A stretch of DNA of 64,000 nt, taken from the NCBI GenBank assembly GCA_963575745.1, contig CAUYUJ010014002.1, forward strand, positions 701,290 through 765,289, read 5' to 3'. This stretch comes from Prorocentrum cordatum. Its lineage: Eukaryota; Sar; Dinophyceae; Prorocentrales; Prorocentraceae. Shown in pieces: positions 1 through 64,000 of this stretch. Under the pieces are notes generated by a model, which saw only the letters and a list, made by a program, of their open reading frames with translations, did no database searches and was not told the origin of the DNA. Every line of letters starts with the position of its first letter. Within the stretch, counting starts at the first letter, position 1. The position numbers and the translations under genes were made by a program.

Positions 1-24
1 CGGGTTGAGCTAGTGGACCGTACA

Positions 25-58
25 CCCTAAACCCTGAAAGCCCTAAACCCTAAACCCT
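25..58. repeat. Telomere-type CCCTAAA repeat
   Basis: Four CCCTAAA/CCCT units, one interrupted by a short CTGAAAG variant. TTTAGGG is the telomere repeat reported for dinoflagellates and plants. The tract abuts the 3' end of the minus-strand SL-tagged fragment, so it is either interstitial or the edge of a telomere-proximal insertion. Confidence 0.7.
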
Positions 59-931
59 CGGCGTCGCGCGCCTCGTCCTTAAGGACTCTGAGGTCGCGGA
101 TGGCCACCTCCAGCTCGTTGTCGAGGATCGCGAGCTTCTCCTGCGCGTGCTGGAGGTGGTCCTCCGCTGCGTCCCGGGCCTCGCGCTTCTCCTCCACGGC
201 CCTGCGGGCGGCGTTGAGCTTCCTCTCGGCTCGCCTTGCTGCCCAGGCCTCCTCGCGCATGCGTGCCGCCCTCGGCAGCGCTGCTGACTTGACCTCGGCC
301 GCTGCCTGGTAGGCCTGCTCCAGCTCGCCGCGCTTGACCTCGAGCTGGCTGGCCACCGCCTCGGTGAAGCAGCTGGCCACGCCCTCTGGCGGTGCCGCGT
401 GGAGGGCCTCCAGCTGCTCGACGGCCGCCTGGAGCCGCTCGACCTGCGAGGGCCCGCTGCTGGACGGAGGCGGGCTGCCCTTCCCTGCGCCTGTCCCAGC
501 GCTGGCCTTGCTGCGACTGCTGGCCCCCGATGCCTGGGACGGCGCCCTGGCTGCCCCGAGCGCCTGGCGGGCTCGGCGCCCCCGCGGTTGCTCCACCCAG
601 CCATCGACGTCGGCCTTGGGCTGAGGGGCCGCCGGCGCCGCGCGCATGGCCTGCCCGCTGCCCTTGGCCCACGGCGGCGCTGCCGACCGGCAGACCATGC
701 ACCGGGCTCGCCAGTCCCAGTTCCAGCCGCGGCACCCGCTGCACATCCAGCACTTGCCGCCGCCGCTCCTGCCGCGGGAGACCGAGCAGGCCATAACATC
801 TGCCGCGCAGTACGAGCCGCGCCAAAACACTTCAGGAAGAGGCAGCGAAGCAGAAGCTTCACTTGGCCCAAAGCGAGGAGCCCCTCGCGCTCAGAGCGCC
901 GCGGACGACTCGCGGTCGTCGGGTGCTCCAT
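59..931 (-). pseudogene. SL-tagged zinc-finger/coiled-coil ORF, LINE ORF1-like fragment
   Basis: Minus-strand reading begins at an ATG (929-931) directly after a spliced-leader copy. One frame gives a short basic N-terminus, then the reading passes near 830 to a second frame that is open to the telomeric repeat. That frame holds a textbook RanBP2-type zinc finger: W-x-C-x2-C-x3-N-x6-C-x2-C (residues about 28-49 of the longer frame). A linker rich in Ala, Gly, Ser and Pro follows, then about 130 residues of Glu/Arg/Ala-rich coiled coil. This order resembles first ORFs of dinoflagellate LINE elements, and a comparable fragment lies at 28.7-30.5 kb. No endonuclease or reverse transcriptase follows; the ORF runs into TTTAGGG repeats. 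The frame change near the start could be decay or a small intron. The family assignment is inferred from architecture; it could also be a cellular gene. Confidence 0.5.
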
Positions 932-934
932 GGC

Positions 935-954
935 CTTGAGCCAAAATGGCTACG
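935..954 (-). other. Genomic spliced-leader (dinoSL) copy
   Basis: On the minus strand this reads CGTAGCCATTTTGGCTCAAG, identical to the last 20 nt of the 22-nt dinoflagellate spliced leader. The ATG of the minus-strand ORF starts 4 nt downstream. An SL in genomic DNA is the known signature of a reverse-transcribed mRNA (processed cDNA recycling). Confidence 0.85.
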
Positions 955-957
955 AAG

Positions 958-1075
958 TGCTGGTCTGCCGTGCTGGTCTGCTGTGCTGGTCTGCCGTGCT
1001 GGTCAGCTATGCTCGTGTGGTCTGCCGTGCTGGTCTGCCTTGCTGGTCTGCCGTGCTGGTCTGCCGTGCTGCTGT
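958..1075 (+). repeat. 13-bp minisatellite
   Basis: About eight tandem copies of TGCTGGTCTGCCG with point changes, between the SL copy and the 5' LTR. Confidence 0.85.
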
Positions 1076-1137
1076 CCTCTACTCTGCTCCTGTGGTCTGC
1101 CATGCTGGCCTGCCGCGCTGGTATGTCGTCAGACAAC

Positions 1138-1344
1138 TGTTGGCACATGATCCAGCTCATGCTCCTTGCCTGCCTTCTATCCATGCCCTTTTCTACCTGC
1201 CTCTGTGTCTTTCCGTTTCTCCCACGTCTGTCTTGTTGTGCGTGCCATCGCTGCAACCGTGATGGCTCAAGCCATACTGTTTGCGCGGGAAAAGCATACA
1301 GTGCAGTGTTTCGCGATTGTCCGCCCGACCCCCGCGTGCCAACA
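1138..1344 (+). repeat. 5' LTR
   Basis: 207 bp with 9-bp inverted termini TGTTGGCAC/GTGCCAACA, matching the copy at 9972-10177. Confidence 0.93.
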
Positions 1345-1345
1345 G

Positions 1346-1360
1346 TGGCAGCGGAGCGGG
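1346..1360 (+). other. Primer-binding site
   Basis: TGGCAGCGGAGC starts two bases after the LTR. It resembles the initiator-tRNA-Met binding sites of other copia elements (TGG, then a GAG core). The exact tRNA of the host is not in the window. Confidence 0.6.
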
Positions 1361-1486
1361 ATTCCGGGCCGCAGGCTGCGGCGACACCAGGTGACGCCAC
1401 GAGCAGCTAGCGGGCCCATCGATCCACGGACCTGGGAGCTGAACGGACGACGAGGGTGCGAAGATAGACACTGACAGCTTGGAAGC

Positions 1487-2173
1487 ATGACAGAGAGGCT
1501 TGCGAGAGAAGATCTAGATCTCATAGCAGGCAGAGTGGCCGAGCTGCTGCGACCCTCCGCCGAGGCGGCAGCGGCAGCAGTGGGAGCTGGGGCCACGCCA
1601 GGATGTCCCCCACCAGAGCAGGCCGCACCCGACATCCAGGAGCAGAAGACTGAGCCGCCCGCGCCGACGTACACATGGTACGAGAGGGGCGCGGACGAAC
1701 AGAAGAGCGACGACAACTGGGCGTCCGCCTGGGGCTCGCGGGGCTGGGAAAAGGCTCGCGACCACCGACCTTGACGACGGAGTTCACCATGGCTGAGGAT
1801 AACGTACCACCATCGATGAGGACGACTACGGCGGTCGGCCAGTGTGAAGCACCTCCCACTACAGACCAGTGGAAGACCGAGCCCTGGAAACTATGGCAGG
1901 GCAGCACGTGGCACTCGGGCAGCTGGGACTGGAGTACCCACTGGAGCGAGCGTCAGCATACCAGACCAGCACCTTCCTGGCCAGGCTGGGACAAGTTCAG
2001 GTTGTGGAAACAGTATGTTCGGAGGTGGCGCCGCAACTCCTGGCTCTCCGAGGCTCAGTGCACCGACCGACTACTGGAGGAGTTGCCGTGGGACCTGAGA
2101 GCCAAGCTACATTACATTCCAGAGCAGGACCTCTCTGTTGAGAAGATTGTGCACCACCTCGGGCAGGAAGCAG

Positions 2174-2216
<43 letters not shown>

Positions 2217-3597
2217 GACGATGAAGTGTTCAGGGCTGGCAACGACGCCACCAAGGACGTTGAGAGGAAGAAGGATGAGGATCTTCTGGCCTTCGTCACC
2301 CGACGACGCAGACAGTTCGAGAGGGCCAAGGAGATTGGCATGGAGATACCGCCCAAGGGGCAGGGCATGCTCCTCCTGCAGGGTGCTCGACTCTCGGCTC
2401 AGGGCAAGCAGCATGTTCGGAGCCTCACTCGGGGATCACTGCTGGGTCCAGACATCATGTGGGCTCTCCCGCGGCTCGACACTGGCGGTCTGGTCTGGGG
2501 AGACGACAGCAAGTCACGCGCCGCACTGCTCGAGGACTGCGACGCCAGGTCCAGCAGCGAGCCCGCGGGAGGCATCGTCGATCAGACAGAGCAAGCATGG
2601 TCGTGGTGGGCTGACGACCTGGACACCGACGATGAACTCAACCTCCTCGTGGAGCTCAGCGGCCGGGAGCTGTGCGAGGACGAGGTGACGGAGACGCTAG
2701 CGCAGATGGGCAAGGGCCGCCAGAAGACTTGGAATGAGAGCAAGGACCTGAAGAACGCCGTGAAGAAGGATCGAGGATTCTGGAAGCGACGGCGTCGACC
2801 CACCCCGGCCCAACTGAAGCTGGTCACGAAGTGCGGCAACTGCGGCGAGACCGGGCACTGGCACGCTGAGTGCAAGAACCCTGCGAAGCCGAAGGGCACC
2901 CGTCAGCGTGGTGCCAAGGGCGGCTCCAAGGGTGGCTCAGGCTCTGGCGGCACCGCGTTCTCGCACGACGGCAGCGGCTTCTCTTTCGCGGTGCTGAGCG
3001 AGGAAGCTCCAGCCAACACCTGGATCACGCTGCTGGGCGAGAAGGCCTTGAGGGAGCTGCGCTTCCAGTTTGAGGAGGAGCCCGACGCGAGTCTGAGCAG
3101 CACCAAGGTACTCACATTCATCATGCTCGAGGACGGCCAGGTCATCGTGGACAGCGGGGCCTCTCAGGCGATCATCGGCAAGGACCACCTGGGCCGACTG
3201 GCCGAGGACCTGCGAGTTCGAGGTCTGTCCCCAGTCTGGGTGGACAAGCCTGCCAGTCCGCCGAGAGGGATCGGTGAACAGGCGACTCTACTAGGGGTGG
3301 TGATGATTCCAGTGGCGATGGGTGGCAAGTCTGGCGTGATCGAGTTTGTAGTTGCAGAGGAGAACCTGCCGCCTCTATTGCCCGGATCCTTTCTGGACCA
3401 GTTTGGGGCAATCTTGGACTATCCTCGGGATCAGCTCACGCTCAAGAAGATCGGTTGCACGATTCCCATTGAGAAGTCGGGCCGGAGCCGTCGCACCATC
3501 AAGTTGAATGACTGGCAGGGTCTTGAGAGTCAGTTCGAGCCGCCTGGTCACCTGGCACAGTACTGTAAATACTTCAAGTGTATTGAAAAGGCGAGTC
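1487..3597 (+). pseudogene. gag and aspartic protease region
   Basis: Gag starts with an ATG at 1487 in one frame, passes to a second frame before 1900 and to a third across a (GA)n run at about 2170-2217, a likely slippage site. The middle frame has a Trp-rich capsid-like stretch (WDKFRLWKQYVRRWRR) and a helical segment typical of dinoflagellate copia Gag. The long last frame (from 2226) carries a CCHC zinc knuckle, C-x2-C-x4-H-x4-C, at about 2832-2873 for RNA binding. An aspartic protease follows, with the catalytic DSGA triad at about 3150-3161 in the context VIVDSGASQAII. The protease is readable to about 3595. Without the frame changes this would be a single Gag-Pol polyprotein, the usual copia arrangement. 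Confidence 0.85.
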
Positions 3598-3599
3598 GT

Positions 3600-5112
3600 C
3601 ATCTCTCATCCCACCTATCATCATCTTTCTCATCCTCTGCCAGATCCTCTGGCAGGCGCAATTGTTGTAAGATATCTACGTACCGCAGTACTGGGGCACC
3701 GGCCGATGGTGCTCAAGCGTGCCAAGGCCGAGAAGGAGTCTCGGTCGACGGTCGGCCTCTGGACCTCCCTCCTGGTCTCGGTGGGCATCTACTTCAACGA
3801 GACACAGGCGATAGTCGCCAGGGTCGTCAGGGACAAGAGGCTGTTCGACACGAAGAGCTACAAGAAGCGGCTGCTCGAGGATCCGAGGCTGCTCCAGGAG
3901 ACGGGGACCAAGGCCTCGACCAAGTGTGCTCACCCGCCCTGGAGGATCTCCAGCTCGGGGAACCAGTGCGCTCTTTGGGACTTCTGCACGGGATGCAAGA
4001 TGAGGATCTCCAACCGCTCCAAGCTCAACTCAGGCAACGGCAACAGGAGGCTGACAGACAGGGAGCGGGCCTGGATACGCGTTCAGCTTGCGGACTCTCC
4101 CGCTCGGCGTCCAGCTCCAGCGGGGCCCAGACCCACTCCAGGGGCGGCCAGCTCATCCCGCCAGGGCGAGGAGCTGTGGAGCAGCCGGTCGAGTGCTCCC
4201 CCACCGGCCTGGGCCGCGTCGATGACGAGGCAGTTCAGACGATGTCAGCCAGCATGTCCGCCAGTATGCTGAGCGCCCTGGAGACGACGTTGCAGGCTCA
4301 CAACCAGAGCGTGTCCAGCACCATGCAGCCTCTGGTCGACGAGATGCGATCGGTGAACTCCCGTCTGGAGGTCTTGACCAGCGCCCCGGCTCTCGAGGAT
4401 GCGCCGATGAACGCGACGGCTGCGGCAGTGGCGACTCCCGCGGGCCCCGAGCCCACCCAGGGCGAGTTCGAGCTGATCGGCTCCGAGCCAAGGTCAGGCT
4501 CTCCCTGAGCCGGGCCACCACCGACACCTCCGAGGAGCTCGAGCGTCTGAGCGGACGCTCAGGTTTCTGCTGGGTCGAGCTGCCTCAGCCCGCCTGCCAC
4601 CGCCGTGGGCTGTGGGACAGCGTCTTACAGGCGTGCAAGGCTGCGACGCAGCTCTGGAGACTTGTGTGTTGGAAAGAGTGGGTGAGAAGGAGCTGTGCCG
4701 TCCATCATCATCTCCTACCTCCTCCACGATAATGTCCTCATCCTCGACTACGACTCCTTCCGCATCTTCATCTTTAGCACAGAGATCACCATCTCATTCA
4801 TCTACCATGGCACTTTCCACTACCTCGGCTACTTCTTTACAGTCAATGACACATTCAACACCATCACAAGAGACCCAGATGTCAATGCCATCATCATCTC
4901 CTACCACGGGGCCATCTTGGGATCACACTGTATACGTACCTGCTGGCTGTTTCTGGGGACGCGAGGACCCCACAGACGACGCGCTGGCCTGCGTAGAGGC
5001 CTGAACGATAGACCGGTAGGCAACGGTTCCCTCCAGCACCTCAGACGGGGCCTCCTCGAGCTCTACAACGCGAGATCGGGGCCCGCATCCAACTCTAAGA
5101 AACCCTGTTTGT
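3600..5112 (+). pseudogene. Polyprotein spacer with Cys/His cluster (broken)
   Basis: Frame 3706-4200 encodes a hydrophobic-to-basic stretch, then a cluster of one His and four Cys (KCAHPPW, then NQCALWDFCTGCKMR) that looks like a metal-binding site. Similar HP...GN...C-x2-C patterns occur in dinoflagellate copia polyproteins as I remember them; this is not checked. From about 4215 another frame gives a helical segment (MSASMSASMLSALETTLQAH). From 4612 to 5004 the reading is Ser/Thr-rich and interrupted. No single frame spans the interval. Confidence 0.55.
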
Positions 5113-6042
5113 TTGACTGTATCGAGCTGTATTCCCCTTCCTCGGATCGGGCCACTCGTGGCTCGACAGGGCAAGGTACCAACTGGGGGCAGTATGGACA
5201 TCCAAACAGGCTGGGACTTTCGACTTTCTGAACATCGTAAGCTGGCCAGGTGCCTGATTGACCTCTGGAGGCCGTGGTTTATATTCCTCAGTCCACCTTG
5301 CACGGAGTTCAGTTTGCTTATGGGCCCTAACGAGGACCGCCAGGACCCTAAGACCCTAGACATCAAGCGTGCTGAGGCCATGGCACTTCGGGAGTTTGCT
5401 CTGGAGGTCGCTGCCAAGCAGGTTGCCGAGGGACGCCGGTGTGCTCTAGAGCAACCCAGAAGTGCTCATTCCCTTCGCCTGTCCAGTACACAGTGGCTTC
5501 GCAGCCAGGCCGGGGTCCAGGAGGTGTCTTTCGACATGTGTAGGTTCGGTCTATGTATCAGGGGTGAGGGCCTCTCGGAGAAGCCTACCACGATTCTAAC
5601 GAACGACCAGGTCCTGCTGCAGACCCTGTCCAGGAAACAGTGCAAGGGGGATCACAAACATGTCGTGCTGTCTGGGGGGTGGGCTACCTCCAGGGCCGCG
5701 GTTTACCCCGACAAGTTCTGCCGAGCCGTCTCCAGTGCTGTCTTGAGATCTTCACGAGTGGAGAGAGAGTGCAGCCTCGTCGAGACTTCCTCTTTCCTCG
5801 GGAGTACTGTTCTGGACGACACGGACCTAGGGGCTTCCTGGACTACCTACTCGGCGGAAGAGGAGGAAGGAGCACAGGAAGAGGCGGAAGGCGAAGAGAG
5901 CCCAGACGTCGTGGAGACCGTACGCACTCAGGAGCAGATGAAGATGGTAGAGAAGGCGCACATCAATCTAGGTCATCTTACCAATCGAGACCTTCTTCGT
6001 ATCATGCGCAGTGCTCATGCTCGTCCTGAGGTACTGCAGTAG
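5113..6042 (+). pseudogene. SPPC-motif (methyltransferase-like?) domain plus HHCC start
   Basis: A 309-residue open frame. Its first two thirds hold GWDF, then LSPPCTEFS (about 5287-5313), then an ALEQP motif (about 5443-5457) and a C-terminal HVVLSGG box. The PPC and E-x-P pair is arranged like motifs IV and VI of cytosine-C5 methyltransferases, so an SAM-dependent or degenerate methyltransferase-like fold is possible. No Gly-rich SAM motif I was recognised upstream. The last third contains the pre-integrase zinc finger start (KAHINLGH). The frame is closed by TAG at 6040-6042, inside the HHCC finger, and continues in the same frame beyond it with the two Cys (ECQAC). A single nonsense change therefore separates this from integrase. 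Confidence 0.6.
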
Positions 6043-7138
6043 ATTCAGAAGCACTTTGAGTGTCAAGCATGTGCGAGTGCGGCGCGCTCGATACCTCAGC
6101 GCAGGACATGTGTACCACGCACATACGCCTTCAATAAAATCATCGGGATCGACTTGTTTTATGTCACGTATCGTCAACAAATCTACACGTTTCTCAACGC
6201 TGTGTGTCTAGGAACGTCGTTGCAGTGGACTGGTTTAGTGGGTGTCGGTCGCTGCTCTCAACCAGGGCTGGTTTGGCAGGTCTTTGCGAAGGGATGGCTG
6301 CGCCACTATGGACCTCCAGAGGTGATAATCTCTGACGGTGGTGCTGAGTTCGAGGCTGAGTTTGACCGCTTTGCAGAGCAGGCAGGCTCTTTTCATCATG
6401 TCACGGATGCCGAGTGTCCCAGGCAGAATGGCAAGACGGAGCGTGCAGGCCAATGGCTCAAGGAACGTCTTCAGCGCATCGTCGAAGAAGTGCTGCTGGA
6501 CAGCCCGAGCGACCTGGAACAGGCCGCCTGCGAGCTCACTGCCTGGCGCAATCGGTTCCTCAACACAGGCGGCGACTCTCCCTTGCAGTTAGTATTCGGC
6601 CAGAATCCCAGATTGCCTCATGAGCTATTGTCAGAGGACCCTCTAGACCACATCGGATTGCATGATCTGTCCGAGGCAAGCGGCGACATGGACAGTGTTG
6701 CAGCCTCTTTTCGTCATCAACATGCCATTCGCACGGGGGCCAGGGAACTGGCCATGGAAGGGGGCGCCCGCAGCAAGCTCAGTCTCGCTCTTCGATCCGA
6801 ATGGCATCGTGACCGTACCTACCAGCCAGGAGATTGGGTGCATGTTTGGCGCAGGGCTCCCTCGTCCGGGAAGAAGCCTTTCGGGCTTCAGCGGGGTCGA
6901 TGGGTACGGCCTGGGTCCGTCATCTACCACCACAATACCACAGCATGGGTTGGGATGAGGAGCAAACTCTGGAAATGCAGCCGTGGACAAGTACGACCTG
7001 CTACGCAGTCGGAGTCTCTGGGGGCTGAACTGGTACAGTCTTCGGCGCATCGCTCGGTGCTCTCCAAGGGGTTCGACAAGGGGATCACAGGTAGCGCCGT
7101 AGACGTGTCTCAAGAGGGCCCTCCTCCTCCTGGAGCTC
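6043..7138 (+). pseudogene. Integrase core and C-terminal region
   Basis: Same frame as the preceding segment. ECQAC completes the HHCC finger. The DDE catalytic triad is visible: Asp in IIGIDLFY (codon near 6151), Asp in IISDGGAEF (near 6333) and Glu in NGKTERAGQ (near 6438), with 34 residues between the second Asp and the Glu, the spacing expected for rve-type integrases. A basic, Trp-containing region (YQPGDWVHVWRR) follows and resembles the C-terminal part of retroelement integrases. The frame becomes non-homologous near 7110 and the polyprotein continues in another frame. Confidence 0.88.
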
Positions 7139-9960
7139 TTGGGGAACCTTATAGCGGACACTCAGGGAGGTCTTCAGTCGGGTCCCGAAGCTGCAGCTGG
7201 CCCTCCAGAGACATTCAGAGGCTCTCCAGAAGCTTCGGGGTCAGCATCTCCATCCACTCTTCGGCTGGTACCCCGGGAACCACTGGCAGAATTCCGTCCC
7301 CGAGAGGACTCAGACACCGCAGAGTGCACCAGGAGCGTCATGCCCAGGACATTCTCACCTGCCTCTTCCGTAGCCGACCCTGGCTCAGCTGCTGCAGCTG
7401 GTCTGCCAGCAGCAGGCTCTCAGCCGACTGCTGTTCGATCCTCGGGTGCGCGACGTCTCGTCTGGGCTCCTGGGCCCGCGTCGAGACTGATCTCAGTGCC
7501 CGAGGAGGACGTCGCCCCTCAGCGAGCTGAGCTACCGGACTCGGCCGCCGCGACAGTACCTGCGACATCGACTCCAGCCAGCAGCGCAGGAGCAGACTGG
7601 TCTCGCCAAGGCTCCGAGCCAGCCGCCGAGCCAGTACCTCCAGGCAATTCGGACGGATCGTCTCGCAAGGCCTCAGAGATTTCTCCAGCCCCCTCCGACG
7701 CCGGCAGTTTGGACTCGGAGGCGAAGCGTCTCAGGCTGGAGCGAGACAGCTGGGCCCCAGGCTCGGCGAGCCAAACTCAGAGCGTGCCCATGTCAGTAGA
7801 GCCAGCCATTCGACCCGAGGACATCAGCTCTGGCTCGCACGGGCCTCTGTCGTCAGAGCAGTTCCGCAGCGCCGCCTTGCCCACTCCTGTCGAGCTCTTA
7901 CCCCACGCCTCGGGACAGGCTCGACAACACATCGAGGAGTGGGGCCGCTGGGCTCAGACCAGGAGTCAGGGCGCGACGGCCGACGACACACCGACAGTGA
8001 ACGACGAGGAGATGCTGAGTGCCTACTGCGAGACCTTCGAGACCTGGTTCCAGGAGCAGGGTTGGAGCGGCAGTGCTCAAGAGTATGCCAACGGAGCCGA
8101 GGACCTAGTGTTTACTGGCTCGGACGACTGCGTTGGCAGCTGGAATCTACTGACCTCCAAGGGCGGGGAGATCAAGCTGAGTCATCTGAATCCCGAGGAA
8201 CGTGAGCAGTTCAGGGCCTCCGACGGTGCCGAGTGGGAGGTGTCGAACCGACCAGGGGTGCTCAGGGTACTATCTCTCGCCGAGTCCCAGCACGTGATCA
8301 GGACCAAGCCGGACCGTGTCCTCTCTTCGAGGATGGTCCGACGATGGAAGAATCAGGAGGGCACGTTCAGTGCCAAGATGGCCAAGAGCATATGGTGTGT
8401 CCACGGCTTCCGAGACCCAGACACCGAGCAGCTGATCACCTACTCACAAACGCCCCAGTCTGAGTCGATGATGCTATTCGCGGCAGTTCTGTTGTCCTGC
8501 GATATGGATCAGGCCATCGTCGACTGCAAGAACGCCTTCAGTCAGTCTCGTCCATTGCGCCGCTCAGGGGGCCCCATATATGTGGCTCCCGGTGAGGGAC
8601 TTGCTGGAATACATGTCCCAGAGTGCTGCTTGATGGACTCAAGGTTGCAGTGTGCGGTTTGGACGACGCACCCTGGGAGTGGCACGTGGCTCTGACTACT
8701 TACCTGTCCGAGCTTGGCTTCCGCAAGTTGCTTCTGGAGCCCTGCTACTGGACCAAGCGCGACAAGGGACAGCTGGTGGCACATATATTGATCGAAGTTG
8801 ACGACCTGTGGATTGGATCTACTCGCAGCCTCACCAAGTGGCTGCATGATAGCCTCCAGAGTCGATTTACCTTCGGCAAGTGGCGAGGTGACGAGGCAGA
8901 GTTCGCGGGCAGGCGAGTCCGCAAGGAGCGCCACCGCATTCGCATCGACCAGGAGAAGTACATCCTAGAGAAGCTCAAGGCCGTTCCACTCGACCGTGGA
9001 CGAAGGTCTCAGCGTCTGAGCCCTCTGACACCGGCCGAGCTCACACTTCTCCGCTCGGGAGTCTACCGACTGAACTGGGTGGCCAAGGGGTCCCGCCCAG
9101 AGATCTCAGGCACCGCTTCAATTCTGGCGAGCAACCTGAACAATGCAACCATCGAGGACGTACTGCTTCATAACAAGGCAGTGCAACTCATGAGGGATAC
9201 GGCAGCCCAGTATATCACAGCTTGGAGGCACGATCTACGCCACGTGGTGGCCGTGACTGCCAGCGACGCCGCTGGGATCGGTACAGGGGGTTCGGTCCAG
9301 AACGCTTGGCTCGCTGGCATCGCCAATCCCCAATTAGCCACAGGAGTGCCCACTCGTGTTTCAGTGTTGTCCTGGAGGTCTGCACGGATGAAGCGTGCAG
9401 CCAACTCCTCTCTTGCAGGAGAAGCCCATTCACTGTGTCAAGCAGTTGCCGAGGCCGAGTGGATACAATTGATCATTCGCAATGCCATGTTCGGTGAAGA
9501 ACCATCGAGCGATTGGCGTCAGAGCGTGGGCCCGTTTGTTTCTGTCCTGCGCAGCTCCTGTGAGCTGCAGAATCCGTTTTCCGGAGCACACGCTCTGGAT
9601 GCTAAGTCGATTTCCGATACTCTTTCCAAGAACTGCGCCGGTCGCAAGGAGGACCGACGCACCTCGGTGGACCTAGCCATCGTCAGGGATTCTTTCACAG
9701 CTCGCACTTCCTGTGCCAAGTGGGCGCCTCACCTTATGAATCCCGCAGACATCATGACAAAGGCAGATGTGGCCAAGGGGTCTGAGGCACTCGCTCACCT
9801 GCTGAGGACTGGCACGATGGTCCTCAGTGACGTAGAGGAGGAGCGCAGTGCTCTCGCTGCTGAGGGCGTCAAGCAGCAACGCAGCAAGGAGGCCAGCAAG
9901 CGCTACCTTGCTGCGAGAGACGCCCGACTCAAGCTTCACGGACAGTCAGGTCGACAATAA
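7139..9960 (+). pseudogene. Reverse transcriptase and RNase H
   Basis: A Ser/Pro/Ala-rich linker (7139-7990) leads to the copia RT N-terminus (RWKNQEGTF, then CDMDQAIVDCKNAFSQS) in frame 2. The reading shifts to frame 1 near 8600, where the RT palm continues with the catalytic LIEVDDLWIGS at about 8788-8820 (VDD in place of the usual YVDD/YVDDM). RNase H follows: TASDAAGIG, then SSLAGEAHS, then LDAKSISDTL, then HLMNPADIMTK, matching the order of copia RNase H. The frame ends with TAA at 9958-9960, just before the polypurine tract. One frameshift inside RT is enough to block a full-length product. Confidence 0.9.
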
Positions 9961-9971
9961 TTTTGGGGAGC
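9959..9971 (+). other. Polypurine tract
   Basis: The short TTTTGGGGAG run ends one base before the 3' LTR, the standard place for plus-strand priming. Confidence 0.6.
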
Positions 9972-10177
9972 TGTTGGCACATGATCCAGCTCATGCTCCT
10001 TGCCTACCTTCTATCCATGCCCTTTCTACCTGCCTGTGTGTCTTTCCGTTTCTCCCACGTCTGTCTTGTTGTGCGTGCCATCACTGCAACCGTGATGGCT
10101 CAAGCCATACTGTTTGTGCGGGAAAAGCAAGCAGTGCGGTGCTTCGCGATTGTCCGCCCGACCCCCGCGTGCCAACA
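9972..10177 (+). repeat. 3' LTR
   Basis: 206 bp, same termini as the 5' LTR; one base shorter than it. Confidence 0.93.
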
Positions 10178-10200
10178 ACAATCGCAAAACGAGGTGACAC

Positions 10201-10912
10201 ATCTTGCAACCGAACACACACACACACACACACGCACGCACGCACACACACAAATGTAAGATACGTGCACGCCTCGTCTCGGTTCAAAGCCGTCGACTAG
10301 TTCAAACGGCCACGCCGCTCCAGTCCAAACAGGCATGTTTTGCGCCGCAGTTTCAATGGCCCCGCGCCGCGGCGATGCCCGCTTCAAGCGGCCACGCTTC
10401 GGTTCAAAACACCACGCCTTGATTGAACTCCGAGGCCCCTACAATTCGAACAACCATGCTTCGTGCCCCGGTTCAAGCAGCTACGACGTGTGGCGATGCC
10501 CGGTTCAGACGGCCACGCCTCGGTTCAGCCTGCCACGCCAGGTTCAAACGACCACGCCGCTACGATTCGAACGGCCATGTCTCGCGCCCCGCCCGCCCCG
10601 TCCCGCCCGCCCAGCACACTCCCTGCACACACGCGCGCACGCATGCACACAGCTGCAAGCAGCCGCACGCACATAGGCACACGCACATACACGCACGCGC
10701 TCGCACACGCCCACAGGCAACATACGTTAACGCAAACCGCAGGAGCACGCTAGACCAACACGGCATAGTAGAGCAGTGCTGCCGACCACCTCGCACGGAC
10801 GCACACGCACATACCCGACGCACGCACGCGCAAACGCGCGCACATCACGACAGAACTGCGCGGCAGACCAACACAACAGAGTATATTTCACACACCTAGT
10901 GTGCAAACGCGA
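10201..10912 (+). repeat. CA repeats and TTCAAACGGCCACGCC minisatellite
   Basis: A (CA)n/(CACG)n tract at 10206-10255 is followed by about ten degenerate tandem copies of a 25-30-bp unit with core TTCAAACGGCCACGCC (10276-10590), then more (CA)n with ACGCAC variants. No gene is seen. Confidence 0.75.
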
Positions 10913-11343
10913 CGCTTCCCGTTCTTGTCCAGAACGGTTTCTCCAATACGGCCGTTTCGCTCGAGATATCTTCGAACAAGTGGAAGATTCAAGGACGCTG
11001 TTTAAGACGCTTAATGTCACACATGAGGCTCCCGCTCGAGACAGCCTTAGAAACAATGAGATATCCAGGGATCTGGCGAATTCGTCGAAATCTTAACAAT
11101 GAGGCTCTCGCTCGAGACATCCTCGAAACAATGGCATGATGGACGACCTGCTTCAAGACGTTTTCTATTCAAAATGGGGCTCGCGCTCGAGACATCCTCG
11201 AAACCACAAGGATGAGGACGAGGAAGAGGAGGAGTTGGGGGACGAGGAGGAGGATGAGGAGGAGCAGGATGAGGAGGAGGAGGAGGAGGAGCAGCAGGAG
11301 GAGGAGGAACACAACACGCTCCCAGTGCATGAATGTCCATATC

Positions 11344-11395
<52 letters not shown>

Positions 11396-11864
11396 ATACA
11401 CCGCGCAAACATGCACCACTTACACGAAACACAAAGCGTACGCACACCCTGCGCCCTTCCCGCCCGCCCGCCAGACACACGCCCCGTGCGCGCACCGTAC
11501 ACCCCTCCCGCCCGCCTGCCAGGCGCACTCCCCGTACGCACACCGTGCACCCCCTCCTTCCGCCCCTATGGCACACACCCTGCACACGCACGCGCACACA
11601 CACGCACACGCGCACACAGCCGCACACACAGGCACAAACAGGCACACACGCACACGCATGCACATGCACATACGCACACACACAAGCATAGGCCACGCGC
11701 AACACCTGACCAACGCAACCGCAGGTTACCACTGACTACGAGCTACCAACGGCGACCATCTGGGCATTTGGGGGAGCCCAGCGACTGCATTTATGTGCAT
11801 GCATGCGCGTGGGTTGCAAGTCCATGCGCGCGTGCGCGCGCAAGCTCCGAGAAGCGGCGCTTCC
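10913..11864 (+). repeat. Approximately 1-kb duplicated block, copy 1
   Basis: Starts at GCTTCCCGTTCTTGTCCAGA. It includes a CTCGAGACATCCTCGAAAC-type repeat pair, a (GAGGAG)n tract, (GA)n, and a CA-rich tail. The same order recurs at 11865-13091, and the start motif recurs again at about 13093 and 13890. Confidence 0.75.
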
Positions 11865-13091
11865 TGTTCTTGTCCAGAACGGGTCCCCAATGCGGCCGTT
11901 TCGCAAGAGAAGTCCTCGAAAAAGTGAGATCTTCAAGGACGTGGTTTAAGATGCGTTATGCTAGACATGAGGTTCCCGCTCTAGACATCTTCAGAAAATG
12001 AGATCTCCAGGGATCTGGCGAATTCGTCGAAATCTTAACAATGAGGCTCTCGCTCGAGACATCCTCGAAACAATGGGATGATGGACGACCTGCTTCAAGA
12101 CGTCTTCTATTCAAAATGGGGCTCGCGCTCGAGACATCTTCGAAACCACGAGGATGAGGACGAGGGCGATGAGTAGTAGGTCGGAGGAGGAGGAGGAGGA
12201 GCAGGAAGAGAAAAAGGAGGAGGAGGAGGAGGAGGAGTAGGGAAGAGGAGGAGTTGGAGGAGGAGTTGGTGGAGGAGGAGGAGGAGGAGCAGGAGGAGCA
12301 CAACACGCTCCCAGTGCATGAATGTCAATATAGAGCGTACACGTAAATATACACCACTTACGCTAAACACAAAACGTACGCACACCCTGCGCCCCTCCAG
12401 CCCGCCCGCCAGGCACACGCTCCGTGCACGCACCGTACACCCCCCCCGCCCGCCCGCCAGGCACACGCCCCGCACGCACACCGTGCACCCCCTCCCTCCG
12501 CCCCTGTGGCACACACCCTGCACACGCACGCGCACACACGCGCACACACGCGCACACACGCACACAGCCGCACGCACACACAACACAACACAACACAACA
12601 CAACACAGCACAGCACAACACAACACAACACAACACAATACAACACAACACAACACAACACAACACAACACAACACAACACAACACAACACAACGCAACA
12701 CAACACAACACAACACAATACAACACAACACAATACAACACAACACAACGCAACACAACTCAGCACAGCACATCACAGCACAGCACACCACAACACAACA
12801 CACACACACACAACACAACACACACACACACACACCACACACAACACACACACACGACGCAAACAGGCACACACAGGCACACACACGCACACACATGCAC
12901 ATCCACATACGCACACACAAGCATTGGCCACGCGCAACACCTGACCAACGTAACCGCAGGCAACCACTAAATGCGAGCTACCAGCGGCGACCATCTGGGC
13001 ATTTAGGGGGAGCCCAGCGACTGCATTTGTGTGCATGCATGCGCGTGGGTTGCAAGTCCATGCGCGCGTGCGCGCGCATGCTCCGAGAAGC
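11865..13091 (+). repeat. Approximately 1-kb duplicated block, copy 2
   Basis: Same module order as copy 1 but longer, because an ACAAC pentanucleotide array was added where copy 1 has only (CA)n. The last 150 bp (GCGACCATCTGGGCATTT onward) match copy 1 closely. Confidence 0.75.
12577..12790 (+). repeat. (ACAAC)n microsatellite
   Basis: About 40 units of ACAAC with scattered substitutions. It creates spurious Cys/Val/Leu-rich and His/Asn/Thr-rich ORFs on both strands. Confidence 0.9.
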
Positions 13092-13239
13092 GGCGGTTCC
13101 CGTTCTTGTACCGAATGGTTTCTGAAAAATGGCCGTTTCGCTTGAGACATCCTCAAACAATTGGCCACGGAAGGGGATTCCGAATCGACATCGTGTTAGA
13201 ATCGCTCTCGGAAGGCTTTCGAACGGCCCAGAGGAGGCG

Positions 13240-13600
13240 CAAAAGACGCCCCGGATGGCAAGAGCGCCCAAAAGCGCCCCAAGAGGAGCCCAAGAGACCC
13301 CCAAGAGCGCTCCAGGATGCACCCAGGCAGCTCACAAGAACCCCAAGACGGCCCAAGACGGGCCCCAAGAGACTCCCGTGAGCGCCCCTGGAGGGCACCC
13401 ACACAGCCCAAGAAAGCTCCAACACGGCTCAAGATGGCGCCGAGACGGCCCAAGAAGTTCCCAAGGAACCCCACGACGCGCCCAGACAGCCTAAGAAAAT
13501 CCCAGAAGCCCACAAGAGGACCCAAGAGGCCACCAAGAAGCCCCCAACAGGCCCCAAGAGAACCCCGCGTGGCGCCAGGAGCCCCCAGGGTAGCCCAATA
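13240..13600 (-). repeat. TTGGGG-type degenerate array (reverse orientation)
   Basis: Degenerate 10-12-bp units with CCCAAGA cores; on the minus strand this is the TCTTGGG array that fills introns at 36-43 and 52-63 kb. The inverted-repeat ends seen in those copies were not found here. Confidence 0.7.
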
Positions 13601-14557
13601 GGGTCATCAGGACCCTCTCCTGATTCGACATCCTCCTTCAATTGCCTCTTACCGTCCTCCGTCGTCGTCGTCGTCGTTATCGTCGTCGTCATCGTCCTCC
13701 GCATTGTTCCTCGTACTCGCTCTCGTTCTCTTCGTCCTTGTCCTTGCGCTTCTCTTCCTCCTCGCTGTCCTCATGCTCCTCCTCGCTATCCTCACGTTCT
13801 CCACGCCGTTCGTCGTCATCGCCTCCTCGTCGCCCTCGCCTTCTGTTTCTTCTTCTTCTTCGCACAATGAGCGCATTGGGGTAAAGTGGCGCTTCCCGTT
13901 CTTGTCCGACCAGGTTTGACAGGGATGAGTGGGTGCGATCTTGGACGCGAGGGTATGGTATGAATTCGTATGAATATGAATGATGGGGCAGAATTTTATG
14001 TAAGTTGTAGCATTCCAGGACGGACAGACAAAAGCCGCGCGCAGACGGTGCATGGCAAGAACATTGCGGCAGGTGACAGCGTATCTAGGCACATGCAAAA
14101 ATAGTTGAGGTAATGGATTGCGCTGCAAGCGGCTCGGTTGCAGACCGTTGGTCGACTTTTTGTCCCGAATGGTAGGCGATGAATTGACCTGCCGGCAATC
14201 CGCGGAGAGAGAGGGGAAGGAGAGAGGGAGGGGGGAGGGAAGGAAGGAGAGGAGGAAATATCCAAATCATTTCTACTTGCACCATCTTGTGACAGCGCCA
14301 CTGCACTTTGTTCCCTAGGAGCTCCTGCTCCCCCCCGAAACTTCCCAAGGCTCGGGAGTGCACAGAATGTCTCCATTGCAGACGTGGCCGGCCTCTCGCT
14401 CGAGCGCTCCCCCCCCAAGATCTGGGGATCAGACGATGATGGACATCGGTTGCAAAATGCATGCGTCTTAGCAAGCTGCTCGCGGCTTCACGGGCGAGCC
14501 TGTGCAATCTGTATGGTGCAATCGCAGCACAATGAGAAGATGTGACTAACTCGGCTA
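13601..14557. other. No gene recognised; degenerate GTC/CTC simple repeats
   Basis: 13655-13870 is a decayed CGT/CTC simple repeat. 13870-14557 holds no supported ORF, only short GGAGA runs and moderately AT-richer sequence. Confidence 0.5.
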
Positions 14558-14721
14558 CGCGCAGAGGGGGGTGGGGTGAGGGGGGAAGGCTTCTCAGAAG
14601 CACCCCTGCGTTCTTGGAGGGCGCGGGTCTGATCTACACGTGTGAGGCCAGCGCCTTCTGAGAAGCAGCCCCCTTCTGAGAAGCCTTGCCCCCCTCCCCC
14701 TTATCCCCCCCTCTGCGCGCC
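14558..14721. repeat. Imperfect inverted repeat
   Basis: CGCGCAGAGGGGGG...GGCTTCTCAGAAG at 14558-14600 is mirrored by CTTCTGAGAAGCC...CTCTGCGCG at 14675-14721. A third half-copy (CTTCTGAGAAGC) lies in the loop. Confidence 0.7.
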
Positions 14722-14741
14722 GCTGACTCCCATGGCAGCTA

Positions 14742-14874
14742 CAGTCGGGGCCCTGAAGAAGGAACCCTTTTCGTTGGGGAGGGGCTCCGCGTTCCTTAGG
14801 AACTCGAAGTTTCACTCATGGAAAAAAGGGGCGCCGTTCCTCATTCAGGGTTCCTTAGGTCAACGCCCCGACTG
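14742..14874. mobile_element. TA-flanked MITE, copy 1 (Tc1/mariner-like)
   Basis: 133 bp bounded by CAGTCGGGGC and GCCCCGACTG, with imperfect similarity extending over about 25 bp (GAAGGAACC/GGTTCCTTA). It is flanked on both sides by TA, the target duplication of Tc1/mariner transposons. No transposase is encoded. A second copy lies at 32936-33113. Confidence 0.8.
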
Positions 14875-15057
14875 TACTTTGCGAGCGGCGACGGGCGGCG
14901 GCGACGGGCGGCTGTGAGCCGGCCGGTCCGACGCACGGGCACAGACGTTGCGGCGGCGGGCGGCGGCGACGGGCGTTGGCGGGGCGGCCACCAGCCGGCC
15001 GGACCGACACACGGGCCGAGATGGTGCGGCGACGCGCGGCGGCGATGGGCGGCCACC

Positions 15058-15312
15058 AGCTCCTCCTCCTCCTCCTCCTCCTCCTCCTCCTCCTCCTCCT
15101 CCACCTCCTCCTCCTCCTCCTCCTCCTCCTCCTCCTCCTCCTCCTCCTCCCTCTCCTCCTCCTCCTCCTCCTCCTCCTCCTCCTCCTCCTCCCCTCCTCT
15201 CTCCTCCTCCTCCTCCTCCTCCTCCTCCTCCTCCTCCTCCTCCTCCTCCTCCTCGTCCTCCTCGTCCTCCTCCTCCTCCTCCTCCCTCCTCCTCCTCCTC
15301 CTCCCCCCGCTC
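15058..15312 (+). repeat. (TCC)n microsatellite
   Basis: About 255 bp of TCC/CTC with few interruptions. It generates long poly-Ser, poly-Pro, poly-Leu and, on the other strand, poly-Glu/Arg ORFs that are not genes. Confidence 0.95.
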
Positions 15313-15419
15313 CTCCTCCTCTTGTGCTTCGGGGCGACACAGAGGTCCAGGTCTTCACGAGAGAAGCAAGAAGCCCCAAGTACAAGCTCTGCTTGGTGAG
15401 CCAGAGCCCCATGCTTCGG

Positions 15420-15790
15420 ATACGGGGAGTCTGCGATGGAGCGAGTCGGAGTTCGAGCGGGTCTCAGCATGAGTGAGTCTGATAATGGAGGTGTCTGGTT
15501 GCGAAGATTTTTGAACATGAGTGAGTCTGAACATCGGGAGTCGGGGCATGCCTGAGTCATAGTGCGAATTGAAGTACGATTCACTCTTGAATTGAGTGGG
15601 TCTGAGTGTGAGCGATTCTGAGTCTGAGTGAGTCTGATACCGAGTCGTCTGAGCATGAGTGGTCTGAGTGCGCGTGGGTCTGAGTGTGGGCAATTCTGGC
15701 GAGCCTGGCCGTGAGTGAGCTTAAGTGGGTCTTAATGTCAGTGGGTCTGTATGTGGCTGAGCCCGTGTGTGAGAACGAAGCTGGGTAATC
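15420..15790 (+). repeat. GAGTCTGAGTG degenerate minisatellite
   Basis: Degenerate 10-13-bp units around TGAGTGAGTCTGA. No gene is seen between this tract and the kinase at 16.2 kb apart from a short unassigned ORF. Confidence 0.7.
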
Positions 15791-16216
15791 CTTGGGAACG
15801 GGGGATGTGGGAAGAAGGCATGAGTGAGTCGGAGGCGTGACAGTGATATCGATAACCCCATGTTCCATTTGGCGGAACAGCTGCGCGGGAGGAGTTCCAG
15901 GGTCGGGACGCCGCTTCTGGGCCTCGCGCCTGGCCAACGTCTTTTGACTCTGGCCTGGGACGGCCTCGAGGGATCCACGGGGCCCGGGGGCAGGCGACCC
16001 CGAACAGGCGGAGTCCTCGGCGGTCTGGGCGTTGTGTCGGATGCGCAATGCCGAGTTCGGGCATCGGCCAGTGATCTCCCCGACTCGGTCCTGCACGTGA
16101 GCGTCTCCTGGTGTCGGCTTGCTTAGGGGCTTAGATGCTGTCGCATGGCATCGTGTGTTGGGCGTCGGTTTGCTGGGATCTTCGTGGCAGATCAGTTGCC
16201 TAGAAAACTGTAGTAG

Positions 16217-19200
16217 TGGCTGAATGCAGGTCTTCGACTGCAAGCGTTGTGGCGGATTTTTGGAATTGATACCCGCGGCCTGGTCACCGAGTGGAACCAC
16301 ATGTTCTACAAGATACCTGGGTTTGAGAAGCAGGGCGTCCTCGGCAAGCCAATGATCCAAACTTTTATCCACGTGGACCAGCAAGATTCAGTCCAAGAAG
16401 TTTTCAAACGAGCTATGTCAGGCGAGGACATCGCCAATTTCGAGTTCCAGCTGTACACGAACAACGGGCAAGTAAGAGACCTCTCCATCAACGCGACACC
16501 TCGAATAGGGTACTATGGCGAAATCACTGGGGTTTTTGGAGTGGGCCAGGACGTTACTGAAGTGAACGCCCAACGGAAAGAGCTGGAGCGCGTGGCTGGC
16601 AATCTGCGGTGCACAGTAGACTACGCCAATGCGCCAATCATTGGCGTCAACGTGCAGTGCCTGGTAAACGAGTTCAACTTCAAGGCAGCACAGCTCTCCG
16701 GCTTCTCGAAAGAGGAGATATTGGGAAAGAGTCTGGTGAACACTCTGGTGTCGCCCGATAAACGACCCAGCGTGTCCTTCGCCCTCCTGCGAGCGCTCGG
16801 TGGACAGGAGTCGTCCGTCCTCGAGTTCCCGTTGACCACCAAGGACGGCGACCAGAGGGAGCTCACGATGAACTTCACCGCTTTGCGGGGCGCAACGGGT
16901 GATATGGAGGGCGTGATCTGCGTCGGGACGGACATCACCGAGATGAAGCAGATGGCCGCGCAGCAGAAATTTATCGCCGAAGATTTCCAGCGGGTGATCC
17001 GAAGCGCGAACGCTCCAATCATAGGTGTGAATATACATGGGCAGGTTAATGAATGGAATGACAAAGCGGCTGAGCTATCAGGCTACAGTAAAGAGGAAGC
17101 ATTGGGAAAGGAATTGGTTGAAACTTTCATCCGCGCGGAGTACCAGCCAGCGGTCTCAGTGGCCATCCGCAACGCTTGCCGCGGAATCGACGCCTCGCAG
17201 GTTGAGTTCCCCCTCATTGCGCGCGATGGCAGCCAGGTGCTGCTGTCGCTGAACGCGGCGTCTCGGACCGATCAGTGGGGCAGCATCATTGGCATGGTCG
17301 GGGTTGGCCAGGACATCACAAATCTCCATCAGGCCATGGAAGAGATCGCTGCCAGCCGCGACGAGGTCACCGCAGTGGCAGAGGACTTGCGGCGGACGAT
17401 CGACCACGCTAACGCGCCCATCTTGGGGATCGACACGCAAGGCCGAGTGACGGAGTGGAACCGGAAGATGGCAGAGATCACGGAGTTCGGCAAGGAGGAG
17501 ATGCTAGGGAAGCCGTTGATCGAGGATTTCATCATGAAGGAGTACCAAGAACAGGTTGGGCGTGTGCTGAAACAGGCCATGGACGGTACAGAGACGGACA
17601 ACTACGAGTTCTCCATCGTTTCGAAGAGCGGCAGCAGGCGTGAGATCTTGTTGAACGCTGCTACTAGACGTGGCCCCGAGGGCAAAGTTACTGGAGTTAT
17701 CAGCATCGGCCAGGACATCACGAAAATCAAGGCGGTAACTGCCCATATGGAGCGTGTTGCTGACGACCTGTCGCGTCTCATCGAGACAGCGAATGCTCCT
17801 ATCTTTGCTGTGAACAAGGAGTGCAAGGTCACGGAGTGGAATCGGAAGTGCGAGGAAATCCTCGGTTACCCCAAGGCTGACGCTATGGGCCAGCATCTGG
17901 TGCGCAAGTTCATACACGAAGTAAACCGTAAGTCTGTCCGTACCGTGCTCAACCGGGCCCTTGCGAATGACGAGGTCAAGAATTTCGAGTTGACTTTCTA
18001 CACGCGGGAAGGAGCGCAGCGAGACGTTCTGTTGAGCGCGACGCCACGCTGGGGCCAAGAGCACGAAATCATCGGGGTAGTTTGTGTCGGACAGGACGTA
18101 ACGGAGATGAAAAAGCATCGTGATAATGCGCAGCGTGTTGCGGATGACTACTCCAGGCTCATCAACACAGCAAACGCACCAATATTTGGGGTTGACGAGA
18201 GCGCGTGTGTTACAGAGTGGAACAACTGGGTTGCAGTGAAATCTGGCTTCGTTAGATCGGAGACCCAAGGCAAGAAGCTCACAAACTACATCGCAGAGAA
18301 GAGCCAGGGGGTGTGGCTGGACGTGCTCCGCGACGCCTCGAAGGGAAACCCCACGGAGACCTTCGAGGTGGAGCTCGCGCCGAAGGACCCAGACAATCAG
18401 AAGTGCGTTTCCCTTCTCCTGAATGCCACCCCTCGCATCGACCCACAGGGCGATATCATCGGTGTGATCTGCGTGGGCCAAGACATCACGAGTATCCGGG
18501 AGATGGAGCAACGGAAGGCCGCCTTTATGGCGGTGGTCAGCCACGAGTTGAGGTCGCCCCTGAACGGCATCATGGGGCTCAGCAGCGGTTTGGTGGAGAA
18601 TGCAGTTGAGGGATCCAGCTTCCACAAGCAGCTGAGCCTCATACACAACTGCGCTAGCAGGCTTCTGGACATGGTGAACAACATCATGGACGCGGGGTCA
18701 CTCGTGCAAGACAGGAAGATGAGGCTCTCTTGCGAGAACGTGTACCTGGAGAAGATCGTGGAGGAGGTCGTCGTCCTCTGCCAGAACTCGGCTGACAGGC
18801 ATGGCAAGAAGCTGGTCAAGGAGGGCGTTACCTTGATGAATCACGTGACGGAGCTTCCTGTGATCACTGCCGATCCCTACAGGTGCACGCAGCTCGTTTA
18901 CAATCTGGTGACCAATGCCCTGAAGTTCACGGCGAAGGTCGTGGGCGGAACACACCTATCCGCATCCACGGCCTCGCGAGCCGGGCTCCCGGGCCGCGAC
19001 CCCGAAGACACGGGGCGTTTTTTCGCGGATGCCCCGCGCGGACACATCCGTGCGACCGCGTATCCGCAGGGTCGCGCCCAGGAGTTCAGACCGCGAGGAC
19101 GTGGATATGGATACGTTCGCCGCTCGTGAGCAGGGGCACGTCCGAGTCTTCGCCACCGCGGACCACGTCGCCGAGACTGTAACCGTCACGGTTGAGGACA

Positions 19201-20186
19201 CGGGCATCGGGATTGCAGCGGAGAAGCTCGAGCGCATCTTCCAGCCTTTCGAGCAGGAGGACCAATCCTCGACGCGGCACTTCGAGGGGCTCGGTCTCGG
19301 CCTCTCCATCTGCCGGGAAGTGGCGATCAAGCACGGCGGGACCCTCACCGTCGACAGCGAGAAGGGCAAGGGCTCGCAGTTCCACGTGTCCTTCCCTTTC
19401 GAGATGAACCCCGGGGGCGCAGCGGGCCAGGAGAACCCTGGGACGGTCGCGGCCCCGCCGACCGCGGTGGCCGCGGCCCCGCCGACGGCGGTCCAGCGGC
19501 GCCTGTCGATACCAGACGATCCCGACAGCGAGGACCTCGACGCCTCGATCGGTGATGGCTCCGAGGCGGCCTTGTCGGAGTCCGAGGCGAACAGCGACGC
19601 AAGCGCGGAACGACCGGCAAGCCGGCGCGACGACCGCGGGTCCGAGGGCCTGTCGGCGTCGGTCGACGACCTGCAGCCGCGCCTGACCGACAAGTCACCG
19701 ATGGTTCTGAGCGTGGACGACGAGCAGGTGGCCCAGAAGAGCTTGGCCTCGTGGTTCGAGATGAACGGGATCAGGTTCGTCTGCGTGTCGAACGCAGACT
19801 CGTGCCTGGAGCACTTCAGGTCGGGGAAGGTCCTGCCAGACCTGGTCTTACTCGACGACCTGATGCAGGAGGGCATGAACGGGGTTGACACCCTCACAGA
19901 CATCCGGAAGCTCTACAACGTGTTTGAGGTGCCAGTCATAATTGTGTCCAGCAGGAAGTCCACAAATGCGGTGGTGAAAGGTCTTGGACGCATGTGCAAC
20001 GACTGGGTGCACAAGCCATTCGACCGCAGGGAGCTCCTCGCGCGGGTGAAGTTTCACCTGAATCTGAAGGAGCTGGTGAGGGAGCGCCTGTCCCAGGTGG
20101 CGTCCTCAGACAAGCTGCTGGAGGTGATCCCCTCGCCTGTCGCGGAGTTGTCGCACGCGCTGGTGGACAGGACCAGGCATCATTAG
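16217..20186 (+). CDS. Hybrid sensor histidine kinase with six PAS domains and receiver
   Basis: Predicted two-component signalling kinase, probably soluble: no membrane segment is seen. Exon 1 (open from 16217 to 18937) encodes six tandem PAS domains of about 125 residues. Each has an ANAPI-type start, a WN motif and a GVICVGQDIT-type end with a linker helix. A HisKA dimerisation domain follows, with H-box SHELRSPLNGI (His codon at 18542). The HATPase N-box is YNLVTNALKF (18899-18928). After a 196-nt intron, exon 2 (19134-20186) gives G1 (DTGIGIA), F (FQPFEQ) and G2 (GLGLGLS) boxes, an acidic linker, and a receiver domain. The receiver has VDDE, phospho-acceptor Asp in LVLLDD (19855), IIVSS and HKPF (Lys). 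All catalytic residues are present. The 5' end is unresolved: the first PAS lacks its ANAP start and no ATG begins the frame, so an upstream exon is likely. Length is about 1,257 aa as read. Ligand and output are unknown. Confidence 0.9.
18938..19133 (+). other. Palindromic intron in the kinase gene
   Basis: GT...AG, 196 nt, AAG|GTCGTG ... GAGCAG|GGGCAC. Removal joins TAK to GHVRVF and restores the HATPase reading frame (196 = 3n+1 matches the frame change). The intron is internally palindromic: TATCCGCATCCACGGCCTCG near the start is mirrored by CGAGGACGTGGATATGGATA near the end, and the similarity continues inward. Confidence 0.85.
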
Positions 20187-20285
20187 GGGAGGCCGAAAGA
20201 TACCGACACCGCTACTCCCCGGACCTCTGCCAGGGTGCGTTCCGACCAGAATTTCGAGGCGAATCCAGCCGCGGCGACGAGGGCC

Positions 20286-20465
20286 CCACGATCGATCCTC
20301 GATCCTCGAGAGGGGGGCGGGGGCGCATCGATCCTAGTTCTGTCCCCCGACCTTTGCTCATCAAGCGGGGATTCATCTTTGTTCCTCGATGTGATCCTCG
20401 ATCGACCCCTGCTCTTCGATCGATCCTCGCTCCTCGATCCTCGATCGATCCTCGATCCATGTTCT
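20286..20465 (+). repeat. TCGATCC degenerate repeat
   Basis: Short units of ATCCTCGATC in the 3' flank of the kinase gene. Confidence 0.7.
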
Positions 20466-20481
20466 CCCACGAAGGCAAAGG

Positions 20482-21435
20482 ATGCAGGCCAACGAGCGTG
20501 AACTGCACGAGCTGCAGCGGAAGGTGGCGAAGGCCCGTGCGGAGCGGGCGACGCTGGCGGGCAGCATCAATGAGGCCCGGCGGGCGCTCGCGAACCTGCG
20601 GCAGGACCGCGCCCGTTTCGATCCGATGGACCCGATTCGGTACCGATTCCGGCCGGCCCCATCCGAGTCTCCGTATTCTGATGTTCGTTCGATCCGATTC
20701 GGTGGTCTACATGTAAGAGTGACCCTTCGCCAGAGTGACACTCGGTGCGGATCCTGAGGGGTCTCCCCCGTGCCCCCCAGCAGTTGCGGGCGCGCTTGGG
20801 TTTGGCCCCGCCGCGGCCCCCGAAAGCCACGCACCAAAGGCCACGCTTGCCCAGAGTCACTCCTTGCGCGCAGGCGATTCGGCCCCACGCCTGCACGGCG
20901 CTGAACTGCGTCCTGGCGCAGCCGATCCGATAAGATCCCGACTCCATGACGATGCGGCCCGACCCAACCTCCTCCTCCTCCTCCTCCTCCTCCTCCTCCT
21001 CCTCCTCCTCCTCCCTCCTCCTCCTCCTCCTCCTTCTCCTCCTCCTCCCTCCTGCTCCTCCTCCTCCTCCTCCTCCTCCTCCTCCTCCTCCTCCTCCTGC
21101 CTCCTCCTCCTCCTCCTCCTCCTCCTCCTCCTCCTCCTCCTCCTCCTCCTCCTCCATCCTCCTCCTCCTCCTCCTAATCCTCCTCCTCTTCCTCCTCCTC
21201 CTCCTCCTCCTCCTCCGCCGATTCGCTTCGACGCTCCGATTCGGTGCTGGCTGACCCTGCAGGAGCAGCTGCGTGTGGAGCAGTCGCTGCTGGCGGCCAA
21301 GGTCGAGGCGGAGCGGCACGCCGAGAGGCGGCTGGGCCCAGAGCTCGCGGCGCCGCCGCCGCCGGCCAGCGGCGGCGAGGGCGCCCGGCTTGCCGCTGCG
21401 GCGCCGCCGCAGGCCTGGTCCGCGGGGGGAATCGC
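20482..21435 (+). CDS. Possible two-exon coiled-coil protein
   Basis: Exon 1 from ATG 20482 encodes a charged helix (ERELHELQRKVAKARAERA, ending ALANLRQ). Exon 2 from 21263, after a CCCTGCAG acceptor, continues the same heptad pattern (EQLRVEQSLLAAKVEAERH) and then turns Ala/Pro-rich before a (GGA)n tract at about 21440. Joining LRQ to EQLR needs a GA donor at 20605; dinoflagellate introns with non-GT donors are known, but this is a guess. The intron would be 658 nt and filled by a (TCC)n tract. No domain beyond the coiled coil is recognised, and no stop in a clean context was found. Confidence 0.35.
20970..21218 (+). repeat. (TCC)n microsatellite
   Basis: About 250 bp of TCC with a few interruptions, inside the proposed intron of the coiled-coil gene. 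Confidence 0.95.
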
Positions 21436-21439
21436 AGGG

Positions 21440-22830
21440 AAGAGGAGGAGGAGGAGGAGGAGGAGGAGCAGCAGGAGGAGCAGCAGGAGGAGGAGGAGGG
21501 AGGAGGGGGGCTCCCTGATCCTCAGCACCGGCCCATCTGGAGCCCAGTTCTCCGGCGGTATGGTTTGTCAGGCGATCGCAGACGTGGATCAAGGGGGCGT
21601 GGATCAGCGACGGGTCCCCGGGCCGTTTTTCCGTGGGAGAGCACGGAGCTCCGCCGCCGCAGGAGGCGGGCGCTGGCCGCGTTTTGGGGAGGGCACCTAC
21701 CCCGATCCGTGGATTTGTAGACCGCGCGCCACACGCATGGATCACTAACACATGTTTGCGCGCCCCCGAGTTTGCTGCGCAATCCCCGCCCTGGCTGCCC
21801 TGCGACGCATGTTTTTTGGAAGGCCACGTGCTGTGTTCGAGGCGTCCGTTGTGAACGCGCTGCGTACCGGCGCACCGTGCTGGCCCACGTTTGGGCGAAC
21901 GTGTCGCGCCAGCCTGCTCCCTCCACCTCCGGGCTGAGCTCCGTGCCGGCACGCAGCGGGCTGCGTGTTGCGGATCGGGGCGGCTGAGCTCCGACGCTGT
22001 GTGGTGTTTGGTCAGTTCCGGCATGCTGCCCCGATGTCGGCCTCCTGGGCCCGGAGCCCCGGGTCCGCGGACGGTGGGGATCATGGCATCGTATCGTCCG
22101 TTGGGTGATGAAGGTGGCCCCGAGGTTTCGCCCCGCTTCGCAGGCCAGCCGTTCCTTGCTGGGGGCGCGGTGCGGTCCATAGCCCCCCTATAGGGGCCCA
22201 ACGGCCCGACAAGCCCTCTCGAGAGGCCAGCGATGCGACGGGCTTCCCGGGGGGGGTAAGCAGCACAGCTCCATTTAATGTGTGTGGTCGCGCCTCGCGA
22301 GTGCTCTGGAGGCCACCTGGGCCACCCGGGGTCTCTCCAGCGGAGGCGGGGGGCTCAGGGCTGCTCCAAAGTGGGGTGGGGAGCCGGGGTCCTCGAGATC
22401 CGACGTCGCGAACAAAACTGGAACGCCGCGACCAATCACGACAGCAGCCGTGGGCCCCATCTCTCCGCGGCATTCCGTCGAGCGACACCGATCTGTGATG
22501 GTCCTGTGGGGCCCCAGTGGCCCGAAACCGATCGAAAACGCTAGGAGTGAAACAATTGCGACGCCAGGATCTCGGGGTGCTGTAGAGTCAGTCAGTCAGC
22601 CGAGCCTGGTGCACAGACGTCGCATTTGCAATATAAAAAGTTATGCGTGTGACCGAAGAAGGAGTTACGCGTGTGACTGGAAACCGTCGACAGTAGCCCC
22701 GGCCTCGGACCGGGCAGAGAAATGCGGACAATGAGAATGGTACGTTTTCACTTCGGAGGGGGAAGGAGGGGAGGGGGCGGGCAGCGAGCAGGAACAAGTG
22801 AGGGAGAGGGGTGGGAAAACAGAAACGCCA
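21440..22830. other. No gene recognised
   Basis: A (GGA)n run at 21437-21505 is followed by GC-rich sequence without a supported ORF, repeat unit or RNA gene. Confidence 0.4.
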
Positions 22831-22839
22831 CACTTAAAG

Positions 22840-24095
22840 CGAATGCGTTGGCAGAAGACTATACATGCAGGGGGCCCACTGCTGTTTAGGCCTTCCTCTG
22901 CGTCGCTGGTGCGCCCATCTTTTGGGCTGGTCGGCGCCAGGCTGGCAATGTAAAAGTCTAAGAGGTTCGTCTACAGGCAACGCTGCGATTTTCTTGTACA
23001 GCTCCATTTGGCGCCAGCGAATTGTGGAGCTCAGTGGGTGTTCCCCCGCTCGCTCAAGAACCGTTGTATTAGACATTCGAGAAACATATGCGCTTGGAAT
23101 TCTGAGAACTCGTCTTAAACATTGCGTGGGGAAGCTGTCTAAACGGTCTTTGTCTGCCTTCAGCAGCCAAAGCGCTTCCAAAGCATACAGCAATGCTGGC
23201 AAAACGATCGTTTTATACAATTGTATGTTTCTGGCGCGGCTGATTTTGGCGTGTGAGCAACACTTGCACAATTTCTGAAAGTCGGATTTGGCTTCACCGA
23301 TTCACCTGGTCACTTCCGGCTTTGCGATGCAGTTGACGATCAACAGGCCACCAAGATACACTGCTTGCTCCACCGCAGCCAGTGGGGTACCATTCGGGGG
23401 GGAAACCACGCCATCATTGTGCACGCTCATACATACAGTCTTGCCCCAATTCAGTTCCAGACCGTACCTCTTGCCTTCGTCGATCACACTGTCGAGTAAC
23501 GTTTGCAATTTCCCGGAATCGCTGCTCACAGGCGTCACAAGCATGGTATCGTCTGCGTAACGGAGGTCACGGCATATCAAGTATTCTGGTTCCTGGATGT
23601 CAGCGTGGAAGCCGCCCATGCGTTTGTCAACGTCGAAAAAAACATTACGTTCTGCACGACAACGAACCGGTAAGGCGAAAGAGGACAGCCTTGGGCAATT
23701 CTTGCTGCTTGTTTCCGCAGGCTTGAGTTCCCAGCTTGGTCTTCCAGTATGAAATGTCTACATGGAAAAATCGCCGCCTCCATGTCCAGCATATCCACAT
23801 GTAGGCCAAATCTACGAATCGCGTCCAAATGTGCATCATGTTTTACCCAGTCAAGCGCCTCGGACCAGTCCAACAATACTGCAATCAAACTTGGTTCTCG
23901 CGCTGTTTGCGCTGCTTCGAACATCCGCCGGGCGATGCTGATGGCCTGGGCCGTGCCTCTGCCGGGGCGGAATCCGAACTGGTTGGATCGTATTCTTTTC
24001 TCGGCGCCTCCATGTTGAATGAGTTTTTGCATCATCCAAGCAAGGATCTCATACCCAGGTGTTAATAGAGGTATCGGCCTGTAGTTGGGGCGAGA
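22840..24095 (-). pseudogene. LINE reverse transcriptase relic, 5'-truncated
   Basis: Read on the minus strand from about 24095. NYRPI opens an RT domain, then NQFGFRPGRGTAQA (RT block 2), LLDWSEALDWV (first catalytic Asp) and QGCPLSP (block 4). After a frameshift near 23600 comes LRYADDTML, the catalytic YADD. In the same frame, past one TGA near 23300, comes YKTIVLPALLYALEALW...CLRRVLRIP, the C-terminal region common to non-LTR elements. Endonuclease is missing, so the copy is 5'-truncated as usual for target-primed retrotransposition. At least one frameshift and one stop make it non-functional. It belongs to a different lineage or a different part of the element from the ORF1-like fragments at 0.9 and 28.7 kb; linkage cannot be judged. 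Confidence 0.85.
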
Positions 24096-24401
24096 GTGGA
24101 TTGCAGGGGGGGCTGCAGAGTGGGGCGGGAAATTGGGATCGCACGGTTTTGGGGCTCGGATCGTTCTCCGAGGACGGGGTCGGGGCCATTCTTGGTAGCC
24201 CCCGGCAGGCGGACACGGGCGCCAAGGGCTTCACGGAGGACCAGCGGCGCGCAGAAAGCGGGAGTTTTGAAGAGGGGGATCTCCTCTCTCCCCCTGCAGG
24301 AGGCATCAGGGGCAACGTCAGTTGGGAATCGGCTCAGGGGGGGGATGCATCGACCCCCGCTCGCCCATCCATCGCCGATTGGGGCCTGCTAGCCCACCCC
24401 G

Positions 24402-24575
24402 ATCGGGCGAAGAGAACTATGCACATGCACCGATCCTGGCAAGGCCCATCCTTGACCCAGGATCGGTGCATATGCCTTCCTGGCCAAGGTGGGAGGGCGT
24501 ATGCACCGATCCTGGGCTCAGGATGGGCCTGGCCAGAATCGGTGTATGTGCATAGTTCTTTTTCCTCTACCCGAG
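24402..24575. mobile_element. Fold-back element, copy 1
   Basis: About 174 bp that is nearly one long palindrome: GAACTATGCACATGCACCGA on the left and TCGGTGTATGTGCATAGTTC on the right, with complementarity continuing to a short central loop. A close second copy is at 26305-26477. No coding capacity and no clear target duplication. Confidence 0.8.
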
Positions 24576-24654
24576 GGGGAGCGCTCCCGCCGCCCCCCGC
24601 CACCACAAGGGGCATCCCGTCTCTCGGGATGACTCGTCGGGTAAGGAGAAGCGA

Positions 24655-24750
24655 CTCCACCACCACCACCACCACCGCCATCACCACCACCACCGCCACC
24701 ACCACCACCACCACCACCACCACCACCAGCACTACCACCACCACCAGGGG
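24655..24750 (+). repeat. (CAC)n microsatellite
   Basis: Trinucleotide CAC/ACC run with few interruptions. Confidence 0.9.
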
Positions 24751-25121
24751 GGCCCACCTCCAGCGAGGAGGTCCACGATGTCTCCTTCCCGAGCTAGGGG
24801 GACGTCTCGAGCGAGAGGGGGGGACCACACCACCAGGTGGACCCCACCGGGATCCTCCCGCTAGTGGTCTGGACCCCACCCCCCTTGGCTCCTCCCGCTG
24901 GTGGTCCCTGGTGGTGCTGGTGCCGCTTTTCCTTGCTCCTCCTTGAGAACCGGCGGCTCGAGCAACTGGGGGCAGCCGTTTTGCTCCCAGTTGCCGAGAG
25001 GGGAAAGTTGCATGCTATGCGCAGAAGCCTTCGGAGTTCCGCGCAGGTCTGTTGAATCTCTGCGCTGGGCCGCCGCCCCCGGGAAGGGCACCCCGCCCCT
25101 CGGAGGCTCTCCTTCGCCTGG

Positions 25122-25272
25122 CATCGCTCGGACATGTGCCTTGTTTCTCGGCGAGAGCCATCGAGCAAAAAAAAAAAAACAAGCAAAAAAACTGACCATC
25201 CCGGACCATCGAGCAAAAAAAAAAACACGCACGAAACCGAAAAATGCACAGGGAAGGGACGTCCGAGCGATG
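25122..25272. mobile_element. MITE-like element, copy 1 (CATCGCTCGGAC termini)
   Basis: Ends CATCGCTCGGACATGT and ACGTCCGAGCGATG are inverted repeats. The interior has two A-rich runs and an ACGCACGAAACCGA segment shared with the copy at 28423-28545. Confidence 0.7.
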
Positions 25273-25379
25273 GCAAGTGATTCAGGGGCACCCGTCGGGG
25301 GGCATCGGCTCTCAGGTGGAGCCGCACCGATCCCCAACCGTCCGTTCATCGCTGATCGGGGCCTGATAGCTCGCATTAA

Positions 25380-25571
25380 GTCGGGCCTGTCCCCCTACAG
25401 GGGGCTTGTCGACGAAAAATAAAACATACCCCCAAAATAGTGAAAAAATAAAAAAAACAAAAAAAAATAGTCAGGGGATTATTTTGGGGGTATTTTTTGA
25501 CCTTTCTGGAGCATTCTTGGGGTATGTTTTATTTTTCGTCGAAAATCCCCCTGTAGGGGGACAGGCCCGAC
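25380..25571. mobile_element. MITE with approximately 53-bp terminal inverted repeats
   Basis: 192 bp from GTCGGGCCTGTCCCC to GGGGACAGGCCCGAC. The two arms match over about 53 bp with two differences and themselves contain the small palindrome CCCCCTACAGGGGG. AT-rich centre. Flanks are ATTAA and ATAAA, so a TAA-type duplication is possible but not clean. Confidence 0.8.
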
Positions 25572-26049
25572 ATAAACCTCGCACCGTCGAGCACTGCTCG
25601 GATTCAGCGATCGGGAGCCTATCGCCAGCCCACTGGCGATGCATCGTCGATTCCAGGTCAATGTCTCCCCCCTGAGCCCGCCCCCCGCCTGACGTTGCCC
25701 CTCATTCCTGCCCCGACGACCGGCGGCTCGAACGAATCAGGACGCCGTGCTGTTGCAAGTTTAGGGCTTCGGAGGCTGCCGGAAGAAGGCACAAGCTGCA
25801 CAATCATTATCGCAGAAGACAGGAACTCCACAAACATGATCTTCTGGCGCTCCGCGCGGAGCGCCAAAAGCTTCTGTTTATGGCGGTTCTTCCCTCTTCT
25901 ACATGCAGTGCCGCTTTCAGTACATGCTCCGCGTGCGGATCATGTGTTGACCATGCAGGGATTCAGTATTGACAACAACGATGAGTTCATGCATACATTG
26001 ATTCACAAATTAGTCATGAATTATAAAATCCGATGTTTTTTGTTGTTTG
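25572..26049 (+). other. Unassigned stretch ending at a poly(A) run
   Basis: No recognised gene. The part nearest the poly(A) tract (25920-26049) is AT-richer than its surroundings and could be the 3' UTR of a retroposed transcript; there is no domain to test this. Confidence 0.3.

Positions 26050-26080
<31 letters not shown>
26050..26080 (+). repeat. Poly(A) tract
   Basis: About 31 uninterrupted A. Compatible with the tail of a retroposed RNA on the plus strand. Confidence 0.8.
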
Positions 26081-26082
<2 letters not shown>

Positions 26083-26304
26083 GAATCCTGTGTATTAAAA
26101 ACTGCCCTGCATAGTCGCTCGGAGCTCCGCGCGGGTTCCCGGCTCTGCGCCGGGGCCTCTCCAGCTTGGCGCCTCTCTGGCGCCAAGCCGGGCGCGCGTC
26201 TTCGCGCGCCCATGGAGGAGCGGGACCCCCCGCGCCGCTGCCAACACGTTGCCGCGCGGGGCTCTCCTAGGGGGCCACACGCGAACCCCACCCCGCCCCC
26301 CTCA

Positions 26305-26477
26305 TCGGGCGAAGAGAACTATGCACATGCACCGATCCTGGCAAGGCCCATTTTTGACCCAGGATCGGTGCATATGCCTTCCTGGCCAAGGTAGGAGGGC
26401 GTATGCACCGATCCTGGGCTCAGGATGGGCCTGGCCAGAATCGGTGCATGTGCATAGTTCTTTTCCCTCTACCCTCT
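26305..26477. mobile_element. Fold-back element, copy 2
   Basis: Same palindrome as 24402-24575, differing by only a few substitutions and one indel. Confidence 0.8.
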
Positions 26478-26484
26478 GAAATCC

Positions 26485-27060
26485 TGGGGGGGAGGGGTAG
26501 GTTTCGCGTGTGGCCCCCTAGGGGCCCCGCGCGAAAAAACAGTTTTTGGCAGCGGCGCGGGGGATCCCGCTCCAGGGATCGTAGTCCGTCGCCGCCGTTT
26601 GCCCCTCTGGAAAGGCCGCCGGTTGTGCTCCCCTCTCTGTTTGGGGCTCTGGGCGGCTGGTCTCGGGCCCAGGACAGTCCACGAAAACTGTGCCCCATGC
26701 CCGCGGAGTCCCCGACGTCATGGTTCTCAGCGGGTATCGCGCGCTCGAGGGCGGCTAAACTCCGGGGCCGGCAGGAAGAAGAGGTACTGGGCACTCCGAG
26801 TCATGATGTGGTCTGGCGCAGCCTCCTGGTGGGGCAAACCGTACTGGTAGGACTGGTGGAGTGGGAAGGGTACGATCCCTGAAGAGTAACTGTGTACTCC
26901 GAAGGCTGGCGCAGTGTTGGCGGCCTTTCTAGAGGGGCAAACGGCGGTGACGGACTACGATCCCTGGAGCGGGATCCCCCGCGCCGCTGCCAAACGTTTT
27001 TTCCGCGCGGGGCTCCTAGGGGGCCACACGCGAACCCTACCCCTCCCCCCCACGATTTCT
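26485..27060. repeat. Large inverted repeat (arms 26485-26612 and 26930-27060)
   Basis: The right arm is the reverse complement of the left: CGCGTGTGGCCCCCTAG...GGATCGTAGTCCGTC against GACGGACTACGATCC...CTAGGGGGCCACACGCG. A shorter direct relative lies at 26212-26290 and another end at 27070-27095. Confidence 0.75.
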
Positions 27061-27265
27061 GACGGGGGGTGGGTGGGGTTCGCGTGTGGCCCCCTAGCTC
27101 CGGCAGTGTGTGTGTGTGTGTGTGTGTCTGCATGGCTGTGCTCCCCTCTCTCTGTTTGGGGCTCTGGGAGGCGGTCTTGGGCCCAGGACAGGCAACAAAA
27201 ATTGTGCTCCATGCCAGCGGAGTCCCCGACGTCATGGTTCTCATCGGATCGCGCGCTCGAGGGCG
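26627..27265 (+). repeat. 130-bp direct repeat pair
   Basis: 26627-26755 and 27136-27265 share TGTGCTCCCCTCTCTGTTTG through GATCGCGCGCTCGAGGGCGG, about 85% identical by eye. A (TG)n run precedes the second copy. Confidence 0.75.
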
Positions 27266-28410
27266 GAGTGTCCTACTCGGTCTGGCGCGGCCTCCCTGGA
27301 GCGACAACCGGCACTGGTGGGGCTGGAGTGGGACGGGCACGAGCTCTGATAAATAGCCGGGTGTCCGCATAGCTGGCGCGGTCTGGGATGCTGGAGGAGG
27401 ACGGGTGGGACTATGCGGAGTGCGGAGTTGTGTGCAATCTGGAACTCGTGCACTGCGATTGTTGGTGGAGGAAGGGGGTCGGAGAAGGAGGATCAGGAGG
27501 AGGAGAAGGTGGGAAAGAAGAATTAGCGGGGAGAGTTCTGGGAGAACCCCTTCAGGGTGCTGGGTCTAGCAGGGTGCCCCGATGGCTGGCGCGGTCTGTC
27601 TCGGCCTAACCTTGAGCGGCAAACGGCACTGGCGGGGCTTGTTGAGCTGGAAGGGCTCGGCCCTAGATAAATAGCACTGTGCTCCATTGGCTGGAGCGGT
27701 CTGGCGCGGCCCCCCTGGAGGGGCGAACATTGTTGCGACAGCTTGAGTGGGAAAGGCGCGTTCCATGATAATCAAGAGGATGATCCACTGGCTGGCTCGG
27801 TATGGCCAGGCCTGCTTGGATGCTCAAGCGGTATTGATGGGACTGGTGGAGTGGGGAAGGCGCAATGTTTGATAGATTACCAGGTGCTCCGATGGCTGGC
27901 GAGCTCTGGCGAGCTCTGGCATGGCCTAACTTAGAGGGGCAAGCGGCATAGGTGGGACTGGCGGAGTGGGGAGGGCACGATCCTGATAAATACCAGGATC
28001 CGACAGCTGGTGCGGTCTGGTGCGGTCTCCTTGCAAGGTCAAACTGTATTGATAGACTAATAGACTGGGCACGACGCGACGCCTGCTAAATAACACGTGT
28101 GTTTCTATGGCTGGCGCGGTCTATCGCAGCTTCCGTGGATGGGCAACCGCCACTGGTGGGACTGGTGCGCTACCTTCGATGAGTAACTTGGTATTCTGAT
28201 TGCTTGGCGCGGATTTGTGCGGCTTCCCGTGGTGGTTAACCAGCACAGTCTGGAGCGATGCTTGCCACGGTCTAACGCGGCCTCCCTGGAGGGAGTAAAC
28301 AGCACTTGAGGTTCTGGTGGGCCGGGAAGGGCAGACTCTCTGATACATCAGTCGGTCTGCGACTGCAGCTGGTGTCTGGCGCGGACCCCCTGGAGCGGCA
28401 AACAGTCCTC
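26811..28410 (+). repeat. Degenerate satellite, approximately 100-115-bp unit
   Basis: About a dozen diverged units with the core order GGCTGGCGCGGTCTGG, then CCCTGGAGGGGCAAACGGCA, then GGGACTGGTGGAGTGGGAAG, then CCTGATAAATA. Some units are partly deleted, and the inverted repeat and direct-repeat pair are embedded in the left part. Confidence 0.75.
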
Positions 28411-28422
28411 GCTTGATCTTGG

Positions 28423-28545
28423 CATCGCTCGTACGTGTGCATTTTTTCTTCGGCGAGGACCATCGAGGAGCATCCTTGACCATTTGGCGAGAAAACCACG
28501 CACGAAACCGACAAAAAAACACATGGAATGGACGTCCGAGCGATG
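28423..28545. mobile_element. MITE-like element, copy 2 (CATCGCTCG termini)
   Basis: Inverted ends CATCGCTCGTACGTGTGC and GACGTCCGAGCGATG; interior ACCACGCACGAAACCGACAA shared with copy 1 at 25122. Confidence 0.7.
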
Positions 28546-28685
28546 GCGAGTGGTCGGGTGGAAAGTCCAAGCAGCGGGAGGCGCGCACGGGAGGGGAATC
28601 GGAGTGGGCTGGGCGCCGTGGAGACGCCGCGGAGTGTGCAGACGCACGCATGAGACTGGGGCGGCCGAGATGGGCCACCCACCTC

Positions 28686-28740
28686 AACACTAGGCTCCTC
28701 CTTCTCCTCCTCCTCCTCCTCCTCCTCCTCCTCCTCCTCC
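28686..28740 (+). repeat. (TCC)n microsatellite
   Basis: Pyrimidine-rich tract directly upstream of the SL copy. Confidence 0.9.
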
Positions 28741-28762
28741 TCCGTAGCCATTCTGGCTCAAG
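28741..28762 (+). other. Genomic spliced-leader copy, full length
   Basis: All 22 positions of the dinoflagellate SL are present, including the variable first base (T), with one change: GTAGCCATTCTGGCTCAAG has C at SL position 13 where the canonical SL has T. An ATG follows immediately at 28763. Confidence 0.9.
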
Positions 28763-30530
28763 ATGCAGGTTTCCCCAGGGAACCAAGCGGATACCGCTAG
28801 TCCGCGGCTGGCAAGACTTCTTGAAGTCTGGCATCATCTCTGGTCCACCTCGCCAGTGCTCGGGTCGGTGGGTAAACGGAGGCCTTTCCGGTTCCTGTCG
28901 GCCCGATCGCTCCCAGCTTCGAAGCCAAGGGCCCTGCGCGGGATGGCGCGCATGTGGGCGATGGCTGTGCTGCTGGCGCTGCTGGCCGTGCACCCTCCTC
29001 GGGCGGTTCCTCCTCGTCTTCCCGCGAGAAATCCAGGAGAGGGGAGCGGCGCCGCCGCAGGCGCAGCGGGCGCCTGTCCCGCGACCGTGCACGAGATGTG
29101 GAGGCTGAACGTGAGGAAGCCAAGAGGGCGGCATTCGCTGCGCTCAAGGCCGAGGAGGCGGCCTTTCTGGAGGCGGAGGCTGCCTGCCCCACGCTCCCCT
29201 CGCAGCCTGCTGCGGCCCCGCACGACCCGTGGGCGGCTGCTGCTGCTGGCCTCGGTGCTGCCCCTGCGGGACCTGGAGCACAGCGGGCGGCCCCCTGCTC
29301 ACCTGTTGGAGGCATGGCCACACCCGTCCTGGGGGAGGACCCTGCTGGGCTGGACGGCGCGCCGCCCGAGACCGCGGCTGCCATCGCCCACCCACCTGCG
29401 GGAGTCGCTCTTCGCCGAGGTGCGCTCTAGCCAGGAGCGCCTCCTGCAGAACATGGACAAGAGCCTGGGCGGCATTCAGCGGGCGCTGGAGCGCCGCACG
29501 GCGCTCCTTGAGAGCAGGCAGGGGAAGGTCGAGCGCATTCAGCAGCAGCAGGAGGAGGACATCAAGAGGCTCGAGGATGAGATGCGGAGGCGCCAGAAGG
29601 AGACGGACAAAACCATGGCGAAGCACTCTGCTGACCTGGCGCAGCTGCAGCGAGAGCTCGGCGTGGTCGCTGCAGGCGTGCCCCCCCCCCACCTGAGACG
29701 GGGCCTGCTTGGAGCCGTGCGATCGACCGCGCGGTCATGGTCGTCACATGCAAGACCCCGCTCATGCGTGCGGCGGTGGAGCGTGCCATGGCGCCCGTGC
29801 TGGGGGATGCGCAGCTCACGGAGGTCTCGAAGGTTGAGGGCGACGACTTGGGCCAGCGCTTCGTGGTCAGGATGGAGGGCGAACTGGGCCTGGCAGAGCG
29901 CAGGGTGCGCAAGTTGGTGGCAACGCTTCGCGGCGGAGGCCCTGGCGGCACCTGGCGCCAAGTTGCGGCCACGACTCCGACTGGCCACACTACGCCGCCG
30001 TCCCTCAGCAAGGACAAGAACTCGCGCCAGGTGTCCTATGAGATTACGCTCAAGAAGATGCGACGTGCGCTTGAGGAGGGTCTCTCGAAGCGCATCTTCG
30101 TCGATCCTGTTGGTCCTGACCAGATGGAAGGCACCTTCTCCATGGCTTGGCAGCCCCTGGTCAAGATCGCGATCGAGGGCCCAGGTTCCCCACCGGTTGT
30201 CCAGTGGAACGCTGCCGTCCTTCGCCGACACCAACTTCCTCGTGAGCAGCTGGAGCAGATGGTGGCGCCCGTCCTGGCCCCGTCGACGGCGGAGTGGTGC
30301 CTTTGACAAGGCTGCGGCCCGCTGGGGTCGACGGCGGAGGGATGAGGGCGCCGCTGAGCTTGGGGGATGGCCTAGTCGAGTCGAAGATGGTGGTGCTGTG
30401 GGAGCTGGTCTTGGGCGCGGGCATGATGATCCTGTCGGTCCACGTGCTGCTGCGGCTGACTTCGCGCCCACCTCTGCCACGTGGAACGCTAGGGCGCTGT
30501 GCCACTTCAATTGTAATGCTGCTCCAAGGC
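28763..30530 (+). pseudogene. SL-tagged LINE ORF1 and start of endonuclease (fragment)
   Basis: The frame opens with ATG directly after the SL but the recognisable protein moves between frames. 28954-29400 encodes a Ser/Arg-rich and Glu-rich region. 29395-29690 encodes a coiled coil (RESLFAEVRSSQERLLQNMD onward). A C9 run at 29681-29690 marks a shift into 29737-30306, a globular domain with RFVVRMEGELGLAERRVRKL and SYEITLKKMRRALEEG that I take for the ORF1 RNA-binding region. Another shift precedes ATWNARALC (about 30478-30505), which looks like the first strand of an AP-type endonuclease. The element stops there and is followed by AAAAAAGTTCC repeats. RT is absent. Assignment to a LINE is inference from architecture. 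Confidence 0.55.
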
Positions 30531-30539
30531 AAACTCGGC

Positions 30540-30640
30540 CCTCGGGGAAAAAAGTTCCAAGTTCAAAAAAAGTTCCGTTAAAGTTCAAAAAAAGTTCCGT
30601 TTAAGTTCAAAAAAAAGTTCCGTTTAAGTTTATTTTTTGA
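30540..30640 (+). repeat. 24-bp tandem repeat
   Basis: Three to four copies of AAAAAAAGTTCCGTTTAAG with TTC, at the junction between the LINE fragment and the AT-rich island. Confidence 0.8.
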
Positions 30641-30644
30641 TTTA

Positions 30645-31260
30645 TTTCAATGGAATGGTAACGAAATCATATGAATTCATATGAAAAAAGCTATTATAAT
30701 TGTTTATTTTATTTCATTTTCATTAAAAATTGAAAGATTTTGAATTCATGCTTTTCAATTTTAATGTTAAAATGATACGATTTTGCTGTTTTTCCCATAC
30801 AGGCTCTATTGAATGATATTTTATTTTTTAATGGAATGGTAACGAAATCATATGAATTCATATGAAAAAATGATTAAAATTGTCTATTGTATTGCATTTT
30901 TCAATCAAAATTGAAATATATGAAAATGCATGTTTTTCAATTTTAATATTAAAATGCAACATTTTTTGTGTTTTTCGTACAAAATTTATTGTAGTTTATC
31001 TGCATTATTAATGTGATGGTAACGATATTATATGAATTCACATGAAAAAAAATATTAGAATACGCTATTTTATTGCATTTTTTCTTTCAAAATTGAAATA
31101 TGTTTAATTCATGTTCTTCAATTTTAATATTTAAAAGATATAAGTTTGCTGTTTTTCGTAACAGAATGTATTGAATGTTTTTCTTAATTTAATGGGATGG
31201 TATCGAAATTCTATGAATTCATATGAAAAGTTGTTGTTTGAATTATTTGGTTTTTAAATG
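30645..31260 (+). repeat. 181-bp AT-rich satellite
   Basis: The segment around TGGAATGGTAACGAAATCAT recurs at 30651, 30832, 31012 and 31193, spacings of 181, 180 and 181 bp. Each unit also carries CATATGAATTCATATGAAA and TTTTCAATTTTAAT. Three full copies and one partial, moderately diverged. Confidence 0.88.
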
Positions 31261-32270
31261 AAAGTGGTTTATTTTTTACTTTTAATATGTAAATGATATC
31301 ATCGTGTTGTTTTCATTCGAAACTAATTGGATATTTACAATTCGTTACATTTATTGAAATTACGCTTTTATTCCTCATTGAAATTGTGTGTATTTGAATT
31401 TTCAGTGGAAACGAGACCGCACAACATCATATTTTAAATGCACGCCGCATGTTATTATAATTCGCTGGTTCGAACATTTGGGAAATTGTTTTCTTTAGTT
31501 GCACATTATGTGCTATCATACATCGCACAATTGATGTGTCATTAGTAATCATTAGTACAGCCAAGACAAGCATGAATAACGCCAGACAGCCTTGTATTCC
31601 CAATATTTTTTGATGGGTGATATAGAATATCACAAAACCATCCAACAAGAGTATACATGCATTAATTTGTTTGAGCGTCGTACTCATGGGAGTTTGCCAC
31701 ATTGGTATGGAAGCAGCGGAAGTTTCATGTTTGTTTTGAGCATATCATCGCGAATGTCACCACGATGTGCTGCGGAAACACACATATCTACATGAAAGAA
31801 AACCCATACCCGCATGCATTCTATTTTCCCCTACATACACATTGTGTGCATCCGGAATGTGCATCCGGAATTGTTTTGGAAAGCGTTAATTTAAGTTCGC
31901 AAATACACATCAATAATTTGCTGGATGCGCAGAATGTCCACGCAACCATGTAGTTCCATTCATGGGATACCATTCACTCACGAGTGACAACTATCCTCAA
32001 TTATCCTGTCTATTGCAGGAATGTGTGTACACAAATATGAGGAACGCAGGGCTCTTGCTAAACATGCATGTATCTATATATATACATATATATATGGGTT
32101 GATATGTACATATACGCATAGTTGAGCGGCAGCGTTGCGCTCAAGCACGATATGGCAGCAGAGCCACCTGCATTCATGTGAACATACATCACATGATTGA
32201 AAAATTGCAAACGCAACCGCAGGACATCGCAACGAAAGTCCTGCTGGAGCACGTGGCAGGCCCCGAAAAA
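31261..32270. other. AT-rich island without genes
   Basis: Strongly AT-rich relative to the rest of the window, with short TATATA runs near 32070-32110. No ORF longer than about 90 codons and none with a recognisable domain. Confidence 0.55.
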
Positions 32271-32699
32271 CACGCGGAAAACCTTGGGACAAACGTTTGT
32301 TTGGGGTCTTGGCCCCCAGTACCCAGTCAGTCAGGACGGAGAGCCCCACAGGACCTGAGGATATTCCAACTCGTGCCTCGGGGCACGGTGGCGGATACAT
32401 GGTGGTTTCGAGAGCGCGAGCACGTTCTGCTCTCGAGCGCGTTATGGTTTAGAATGGGGTGTTACGATGTTCTAGCCTTTTTTCTCTCCCGTGCAAGATC
32501 TGGCCTCGGCGACGCATTGTTCCCAATTCTCCTGTGTGTGGTGGTCGTTGTTGTGAGTTCGCCGCGCGGTGCCCGCCCTTCTCACCTCCTCCCGCCCCCC
32601 CCCATCCTCCTCCTCCCCTCCTCTCCTCGTCCCTTCTAAGCTTGATCCTCCTCGGCCCTCCTCCCATCGCGCCGCTCCTGCTTCTTCTGTCGCGCTCCT
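32271..32699. other. No gene recognised
   Basis: GC-rich sequence with a GGCACGGTGGCGGAT motif at 32384-32398, identical to the 3' ends of two intron-type elements, but without a partner end or a coding exon. Confidence 0.4.
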
Positions 32700-32935
32700 T
32701 TTGGCACGCCCCTCGCGCGACTCCTGCCTCCTGGCGGAGCTCCACCTATAGCTCCACTGGGCATGCTCGTACGGCGTCCCCGCGCCCACTCCGGCACACC
32801 CGCCGCACGCTGCGAGGCCGACGAGGAGAGCTCGACCCATGGCCCATGGCCTCCGAGGGTGTGTTCGCATGGCCTCCCTGCGCCCACTCCGGCGCACCCC
32901 TCGCTCGCTTCGTGGCGCGCCGTGAGCTCAGCCTA

Positions 32936-33113
32936 CAGTCGGGGCGCTGCAGAAGGAGCCTTTTTCGCTCGGGAGGAGCTCGGTGTTCCTTGATTGCTTC
33001 GGAGTTTGCCTCGGGTTTTCCGGAGGGTCTTTTCATAGGAAGTCGAGGCTGAACTTCTGGGAAATGGGGGCCTCGTTCCTTGCTTGGGGTTCCTCAGGTC
33101 GGCGCCCCGACGG
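32936..33113. mobile_element. TA-flanked MITE, copy 2
   Basis: 178 bp, CAGTCGGGGC ... GCCCCGACGG between TA dinucleotides at 32934-32935 and 33114-33115. Shares GAAGGA, CTTTTTCG, GTTCCTT and GGTTCCTCAGGTC segments with 14742-14874. Sibling units of the surrounding minisatellite show the empty site. Confidence 0.85.
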
Positions 33114-33192
33114 TATGGCCCCGGCGTGCGTGCGCGCACGGCGCCCCCGCGCACGCGCCTCGTGGCTCCCAGGGGAGCTCTCCGCCCGGGCT

Positions 33193-33368
33193 CCCATCAC
33201 CACCCACCAAACCACCCCAACCCAACCCGAAGGCCCCAATTTATCCTCGATTTCCAGTTGGGGGGGGGTCGTGGAACATCGAGAAAACACATATGGAACC
33301 CGTACCCCCCCCAACCCGAAATTCGGGTCTTCGGGTTGGGTTGGGGTGGTCTGGTAGGTAATCATCCC
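33193..33368. mobile_element. MITE with approximately 44-bp inverted repeats
   Basis: Arms contain ACCACCCCAACCCAACCCGA and its complement TCGGGTTGGGTTGGGGTGGT; outer parts ATCACCACCCACC/GGTAGGTAATCAT are diverged. AT-richer centre. Inserted in the minisatellite. Confidence 0.75.
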
Positions 33369-33522
33369 AGGGGCCGTGCTCGCACGGCGTCCCCCCCGCG
33401 CCCAGGGAGGCACTCTCTCTGCACGTGCCGTGGCCCACGGGGAGCTCAACGCGTAGGGCCTCCGCGGGCCTGCCCGCACGGCGTCCTGGCGCCCCTTTCG
33501 GCCTGCCGCTCACGCGTCCCGT

Positions 33523-33695
33523 CCTCCTCCACCTCCTCCTCCTCCTCCTCCTCCTCCTCCCTCCTCCTCCTCCTCCTCCTCCTCCTCCTCCTCCTCCTCC
33601 TCCTCCTCCTCCTCCTCTCCTCCTCCTCCTCCTCCTCCTCCTCCTCCTCCTCCTCCTCCTCCTCCTCCCCTCCTCCTCCTCCTCCTCCTCGCGTG
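33523..33695 (+). repeat. (TCC)n microsatellite
   Basis: About 170 bp of TCC/CTC with two short interruptions. Confidence 0.95.
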
Positions 33696-33950
33696 GCATC
33701 CCCGCGCCCTAGGGCACGCCCCTCGCAAGCTTCGTGCTCGGCACGGAGCTCCACCCATGGCCCCACTGTGGCCCCACACGGCGCTCCACCTGTGGCCCCA
33801 ACGGGCGTGCTCGCATGGCGTCCTCGCGCCCATCCATTTCGGCATACCCCTCATTCGTTTCGTGTTCCACAGGAAGCTCTACCTATTGCCTCAGTGCGCG
33901 TGCTCGCATGGCGTCCCCGCGCCCATGTCGGCATACCTCGCCCTGTTTAT

Positions 33951-34234
33951 AGTTGCACTTCGCTCAGATATGTTTGGCTGGTCGCCAGGCTGTTTGCGGT
34001 AATGTCCCAACCCTGTTTTAAAACAGTGATGACCCCCTCTCCCCCTCCCCCCGGATCCCGACTACCATTAATCCGCCTCCGAATTTGTTTGTTTGATTGT
34101 CCCCCATGGAAAAATCCCACAGAGAACCATCCAGAGTCAGCTTGGACCATCTTGCGCCCTTTCGGATGCCAGTTTAAAGCACCTAGGGTCATCTCGGAAC
34201 CCCCACCTGGGGCCCTTTCAGAACCAGAAGGCGT
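33951..34234. other. No gene recognised
   Basis: Unique-looking sequence between the minisatellite and the next tandem repeat. Confidence 0.35.
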
Positions 34235-34510
34235 GCGCAAGGGATGGTTCCCGAGTGCGGTTTCTGTCCACGCCAGGTTGCATGCCAAGGCTGGCGCGGC
34301 ATTTTCTCGGCACCAGTGAGGGAGGTTGTGCATAGAGTGGTCCCTGAGCGCGGTCTCGATCCACTCCAGGTCGCAGGGCGTGTCTGGTGTAGCACGTTCG
34401 CGGCCCAGAGAAGAGGGGGTGGCCCCTGAGCGCAATCTGAACCCGTGCCAATTTCGCAGGGCATGGCGGGCGTGGCCTGACGCCAAGAGGGGGTGCGCAG
34501 GATTCCGCCC
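34235..34510 (+). repeat. Three tandem units of approximately 85-95 bp
   Basis: Units begin near 34247, 34341 and 34422 with CCCGAGYGCGGT-type starts and share CCACGCCAGGTTGCATG and GGCGCGGCATTTTC cores. Confidence 0.65.
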
Positions 34511-34589
34511 CTGCACGCGGAGCGCCAGGGCGGTCGCGGGGACGTCCCCAACGGTTCGGTTTGCCCCGCCTTTTTTGTGTGGGCTCTCT

Positions 34590-35165
34590 TGGGGCTCTCT
34601 TGGGGCCCTCCTGAAAGCTATGGAGCGCCCCCTGGGGCCATCTTGGAGACCATCGATCAAAGGAGGGGGGTCCTCGATTCCCCCCCCCCCGGACCATCGA
34701 AATAGCCTCTTGGGGCGCTCTGGAGGCCCTCTTGGGGCGATTTTAGGCGCTCTTGGGGCAGTGCTGGGTGCCTTTTGGGCCCTTTTTGAAGTTCTTCTTG
34801 AGCCATATCAGGGCCATCTTGAGACCTCAAAAGCGCAACGGCAGCGAAAAGGCGAGAAGGCACACATCAGTGATTGTCATCAGGTTTTGAAAGATGTTGG
34901 CTTCGCGGGGAGGTCCTGACGGGTCGCCCACAGCACCTGGAACCGTCTCGTGGCCCCCTTGGGGCCTCTCAGAGGCATGCTGTTATCTATCTTGGTCCAT
35001 GTTACGTTATCTTGAGCGATGTGGAGGGCCACCTTGGGCTCTTGGGGGCCCTCTTGGAGCCATTTCAGGTTATCTTGGACGCCTTGACCGCTCGCGACCC
35101 CCCGGGTGGATTTTTCCGAAACGGAAATCACGACATCCTCAGACCACCTGCGCCCAGAGGGCTGG
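34590..35165 (+). repeat. TTGGGG-array element, copy I
   Basis: Degenerate 10-12-bp TCTTGGGGCC units with the fixed modules ATCGATCAAAG (34652), AGCGAAAAGGCGAGAA (34843) and GGGCTGGTGGGAT (about 35154). No flanking exon recognised. Confidence 0.7.
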
Positions 35166-35219
35166 TGGGATGTTTAATTCACCCCAATGTGTTGATATAA
35201 AATCCCGTTTTCAGACATT

Positions 35220-35395
35220 ACCGTTCGACGATTCGCGGATCTCCACCAGCCCATCCAAGTTGCTTGGAAGCCTTTTGGAGGCATCTTGGGGCCATCGTGG
35301 GGCCCTGTCGGGGCCATGATCGAAGCCATGTCGGGGCTCTCTAGGGGCCGTTTCGGGGCCCTCGCAGGGTTCAGTTGAAGTTTGCTTGGGGGCTG
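35220..35395 (+). repeat. TTGGGG-array element, left end only
   Basis: Starts CGACGATTCGCGGATCTCCA then CCAGCCCATCC, the left-end motif of copies at 52.3 and 55.3 kb, followed by TTGGGG-type units. Confidence 0.6.
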
Positions 35396-35399
35396 TGAG

Positions 35400-35580
35400 G
35401 GGCCTCTTGCTGGGTAGTCGAAGGCCAGACTGTCAGACTGGATTGGGCCCCAAGGGCCAATCTGGCCTGGCCAAACTGGAGGATTGGGGCTATTCGCCAG
35501 ACTGGATTCGCGTTGGCTCCCTCGCCAGATTGCCCCTGTTTGCCAGATTGGGCCTGCCAGATTGGCGCGCCATTGTCCGG
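35400..35580 (+). repeat. GCCAGATTGG degenerate repeat
   Basis: About ten imperfect copies of CCAGACTGG/CCAGATTGG. Confidence 0.6.
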
Positions 35581-35856
35581 GGCGAGAGTTTTAATTGCGC
35601 CTGCCGGCAGAGTCCCTACCAGGCCGTCCACGGCGCATGTCCTTTCTTTTCTTCCGCCGCGTGCGCGCGCCCCGGGCCAGCCCCCCGCGACCCAGGCCAT
35701 CCGTCCTTTTGAGAAGCCCTCCGTGTCTTCGGAGACGGCATAAACAACTTCTCATAAGGCTGGAGGCATTTCGAGCCTCCTGAGAAAACCCGCCCCCTCT
35801 CACTTCCCCCTGGGGCCCGCCGCCGACACTTGTCTCAGCCGGTCCTGCTCCGAAGA

Positions 35857-36035
35857 ATGGCAAGCATTTCAGACATCGTCGAGACGGCCGATCTGCTTCA
35901 GATAGCGGCGGCCCAAGGCGTTGGCAAAAGTCCACCAATGCGCCGCCCCGCGTGGCTTGCCACAGGGGTGCACGGCGCGCTGGATGTTTGTGACGCTGAC
36001 CAGTCCATCCAGCAACGATGCCGAGGCGAGTTGAA
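35857..36035 (+). CDS. Possible upstream exon of gene A
   Basis: An open frame from ATG 35857 (MASISDIVETADLLQIAAA onward) with balanced composition, ending at the left end of a TTGGGG-array element. Two donors keep frame with gene A: GTCCAT at 36003 or GTGATC at 36036, both to the acceptor at 36684-36685. A decayed SL-like tract in the next exon suggests instead that gene A starts at 36753, in which case this is a separate or spurious ORF. Confidence 0.3.
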
Positions 36036-36685
36036 GTGATCAGGGAAGTGCAGGAACAACGAGGGGCAGCCGTTATCGTTCGAAGGGGGTGGAGGGGGAG
36101 GGGGAGGGGGAGGAGGAGGAGGAGGAGGAGGAGGAGGAGGAGGAGGAGGAGGAGGCGGAGGAGGAGGAGGAGGAGGGAGGAGAGACAGGGAGGAGAGACA
36201 GAGAGGAAAAGGCGGATCAGGGGGAGGAGGGCGAGCAGAAGGACCAGGGGCCTCTTGGATGCCTCTGGGCGTCTCTTGGGATATCTCTCGGGCGTTTATT
36301 GGAAACTCCTATGGCTTTTTGCGGGTTTGTTGGCGGTCCCAGAGGCCTCTTTGAGCGTCTTGGGTGCCTCTGGGGGGCTTTTTGGGGCCTCCGGCTGGGG
36401 GCCACTTGGGGGCCTTTTGAAAGCATCTCGTGGGCCCCATTGAACCTCTGTGGGCCCCTCGGGCGCCTCTTGGTGCCATCTTGGAGCCCTTCAGAGGGCC
36501 TTTGAGGTCCTCCTGGGACCATATTGGAGCATATCGAGGGGTGTCCTCAGTTAGCGTCGTCCCTCTGGGGCCCCCAAAGTCCCCTCTTGGGGCCCTCTCG
36601 GAACGCTCTTGGGCGTTTTTGGGAGATTCCGAAGGGGACGAAGGGGGTTGGAAGACTAACGCCCTAAATCCATCACGCCCTAAAG
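36036..36685 (+). repeat. TTGGGG-array intron-type element, copy II
   Basis: Left end CCAGTCCATCCAGCAACGAT (from 36000) matches CCAGCCCATCGAGAAACGAC at 52301. A (GGA)n tract, then TTGGGG-type array, then the right end CCCTAAAG|GGCCGGTGGG with an AG acceptor at 36684-36685. Intron status depends on the uncertain upstream exon. Confidence 0.6.
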
Positions 36686-36710
36686 GGCCGGTGGGCTTCT
36701 GTCGAACCAG

Positions 36711-36735
36711 TTCCGTGATGCCCATTTTGGTTCAG
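36711..36735 (+). other. Decayed spliced-leader-like tract upstream of gene A
   Basis: TTCCGTGATGCCCATTTTGG then TTCAG resembles the SL with two small insertions and a few substitutions. An AG lies just before it, and gene A's ATG is 18 nt downstream. Confidence 0.4.
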
Positions 36736-36752
36736 CGCTTCCATTTCCTATC

Positions 36753-38814
36753 ATGCTCGCCACACAGATTGTGCTTGTATTGGCTTCGATTGAGTTGTAT
36801 TCAGCCATGTCGTTTGAATATGCAGATCAGGTTTGCTTATTTGTGCGCAAAGATGGTGCTCCGACGAGATTTGCTCGCATTCCAACAACGGAGAAGCCCG
36901 GGATTTATCCAGTTGCCTGCGGCAAGGCCCGCCACCGTGCCAGCCCAGTCTCTTGGTTGCGATTGTGCGAGGAGGCACGGGAGTCCGTAACGTGTGACAC
37001 CTCGGCCTTTCAGGAACCTTGGGGGCTTTCCAGGGGCCTCTTGGTACTCCGGGCGGCATTTTCGAAACGAGGCTTCTCGGATGCCCTTTTGGGGCGCCTA
37101 GGGCCGCGTGATGGCGTTCTGGGGCCGTCCGGCGATTTCGGGGTATGCTTTCGGGGGCTTTCTGGGTCGCCTCGCGGATTTTTGTAGCGCTTGGTGGGCC
37201 GTCTGAGAGCCCTCTGGGGCCGAATTCAACTCCTTAAGGGATTTTCTACGGCCTTTTTGGAATCCTCTGTTGTGCGGCCTTGGTGTCCCTCGGTGCTTTC
37301 CAATGCCCGGTTGACTTGGAGACTTCTTGGGCTGTCTTGAATCGGGGAAATCTCGAAACGCTCGGATCGCGAAGAACTTTGCGCACTTCCTTGGGGCTCC
37401 GCTTGCGGTCTCTCGGGCCGTCTCGAGGCCATCTTCAAACGGCTTGAGGCCGTCGCCGGTCGTCTTGGAGTGCCGTTGGGCAGTGTTTGAGCTCTTGGTG
37501 GCCCGTTTTTCCCGTCTTGGAAACCATCTATTGGCAACTCGAACGCGCAGGGGGGCGCCGGGGTCGTTTTTGGGCGCCGACAGAGCCTCGGGAAGAGGGG
37601 GCGTTGCAGGCAATTCGAATGTTTCCGGGGGAGGGGGGCCTGTAGATTTCTTCAACAACCCTATCAGACAGCAGGCGGCTCTTGTGCGCCACAATGTGCC
37701 CCCAGGCACGGTGGCGGATTGTGCCATCTGGGATCAGGGGTGCATCCATGGGAACAAAATGGCGCAGGCAGCTGACGACGTCAAACCATTCCCTATCATT
37801 GAAGAAGGCACCGAAACGTATGCCGCCTCCATCGCTACACTCTTTCAGGATTATGGCTGTGTGGTTGTGAGAATCAATACAGGCGTCGCGCCAAAGACGT
37901 ATGATAATTTGTGTTCACTGTTTCTCACAGCGCTACATGATTGTGGTGGAAAGAAGAAACGTCTGGGCCCATGCGCCCGCCTAGGCTTGATGACCGCTGG
38001 AGGGTTGCCCTTTTCTGAGTTCGCTAACAAGTTACGGTTGCTCCCAGCATTTAAAACGATTTGGGAAGATGTATTGCGCATCGATGGCAGGTGGGATCCA
38101 GATAATGTGGCCATGATTGCAACTCATGAAGCTTTGCTCATGACCAGGGCTGGGAAGGGAACATATAAAGGCTTACCAGAGCACAGGGACAACAACAAAC
38201 TCAAAGTGGGCGGCAATTTTGTCAAAGAGATTTCGTTCTTGCAAGGGCAATTGTTGCTCCATCCGCCTCCAAAGGCATTCACTCGTTGTGGAGTGCTCGC
38301 TTCATGCATCCCGTTATCCCCATCATCGTACCACAATCAATTGATTTCATTATGCACCAGGTACGGCCAATGTGAGAATGGCTGCGTGGCAAGATCGGCC
38401 CTTGAGCGGCCGCGCTGTGGGAACGTGCTGGGCGGGGATTGTTTGCCTCTCAGGGAGGCTCGGAAACTGTCAGAAGATGATCTCTTAGCATTCGCGCGTA
38501 AGTCAGTCGCACCATATCTGCGTCAGTCCATGTCAAAAAAACCAGACCAGGCCACCTTGCGCAAGTCTCGAGCCACCTTCATGCGCGATCTTGTGGAGCG
38601 CGTCGGGAACCCGGTGCGCACAGAAGCCACTCTAAAAAGTGCCATTGCGAGGAAGGGAGTACGCGTTGGCCTCATTCTAGGCCTGGCAGGAGAATTGCCA
38701 GTGTCAACCATGTGGCGCCTGTACCCCGGCGCCCCGGTGAATGTCGCACGCGCAGTTTTTGGCATGGCAGAGGAATATCCAGCTGCCTGCGGCAGGCGCC
38801 GCCGTTATTTGTAA
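36753..38814 (+). CDS. Gene A: unknown protein, weakly dioxygenase-like
   Basis: Two exons, 36753-36936 and 37706-38814, joined by removal of a 769-nt GT-AG intron; the frame matches exactly (769 = 3n+1). Product about 430 aa if the TAA-type end at 38812-38814 is used. Composition is less GC-rich than the flanks and typical of real coding sequence. Residues after the junction include FPIIEEGTETYAASIATLFQ, then DYGCVVVRINTG, then LPFSEFANKLRLLPAF and PEHRDNN. This order recalls the start of PhyH-type 2-oxoglutarate/Fe dioxygenases with a possible H-x-D, but the distal His and Arg are not evident. I would not assign a function. The last codons (AACGRRRR before GTTATT at 38804) repeat the pattern seen at the first donor, so a further intron may begin there and the stop may be intronic. 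Confidence 0.55.
36930..37716 (+). mobile_element. Mobile-intron candidate in gene A (family 1)
   Basis: 787 bp bounded by CGCCACCGTGCC and GGCACGGTGGCG, perfect 12-bp inverted repeats. The donor GT (36937) and the acceptor AG (37704-37705) lie inside or next to the repeats, so 7 nt and 11 nt of the element stay in the mRNA. The interior carries TTGGGG-type units. Same ends as 42405-43258. Confidence 0.75.
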
Positions 38815-39173
38815 TACTTTGTTTTATTGTTGCTGAGGCCATGGTTCGGAAGAGGTGAGGGGGTATGATAGGGGAGAGGAAGAGACAACAGGAGATCGGC
38901 GAAGGTACTTTCAGGTAGACGGCGCGAGGATTTGGGAGGAAGTATGGGGGGGGGGGAGGAAGGGGGGGAGGAGGAGGGGGAAGAGGAGGATTTGGAGGAG
39001 AGGGGGAGGAGGAGGAGGATGGGGGATGAGGAGGGGGAGGGTCGAGGTTCGAGGTTCGAGGTTTCTTGCCGTTCTCGTCCTCCGAGGGTCCGTTTTTGGG
39101 GTGAGAACCTGGCCAGGGCGGACCCGGGGGGGGCCCTGGGGGGAGTCCCGGGACCGATTCTGAGCCGACTTCG

Positions 39174-39223
<50 letters not shown>

Positions 39224-39428
39224 GGCGGCCGTCGTCGTCGTGGCCGCCGCCGTCGTCGCCGTCGTCGTCGCCGCCGCCGTCGTCGTCGCCGCCGTGGCCA
39301 CCCTGGGTCTGACGAGGGAGTTGTCGGGAGGGAGGACCGGAACGAGGACGGGGCTCCGGCGGCCGGTCGGGGCGCTTCCGGCCCCCCAGAACGCAGTTTC
39401 TCACCCCAGATCCGTCTCTGACGGTCCT

Positions 39429-39462
<34 letters not shown>

Positions 39463-39600
39463 ACGCGCCGGGGGGCGCGTTGACGGATTTCGACGTCGGT
39501 CTGCTGTGCCGCTGGATCGGGAACGGAGGCCGGAAGCGTCGCGCCAAGGACACATCAACAATTCTCCCAGACCGTGACAAGCTCAAGCGTTTGAAACATT
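38815..39600. repeat. (GGA)n and (GTC)n simple-sequence region
   Basis: Purine-rich GGGGGAGGA tracts at 38940-39050, a (CGT)n run at 39175-39300 with CCG variants, and a second (CGT)n at 39428-39462. No gene. Confidence 0.85.
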
Positions 39601-39800
39601 GACATTGCATATAATTGCAGAAGTTGGCTTCATATATGCAGGTATATCATCGTTCGAAACTTGAAGTTGGCTTGCATTGCAGAAGTTGGCTTTCATTGCA
39701 AAGGTTGGCGTTCATATATGCAGAAGTTGGCTTTCATATATGCAGAAGTTGACAAGTTAGCGTTTGAAAAATTGCAGGTATATCATCGTTCGAAACTCAT
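39601..39800 (+). repeat. 20-bp tandem repeat
   Basis: Five to six copies of ATATGCAGAAGTTGGCTTTC, bracketed by two copies of AGGTATATCATCGTTCGAAA. Confidence 0.8.
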
Positions 39801-40090
39801 ATATGGTACATTGGCTTCATTACGTCTTGGTGGGACGCATTTGGCGTCTACTCTCTGCTTCCTTGGCCTGTCGGAGCGCGTTTGGCGCATCGGCTCGCGA
39901 TCTGCGCGCGTTTGGCGCGTGACCTTCTCCGGGTTTTCGGAAGAAAGGTTTAGCCAGTGCGGCCCCCAAACAGTGCTTCCTTGCAGTCCAAGCGGCGGTG
40001 TGCGTACGCTATGATTGGCTTTGCTCTGCTATGTAATACTCGTTGGCCATGCTTTCTGGGGTAAGCGATTTTGTCATTTTTGGGTTGAGT
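39801..40090. other. No gene recognised
   Basis: Contains three GCGTTTGGCGC-type motifs but no repeat array or supported ORF. Confidence 0.35.
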
Positions 40091-41045
40091 AATCAATGTG
40101 GTGCAATATGTGTGGCGCATTCTGTGGGGTGCAATCTATGTGGTGCCATCTATGCGGTGCAATCAATATGGTGCAATATATGCGGTGTTCTCGACGTGGC
40201 GAGGTCCGTCCGGTGTGCCGCGCGCGCTATACGCTTGGTGGTGCAACTCATGTTCGCGACCGCAGTCGGGGACAACATGTTCTTAACCAGCGAAGAACAT
40301 GTAGGAAGTTCATAAACAAAAAAGGGCGGCATTGCAAATAAAAGCAGGACGCCAACAGAGGAACGGGCAGTTAAATATCGCGAAAGACTTGTTTGACATC
40401 CTCACGTTCTACACTGTGTGATAGAATGATTGCATATCCGAGCCAGTCCGTCTTCCTTTGTGTTATTTTCGGCGGCTCTGTCCCCCACAGGGCCGTCCTG
40501 TAGACCATGTTGCGCGTCTTGGAGGCCTCTTGGGCCGTCTGGAGGTTTCTCTGGGGCCTTATTGGGGGCACCTGGGGCCGTCCTGGGGCGACTTCGGAGG
40601 CCTCTCGGGCGCTCTGGGGGCAATATGGAGGGCCTAGGACGTCCTGTGCCGTCGGGGGGCCGAACAAACCAATTTCTAAAAAATCGTTGGTGTTGCGTTT
40701 TTCAGGCCTTCCCGGAGGACTTGTTGGAGGCCTCTTGGGCCGTGTTGGTGGCCTCTTGGGGGGCTCTCGGGCCGTCGTCGGCCATCTGGTGCCCCCATAG
40801 GCTATCATGGGTGCGTCGTTGGCCGTCTCAGAGACATATTGTGACCATCGTAGGCTTTCTTGGGACCGCCATGGCCATCCTGGGGGCCATCTCTGCGGTG
40901 TAAGCTATGCGGCGTAATCCGTATGGTGCAATATATGTGATCCCCTCGACGCGGTGAGATCCGTTTGGTTTTACATGCGCGATATACGCTGGGTGGTACA
41001 ACTTATGTTCGTGACCACAGTCGGGGACAACATGTTCTTAATCCG
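40091..41045 (+). repeat. Direct repeat pair flanking a TTGGGG array
   Basis: A TGTGGTGCAATCTATG tandem (40095-40190) and its 3' flank ending GTCGGGGACAACATGTTCTT (to about 40285) recur at 40890-41045, about 75-80% identical by eye. Between them, 40500-40880 is a TTGGGG-type array. Confidence 0.7.
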
Positions 41046-41417
41046 GCCCTCGCGGCGGCTGGCCACACGAGGCTCGGCGCCAGCCCCGGCGCTCTTCGCC
41101 ATGCGTCTTGGAGCAGCGCCGAGCGGCGCAACGCTGACGCGAAATCTGCTCCCGCCCGGCCTCCTCCTCCCTCTGCCCCTTCTTCGTTCTGTTCTAGGCT
41201 CGTTGTCGGTTCCTCTTAGGTTTCTCCGGCGTTCTGGTGTTGCGACAATGCAAGGATGGCGGCATTTGAGCACACTTGTAGCAACGGTCGTGTACACACA
41301 ACCTCATAGAGCGCAGTTCACTTACAGCAACTGTAACTGCGCATTTCAGATAGCAGTCATTCACTATCTCAACGTGATGGTGCTGAACAGCCCTGGCAAT
41401 TCACAGGTTTGCAATTT
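41046..41417 (+). other. Upstream region of gene B
   Basis: GC-rich to about 41230, then balanced composition. A short frame from 41248 (MQGWRHLSTLVATVVYTQPH onward) stays open to 41421 and could be an upstream exon, but it ends at the SL-like tract and is more likely 5' flank. Confidence 0.3.
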
Positions 41418-41451
41418 GTAGCCTTTTGGGCTCAAGCCTTTTGGGCCCCAG
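41418..41451 (+). other. Two decayed spliced-leader relics in tandem
   Basis: GTAGCCTTTTGGGCTCAAG (41418-41436) equals the SL 3' part with one base lost and one gained. It is followed at once by GCCTTTTGGGCCCCAG (41436-41451), a second, more worn version. Gene B's ATG is at 41481. Confidence 0.6.
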
Positions 41452-41480
41452 CATTAACGCACCAACGCAGTTCTGGCGGC

Positions 41481-44400
41481 ATGGTGCGTTGCAGTTATTT
41501 GAAATGCAGTGGGGATTTTCCTGGTCAAGAGCACGACGAGAACGATTGCAGAGGCTATTGTTGCTGGTATTGCAAAGCTCTAGACACAGGGATCGAGGCA
41601 CGAGCTGGGAAGAGGAAACATTACAAAGGCCACTGTACTGGAGATCACCCGGAGTGCCAATTTTTTTCTTTACCGAGTATCGAGGAGGGCCGCCCAGCAG
41701 CTGCAAGTAGTACTGGAGAGCTCCCCGGCGATGAGTCGGCCAGGAGGATGGACGATGCTGATGATACCTTTCAGGATTCCTCATCAGATAACGAAGCTGC
41801 TGCAGCGTCATGTGGTGCAGAGATCCCACCTCCAGAATCGCTTGGCGAGGTCCATCGTGAAGATGCCGCAGCAGCCGGTTTGCGCTATGGCTGCATTGTA
41901 GAACAACAGGGTTTTGCACCTCACGCTATGCGACAATCTGGTGAGTGGGCCTTCGATCTTTTATGCCGAACATCGACATCGGGAAGTTTGCAAAAAGCAG
42001 GCTCTACAACACGTCATTTTCAGCCTTGGAATTTGCCTTTGCAAGCAATCCGTACTTGGCCCAGGCATATGGCTGCCCCCCCAGTGTCATTGGATCATCA
42101 CCCTATGTTGCAAGGCAAAACGGAGGATGAGGATACTCTCCTGGCCCGAACCGCGAGGCGACAGACTAACTTCGAGAAATACGTGGTCTGGAAGAAGGAG
42201 GGTAGCGCGGAAGGGTGGGATCCTCCAGCAGGGCCCGCATCCTCGCTTGTATGTCCTGGGCCTCAGGAGGGCGGAGCTCTGGATTTCACCAGCGTCAAAA
42301 TGGCTATCGTGCAGACGACGAGTGAGGAAGAGCAAGCTGCGTTGTTGGCTGTGCTACCGCGATGTAGGAAGCATTTGGATTATCTACTGGCCTTCGGCCC
42401 ATCCCGCCACCGTGCCTGGGTTGTGGGTATGAGGCCTGTGCGGTGCTCGCTAGGATCTCTTGGAAGCCTTCTCGCGGGCCTCTTGGAGGCAGTTTCGAAG
42501 CCTCTTGGGGGCCGTTTTGGGGCCTCTTGGGCCCTCTTTTGGGCCTCTTGGGGGCCTCTTGGGGCCTCTTGGGAGCGTCTTGGGCGCTTCTTGGGGCCTC
42601 CTGGGGGCTTTTTGGGCCCTCCTGGGGCTGTCTTGGTGCGGTAGGCTCGAATTTTAAGTTCGGGCTCCCCCTCTTGGGCCCCTCTTGGGGCCGTCTTGGG
42701 GCCCTCTTGGGTCCTTTTGGGCGATTCTTGGGCTGTCTTGGCGCCCTCTTGGGCCGTCTTGGGCCCTCTTGGGAACCTTTTGGGCCGTTTTGGGGCGATC
42801 TCGGGGGCCTCTTGGGCTGTCTTGGAGCGTTAGAAAGCAGAAAGGTCGTTCATGCCATAAATGTACGTTTTCCCATCGGAATTTGACGATTCTGGCTTCT
42901 CGGGGCTCTCTTGTGAGGCCTCCGGAGCTCTCTTGGGCTGTCTTGGCGGCTTCTTGGGCTGTCTTGGAGCCATCTTCGGCGCCACGGGGCGATTTTTCAG
43001 TGTCTCGGGGTTCTGTTGGGCCGTTTTGGGCGCCTCTTGGGGCCTTCTTGGCCCTTTTTGGGGCCCGCTCGGCGTCCGAAACGCCCTCGCGACGCACTCC
43101 GGGCCCGCCCGGGAGCGCTCGAGAGCTCCCGAGAGCGCCCAGGAGCGCCTGGGAAGCTGGCGGTTTTGGCCTTTAAAAGAAACGAAGAACAACCCCCCTG
43201 CCTTGGAGGGCTGCATGAGCCTTGGAGCATTCCACTTCGTGCTGAAGGCACGGTGGCGGATTTGACCTGGGATGCCAGAGGCGGCGTGAAAAGGCCTGCA
43301 GGTTGTAACAAGGGCAAGGCTTGCTCCAGACCCCATGCCCTTTCAGCTAGTGATCCGCACGGAAGCATTGATCCGAAACAGCTCGCCCATTTCAAAATTT
43401 CAGGGGTCACGAATGGGATTTCGATCCTACCCGCCGGTAATCTCGCGAGGAAGAGGGACAGTGGTGGTATTACAGGATTGTCCTTTCAGATGCGGCCGCC
43501 TATTGCAACGGCCCTGCAAGAGTTTTTCAAAAAGCATGGCCTTTTGAACATGCTCGACACGGCTCACCTTCAGGAGGATGCAATGGGTCGTCAGTGTGTG
43601 CGTCTGCGCGTGCTTCGCGGCATCTCTATGATAGGCCAAGAGGCTGAGACGCTGGGGAACCCTGCAAATGGATCGCTGGTGGACACGAACGTGGTCAGGC
43701 CTGGGGAACGACTGGACCGCAGCAGCACGACGGTCCCGGAGCTGACCTATCATGGTACCCACCCTGATGTGTTTCTCGACATCCTACGGTCTGGTGGGTT
43801 GATGCCAGGAAATTCGTATCCGAATGGCGTGTATCTTTGTCCAGACGCGAGGTGTGCAGAAATGAGCATGTACAACCGGGGACTCGTTGTGGTATGCAAA
43901 ACATCTGGTTTCCCATACAATCACGAGAAAAACAAGCATAAACTGCAGGACCAGGATTCGATCCCAAACGGTTGTCTCGGATATCTTCGCAACGTGCTGC
44001 AAGTGAAGCAGATTTGCGCACACCCACGATGTTTGCAGATCGAAGAGTTTGTTTTTCAGCTCGACAGTCTTGTGAAGATGGTCGATGCCGAGTTGGAAGC
44101 CCTGGGATATACCCAGAAGTACCACGAGCACATGACCAACTTGCTCACCAAAGTGCAGGACCGCTGGCGCGTTATTGAAGACCGGCAGACGAAGAGACAG
44201 AAAGCTGACGGCATTGCATTGGAAAAAGGGCCCGCTTGCATTTCCTATTATTTCTCTTTCTCTGCATGCCCCGCTTGGCCTCGGCCTTCGGGGGGGGCAG
44301 GAAAGAGAAAGGGGCCCGCTTGCATTTCCTATTATTTCTCTTTCTCTGCATGCCCCGCTTGGCCTCGGCCTTCGGGGGGGGCAGGAAAGAGAAAGGGGCC

Positions 44401-44743
44401 CGGCTTGCATTTCCTATTATTTCTCTTTCTCTGCATGCCCCGCTTGGCCTCGGCCTTCGGGGGGAGCAGGAAAGAGAAAGGGGCCCGCTTGCATTTCCTA
44501 TTATTTCTCTTTCTCTGCATGCCCCGCTTGGCCTCGGCCTTCGGGGGGAGCAGGAAAGAGAAAGGGGCCCGGCTTGCATTTCCTATTATTTCTCTTTCTC
44601 TGCATGCCCCGCTTGGCCTCGGCCTTCGGGGGGGGGCAGGAAAGAGAAAGGGGCCCGCTTGCATTTCCTATTATTTCTCTTTCTCTGCATGCCCCGCTTG
44701 GCCTCGGCCTTCGGGGGGAGCAGGAAAGAGAAAGGCGATGTAA
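41481..44743 (+). CDS. Gene B: zinc-binding N-terminus, ADP-ribosyltransferase-like domain
   Basis: Exon 1 41481-42411, exon 2 from 43248; removal of the 836-nt GT-AG intron keeps frame (836 = 3n+2). The N-terminus has a Cys/His cluster (CSYLKC, CCWYC, HYKGHC), probably metal-binding. Exon 2 contains LTYHGTHPDVFLDILRSGG (about 43740) and PNGVYLCPDA (about 43823), an arrangement like the H-x-T and G-x-Y elements of PARP/ART-fold enzymes; the third catalytic residue is not identified. The C-terminal part (KLQDQDSIP to RQTKRQKAD) is helical. Up to 44209 the product is 631 aa. Here a 28-bp segment present in the duplicate copy is missing, removing the stop, so the frame reads 177 further residues through an 84-bp tandem repeat to 44743. 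The true C-terminus is probably that of the duplicate (three more residues). Confidence 0.6.
42405..43258 (+). mobile_element. Mobile-intron candidate in gene B (family 1)
   Basis: 854 bp with the same perfect ends as the gene A element, CGCCACCGTGCC and GGCACGGTGGCG. Donor GT at 42412, acceptor AG at 43246-43247. The interior is largely TTGGGG-type array, giving Trp/Gly/Leu-rich spurious ORFs. Confidence 0.78.
44228..44735 (+). repeat. 84-85-bp tandem repeat, six units
   Basis: Units GGGCCCGCTTGCATTTCCTA through GGAGCAGGAAAGAGAAAG. Each unit can fold: TTTCTCTTTCTCTGC pairs with GCAGGAAAGAGAAA, and GGCCTCGGCC is palindromic. Confidence 0.95.
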
Positions 44744-45179
44744 AATTAAGCCTATATATATGTATATATGTATATATAATATAGCTACAATAGCAATAAT
44801 ATACTATAGCTATAGTAGTTATAGTATTTGCAACGTTGGGGAGTTCATAATAGGGAATACTAGGAAATAAAAAGGATATAATAGGGAATGACCGCTGTTA
44901 GTTTCCATACCTCTCATTCCAAGGCTATGCAGAAGTAAGATATATGCATATATGTATATATGATATAGCTATAATACCAATAATATCGCATGGCTATAAT
45001 AGCTATAGTATTTGCAACGTTGGGGGTTTTATAATAGGAAATAATAAGAAATAAAAGGGAAATTTCATGATTTCGATCTATGTTTGTTTGACTTTCACCC
45101 AGCGGAAGGTCCACCATCCTTGGCAGGTCTGGCCTTCCTCGACGCGGCGGCGACGTCGACGCGGGCGTTCCAGGTTGAC

Positions 45180-46080
45180 GCTCATTGTGTGTATGTAGAT
45201 ATGTACACGAGAGGTGGTGTGTGTAGGTAGAGAAGTTTACGATATGTGGTGTGTGTGTATGTATATACACGATAATTGTCGTATGTGTGTAGACATGTGT
45301 ACGAGGAGTGGTGTGCGCATGTGGGTGTGCATGTAGATATGTATTTGATATGTGTTGTACGTGTGTAAGTATGTATACGATATGAGTTGTATCTAGGTAG
45401 ATAGTTATGTATACGATACGTGTTGTGTGTCGGCGTATAAGCGGTAAATCTTTCCCGGGTATGTAGACACGTATACGATATGAGTTGTGCGCATGTGGTT
45501 ATGTATACGAGACGTGTCGCGTGTATGTAGATAAGCATACAATAGGTGTTGTGTACGTAGATACGTATATGATGAGTGATGTGTGCGTGTAAATAGGTAT
45601 ACGATGTGGGTTGTGTGTGTGCGTGTGCAGACACGTGGACGAAATATAGTGTGTATGCATGTCGATATGTATAGATATGTGCTGCGTGGGTATCGAGATG
45701 TAGACGCCATGTTTTGTGCGTAGGTATACATGTTTTCGAGATGTGTTGCGTGTAGGTAGATATCTATACGATATGTCTTATGTATATGTACGGATGTACA
45801 AGATTTTTGTAGTGCGTATGGATATATGTATACGATATGTGTTGCGTGTAGGGAGGCCTGTGTACGACACGTGTTGTGAGTATGTGAATACGTGTTCGAT
45901 ATGTGTTGTGCGTAGGTAGATACGTAAACTGTATGTGTCGTGTGTAAGTAAATATGTATACGATAAGTGTTGTGTGTATAGATATCTATATACGATTTTG
46001 TTGCACGGATGTTTACATGCATACGGTAGGGTGTGTGCGTATGTGGTTATGTCTACGATATGTTCAGTCCCGAGTGCTCT
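45180..46080 (+). repeat. Approximately 33-bp degenerate repeat
   Basis: About 25 units of the type TATGTAGATATGTATACGAT plus TGTGTTGTG. The 33-bp period keeps minus-strand frames open (Tyr/His/Thr-rich), which is a repeat artefact rather than a gene. Confidence 0.8.
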
Positions 46081-46499
46081 CCTAAAAACATCCTAATTAG
46101 ATTTTGGCCTCTGGGGGCCGTTGTCGGGCCTCGTGGCCATCGGGCCCCACCCCCAGGCTAGATGTTCATATCTCGGATTGCGTTCCGGCGGCCTCGTGGC
46201 CGAATGGGGGCCTCCGGCGGCCCAATCTGCGGGCAGGGTCAGCCGTCGATGTGGCGCCGGGGCGGGGCGAGGGCCTGGAGCGGTAGGGGGAATGCTGCCC
46301 CTCTCCTTTCCCCCACTTTCATTTCCCCCCATCCTCCCTGGTCCCTCCTCCTCTTCCGTATGGGGTCTCCTCCGCCCTCCTGCCCCCGAGCTCTTCCCCC
46401 GGTTCTCCGATTCTTCCACCCCTTGCCACTTTTCCGTCGCTGGGGGGGCTCTCGCGCCCTGCGAGGGGCCGCGCGCCCCAAGAGCCAAGAGGGGCGGCG

Positions 46500-46700
46500 T
46501 GGAGGAGGAGGAGGAAGGAGAAGGAGGAGGAGGAGGAGGAGGAGGAGGAGGAGGAGGAGAAGGTGGAGGAGGAGGGAGGAGGAGGAGGAGGAGGAAACGA
46601 GCGGGACGGAGGAGGAGGAGGCGGAGGAGGAGGAGGAGGAGGAGGAGGAGGAGGAGGAGGAGAGGGAGGGGGAGGAGCAGGAGGAGGAGGGCGCCGGGCG
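46500..46700 (+). repeat. (GGA)n microsatellite
   Basis: Interrupted GGA/GGAGGA tract followed by a GAT-rich segment. Confidence 0.92.
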
Positions 46701-46951
46701 CGGGTGGGCGCGTCCAGGCTGGTAACGGCGGTGATGATGACTATGATGGTACTGGTGATGCCCGTGCAGATTCCGATGGCGACGGTGACGACGACGATGA
46801 TGATGGTGGCGTTGGTGATGTTGGATCTGGAAAGGCCGTTTTGGGGTCGTTGGAAGCTCTCGACCCCATCGCCTCTGTGGGGGTCGTGCGGAGCTCTCGA
46901 ACCCATCATCCTCACTGCTATCGGGCCGTGGGCTCACCTCCGTTTGGGGGT

Positions 46952-47258
46952 ATACAATCACGAGAAAAACAAGCATAAACTGCAGGACCAGGATTCGATC
47001 CCAAACGGTTGTCTCGGATATCTTCGCAACGTGCTGCAAGTGAAGCAGATTTGCGCACACCCACGATGTTTGCAGATCGAAGAGTTTGTTTTTCAGCTCG
47101 ACAGTCTTGTGAAGATGGCCGATGCCGAGTTGGAAGCCCTAGGATATACCCAGAAGTACCACGAGCACATGACCAACTTGCTCACCAAAGTGCAGGACCG
47201 CTGGCGCGTCATTGAAGACCGGCAGACGAAGAGACAGAAAGCTGACAAGACACAGTGA
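46952..47258 (+). pseudogene. Duplicated 3' fragment of gene B
   Basis: Encodes the last roughly 100 residues of gene B, from NHEKNKHKLQDQDSIPNG to RQKADKTQ, and ends at TGA 47256-47258. It has no promoter-proximal part and no start of its own. Against unit 1 it has one visible amino-acid change (Ala for Val in KMVDAE), suggesting recent duplication. The stop it retains shows where gene B probably ended before the indel in unit 1. Confidence 0.8.
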
Positions 47259-47294
47259 TCACAGACTCATTTTCGGCATTGTATTGGAAAAAGG

Positions 47295-47800
47295 GCCCGC
47301 TTGCATTTCCTATTATTTCTCTTTCTCTGCATGCCCCGCTTGGCCTCGGCCTTCGGGGGGAGCAGGAAAGAGAAAGGGGCCCGCTTGCATTTCCTATTAT
47401 TTCTCTTTCTCTGCATGCCCCGCTTGGCCTCGGCCTTCGGGGGGAGCAGGAAAGAGAAAGGGGCCCGGCTTGCATTTCCTATTATTTCTCTTTCTCTGCA
47501 TGCCCCGCTTGGCCTCGGCCTTCGGGGGGAGCAGGAAAGAGAAAGGGGCCCGGCTTGCATTTCCTATTATTTCTCTTTCTCTGCATGCCCCGCTTGGCCT
47601 CGGCCTTCGGGGGGAGCAGGAAAGAGAAAGGGGCCCGCTTGCATTTCCTATTATTTCTCTTTCTCTGCATGCCCCGCTTGGCCTCGGCCTTCGGGGGGAG
47701 CAGGAAAGAGAAAGGGGCCCGCTTGCATTTCCTATTATTTCTCTTTCTCTGCATGCCCCGCTTGGCCTCGGCCTTCGGGGGGAGCAGGAAAGAGAAAGGC
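47295..47800 (+). repeat. 84-85-bp tandem repeat, six units (duplicate)
   Basis: Same unit and copy number as 44228-44735. Confidence 0.95.
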
Positions 47801-48249
47801 GATATAAAAGTAAGCCTATATATATGTATATATGTATACATAATATAGCTACAATAGCAATAATATAGTATAGCTATAGTAGTTATAGTATTTGCAACGT
47901 TGGGGAGTTCATAATAGGGAATACTAGGAAATAAAAAGGATATAATAGGGAATGACCGCTGTTAGTTTCCATACCTCTCATTCCAAGGCTATACAGAAGT
48001 AAGATATATGCATATATGTATATATGATATAGCTATATTACCAATAATATCGCATGGCTATAATAGCTATAGTATTTGCAACGTTGGGGGTTTGATAATA
48101 GGAAATAATAAGAAATAAAAGGGAAATTTCATGATTTCGATCTATGTTTGTTTGACTTTCACCCAGCGGAAGGTCCACCATCCTTGGCAGGTCTGGTCTT
48201 CCTCGACGCGGCGGCGACGTCGACGCGGGCGTTCCAGGTTGACGCTCAT

Positions 48250-49100
48250 TGTGTGTATGTAGATATGTACACGAGAGGTGGTGTGTGTAGGTAGAGAAGT
48301 TTACGATATGTGGTGTGTGTATGTATATACACGATAATTGTCGTATGTGTGTAGACATGTGTACGAGGAGTGGTGTGCGCATGTGGGTGTGCATGTAGAT
48401 ATGTATTTGATATGTGTTGTACGTGTGTAAGTATGTATACGATATGAGTTGTATCTAGGTAGATAGTTATGTATACGATACGTGTTGTGTGTCGGCGTAT
48501 AAGCGGTAAATCTTTCCCGGGTATGTAGACACGTATACGATATGAGTTGTGCGCATGTGGTTATGTATACGAGACGTGTCGCGTGTATGTAGATAAGCAT
48601 GCAATAGGTGTTGTGGTATACGATGTGGGTTGTGTGTGTGCGTGTGCAGACACGTGGACGAAATATAGTGTGTATGCATGTCGATATGTATAGATATGTG
48701 CTGCGTGGGTATCGAGATGTAGACGCCATGTTTTGTGCGTAGGTATACATGTCTTCGAGATGTGTTGCGTGTAGGTAGATATCTATACGATATGTCTTAT
48801 GTATATGTACGGATGTATAAGATTTTTGTAGTGCGCATGGATATATGTATACGATATGTGTTGCGTGTAGGGAGGCCTGTGTACGACACGTGTTGTGAGT
48901 ATGTGAATACGTGTTCGATATGTGTTGTGCGTAGGTAGATACGTAAACTGTATGTGTCGTGTGTAAGTAAATATGTATACGATAAGTGTTGTGTGTATAG
49001 ATATCTATATACGATTTTGTTGTACGGATGTTTACATGCATACGGTAGGGTGTGTGCGTATGTGGTTATGTCTACGATATGTTCAGTCCCGAGTGCTCTC
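48250..49100 (+). repeat. 33-bp degenerate repeat (duplicate)
   Basis: As 45180-46080, lacking 42 bp near 48615. Confidence 0.8.
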
Positions 49101-49518
49101 CTAAAAACATCCTAATTAGATTTTGGCCTCTGGGGGCCGTTGTCGGGCCTCGTGGCCATCGGGCCCCACCCCCAGGCTAGATGTTCATATCTCGGATTGC
49201 GTTCCGGCGGCCTCGTGGCCGAATGGGGGCCTCCGGCGGCCCAATCTGCGGGCAGGGTCAGCCGTCGATGCGGCGCCGGGGCGGGGCGAGGGCCTGGAGC
49301 GGTAGGGGGAATGCTGCCCCTCTCCTTTCCCCCTCTTTCATTTCCCCCCATCCTCCCTGGTCCCTCCTCCTCTTCCTTATGGGGTCTCCTCCGCCCTCCT
49401 GCCCCCGAGCTCTTCCCCCGGTTCTCCGATTCTTCCACCCCTTGCCACTTTTCCGTCGCTGGGGGGGCTCTCGCGCCCTGCGAGGGGCCGCGCACCCCAA
49501 GAGCCAAGAGGGGCGGCG

Positions 49519-49705
49519 TGGAGGAGGAGGAGGAGGAGGAGGAGGAGGAGGAGGAGGAGGAGGAGGAGGAGGAGGAGAAGGTGGAGGAGGAGGGAGGAGG
49601 AGGAGGAGGAGGAGGAAACGAGCGGGACGGAGGAGGAGGAGGCGGAGGAGGAGGAGGAGGAGGAGGAGGAGGAGGAGGAGAGGGAGGGGGAGGAGCAGGA
49701 GGAGG
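49519..49705 (+). repeat. (GGA)n microsatellite (duplicate)
   Basis: As 46500-46700, with a purer left half. Confidence 0.92.
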
Positions 49706-49969
49706 AGGGCGCCGGGCGCGGGTGGGCGCGTCCAGGCTGGTAACGGCGGTGATGATGACTATGATGGTACTGGTGATGCCCGTGCAGATTCCGATGGCGA
49801 CGGTGACGACGACGATGATGATGGTGGCGTTGGTGATGTTGGATCTGGAAAGGCCGTTTTGGGGTCGTTGGAAGCTCTCGACCCCATCACCTCTGTGGGG
49901 GTCGTGCGGAGCTCTCGAACCCATCATCCTCACTGCTATCGGGCCGTGGGCTCACCTCCGTTTGGGGGT

Positions 49970-50141
49970 CGTGCGGAGCTCTCGACCCCATCGCCTGTCG
50001 ACCCCATCATGCCTACGGCTATCGGGCCGTCGGCTCACCGCCGTTTCGGGGTCGTGCGGAGCTCGGCGACGACGACGACGGGGTGGCCCATCAGGTGCTC
50101 TTTTCGGACTCGTTTGCGGGATTGCACAGGGCCCGCGAAAA
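49970..50141. other. Tail of the duplication with tandem GTCGTGCGGAGCTC units
   Basis: Two to three units of about 80-110 bp containing GGGGTCGTGCGGAGCTCTCG and TATCGGGCCGT. No gene. Confidence 0.5.
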
Positions 50142-50201
50142 CATGAGGCCAGCGGCCTGAGGGAGCGGGGTGCGGTGGGACCCCCGCCCGTTGGCCTCAT
50201 G
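50142..50201. repeat. Hairpin 1 with shared core
   Basis: Arms CATGAGGCCAGCGG and CCGTTGGCCTCATG (14 bp, one G-T) around a 32-nt core starting CCTGAGGGAGCGGGG. Confidence 0.85.
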
Positions 50202-50215
50202 ATTTCAAATTTGTT

Positions 50216-50267
50216 GAGTCAGCAGCCTGAGGGAGCGGGGTGCGGTGAGACCCCCGCCTGCTGACTC
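50216..50267. repeat. Hairpin 2 with shared core
   Basis: Arms GAGTCAGCAG and CTGCTGACTC (10 bp, perfect) around the same 32-nt core with one substitution. Confidence 0.85.
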
Positions 50268-50406
50268 TCCCCCCCCTCCCCCCGGGTCGAGCGTTGGTTC
50301 GAAGATGTGCGTGCTTGAGCCCCGAGGCGGCCCAGGCGGGCCCGAAGGCGGCCCCCGAAATAGCCGAGAGGCACCCAGGACGGGCCAAGACCCAGCAGGG
50401 TTCCAA

Positions 50407-50407
<1 letters not shown>

Positions 50408-50438
<31 letters not shown>

Positions 50439-50442
50439 TCCT
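50408..50442 (+). repeat. (ACG)n microsatellite
   Basis: About eleven GAC/ACG units. Confidence 0.9.
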
Positions 50443-50566
50443 CCCCAGGGGGGACAGGGGGATGGAAAATATTAAAAGCCGGAGGCTATTAAATGCTGTA
50501 GTGCCCAGCCATAACATTCAAGGCAGTAGCTAGCGGGGCTCATGCGTTCTTGATCGTGCCTTGTTT

Positions 50567-50588
50567 TCCGTGGCCGTTTCGGCCCATC
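50567..50588 (+). other. Decayed spliced-leader-like tract upstream of gene D
   Basis: TCCGTGGCCGTTTCGGCCCA aligns without gaps to the SL at 16 of 22 positions, most differences being transitions. Gene D's ATG is at 50641. Confidence 0.45.
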
Positions 50589-50640
50589 CCTAAGCAGTCA
50601 GCGGCGCCCCCGAATATCCGCACGACAGTCATCATTGTCG

Positions 50641-53600
50641 ATGGTTCTGGTCTTGTTTCTCGCAATTGCCGCTGGTGTTCTTCGCATTGGCCCGTGCCTT
50701 CCAATGAGTGATGGTGGCGATGACCTCGGGGCACCTGGCTGGCCCGAGGGGGATCGTGAAGATGCTGGTCCTTGCGGGCGGGGCGATCCAGGCGATGAGC
50801 TTGAAATGCTTCTGGAGCAACAGCGGCGTGAGCAACGCCTCGATCAGCACCTCGTCGCCGCGGCAGTCCCGCAGGAGGCTCTCGCAGTGGCTCCTCCGCC
50901 ATTGGAGGATTGGTGCGCTTCTTGGGACGGGTCCGAGGTAGTTCTGCGCGCTGACTCAGCCAAAATTGCGCGCATGCCGGCGCGCCCCAGCCCCGAGGTC
51001 GATGCTCTCGCCGTTCATTTCTGCGGGGAGACGCCAAGACTTGGAATGCCATTGGAGGCTGAAGCGCAGCTTTTGGGGCCGACGAGGAACACATTCCCCC
51101 GCAGATTGGTGGAGTACGCTAGTTGCACACTGCACATTGGCTGGGCGTTCGCATCTGGATTTTGGAAGCGACTTGGGCAACTCATTCAGGCCGAAAAGTA
51201 TCGACCAGTAGCAGCGTTCAAGAAAACTTCCTTCGATGAGACACCGTGCAATCTTCGCGTGGACATGCTCCCACGGCTCGCCGGCCCAACCCCTGCGAAG
51301 CGTTTGCGGCGCCGACGGGTGACCAGTTACAGGCCGCAGACATGCAAGGTGCTACAGAGCGAGATTGGTTTGGGTTTGCTGCTCGAAGAGATAGGCGCTT
51401 TGGAAGAGGATGGGCCGGGAGGGGTCCGAGGCAACGGTCGATATATCGGAGGGCGCCTCCGGCGACTCACCGCCGCGCCCTGCCATTCCAGGGTCGCCGC
51501 CCTCGTTCGGGCTCCTGGGGGGGGGGCTACCAGGCACGGGCCTCTCTTGGGCCATCTTGGATCTCGGCGCTGCGAAGGGCCATCCTGGAACCGCTGTGGG
51601 TCGTCCCCTGCGCCGCTTAGGCAGCGCGAGCGACGAATTCGAGGCGTCGTCGTTTTCATTTTCGGCTTTTGGGGGGAGACGCCCGAAAAGCCGCGCGGGG
51701 CGCGGGCTCCGCGGCGGAGGGCACTGGGCTGCCGAGGGGCGGGGACTGCGCAGGAGGCCTCGCCCAGAGCTTGCCCAGCACCTAGCGCGACCGCAGGAGG
51801 GAGCGGGGCAGAGAAAGGTAGGGGCAGGGCCGAAGGCGGGGAGGGGGTGTAGGCTAGGTTCGTGCCTCGTGGCCCCATTGGGGGTGCCGGCAGATTTTGG
51901 TCACCGCCCCACTCCCCGCGCATTTGCAAATACAAGACCATTCCACCGCTGAGGTCACCCGCCAGTGCTTGAATAGCCAGTGGAACATCGATGGCCTGAG
52001 CGACTTGCTGTCGAAGTTTGGTCGGGTCATCAGCCTTACTTCGGCCGACAGGGCGTCTTCAAACTTGCGCACAGAGGCGTCGCTTCTCCGCGATGCCTCC
52101 GCGAACGAAGCTCGTATCAGCTTAGGATGCACTGTCCACAGGATTAGCACCGTCACCAAAGCCCAATACAGCGTCGTTGACCACGACATCAGTCACATGA
52201 TCGCTGTCGCCTTGGTCGTCCGGCCAGGCGGGATGTTTCATCTTTTGCAACAGTGCGTCGAGTGCTTTCTGGTGAATTCTTGACGCTTCGCGCATCCCCA
52301 CCAGCCCATCGAGAAACGACGCCCAGGTGAGTTGAGGTGATCACGGAAGTGTGGGAACAAAGAAGGGGACATCCGAACCGAGCGAAGGAGGGAGGAGGAA
52401 AAGGAGGATGCAGGATGCATGGATGAGGGAGCGGGGAGAAGGACTATGAATCGGATGAGGAGGAGGGGAAGGGGGAGGGGGAGAAGGAGGAACAGGACAA
52501 GCAGGAGGAGGGGGAGGATGAGGAACAGTCAAAGGCGATCAAGAAAACAAAAGCCTCTTGAATATTTATCGGTGTCTTTTCGGATGTCTCCTGGAAGCTT
52601 TTGGAAGGCCTCTTGGGGCGTCTGGGGGCATCTTGGCGGGCCCAGGGCCGTCTTTGAGCGTCTTGGGTGCTTCGGGGTTCCTATTGAAGCTTCTTGGGGG
52701 TCTCTTGGGGGCCTCTTGGAGGCCTCTGGGGGCCGTCTGTGCGCCCCTTGGGGCCCTCTTGGGGCGCCCTTGGGAGCTTTTTATGGGCGCTCCTGGGGTC
52801 ATCTTGGAGGATATCGATCAAAGAAGCCGGGTTCCCCAATTCGCGCCCCCGTTCGGGAGCCCCAAAAACCATATCTTGGACCCCTCTTGGGGCGCTCTTG
52901 GAGCGCCCTTGGGCGCTGTTGGAGCCGCACAGGGGCTCGCTCGGGCGTCTCTTGGGGCCCTTTCGGGCCATGTTGGAACCATTTGGAGGCTTCGGATGGC
53001 CATCGTAAGCGAAAAGGCGAGAACGCAGCAATCATTGACTTTCTTTAGGTGTTAAAGGATTTGGGCCTCTTCGGGACCTCCTTGGTCCTTGGCGAGCCCT
53101 TTGGCCAATTGGAGCCGTCTTGGGGCGATATTGGACCCTCTTGGAGCATTTTGGGAGCCATCTTGAGGCATCTTGGGCTATCTTGAGCCAGCTTTGAAAT
53201 CATCTTGGGCTCTCCAAGGCCATCTTGGAACCAAATTGGGCCATCTTGGACGGTTTAATCCCTCGCCGCCCCCCCCCTCCCTTCCCCCCCCTCCCGTCCA
53301 GGTCCAGGGGGCGGGGTTGGAAGGGGAAGCGCCCTAGACCACCTTCGCCCTAAAGGGTTGGTGGGATTTTCTTGACATCGTACCAAATGGGATTCCACCC
53401 CGCGCTGGCAGCGAAGCGGCCGATTTCCGGACGAGCATGCTCGACCTTTTCTTCAGCGGCAGCGATCTGACCAGTCAACAAGGGCGCGCTGTTGTCGAGG
53501 ACCTTTTGAACATGGATTGGAGGTCGAAGCGGCCAACACATGCGTGCGCTATTGGTCATTGCCTTGGGCGAGATGATACTATCTCAAAAATCAAGACGCT

Positions 53601-54411
53601 GTTGGTCCCTGCGTTGCTCCCCCACTTGTTCCACATTTTTGCAAGATCCCGGTGGACTGGCGCCGCCCAGACTTTCTCCGACTTGGGGAAAGGGTTTGCG
53701 CCGCACAACATATTCGGACATGCAATTGTAGTCATGGACAAATGCGTGAAAGAGAAGCGCGAACCGGAAAAAGCTGACTTCGAGGCGTTGTTGGGGAAGG
53801 AGGACCAGGAGGGATGGGATGACCATGACGACGGCGATGATTTCCTGCTCTCCCCACTTGTCGATGACATGTTCTTGCCTGCTGACGACGCCGTGGTTGA
53901 GTACGAAGAGGACAAAGACCCCTCCAAGCTGGCGGCGGGCGAGGCCCGGGACTTTGCCAAGTTTAATTTGCGAATGCGGTCCAAGGCTGTTGCGTTTGCA
54001 GGCGGCCCGGCCCCGCTGCTCAGGTTGATTCTCTCGGCCGTGGTGTTGCGGCCGATCATGGACATGCTGCACAGGGCCTTCAGCGTGTGCTCCAAGGACT
54101 TTGCCCAAACGGCCGCTTCTGCAGCGATGGGCAGCGACGAAGGCAAGTACCGCATCATTGAGATCCAGAGGATAACGTCCTTTTTTTTTGCAGATGTCTG
54201 CAAGCTTATTGATGACTCCGGCCCCCTATCCCGCGCATTGATTTCGACGTGGCGGACATCGCTGATTGCCGCAACCGCGTTTCGCATGCTCGCTCGGGGT
54301 GCTGGGGCGGCCCACTTCTTGCTGGACGCCGCCTTCTTTTCCTACCCCTACAGGTTGTTCGACCTGGTGGACGATAGCCTCTGCGAAAGGCCCCGCCCCA
54401 CTCTGAAATAA
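50641..54411 (+). CDS. Gene D: unknown protein, possibly transposase-derived
   Basis: Three predicted exons: 50641-51348, 51894-52271 and 53356-54411, about 713 aa. Introns AAG|GTGCTA...GGCAG (545 nt) and CTG|GTGAAT...AAAG (1084 nt) both restore frame. The N-terminus is hydrophobic (MVLVLFLAIAAG), or the start may be ATG 50704 (MSDGGDDLG). Exon 1 has a helical Glu/Gln-rich segment (ELEMLLEQQRREQRLDQHLV). Exon 2 has LTSADRASSNLRTEASLLRD then GCTVHRIS. Exon 3 has FARSRWTGAAQTF, an acidic stretch (DDHDDGDD) and a C-terminal helical region. The order Asp...Asn, then C-x2-H, then RW recalls hAT-type RNase H-fold transposases, but a full catalytic set is not established and the resemblance may be chance. 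Conserved-looking, dinoflagellate-restricted protein is the safer description. Confidence 0.55.
51349..51893 (+). other. Predicted intron 1 of gene D
   Basis: 545 nt, donor GTGCTA, acceptor GCCGGCAG. GC-rich and without array structure. The donor is chosen because it is phase-compatible; others nearby are possible. Confidence 0.5.
52272..53355 (+). mobile_element. Intron 2 of gene D: TTGGGG-array intron-type element, copy III
   Basis: 1084 nt, GTGAAT...CTAAAG. Left part TTCTTGACGCTTCGCGCATC then CCCACCAGCCC; right end just past the acceptor GGGTTGGTGGGAT, its inverted partner. Inside: (GGA)-rich tract, array, ATCGATCAAAG (52813), AGCGAAAAGGCGAGAA (53008), array, GTCCAGGTCCAGGG, acceptor. Removal keeps gene D in frame. 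Confidence 0.72.
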
Positions 54412-54625
54412 TACGTGTGTCATGGTTCCCGGGCCCCTACCCCTTGTCCAAGTGTCCTGTTCCGCGACCTCGCTGAGGAACCCAGCGGTCGCGGCGCCAG
54501 GGGGGAGGGGCATTTTGTTGTCGCTTGTTTTGGGTACGGGGCCCTTCGGCCCCCTGGTGGCTCGGCCGCCCGCCACAGGGCCGCACGCCAGCCCATCCAA
54601 TCACGCCCGCGCCCTTTGAGGCCCC

Positions 54626-54684
54626 CAGGTTTCCCTGAGCGGTCCTCGCCTCGTGGCTCTGCGAGGACCGCTCAGGGAAACCTG
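54626..54684. repeat. Perfect 24-bp-stem hairpin
   Basis: CAGGTTTCCCTGAGCGGTCC plus TCGC on the left is exactly complementary to the right arm ending GGGAAACCTG; loop CTCGTGGCTCT. About 215 bp after gene D's stop. Confidence 0.9.
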
Positions 54685-54689
54685 AAGCC

Positions 54690-55342
54690 ATCGTCCCCCC
54701 TGCCCGTGCTCCCCGTAGGGTTTCTCAGGACCTCCTTTGGGCTGTCTTCGGGCCTTCCCGGAGGCCTCCCTTCAGTTTGCCTCCTTTGGCCCTTTCTGGG
54801 GCCCCATTGAATTTCTCGAGCCCCCTCAGGGCTTCGTTGTTCATTTTGGTTCGAACTTGCCGAGGTCTTTGGGGGCGCTCTCAGGGAGCGATTGGGGTAA
54901 TGTTTGTCTCTCCTGTGTGTTGTTATGCCGCTGGGTTCAGCGAGCTGGGCGAAAAAACGCGGTCTTGGGATCGACGGGCCAGCGTTTGCGACGGCGGCCA
55001 GCCCTGGGGGCGCGGGCACGCAGCAATTTGAAAGGGTTCGTGGTCCTTGGGGCGCGGGCCCATCACGACTTACGGGGGATAGTGGTTTCGCAGGTGCAGG
55101 CCCAACGCAATTTCAGATGGATCGTGGCTCCGGTGACTGGCGGCGCGTTCTTTGCGTAATGTGCAGGGGCCCGTGGCCATGGTGGCGCAGGGTCGCCCCA
55201 ATTTAATGCTGCGGATGGCTCCCCAGGCGCGGCCCCCTCACGTTGGACGCGCGGCCCCGGCGCAATTTATTCTGGTCTCTGGTTTGTGGCCTCGGTGGCG
55301 CGTGTCCCGTGTAAATTGGGGCGGCTCTGGGAGCGCAGACCT
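54690..55342. other. No gene; short degenerate TTGGGG and GGCGCGGGC motifs
   Basis: 54710-54880 carries weak TTGGGC-type units; 55010-55330 repeats GGGCGCGGGCCCATCACG-like motifs that recur at 63775-63890. Confidence 0.45.
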
Positions 55343-55679
55343 CGGGCAATTCTCGACGATTCGCGCATCCCCGCCAGCCCGTCCCAGAAACAACACCCAG
55401 CCGAGTTGAGCGGACTAGGGAAGTGTAGGAACAAAGAGGGGGACTGCTGTTGTTTTTCGCATGAGGAAGAGGAGGAGGAGGAGGAGGAGGAGGAGGAGGA
55501 GGAGGAGGAGGAGGAGGAGGAGGAGGAGGAGGATCCCTGAGGAAGCAGCCAGGACAGCGATGGAAGCCTCCTGAAGGCACAGGAGTGCCTATGGCGGGCC
55601 CTTTGCTTGGGGACACCCCAACTCGCAGCCTGTTAATTAGGTTCTCTCACCAGGGACCGCCCTGGCAGACAAACCCAAC

Positions 55680-58600
55680 GAAGGCGAGGGGCGAACTATG
55701 GGCGACGGGCACGGCCGCGGCGCGCGCGGCGGCCTTGGGCCACTCTATGTGGGAAAACACGCCAGGGGCGAAGGGCAGGGCTGCCGCGCGGGGCGGCCCC
55801 GGGCGATTCTGCGTGGGAAAAAACGCCATGGGCGAGAGGCAGGGCCGCCGCGCAAGTTGGGCCACTCTGCGTGGGAAAACACATTATGGGCTAAAGGTGG
55901 CCTTCACCCGCCCCCCCCCTCAGGGGGATTAAGGGGTCGAAGGGGAGGGGCCTTTGCCGCGCGGCGGCCCTGGGCCATCCTGCGTGGGAAAACCCTCTAT
56001 GGGCGAAAGGGCACCCTGCGCATGAACACGCGCTATCGGCGAAGGGCAAGACCGTTGCGCGCGCGGCGGCCCCCGGTTAGTCTGCGTGGGAAAACACGCC
56101 ATGGGCGAGGGGCAGGGTCGCCGCGCGCGCGGCGGCCCTGGGCCGCTCTGCGTGGGAAAACGCGCTATGGGCGAGGGGCGGTGCCGCCGCGCGCGCGGCG
56201 GCCCTGGGCCACTCTGCGTGAGAACACACGCCATGGGCGAGGGGCAAGGCCGCCGCGCGCCTTGGCCACCCTGCGCGAAAACACCTGATGGGCGAAGGCC
56301 AGACCCGCCGCGCGCAAGTGGCCCTGGGCCACTCTGCGCGGGAAAACACCTTATGGGCGAGGGGGCACCTTGCGCGAACGGCGGCCTTGGGCCACTTTGT
56401 GTAGGAAAAAACACGCCGTGGGCGTTGGGCAGAGATACTCTGCGTGGGAAAACAAAATTATGGGCGAGAGGCAGGGCCGCCGCCCGCGCGGCGGTCCTGG
56501 GCCACTCTGTGCAGGAAGGCGCGCAATCGGCGAGGGGCGGCGGCCCTGGCCTACTCTGCGTGGGAAAACGCGCTATGGGGAAAAAACACGCCATGGGCGA
56601 ATGGCAGGGCGCGGCGGCGGCCCTGGGCCACTCTGCGTGAAAAACATGCCATGGGGGAGGGGCAAGGCCGCCGCGCGCGCGGCGGCCCTGGGCCACTCCG
56701 CGCAGGAAAACAAGCCATGGGAGAGGGGCAGGGCCACTTCGCATTGGAAAAAAAAACATATGAATTGGCAAGGGGCAGGGCCGCCGCGCGCGGCGGCCCT
56801 GGGCCACTCTGCGAAGGAAAACGCGCCACGCGCGAGGGGCAAAGCCGCTGCGCTCGCGGCGCCCCCAGGCCACTCTGCGTGGGAAAACGCGCTATGGGCT
56901 ATGGGCAAGCGGCGGTGTTGCTGCCCCGCGCCTGCGGCGGCCCTGGGGTGCTCTGTGTGGGAAAACACGCCATGCCCTGGGCCATGGGAAAACACGCCAT
57001 GGGCCATGCATGGGAAAAAAACCAGCGATCGGCAAAAGGCAGGACCGCCGCGCGCGCGGCGGTCCTGGGTCATTCTGCGCGGGGAATCCCGCTATGGGCG
57101 AGAGGCTGGGCCACCGTGCATGGAAAACATATTCACTGCGAGGGGCGATGCCGCCGCGCGCGCGGCGGCCCTGGGCGATTCTGCGTTGGAAACACGCCAT
57201 TGGCGAGGCGCGCGCGGCGGCCCTGGGCCATTCTGCATGGGAAAACACACCATGGGCGAGGTGCAGGGCCGCCGCGCGCGCGACCGCCCTGGGCCATTCT
57301 GCGTGGGGAAACACGCCATGGGCGAGGGGCAGGGCCGCCGCGCGCCTTGGGACTCTGCGTGCAAAAACACGCCATAGGCGAGGGGCAGGGCCGCTGCGCG
57401 CGCGACGGCCCTGGGCCACTCTGTGTGGGAAACACGCCATGGGCGAGGGGGCACCCTGCGCGGGAAAGCCCGCTACGGGCGATGGGGCATGGCCGCTGCA
57501 CACGCAGCGGCCCTGGGCGAATCTGCATGGGAAATCGCGCTATGGGCTATGGGCGAAAGGCATGGCCACTCTGCGTCGGAAAACTCGCCATCGGCGAGGG
57601 GCAAGGCCGCGCCGCGGCCGCCGCGCGCGCGGCGGCCCCGGGCCACTTTGCGTTGGAAAACATGCTATGGGCGAGGGGCTGGGCCGCCGCGAGCGCGGCG
57701 GCCACTCTGCGTGGCAAAACGAGCCACGGGTGAGGGGCAGGGCCGCCGCGAGGCCACTTTGCGTGGGAAAACACGCCATGGGCGAGGGGCAGGGCCGCCG
57801 CGCGCAGGGCCATTCTGCATGGGAAACACGCCGTGGCGCTGTGGGCGAGGGCAGGGCCACTCTGCATGGGAAAACACGGTGTGGGCGAGGGACCAGGCCG
57901 CCGCGTGCGTGGCGGCCCTGGGCCACTCTGCATCGGAAAACATGGCATGGGCGAGGGGCAGGGCCGCCGCGCGCGCGGCGGCCCTGGGCCATTCTGCTTC
58001 AAGAAACAAGCCATGGGCAAGGGGCAGGGCCGCTGCGCGCCTTGGGCCACTCTGTATGGGAAACACATTATTGGCGAAGCGCGCGGCGGCCCTGGGCGAC
58101 TCTGCGTTGGAAAACACGCCACAGGCGAGGGGGCACCCTGCGCGGGGAAACATAGGCAGGACCGCCGCGCGCACGGCGGCCCCGGGCTACTCTGCTTAGG
58201 AAATCACACTATGGGCGAGGGACAAAGCCACTCTGCGTCGGAAAACTCGCCATCGGCGAGGGGCAGGGCCGCCGCGCGCGCGGCGGCCCTGTGCAATTCT
58301 GCGTCAGAAAACCGTTATCGGCGAGGGGCAGGGCCGCCGCGCGCGCAGCCATTCTGCGTGGGGAAACACGCCATGGGCGAGGAGGGGCAGGTCCGCCGCG
58401 CGCGCGGCGGCCCGGGGCTACTCTGCGTGGAGAAAGAACGCCATGGGCGAAGGGCAGGGCCGCCGCGCGCCTTGGGCCATTCTGCGTGGGGAAACACGCC
58501 ATGGGCGAAGGGCCGCTGGGCGACCCTGCATGGGAAAACACACCGTGGCCAAGGGCCAAGGGGGCGCCCTGCGCGGAAAACGCTTTATCGGCGAGGGGCA

Positions 58601-61600
58601 GGACCGCCGCGTGCGCGGCGGCCCCGGGCGCGTGGGAAAATACGCTATGGGCGAAAAGCAGAGCCACTCTGCGTGAGAAAACCATTATGGCGAAGGGCAG
58701 GGCCGCCGCGCGCGCGGCGGCCCTAGGCAATTCTGTGCGATTGGCGAGGGGCAGGGCTACTCTGCATGGGAGAACACGCCATGGGCGAGGGGCGGCCCTG
58801 GGCCATCCTGCGCGAGAAAACACGCCATGGGCCATGGGCGAGGGCCAGGGGCAAAGGCGCCGTGTAGGAAAACACGCCATGGGCGAGGGGCAAAACCGCT
58901 GCGCGCCTTAGGGCACCCCGCGTGGGACAACACCATGGGCGAGAGGTAGGGCCGCCGCGTGCGCGGCGGTCCTGAGCCATTCTTCGTGGGAGAACACGCT
59001 ATGGGCGAGGTGGAACCCTGCGAGGGAACGCACGCGGCGGCCCCGGGTTAGTCTGCGTGGGAAATCACAAATCACGCAATCGGCGAGGGGCAAAGCCATT
59101 TTGCGTTGGAAAACACATTATGCGCGCTACTGGCGAGGGGCAAGGCCGCCGCTCGCGCTGCAGCCCTGGGCCATTCTGCGTCGGAAGACGCGCTATCCGC
59201 TATCGGCGAGGGGCGGTGCCGCAGCGCACACGCGCGGCGGCCCTGGGCAACTCTGCTTGGGAAAACACGCCATGGGCGAGGGACAGGGCCGCCGCGCGCG
59301 CGGCGGCCTGGCAACCCTGGGCTACTGTGCTTGGAAAAATACGCTATGGACGAGAAGCAGGGCCACCGCGCGCTTTGGGCCACCCTGACTGAACAAAAAC
59401 CATATTATAGGCGAGAAAACACGCTATCGGCGAGAGGGCACCCTGCGCAGGAAAACGCGCCACGGGCGAAGTGCAGGGCCACTCTGCGTGGGAAGCCATA
59501 TGATGGGCGAAGGGCCACTGCGCACGCGGCCGTTCTGGGCTACTCTGCATGGGAAACGCGCTATGGCCGAGGGGCGGTGCCCCCGCGCGCGGCGGCCCTG
59601 GGCCACTCTGCGATGGAAACCACGCTATGGGCGAGGGGCAGGGCCGCCGCGCTCGCGGCAGCCCTGGGCCATCCGGCGTGGGGAAACGCGCCATTGGCGA
59701 GGGGCCAGGGCCGCTGCGCGGCGGCGGCCCTGGGCCATTCTGCGTGGAAAAACACGCCACGCCGCCTTGGGCCATTCTGTGTGGGGGGAAACACGCCATG
59801 GGCGATGGGCAGGGTCGCCGCGCGCCTTGGGCCATTCTATGTGGGACTTTATGGGCGAGGGGCAGAGCCGCTGGGCGCGCGGCGGCCCTGGGACACCCTG
59901 CATGGGAAAAGCTAGAAGCGAGAGGGCACCCTGCGTGGGAAAACGCGCTGTCAGCGAGGGGCAGGACCGCCGCGCGCGCGGAGGCCACATGGGCTATTTT
60001 GCATAGGAAATCATCGCATGGGCGAGGGGCAGGGCCACTCTACGCTGGAAAACACATTGTGGGCGAGGGGCAGGAGCGCCGCGTGGGCGGCGGCCCTGGG
60101 CCATTCTTCTGTGGAAAACATTGCATGGGCGAGGGGCAGGGCCGCCGCGCGCCTCCAGCCACTCTGGGTGGATAACACATTATGGGCGAGGGGCAGGGCC
60201 GCCGCGCGCGCGGCGGCCCTGTGCGACCCTGCGATGGGAAACACGTTACGGGCGAAAGGGCACTCTGCGCTGGAAAACGCGCTATCGGCGATGGGTAGGA
60301 CCGCCGCGCGCGCGCGCGCGCGGCGGCCCTGGGCCTACTACTCTGCGTGGGAAATCACGCTATGGGCGAAGGGCAGGGCCGCCGCGCGCACGGTGGCCCT
60401 GGGCGACCCTGCGCTGGGAAACACGCTATGTGCGAGGGGGCACCCTACGCCGGAAAACGCACAATCGGCGAGGAGCAGGAGCGCCGCGCCGCGCGGGCGG
60501 CAGCCAGGCCTACTCTGCGTAGGAAAAGCCGGTATGGCCGCTATGGGCGAGGGGCAGGGCCATTCTGCATAGGAAAACACATTGCGAGGGGCGGTGCCGC
60601 CGCGCGAGCGGCCTTGGGCCTTGGGCCAGTCTGCGTGGGAAGCGCGCTATGCGCTATGGCCCATAGCGCATAGCGCGCTTCCCACGCAGCCTATGGGCGA
60701 GGGGCCCTTTGCGCGCGGCGGCCCTGGCCCACACTGCGATAGAAAAACGCGATGGGCGAGGGGGCGCCCTGCGCGGGAAAACGCGCTACCGGGGAAGGGC
60801 AGGGCCGCCGAGCGCGCGGCGGCTTCGGGCGCATAAGAAAACACGCTACGAGCGAGGGGCAGGGCCACTCTGCGCTGGAAAACACATTATGGGCGAGGGG
60901 CAGGGCCGCTGCGCGCGCGGTTGCCCTGGGCGACCCTGCGCTGGAAAAGCGCTATGGGCGAAGGAGCACCCTGCGTGAGAAAACGCGCTGTCGGCGAGGG
61001 GCAGGACCGCCGCGCGCGCGCGCGGCGGCCCCGGGCGCGTAGGAAAACACGCTATGGGCGAGAGGCCTCCTTGCGCGCAACGGCCCTGGGCCACTCTGCG
61101 TGGGAGGGCCGCCATGGGCGAGGGGCAGGGCCGCCGCGCGCGCGGCGGCCCTGGGCGACCCTGCATGGGAAAACACGCCATGGGCGAGGGGGCACCGTGC
61201 GTTGGAAAACGCACAACCGGCGAGGGGCGGTACCTCCGAGCGCGCGGCGGCCCCGCGCTACTCTTCGTGGGAAAACACGCCATGGGCGAGGGGCAGGGCC
61301 ATTCTGCGCAAGAAAACGCATTATCGGCGAGGAGCAGGACCGCCGCGCGCGCGGCGGCCATGGGTTACTCTGCGTGGGAGAACGAGCTATGGCCGAGGGG
61401 CATGGCCGCCGCGCGCGCGGCGGCCCTGGGCACTTCTGCAAGGGAAAACACGCCATGGGCGAGGGGCAGGGCCGTTGCGCGCCTTGGAGGGCCTTGGACC
61501 ACCCCGCGTTGGAAAACAAATTACGGACGAGAGGGCCCTGGGCGACCCCGCGTGGGAGAACACACCATAGGCGATGGGGGCGCCCTTCATGTGAAAACGC

Positions 61601-61972
61601 GCCATCGGCGAGGAGCAGGACCGCCGCGCGCGCGCACGGCGGTTTGGGCTATTCTGCATGGGAAACCACGCTATGGGCTATGGCAATGGGCGAGGGGCAG
61701 GGCCACTCTGCGCAGGAAAACACATTATGGGCGAAGGGCAGGGCCGCCGCGTGCGCGGTGGCCCTGGGCGACTCTGCGCAAGAAAAACGCTATGGGCGAG
61801 GGGGCACCCTGCGCAGGGAAACGCGCTATCGGCTATCGGCGAGGGGCAGGGCCGCCGCGCGCGCGGCGGCCCTGGGCACTTCTGCAAAGGAAAACACGCC
61901 ATGGGCGAGGGCGGCGAGGGGCAGGGCCGCCCTGGGCCCCAGGGCGAAACATTGCGTGGGGAACTCTGCGTG
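55680..61972 (+). repeat. 6.3-kb GC-palindrome satellite
   Basis: About 80-95 units of roughly 65-80 bp. The consensus runs GGGCCGCCGCGCGCGCGGCG, GCCCTGGGCCACTCTGCGTG, GGAAAACACGCCATGGGCGA, GGGGCA. Variant units carry GCACCCTGCGCGGGAAAACG or ACTCTGCGTTGGAAAACACA, giving a loose higher-order pattern. Long ORFs in several frames (up to about 430 codons) follow from unit structure and are not supported as genes. Confidence 0.92.
60631..60689. repeat. Perfect 59-bp palindrome
   Basis: CTGCGTGGGAAGCGCGCTAT plus GCGCTATGG, one central C, then the exact complement ending TTCCCACGCAG. It breaks the satellite pattern by inverting half a unit. Confidence 0.92.
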
Positions 61973-62020
61973 GGATGGATGGATGGATGGATGGATGGAT
62001 GGATGGATGGATTGATGTAT
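61973..62020 (+). repeat. (GGAT)n microsatellite
   Basis: Ten GGAT units then GATTGATGTATT, at the right edge of the satellite. Confidence 0.9.
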
Positions 62021-62159
62021 TGATGAGGGAGGTGGGGCAAGGATGGGGAATAGGCGGGTGAGGAGGAGGAGGAGGAGGAAGGAGGAGGGAGGAGCGACAA
62101 GGAGGAGGAATAAGCAGAAGAGGAGGAGGAGGAGGAGGAGGAGGAGGAGGAGGAGGGCG

Positions 62160-63735
62160 AGCAGAAGGGCCTGAGGCCTCTTGGGGCGTCTTGGGGGTCT
62201 CTTGGCGGTCCCGGCGGCCCCGTGTGGCGTACCTATTGGGTGCCTCTGGGGGGCCTCTTGGGGCCTCTTGGGGGCCGCTTGAGGGCCTCTTGGGGGCGTA
62301 TTGGGGGCCTATTGGGGCCTTTTGGGCGCCTTTGGAAGCCATCTTGGGGCCTGTTGGGGGCCTCGGAGGCCTTCTTGGGACAATCTTGGAGGACATCGAT
62401 CAAAGAGGTGGGCCCTGCGTAATTAGTTCCCCCCTCTTGAGCCCCACAACTCGCCTCTTGGTTCTTGGGTGGGTCTTTCTTGGGGCGCTATTGGGGCATT
62501 CGCGGGCCTCTCGTGGGGCCCTCTTGGGCCATCTTGGAATCATCTTGAGGCCTCGGGGGCCCGTCGGAAGCGAAGGGGCGATAAGGCCAGCGCCTCGGGC
62601 ATTCCACGTTCGAGGGGGTGGGCAACGTAACGAATTTCCCCCCCTTGAGCGGGAGCTAACCTACTCACGCTCCCAGAGGCGGTAGAACGCTGAATCCGCC
62701 GAAGCACCCATCTCACCTCACTCATTGATATTTGTTTGGTCATGGAATTGTTTGGGCATCTTGGGGGCCTCCTTGGGAGTCTCCGTGGCCACTTGCGCCC
62801 ATCTTGGGGCCATCATCATGGGGCTTTTTGAAGGCATCTTGGAGGCCATATTGAGCCAACTTGCGCCAAATTGCGCTATCATGGAGGCCATTTGATAGCA
62901 TTTGGGGCAATCGTGGAACCCTCTTGGGCCAAAAGCGACAAGCTAATATTTCAATGTCCTCTGTTGATATGGGAGGGGGGGGGGGCTAATTTAGCGCTGC
63001 CTGTTCGGGGCGCTCTTGGATCGCTCTTCGACGCCCTTGGGGCCGTATTGGGGCATTATTGGGCCTCTCTTGGGGCTTCTGGGGCCATTTGGGAGCCATC
63101 TTGAGGCCTCGGGGGGCCATCGGAGCCGAAAGGGCGAGAATGCCAAAGTTATTTAATCGCTTCGCTCATTCCGCCAGCCCGTCTTGTAGCATCGCTGGCG
63201 CTTGCCTGCGCCCGCGTGGGCATTTTGGGAGCCTCCTGGGGCCTCTTGGGGGCATCTGGGGGTGGTCTGGGTGGCCTCCTGGGGGCCTCCTGGGGGCCGC
63301 TTGGGGGCCGCTTGGGGGCCTCGTGAGGCTCTCTCGGGGGCTCTTGGGAGCCTCTTGGGGCTACTTGGGGCTTCTAGGGGCCTCTTGGGGGCGTGTTTGG
63401 GCATCGGCAGCGAAAGGGCGAGAATGCCAAAGTTATTGATTTTCTGTTGGTTTTTGAAAGATGTTGGCCTCTTGGGGGCCTCCTTGGGAGGCTCCGGCGC
63501 CTCTTGGATCCGTCTTGGAGTGTTCTTGGGGCCTCCTGGAGCACATCGGCAGCCATCTTGAGCGATCCTGGAGTATTTCGGGCCATATAGGAGGGAGTCT
63601 TGGGTTTTCGGAGGCCCTTTTGGAGCCATCTTGGGCCATCGTGGGCGCTCCAGCCCCTCGCGGCCCCCCCGTCCGGGTCCAGGGCGAGGGGGTAGGGGAA
63701 GGAGAGGGTTGGAAGAGGAACCGTTCTAAATAAAC
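62160..63735 (+). repeat. TTGGGG-type degenerate arrays
   Basis: Two or three array blocks separated by modules ATCGATCAAAG and AGCGAAAGGGCGAGAA (two copies, 63125 and 63408, each followed by TGCCAAAGTTATT). Part of copy IV. Confidence 0.8.
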
Positions 63736-63748
63736 CATATCCGCTCTA

Positions 63749-64000
63749 AAGGGCTGGTGGGATTTCTGGTGGATCGTGGCCTTTAGGGCGCGGGCCTATC
63801 ACATGTTACAGTTGTGGGCCCCCAACCATGCATTGTGAATCGCTGCCCTGAGGGCGCGGTCCCATGGCATTATAGGATGGGGCGTCGGCTCGCAGGTGGC
63901 CGGCGGTCGCCATTCCACGCCGCAGTTACGACATCCACGATTGTTCTCAGCCTGGCAGCGCCGCAGAGGGGCCGGAGGAGTTGCACCTAGTCTCCATGAG
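63749..64000. other. No gene recognised at the right edge
   Basis: Begins with GATCGTGGCCTTTAGGGCGC-like motifs shared with 55010-55330; otherwise unassigned and cut by the window end. Confidence 0.35.

Follow-up and report, generated by a model that had tools for sequence, protein, structure and literature searches.

A very abundant family of non-autonomous, Helitron2-type elements in the dinoflagellate Prorocentrum cordatum is predicted, from the sequences of its copies and of the genes that they interrupt, to be removed from RNA as an intron in one orientation, and we assign this reading a probability of about 0.5. The Helitron2-like family itself is real and abundant, and it probably makes introns. 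Within the window (the whole stretch of DNA analysed, 64 kb), the family interrupts gene A once and probably a second time, and gene B once; a further genic site was found in a Helitron Rep gene of the same genome.

Inserts in two unrelated genes

An earlier note on this DNA described introns with identical 12-bp inverted ends in two unrelated genes. The sequence CGCCACCGTGCC indeed occurs at 36930 and 42405, and copies of its complement end at 37716 and 43258. The GT and AG proposed as splice sites are in place, and removal of the resulting putative introns of 769 and 836 nt restores both frames with RHRTVA at the junction. The host genes are also unrelated, as their homologs P0001 and P0002 give no significant match to each other. 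However, the 12-bp ends are not the edges of the elements. The inverted repeats are genuine, but they are 13 bp long (C...G) and asymmetrically placed, and the alignments of A1 and B with homologs put the start of the insert 20 bp beyond the left repeat and its end 2 bp beyond the right repeat, giving true inserts of 811 and 878 bp. The features of the window are as follows.

32353..32396, minus strand: lone 5'-type family end (repeat plus hairpin); profile score 42.9 bits, E 2.8e-12, for an end that belonged to the profile's own training set; folds
36684..36908, plus strand: gene A exon 1, an open frame whose coding start is not fixed; last codon TAT; P0001 residues 5-34 match 36819-36908
36909..37719, minus strand: element A1, 811 bp, Helitron2-like; absent from homolog P0001, and its exact removal restores the protein
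36909..36928, minus strand: 3'-terminal hairpin segment of A1 (TTGCC TGC GGCAA), the 20 bp outside the repeat
36929..36941, plus strand: left 13-bp inverted repeat of A1, containing the GT proposed earlier
37705..37717, minus strand: right 13-bp inverted repeat of A1, which is the element's 5'-terminal repeat; AG at 37704-37705
37720..38778, plus strand: second exon of gene A, with 353 codons; aligns to P0001 at 55.8% identity between 37720 and 38805
38779..39488, minus strand: element A2, 710 bp, an altered copy and probable family member, from homolog comparison and end hairpins
39489..39602, plus strand: gene A exon 3 and stop (at 39600); matches the P0001 C-terminus, E 5e-12
41416..41436, plus strand: spliced-leader relict that precedes gene B; 4 of 21 positions mismatched
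41481..42383, plus strand: gene B exon 1; last codon TAT; 92.7% identity to P0002
42384..43261, minus strand: element B, 878 bp, Helitron2-like with a TTGGG-rich core; absent from P0002 and P0003
42404..42416, plus strand: left 13-bp inverted repeat of element B
43247..43259, minus strand: right 13-bp inverted repeat of element B; AG at 43246-43247
43262..44743, plus strand: second exon of gene B; resembles P0002 as far as about 44209, after which the frame continues into an 84-bp tandem array

Measured against the homologs, the footprint of 18 nt or six residues claimed in the earlier note is too small, given that the same splice would add 42 nt, or 14 residues. Relative to that spliced product, exactly 14 residues are missing from P0001 at the A1 site and from the homologs at the site of element B. 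We also considered an exon or domain common to both genes as the origin of the stretch RHRTVAD; this was ruled out because the proteins are unrelated and the homologs lack the stretch. No Pfam match was obtained for the products of genes A and B or for their homologs, and no PDB match for P0002.

The assignment of A2 to the family is probable. When it is taken out, AEEY runs directly into FDVG, as it does in P0001. The hairpin end of A2 matches L017 at 26 of 28 positions (by eye), and its 5' hairpin folds at -18.1. The profile score is weak (8.8 bits, E 0.074), the other end of A2 was missed by the profile, and AG is absent at the expected position.

The fourth genic site is a 912-bp insert between KY and LYKY in a Helitron Rep gene, seen in two near-identical records (L204 and L205) and absent from the sister loci L203 and L206. 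In a set of 20 other Rep pieces, a motif scan shows 13 to be contiguous here and inspection by eye adds two more; five are uninformative. This insert carries GT and AG/G (the slash marks the cut) at the same offsets as A1 and B. Across the four sites, which represent three genes and include A2 as a probable member only, the element always lies directly after a TAT codon with its 3' end first. Removal of the insert, with cuts directly after TAT and GAT, gives the homologous protein exactly at every one of them.

Structure of the element family

The ends of 13 complete copies form facing, asymmetric pairs. At the 5' end, the 13-bp repeat lies 0-2 bp from the edge and pairs with the adjoining downstream bases, while at the 3' end the inverse repeat lies 20 bp inside and is followed by a hairpin. 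The outer 20 bp beyond one repeat are similar from copy to copy, and together with the homolog alignments they rule out a TIR transposon that has the 12-bp repeats as its edges. All 22 of the 5' ends fold into the hairpin, with a mean energy of -15.5 compared with -12.0 when the downstream part is shuffled, and none of 100 shuffled sets was as low (the hairpin tests used RNA energies). For 26 of the 3' ends, the mean stem is 4.19 versus 3.35 in shuffled sequence (0 of 200 sets), a signal that is weak in single copies.

The edges of the complete copies read AT/AT in eight cases, GT/GT in one and are unequal in four (n = 13). No examined site has a target duplication longer than 2 bp, and a 2-bp AT duplication is indistinguishable from insertion between A and T. 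The core is a degenerate CTCTTGGGG array that runs on one strand only in 13 of the 13 complete copies examined, and a telomere array as the filling of the element was rejected. Many of the fetched pieces have a single recognisable end, and a few show other combinations (L155, L170 and L003).

This layout is that of Helitron2 elements, for which the portions of PMC3627910, PMC4067079 and PMC5148889 used here describe short asymmetric inverted repeats, one at the 5' end and one about 20 bp inside the 3' end, together with hairpins. As far as those portions go, non-autonomous Helitron2/Helentron elements (HINE, DINE-1) have asymmetric inverted repeats of 8-15 bp, a 5' repeat that folds with downstream bases and a 3' repeat about 20 bp inside that precedes a hairpin, and some families contain central repeats. 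They differ from the present family in their edges, which are TT or TTTT rather than AT. Also unlike them, the family described here lies within coding sequence, where it may act as an intron. The TIR transposon proposed in the earlier note therefore survives in part: a mobile family with inverted repeats is dispersed in the genome and occurs in coding sequence, where its removal restores the frame, but asymmetric repeats and two terminal hairpins do not support a cut-and-paste TIR transposon.

Abundance and mobilisation

In the window, the exact 12-mer occurs five times against 0.023 expected from base composition. The count remains five when one mismatch is allowed, and none of 100 dinucleotide shuffles reached it (maximum 4). 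The fifth occurrence, at 32382, is a solitary right-type end whose mate was not found. The 4.13-Gb host assembly holds 26,592 occurrences (13,421 + 13,171), compared with 1,631 (796 + 835) for the reversed control. A scan of viral contigs with the right end matched at least 120 stretches.

The element may be mobilised by proteins of autonomous Helitrons, which are common in this genome. The Rep domain PF14214 gave 151 matches in the host (150 scored of 1,615 first-look candidates) and none in 14 control genomes. The 12-mer was found neither in four Rep loci nor in a Rep region of 7.5 kb, and no autonomous element with exactly these ends was present among them.

Splicing and competing explanations

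In one orientation, the element's RNA would leave the transcript as an intron, and the spliceosome, acting at sites inside the ends, is the most likely agent, given that GT, GC and mostly AG/G are available there. AG/G occurs in three of the four genic copies, compared with 5 among 21 other ends (p 0.08, one-sided). The identical orientation at all four genic sites is a supporting point for intron use.

We regard as rather doubtful the more specific proposal that a TIR transposon with GT and AG inside its repeats is spliced out as a 769- or 836-nt intron with a constant scar of 42 nt (14 residues) left behind, or, in a variant, that a GC at insert position 13 serves as donor and leaves 27 nt. 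Both A1 and B contain GT-AG and GC-AG pairs that preserve the frame, and the Rep copy has its GT and AG/G at matching offsets. Furthermore, AG/G and GC donors are common in the host (PMC10666404, in the part drawn on), and codon-adding introners have already been published (PMC9860276, legend of Fig. 2). Against this, the expected junction CGCCACC/GCACGGTGGCG is absent from the 4.13-Gb assembly (reversed control 2), a type A scar pattern (donor at most 30 nt after GCCTGCG) has 0 genome matches, and a scar-peptide search of proteins, a weak test, returned nothing at E <= 10 among 647 candidates. A type B pattern gave two genome matches, neither convincing. Such searches detect a gene only if its retroposition or its recording came after the insertion. 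The AG is missing from A2, and the scar of the Rep copy would fall within a conserved tyrosine motif. An apparent GC-AG scar gave 59 matches, 38 of them with exactly the predicted junction, and was withdrawn after inspection by eye of 20, one of them a variant and the other 19 taken from the 38. Every one of the 20 shows the 5'-end hairpin with its TGC loop, and none has the hairpin-end bases upstream.

A credible, though not favoured, possibility is that there is no intron at all, and that Helitron2-like inserts lie in retrogene-like or decaying gene copies spread by segmental duplication, with frames that are open simply because they are young. Five genomic copies of each gene were found, all with the element at the same site. 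Nonsynonymous and synonymous changes per site are similar, and purifying selection was not detected among the copies of either gene, although these tests are low in power because few changes are available. We dropped such selection as proof of splicing. One gene A copy (L231) has frame-shifting indels in exon 2 (by eye), and among the gene B copies, L200 no longer has any of the hairpin end, left repeat included, and contains a low-complexity insertion in exon 1. Given the damaged copies and the lack of detectable purifying selection, genes A and B may be decaying and need no splicing. A retrogene origin is also consistent with the relict upstream of gene B, which resembles the dinoflagellate spliced leader and which is present in the five gene B copies whose loci extend that far, the window's own included. 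No such relict is claimed for gene A, where shuffled sequence reaches the same score. However, gene A, about 55% identical to P0001, keeps an open frame through its three exons, and both codon position and orientation agree at four of four genic sites.

Finally, the inverted repeats could guide a non-canonical process that removes the whole insert exactly at the RNA level, a mechanism proposed for the introner elements of Amoebophrya; we consider this unlikely here. Exact cuts would restore the protein in all four cases and would explain why no scars were found, and the part of PMC7789003 consulted describes Amoebophrya introns with inverted repeats of 8-20 nt, short direct repeats and variable non-canonical borders. 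Nevertheless, any clean insertion is restored exactly by its removal, such that restoration by itself does not show splice sites. The apparent enrichment of AG/G in genic copies is unneeded under such a process, and L200 lacks the left repeat that would guide it.

Relation to known introners and implications

The portion of PMC10666404 used here reports that P. cordatum introns have inverted repeats near their ends and are enriched in introner elements. The present family shares with dinoflagellate introners (Symbiodinium, Polarella, P. cordatum) the lineage, inverted repeats near intron ends and a high copy number. As expected of an introner, the same element occupies several coding positions (A1, B, Rep and probably A2) and is absent from homologs. 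In TIR introners, by comparison, repeats stand at both extreme ends and target site duplications measure 3-9 bp; here, 20 bp lies outside one repeat and duplications do not exceed 2 bp at the sites examined. Accordingly, the Symbiodinium family in the excerpted text of PMC9860276, with TIRs and 4-bp duplications, differs from the asymmetric repeats and 2-bp AT seen here. Aureococcus introners (same source, Fig. 2 legend) contain both splice sites and add residues to the protein, as our elements may do, but their addition is 12 bp, 8 bp of it target duplication, whereas our elements would need 27 or 42 nt and the searches gave no convincing scar. Amoebophrya introner elements, as covered in the cited part of PMC7789003, likewise combine inverted repeats with short direct border repeats and a hairpin that brings the exons together. 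Their direct repeats are 3-5 nt long rather than 2 nt, and they have no family-specific repeat, unlike the one dominant repeat here.

Introner work, in the sections of PMC9860276 available to us, ties intron gain mainly to TIR DNA transposons. In the literature searched, among the papers listed and as judged by their titles and listings, we found no prior account of a Helitron-type introner, and work elsewhere may exist. We tentatively propose, at somewhat less than even odds, that Helitron2 rolling-circle elements mass-produce introns in this dinoflagellate alongside cut-and-paste transposons, with thousands of copies of one family, insertion behind TAT with the 3' end first and precise removal from RNA. 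Given that the Rep-gene copy has many insert-free sisters in the same genome, the splice question is directly testable. If true, precise removal would allow a parasite to invade exons cheaply, such that even the tyrosine motif of a Helitron Rep tolerates an insert. A Helitron2-type introner would then represent a replicative, rolling-circle route of intron gain besides that of TIR DNA transposons, and would help to account for the intron-richness of dinoflagellate genomes.

Inserts in two genes and their boundaries

The protein search drew on a database of 5.8 billion sequences and scored the 8,000 candidates with the most words in common with the query. Among these, gene A has one relative, P0001 (55% identity), and gene B has two, P0002 (91%) and P0003 (57%). 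Alignment revealed exactly 14 residues absent from P0001 at the gene A junction (GIY[PVACGKARHRTVAD]CAIW), and exactly 14 absent from P0002 and P0003 at the gene B junction (DY[LLAFGPSRHRTVAD]LTWD). Given that the homologs lack exactly these residues, the inserts measure 811 bp and 878 bp. An earlier note had placed elements with 12-bp inverted ends at 36930-37716 and 42405-43258. The 12-mer and its complement are indeed present at these sites and both inserts stand, but the repeat is actually 13 bp long and the edges move outward, as listed here.

Inserts and associated exon in the window
36909-37719, minus strand: element A1, 811-bp insert in gene A, from homolog alignment
38779-39488, minus strand: A2, 710-bp segment between gene A exons 2 and 3, probable family member
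39489-39602: gene A exon 3, from the match to P0001 (E 5e-12)
42384-43261, minus strand: element B, 878-bp insert in gene B, from homolog alignment

The A1 and B inserts start directly after a TAT codon and terminate in GGCGGAT, and outside the left repeat they have 12 of 20 bases in common. A2 again follows TAT, and its hairpin end is very similar to that of other copies. Because this end scores low against the profile (8.8 bits, E 0.074) and the inner repeats are altered, we consider A2 a probable member. A fifth copy of the 12-mer lies at 32382; base composition predicts 0.023 copies in the window.

Genome-wide distribution

In the assembly of 4,128,499,153 bases, which includes the window, the 12-mer occurs 13,421 + 13,171 times, and its reversed control 796 + 835 times. 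To 30 loci and 25 further regions we applied two profiles of the ends, which derive in part from the very copies they were used on. They recovered 28 ends of the hairpin type and 23 of the AT type, after one extra cross-hit was discarded. Complete copies, in which the two end types face each other, number 13 and span 604 to 1,623 bp (median 829); weak or partial pairs at loci L010 and L027 were left out of this count. Many pieces carry a single recognisable end. Different arrangements are rare: one locus (L155) has two hairpin ends facing each other 83 bp apart, and two others (L170 and L003) have two ends each in the same direction. Judged by eye, similarity among aligned ends fades past an AT on both sides, and the edges of the 13 copies read AT/AT in eight, GT/GT in one and are unequal in four. 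Cores are strongly strand-biased, averaging 17.8 TTGGG versus 0.6 CCCAA per kb (about 2.5 and 2.3 in flanks). We are nearly certain that this is a real, abundant and cleanly inserted family.

Strand-specific stretches rich in TTGGG or CCCAA at 13001-13750, 34501-35000, 36251-36750, 52501-53250 and 62001-63750 resemble element cores and carry no recognisable family ends; they are possibly decayed members.

Resemblance to Helitron2 elements

In minus-strand orientation, 0-2 bp separate the 5' repeat from the tip of the element, and this repeat folds with the bases next to it in 22 of 22 ends; the 3' repeat sits 20 bp inside the opposite tip, with a short hairpin after it. A terminal, folding 5' repeat and an inset 3' repeat with a hairpin match the end layout by which Helitron2 is defined in PMC3627910, with related descriptions in PMC4067079 and PMC5148889. 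We therefore judge the family to be quite probably Helitron2-like. The Helitron Rep domain PF14214 is abundant in the assembly (at least 151 matches, with 150 of 1,615 first-look candidates scored) and was found in 0 of 14 control genomes. No Rep partner with the family's exact ends was found in the limited Rep sequence examined. The assembly (G000) holds several Rep families with long open frames, and the recurrence of equal scores and frame lengths (e.g. 1099 aa and 1797 aa) makes recent activity of these families likely.

A fourth genic site is itself a Rep gene. At loci L204 and L205, which differ at one base in 3,510, a 912-bp family member sits exactly between KY and LYKYTYKGHD, in the motif with the paired tyrosines of Rep proteins. 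The Rep sequence is contiguous at this point in L203 and L206, and of 20 further Rep pieces, 15 are uninterrupted (13 by motif scan, 2 by eye) and 5 uninformative. All four genic copies (A1, A2, B and the Rep-gene copy) follow TAT, with identical codon position and orientation.

Candidate splice sites and the state of the host genes

The splice proposed in the earlier note was reproduced on recomputation, giving introns of 769 and 836 nt, restored frames in both genes and RHRTVA at the junction. Its exact scar junction had 0 matches genome-wide (reversed control 2), and the predicted scar peptides had no match at E <= 10 among 647 candidates. The inserts have a GT at an offset of 28 nt (25 nt in A2) and a GC at 13 nt, both part of the shared ends. 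AG|G precedes the last 14 nt in 3 of 4 genic copies versus 5 of 21 other ends not known as genic (p 0.08), and is no fixed family feature. Scar searches target retroposed spliced copies, are sensitive only to genes retroposed after insertion and give raw counts. The type A scar pattern, which allows a donor within 30 nt downstream of GCCTGCG, had 0 matches in the genome (control 0). The type B pattern had 2 (control 0), of which one is a neighbouring 5' end and the other falls where no gene is convincing; neither was accepted as a spliced copy. Another apparent scar (59 matches, 38 exact) was dismissed, as all 20 pieces inspected were 5' hairpins with a TGC loop.

Genes A and B may instead be decaying copies. 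At least five genomic copies of each were recovered, and within each set the element occupies one and the same position. Between the window and the gene B copy L198, changes affect 14 of 993 nonsynonymous and 4 of 294 synonymous sites, and no skew toward silent changes was seen among gene B copies; in four copies of gene A exon 2, variable codons comprise 2 silent and 9 replacement. The fifth gene A copy (L231) has frame-shifting indels, noted by eye, and one gene B copy (L200) carries a low-complexity insertion in exon 1. Gene B inserts measure 878 bp in three copies, 506 in L200, where the hairpin end is deleted, and 1,104 in L201. This substitution pattern and the damaged copies support decay and weaken the argument that these particular copies are spliced. 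We still lean modestly toward the family working as a putative intron, and place the full reading, a real, abundant, Helitron2-like family acting as a putative intron, at roughly 0.5.

Genes A and B share a contig in three cases (C13278, C17656 and C18656; loci L197-L202 and L228-L231), which suggests spread by segmental duplication. When the window is compared with L198, gene B exons differ more (18/1287) than the element does (3/878). Part of the gene B 3' end is duplicated at 46953-47255 (92% to P0002), between two arrays of an 84-bp unit that lie within 44224-47799; each array has 6 copies, 97-99% alike.

Other features of the window

Spliced-leader matches occur at 935 and 28742, with one mismatch in 21 to the dinoflagellate leader. 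An ACCCTAA-type repeat of about five units at 24-58 is telomere-like yet contig-internal, as the first base of the window is position 701290 of contig C13278. The open frame at 8596-9960 has a weak match to RVT_2, a Copia-type reverse transcriptase (27.8 versus a curated cut-off of 31.6 bits), and that at 16217-19129 (970 aa) has six PAS matches, an unusual number, and a histidine kinase HisKA domain. Window GC is 59.7%; PMC10666404 gives 4.15 Gb and 59.7% GC for the Prorocentrum cordatum genome.

Relation to known introners

Judged from listings, the literature searched contained no Helitron2-type introner. Introners are already known. Those that add codons are described in PMC9860276, and introns with inverted repeats in P. 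cordatum in PMC10666404.
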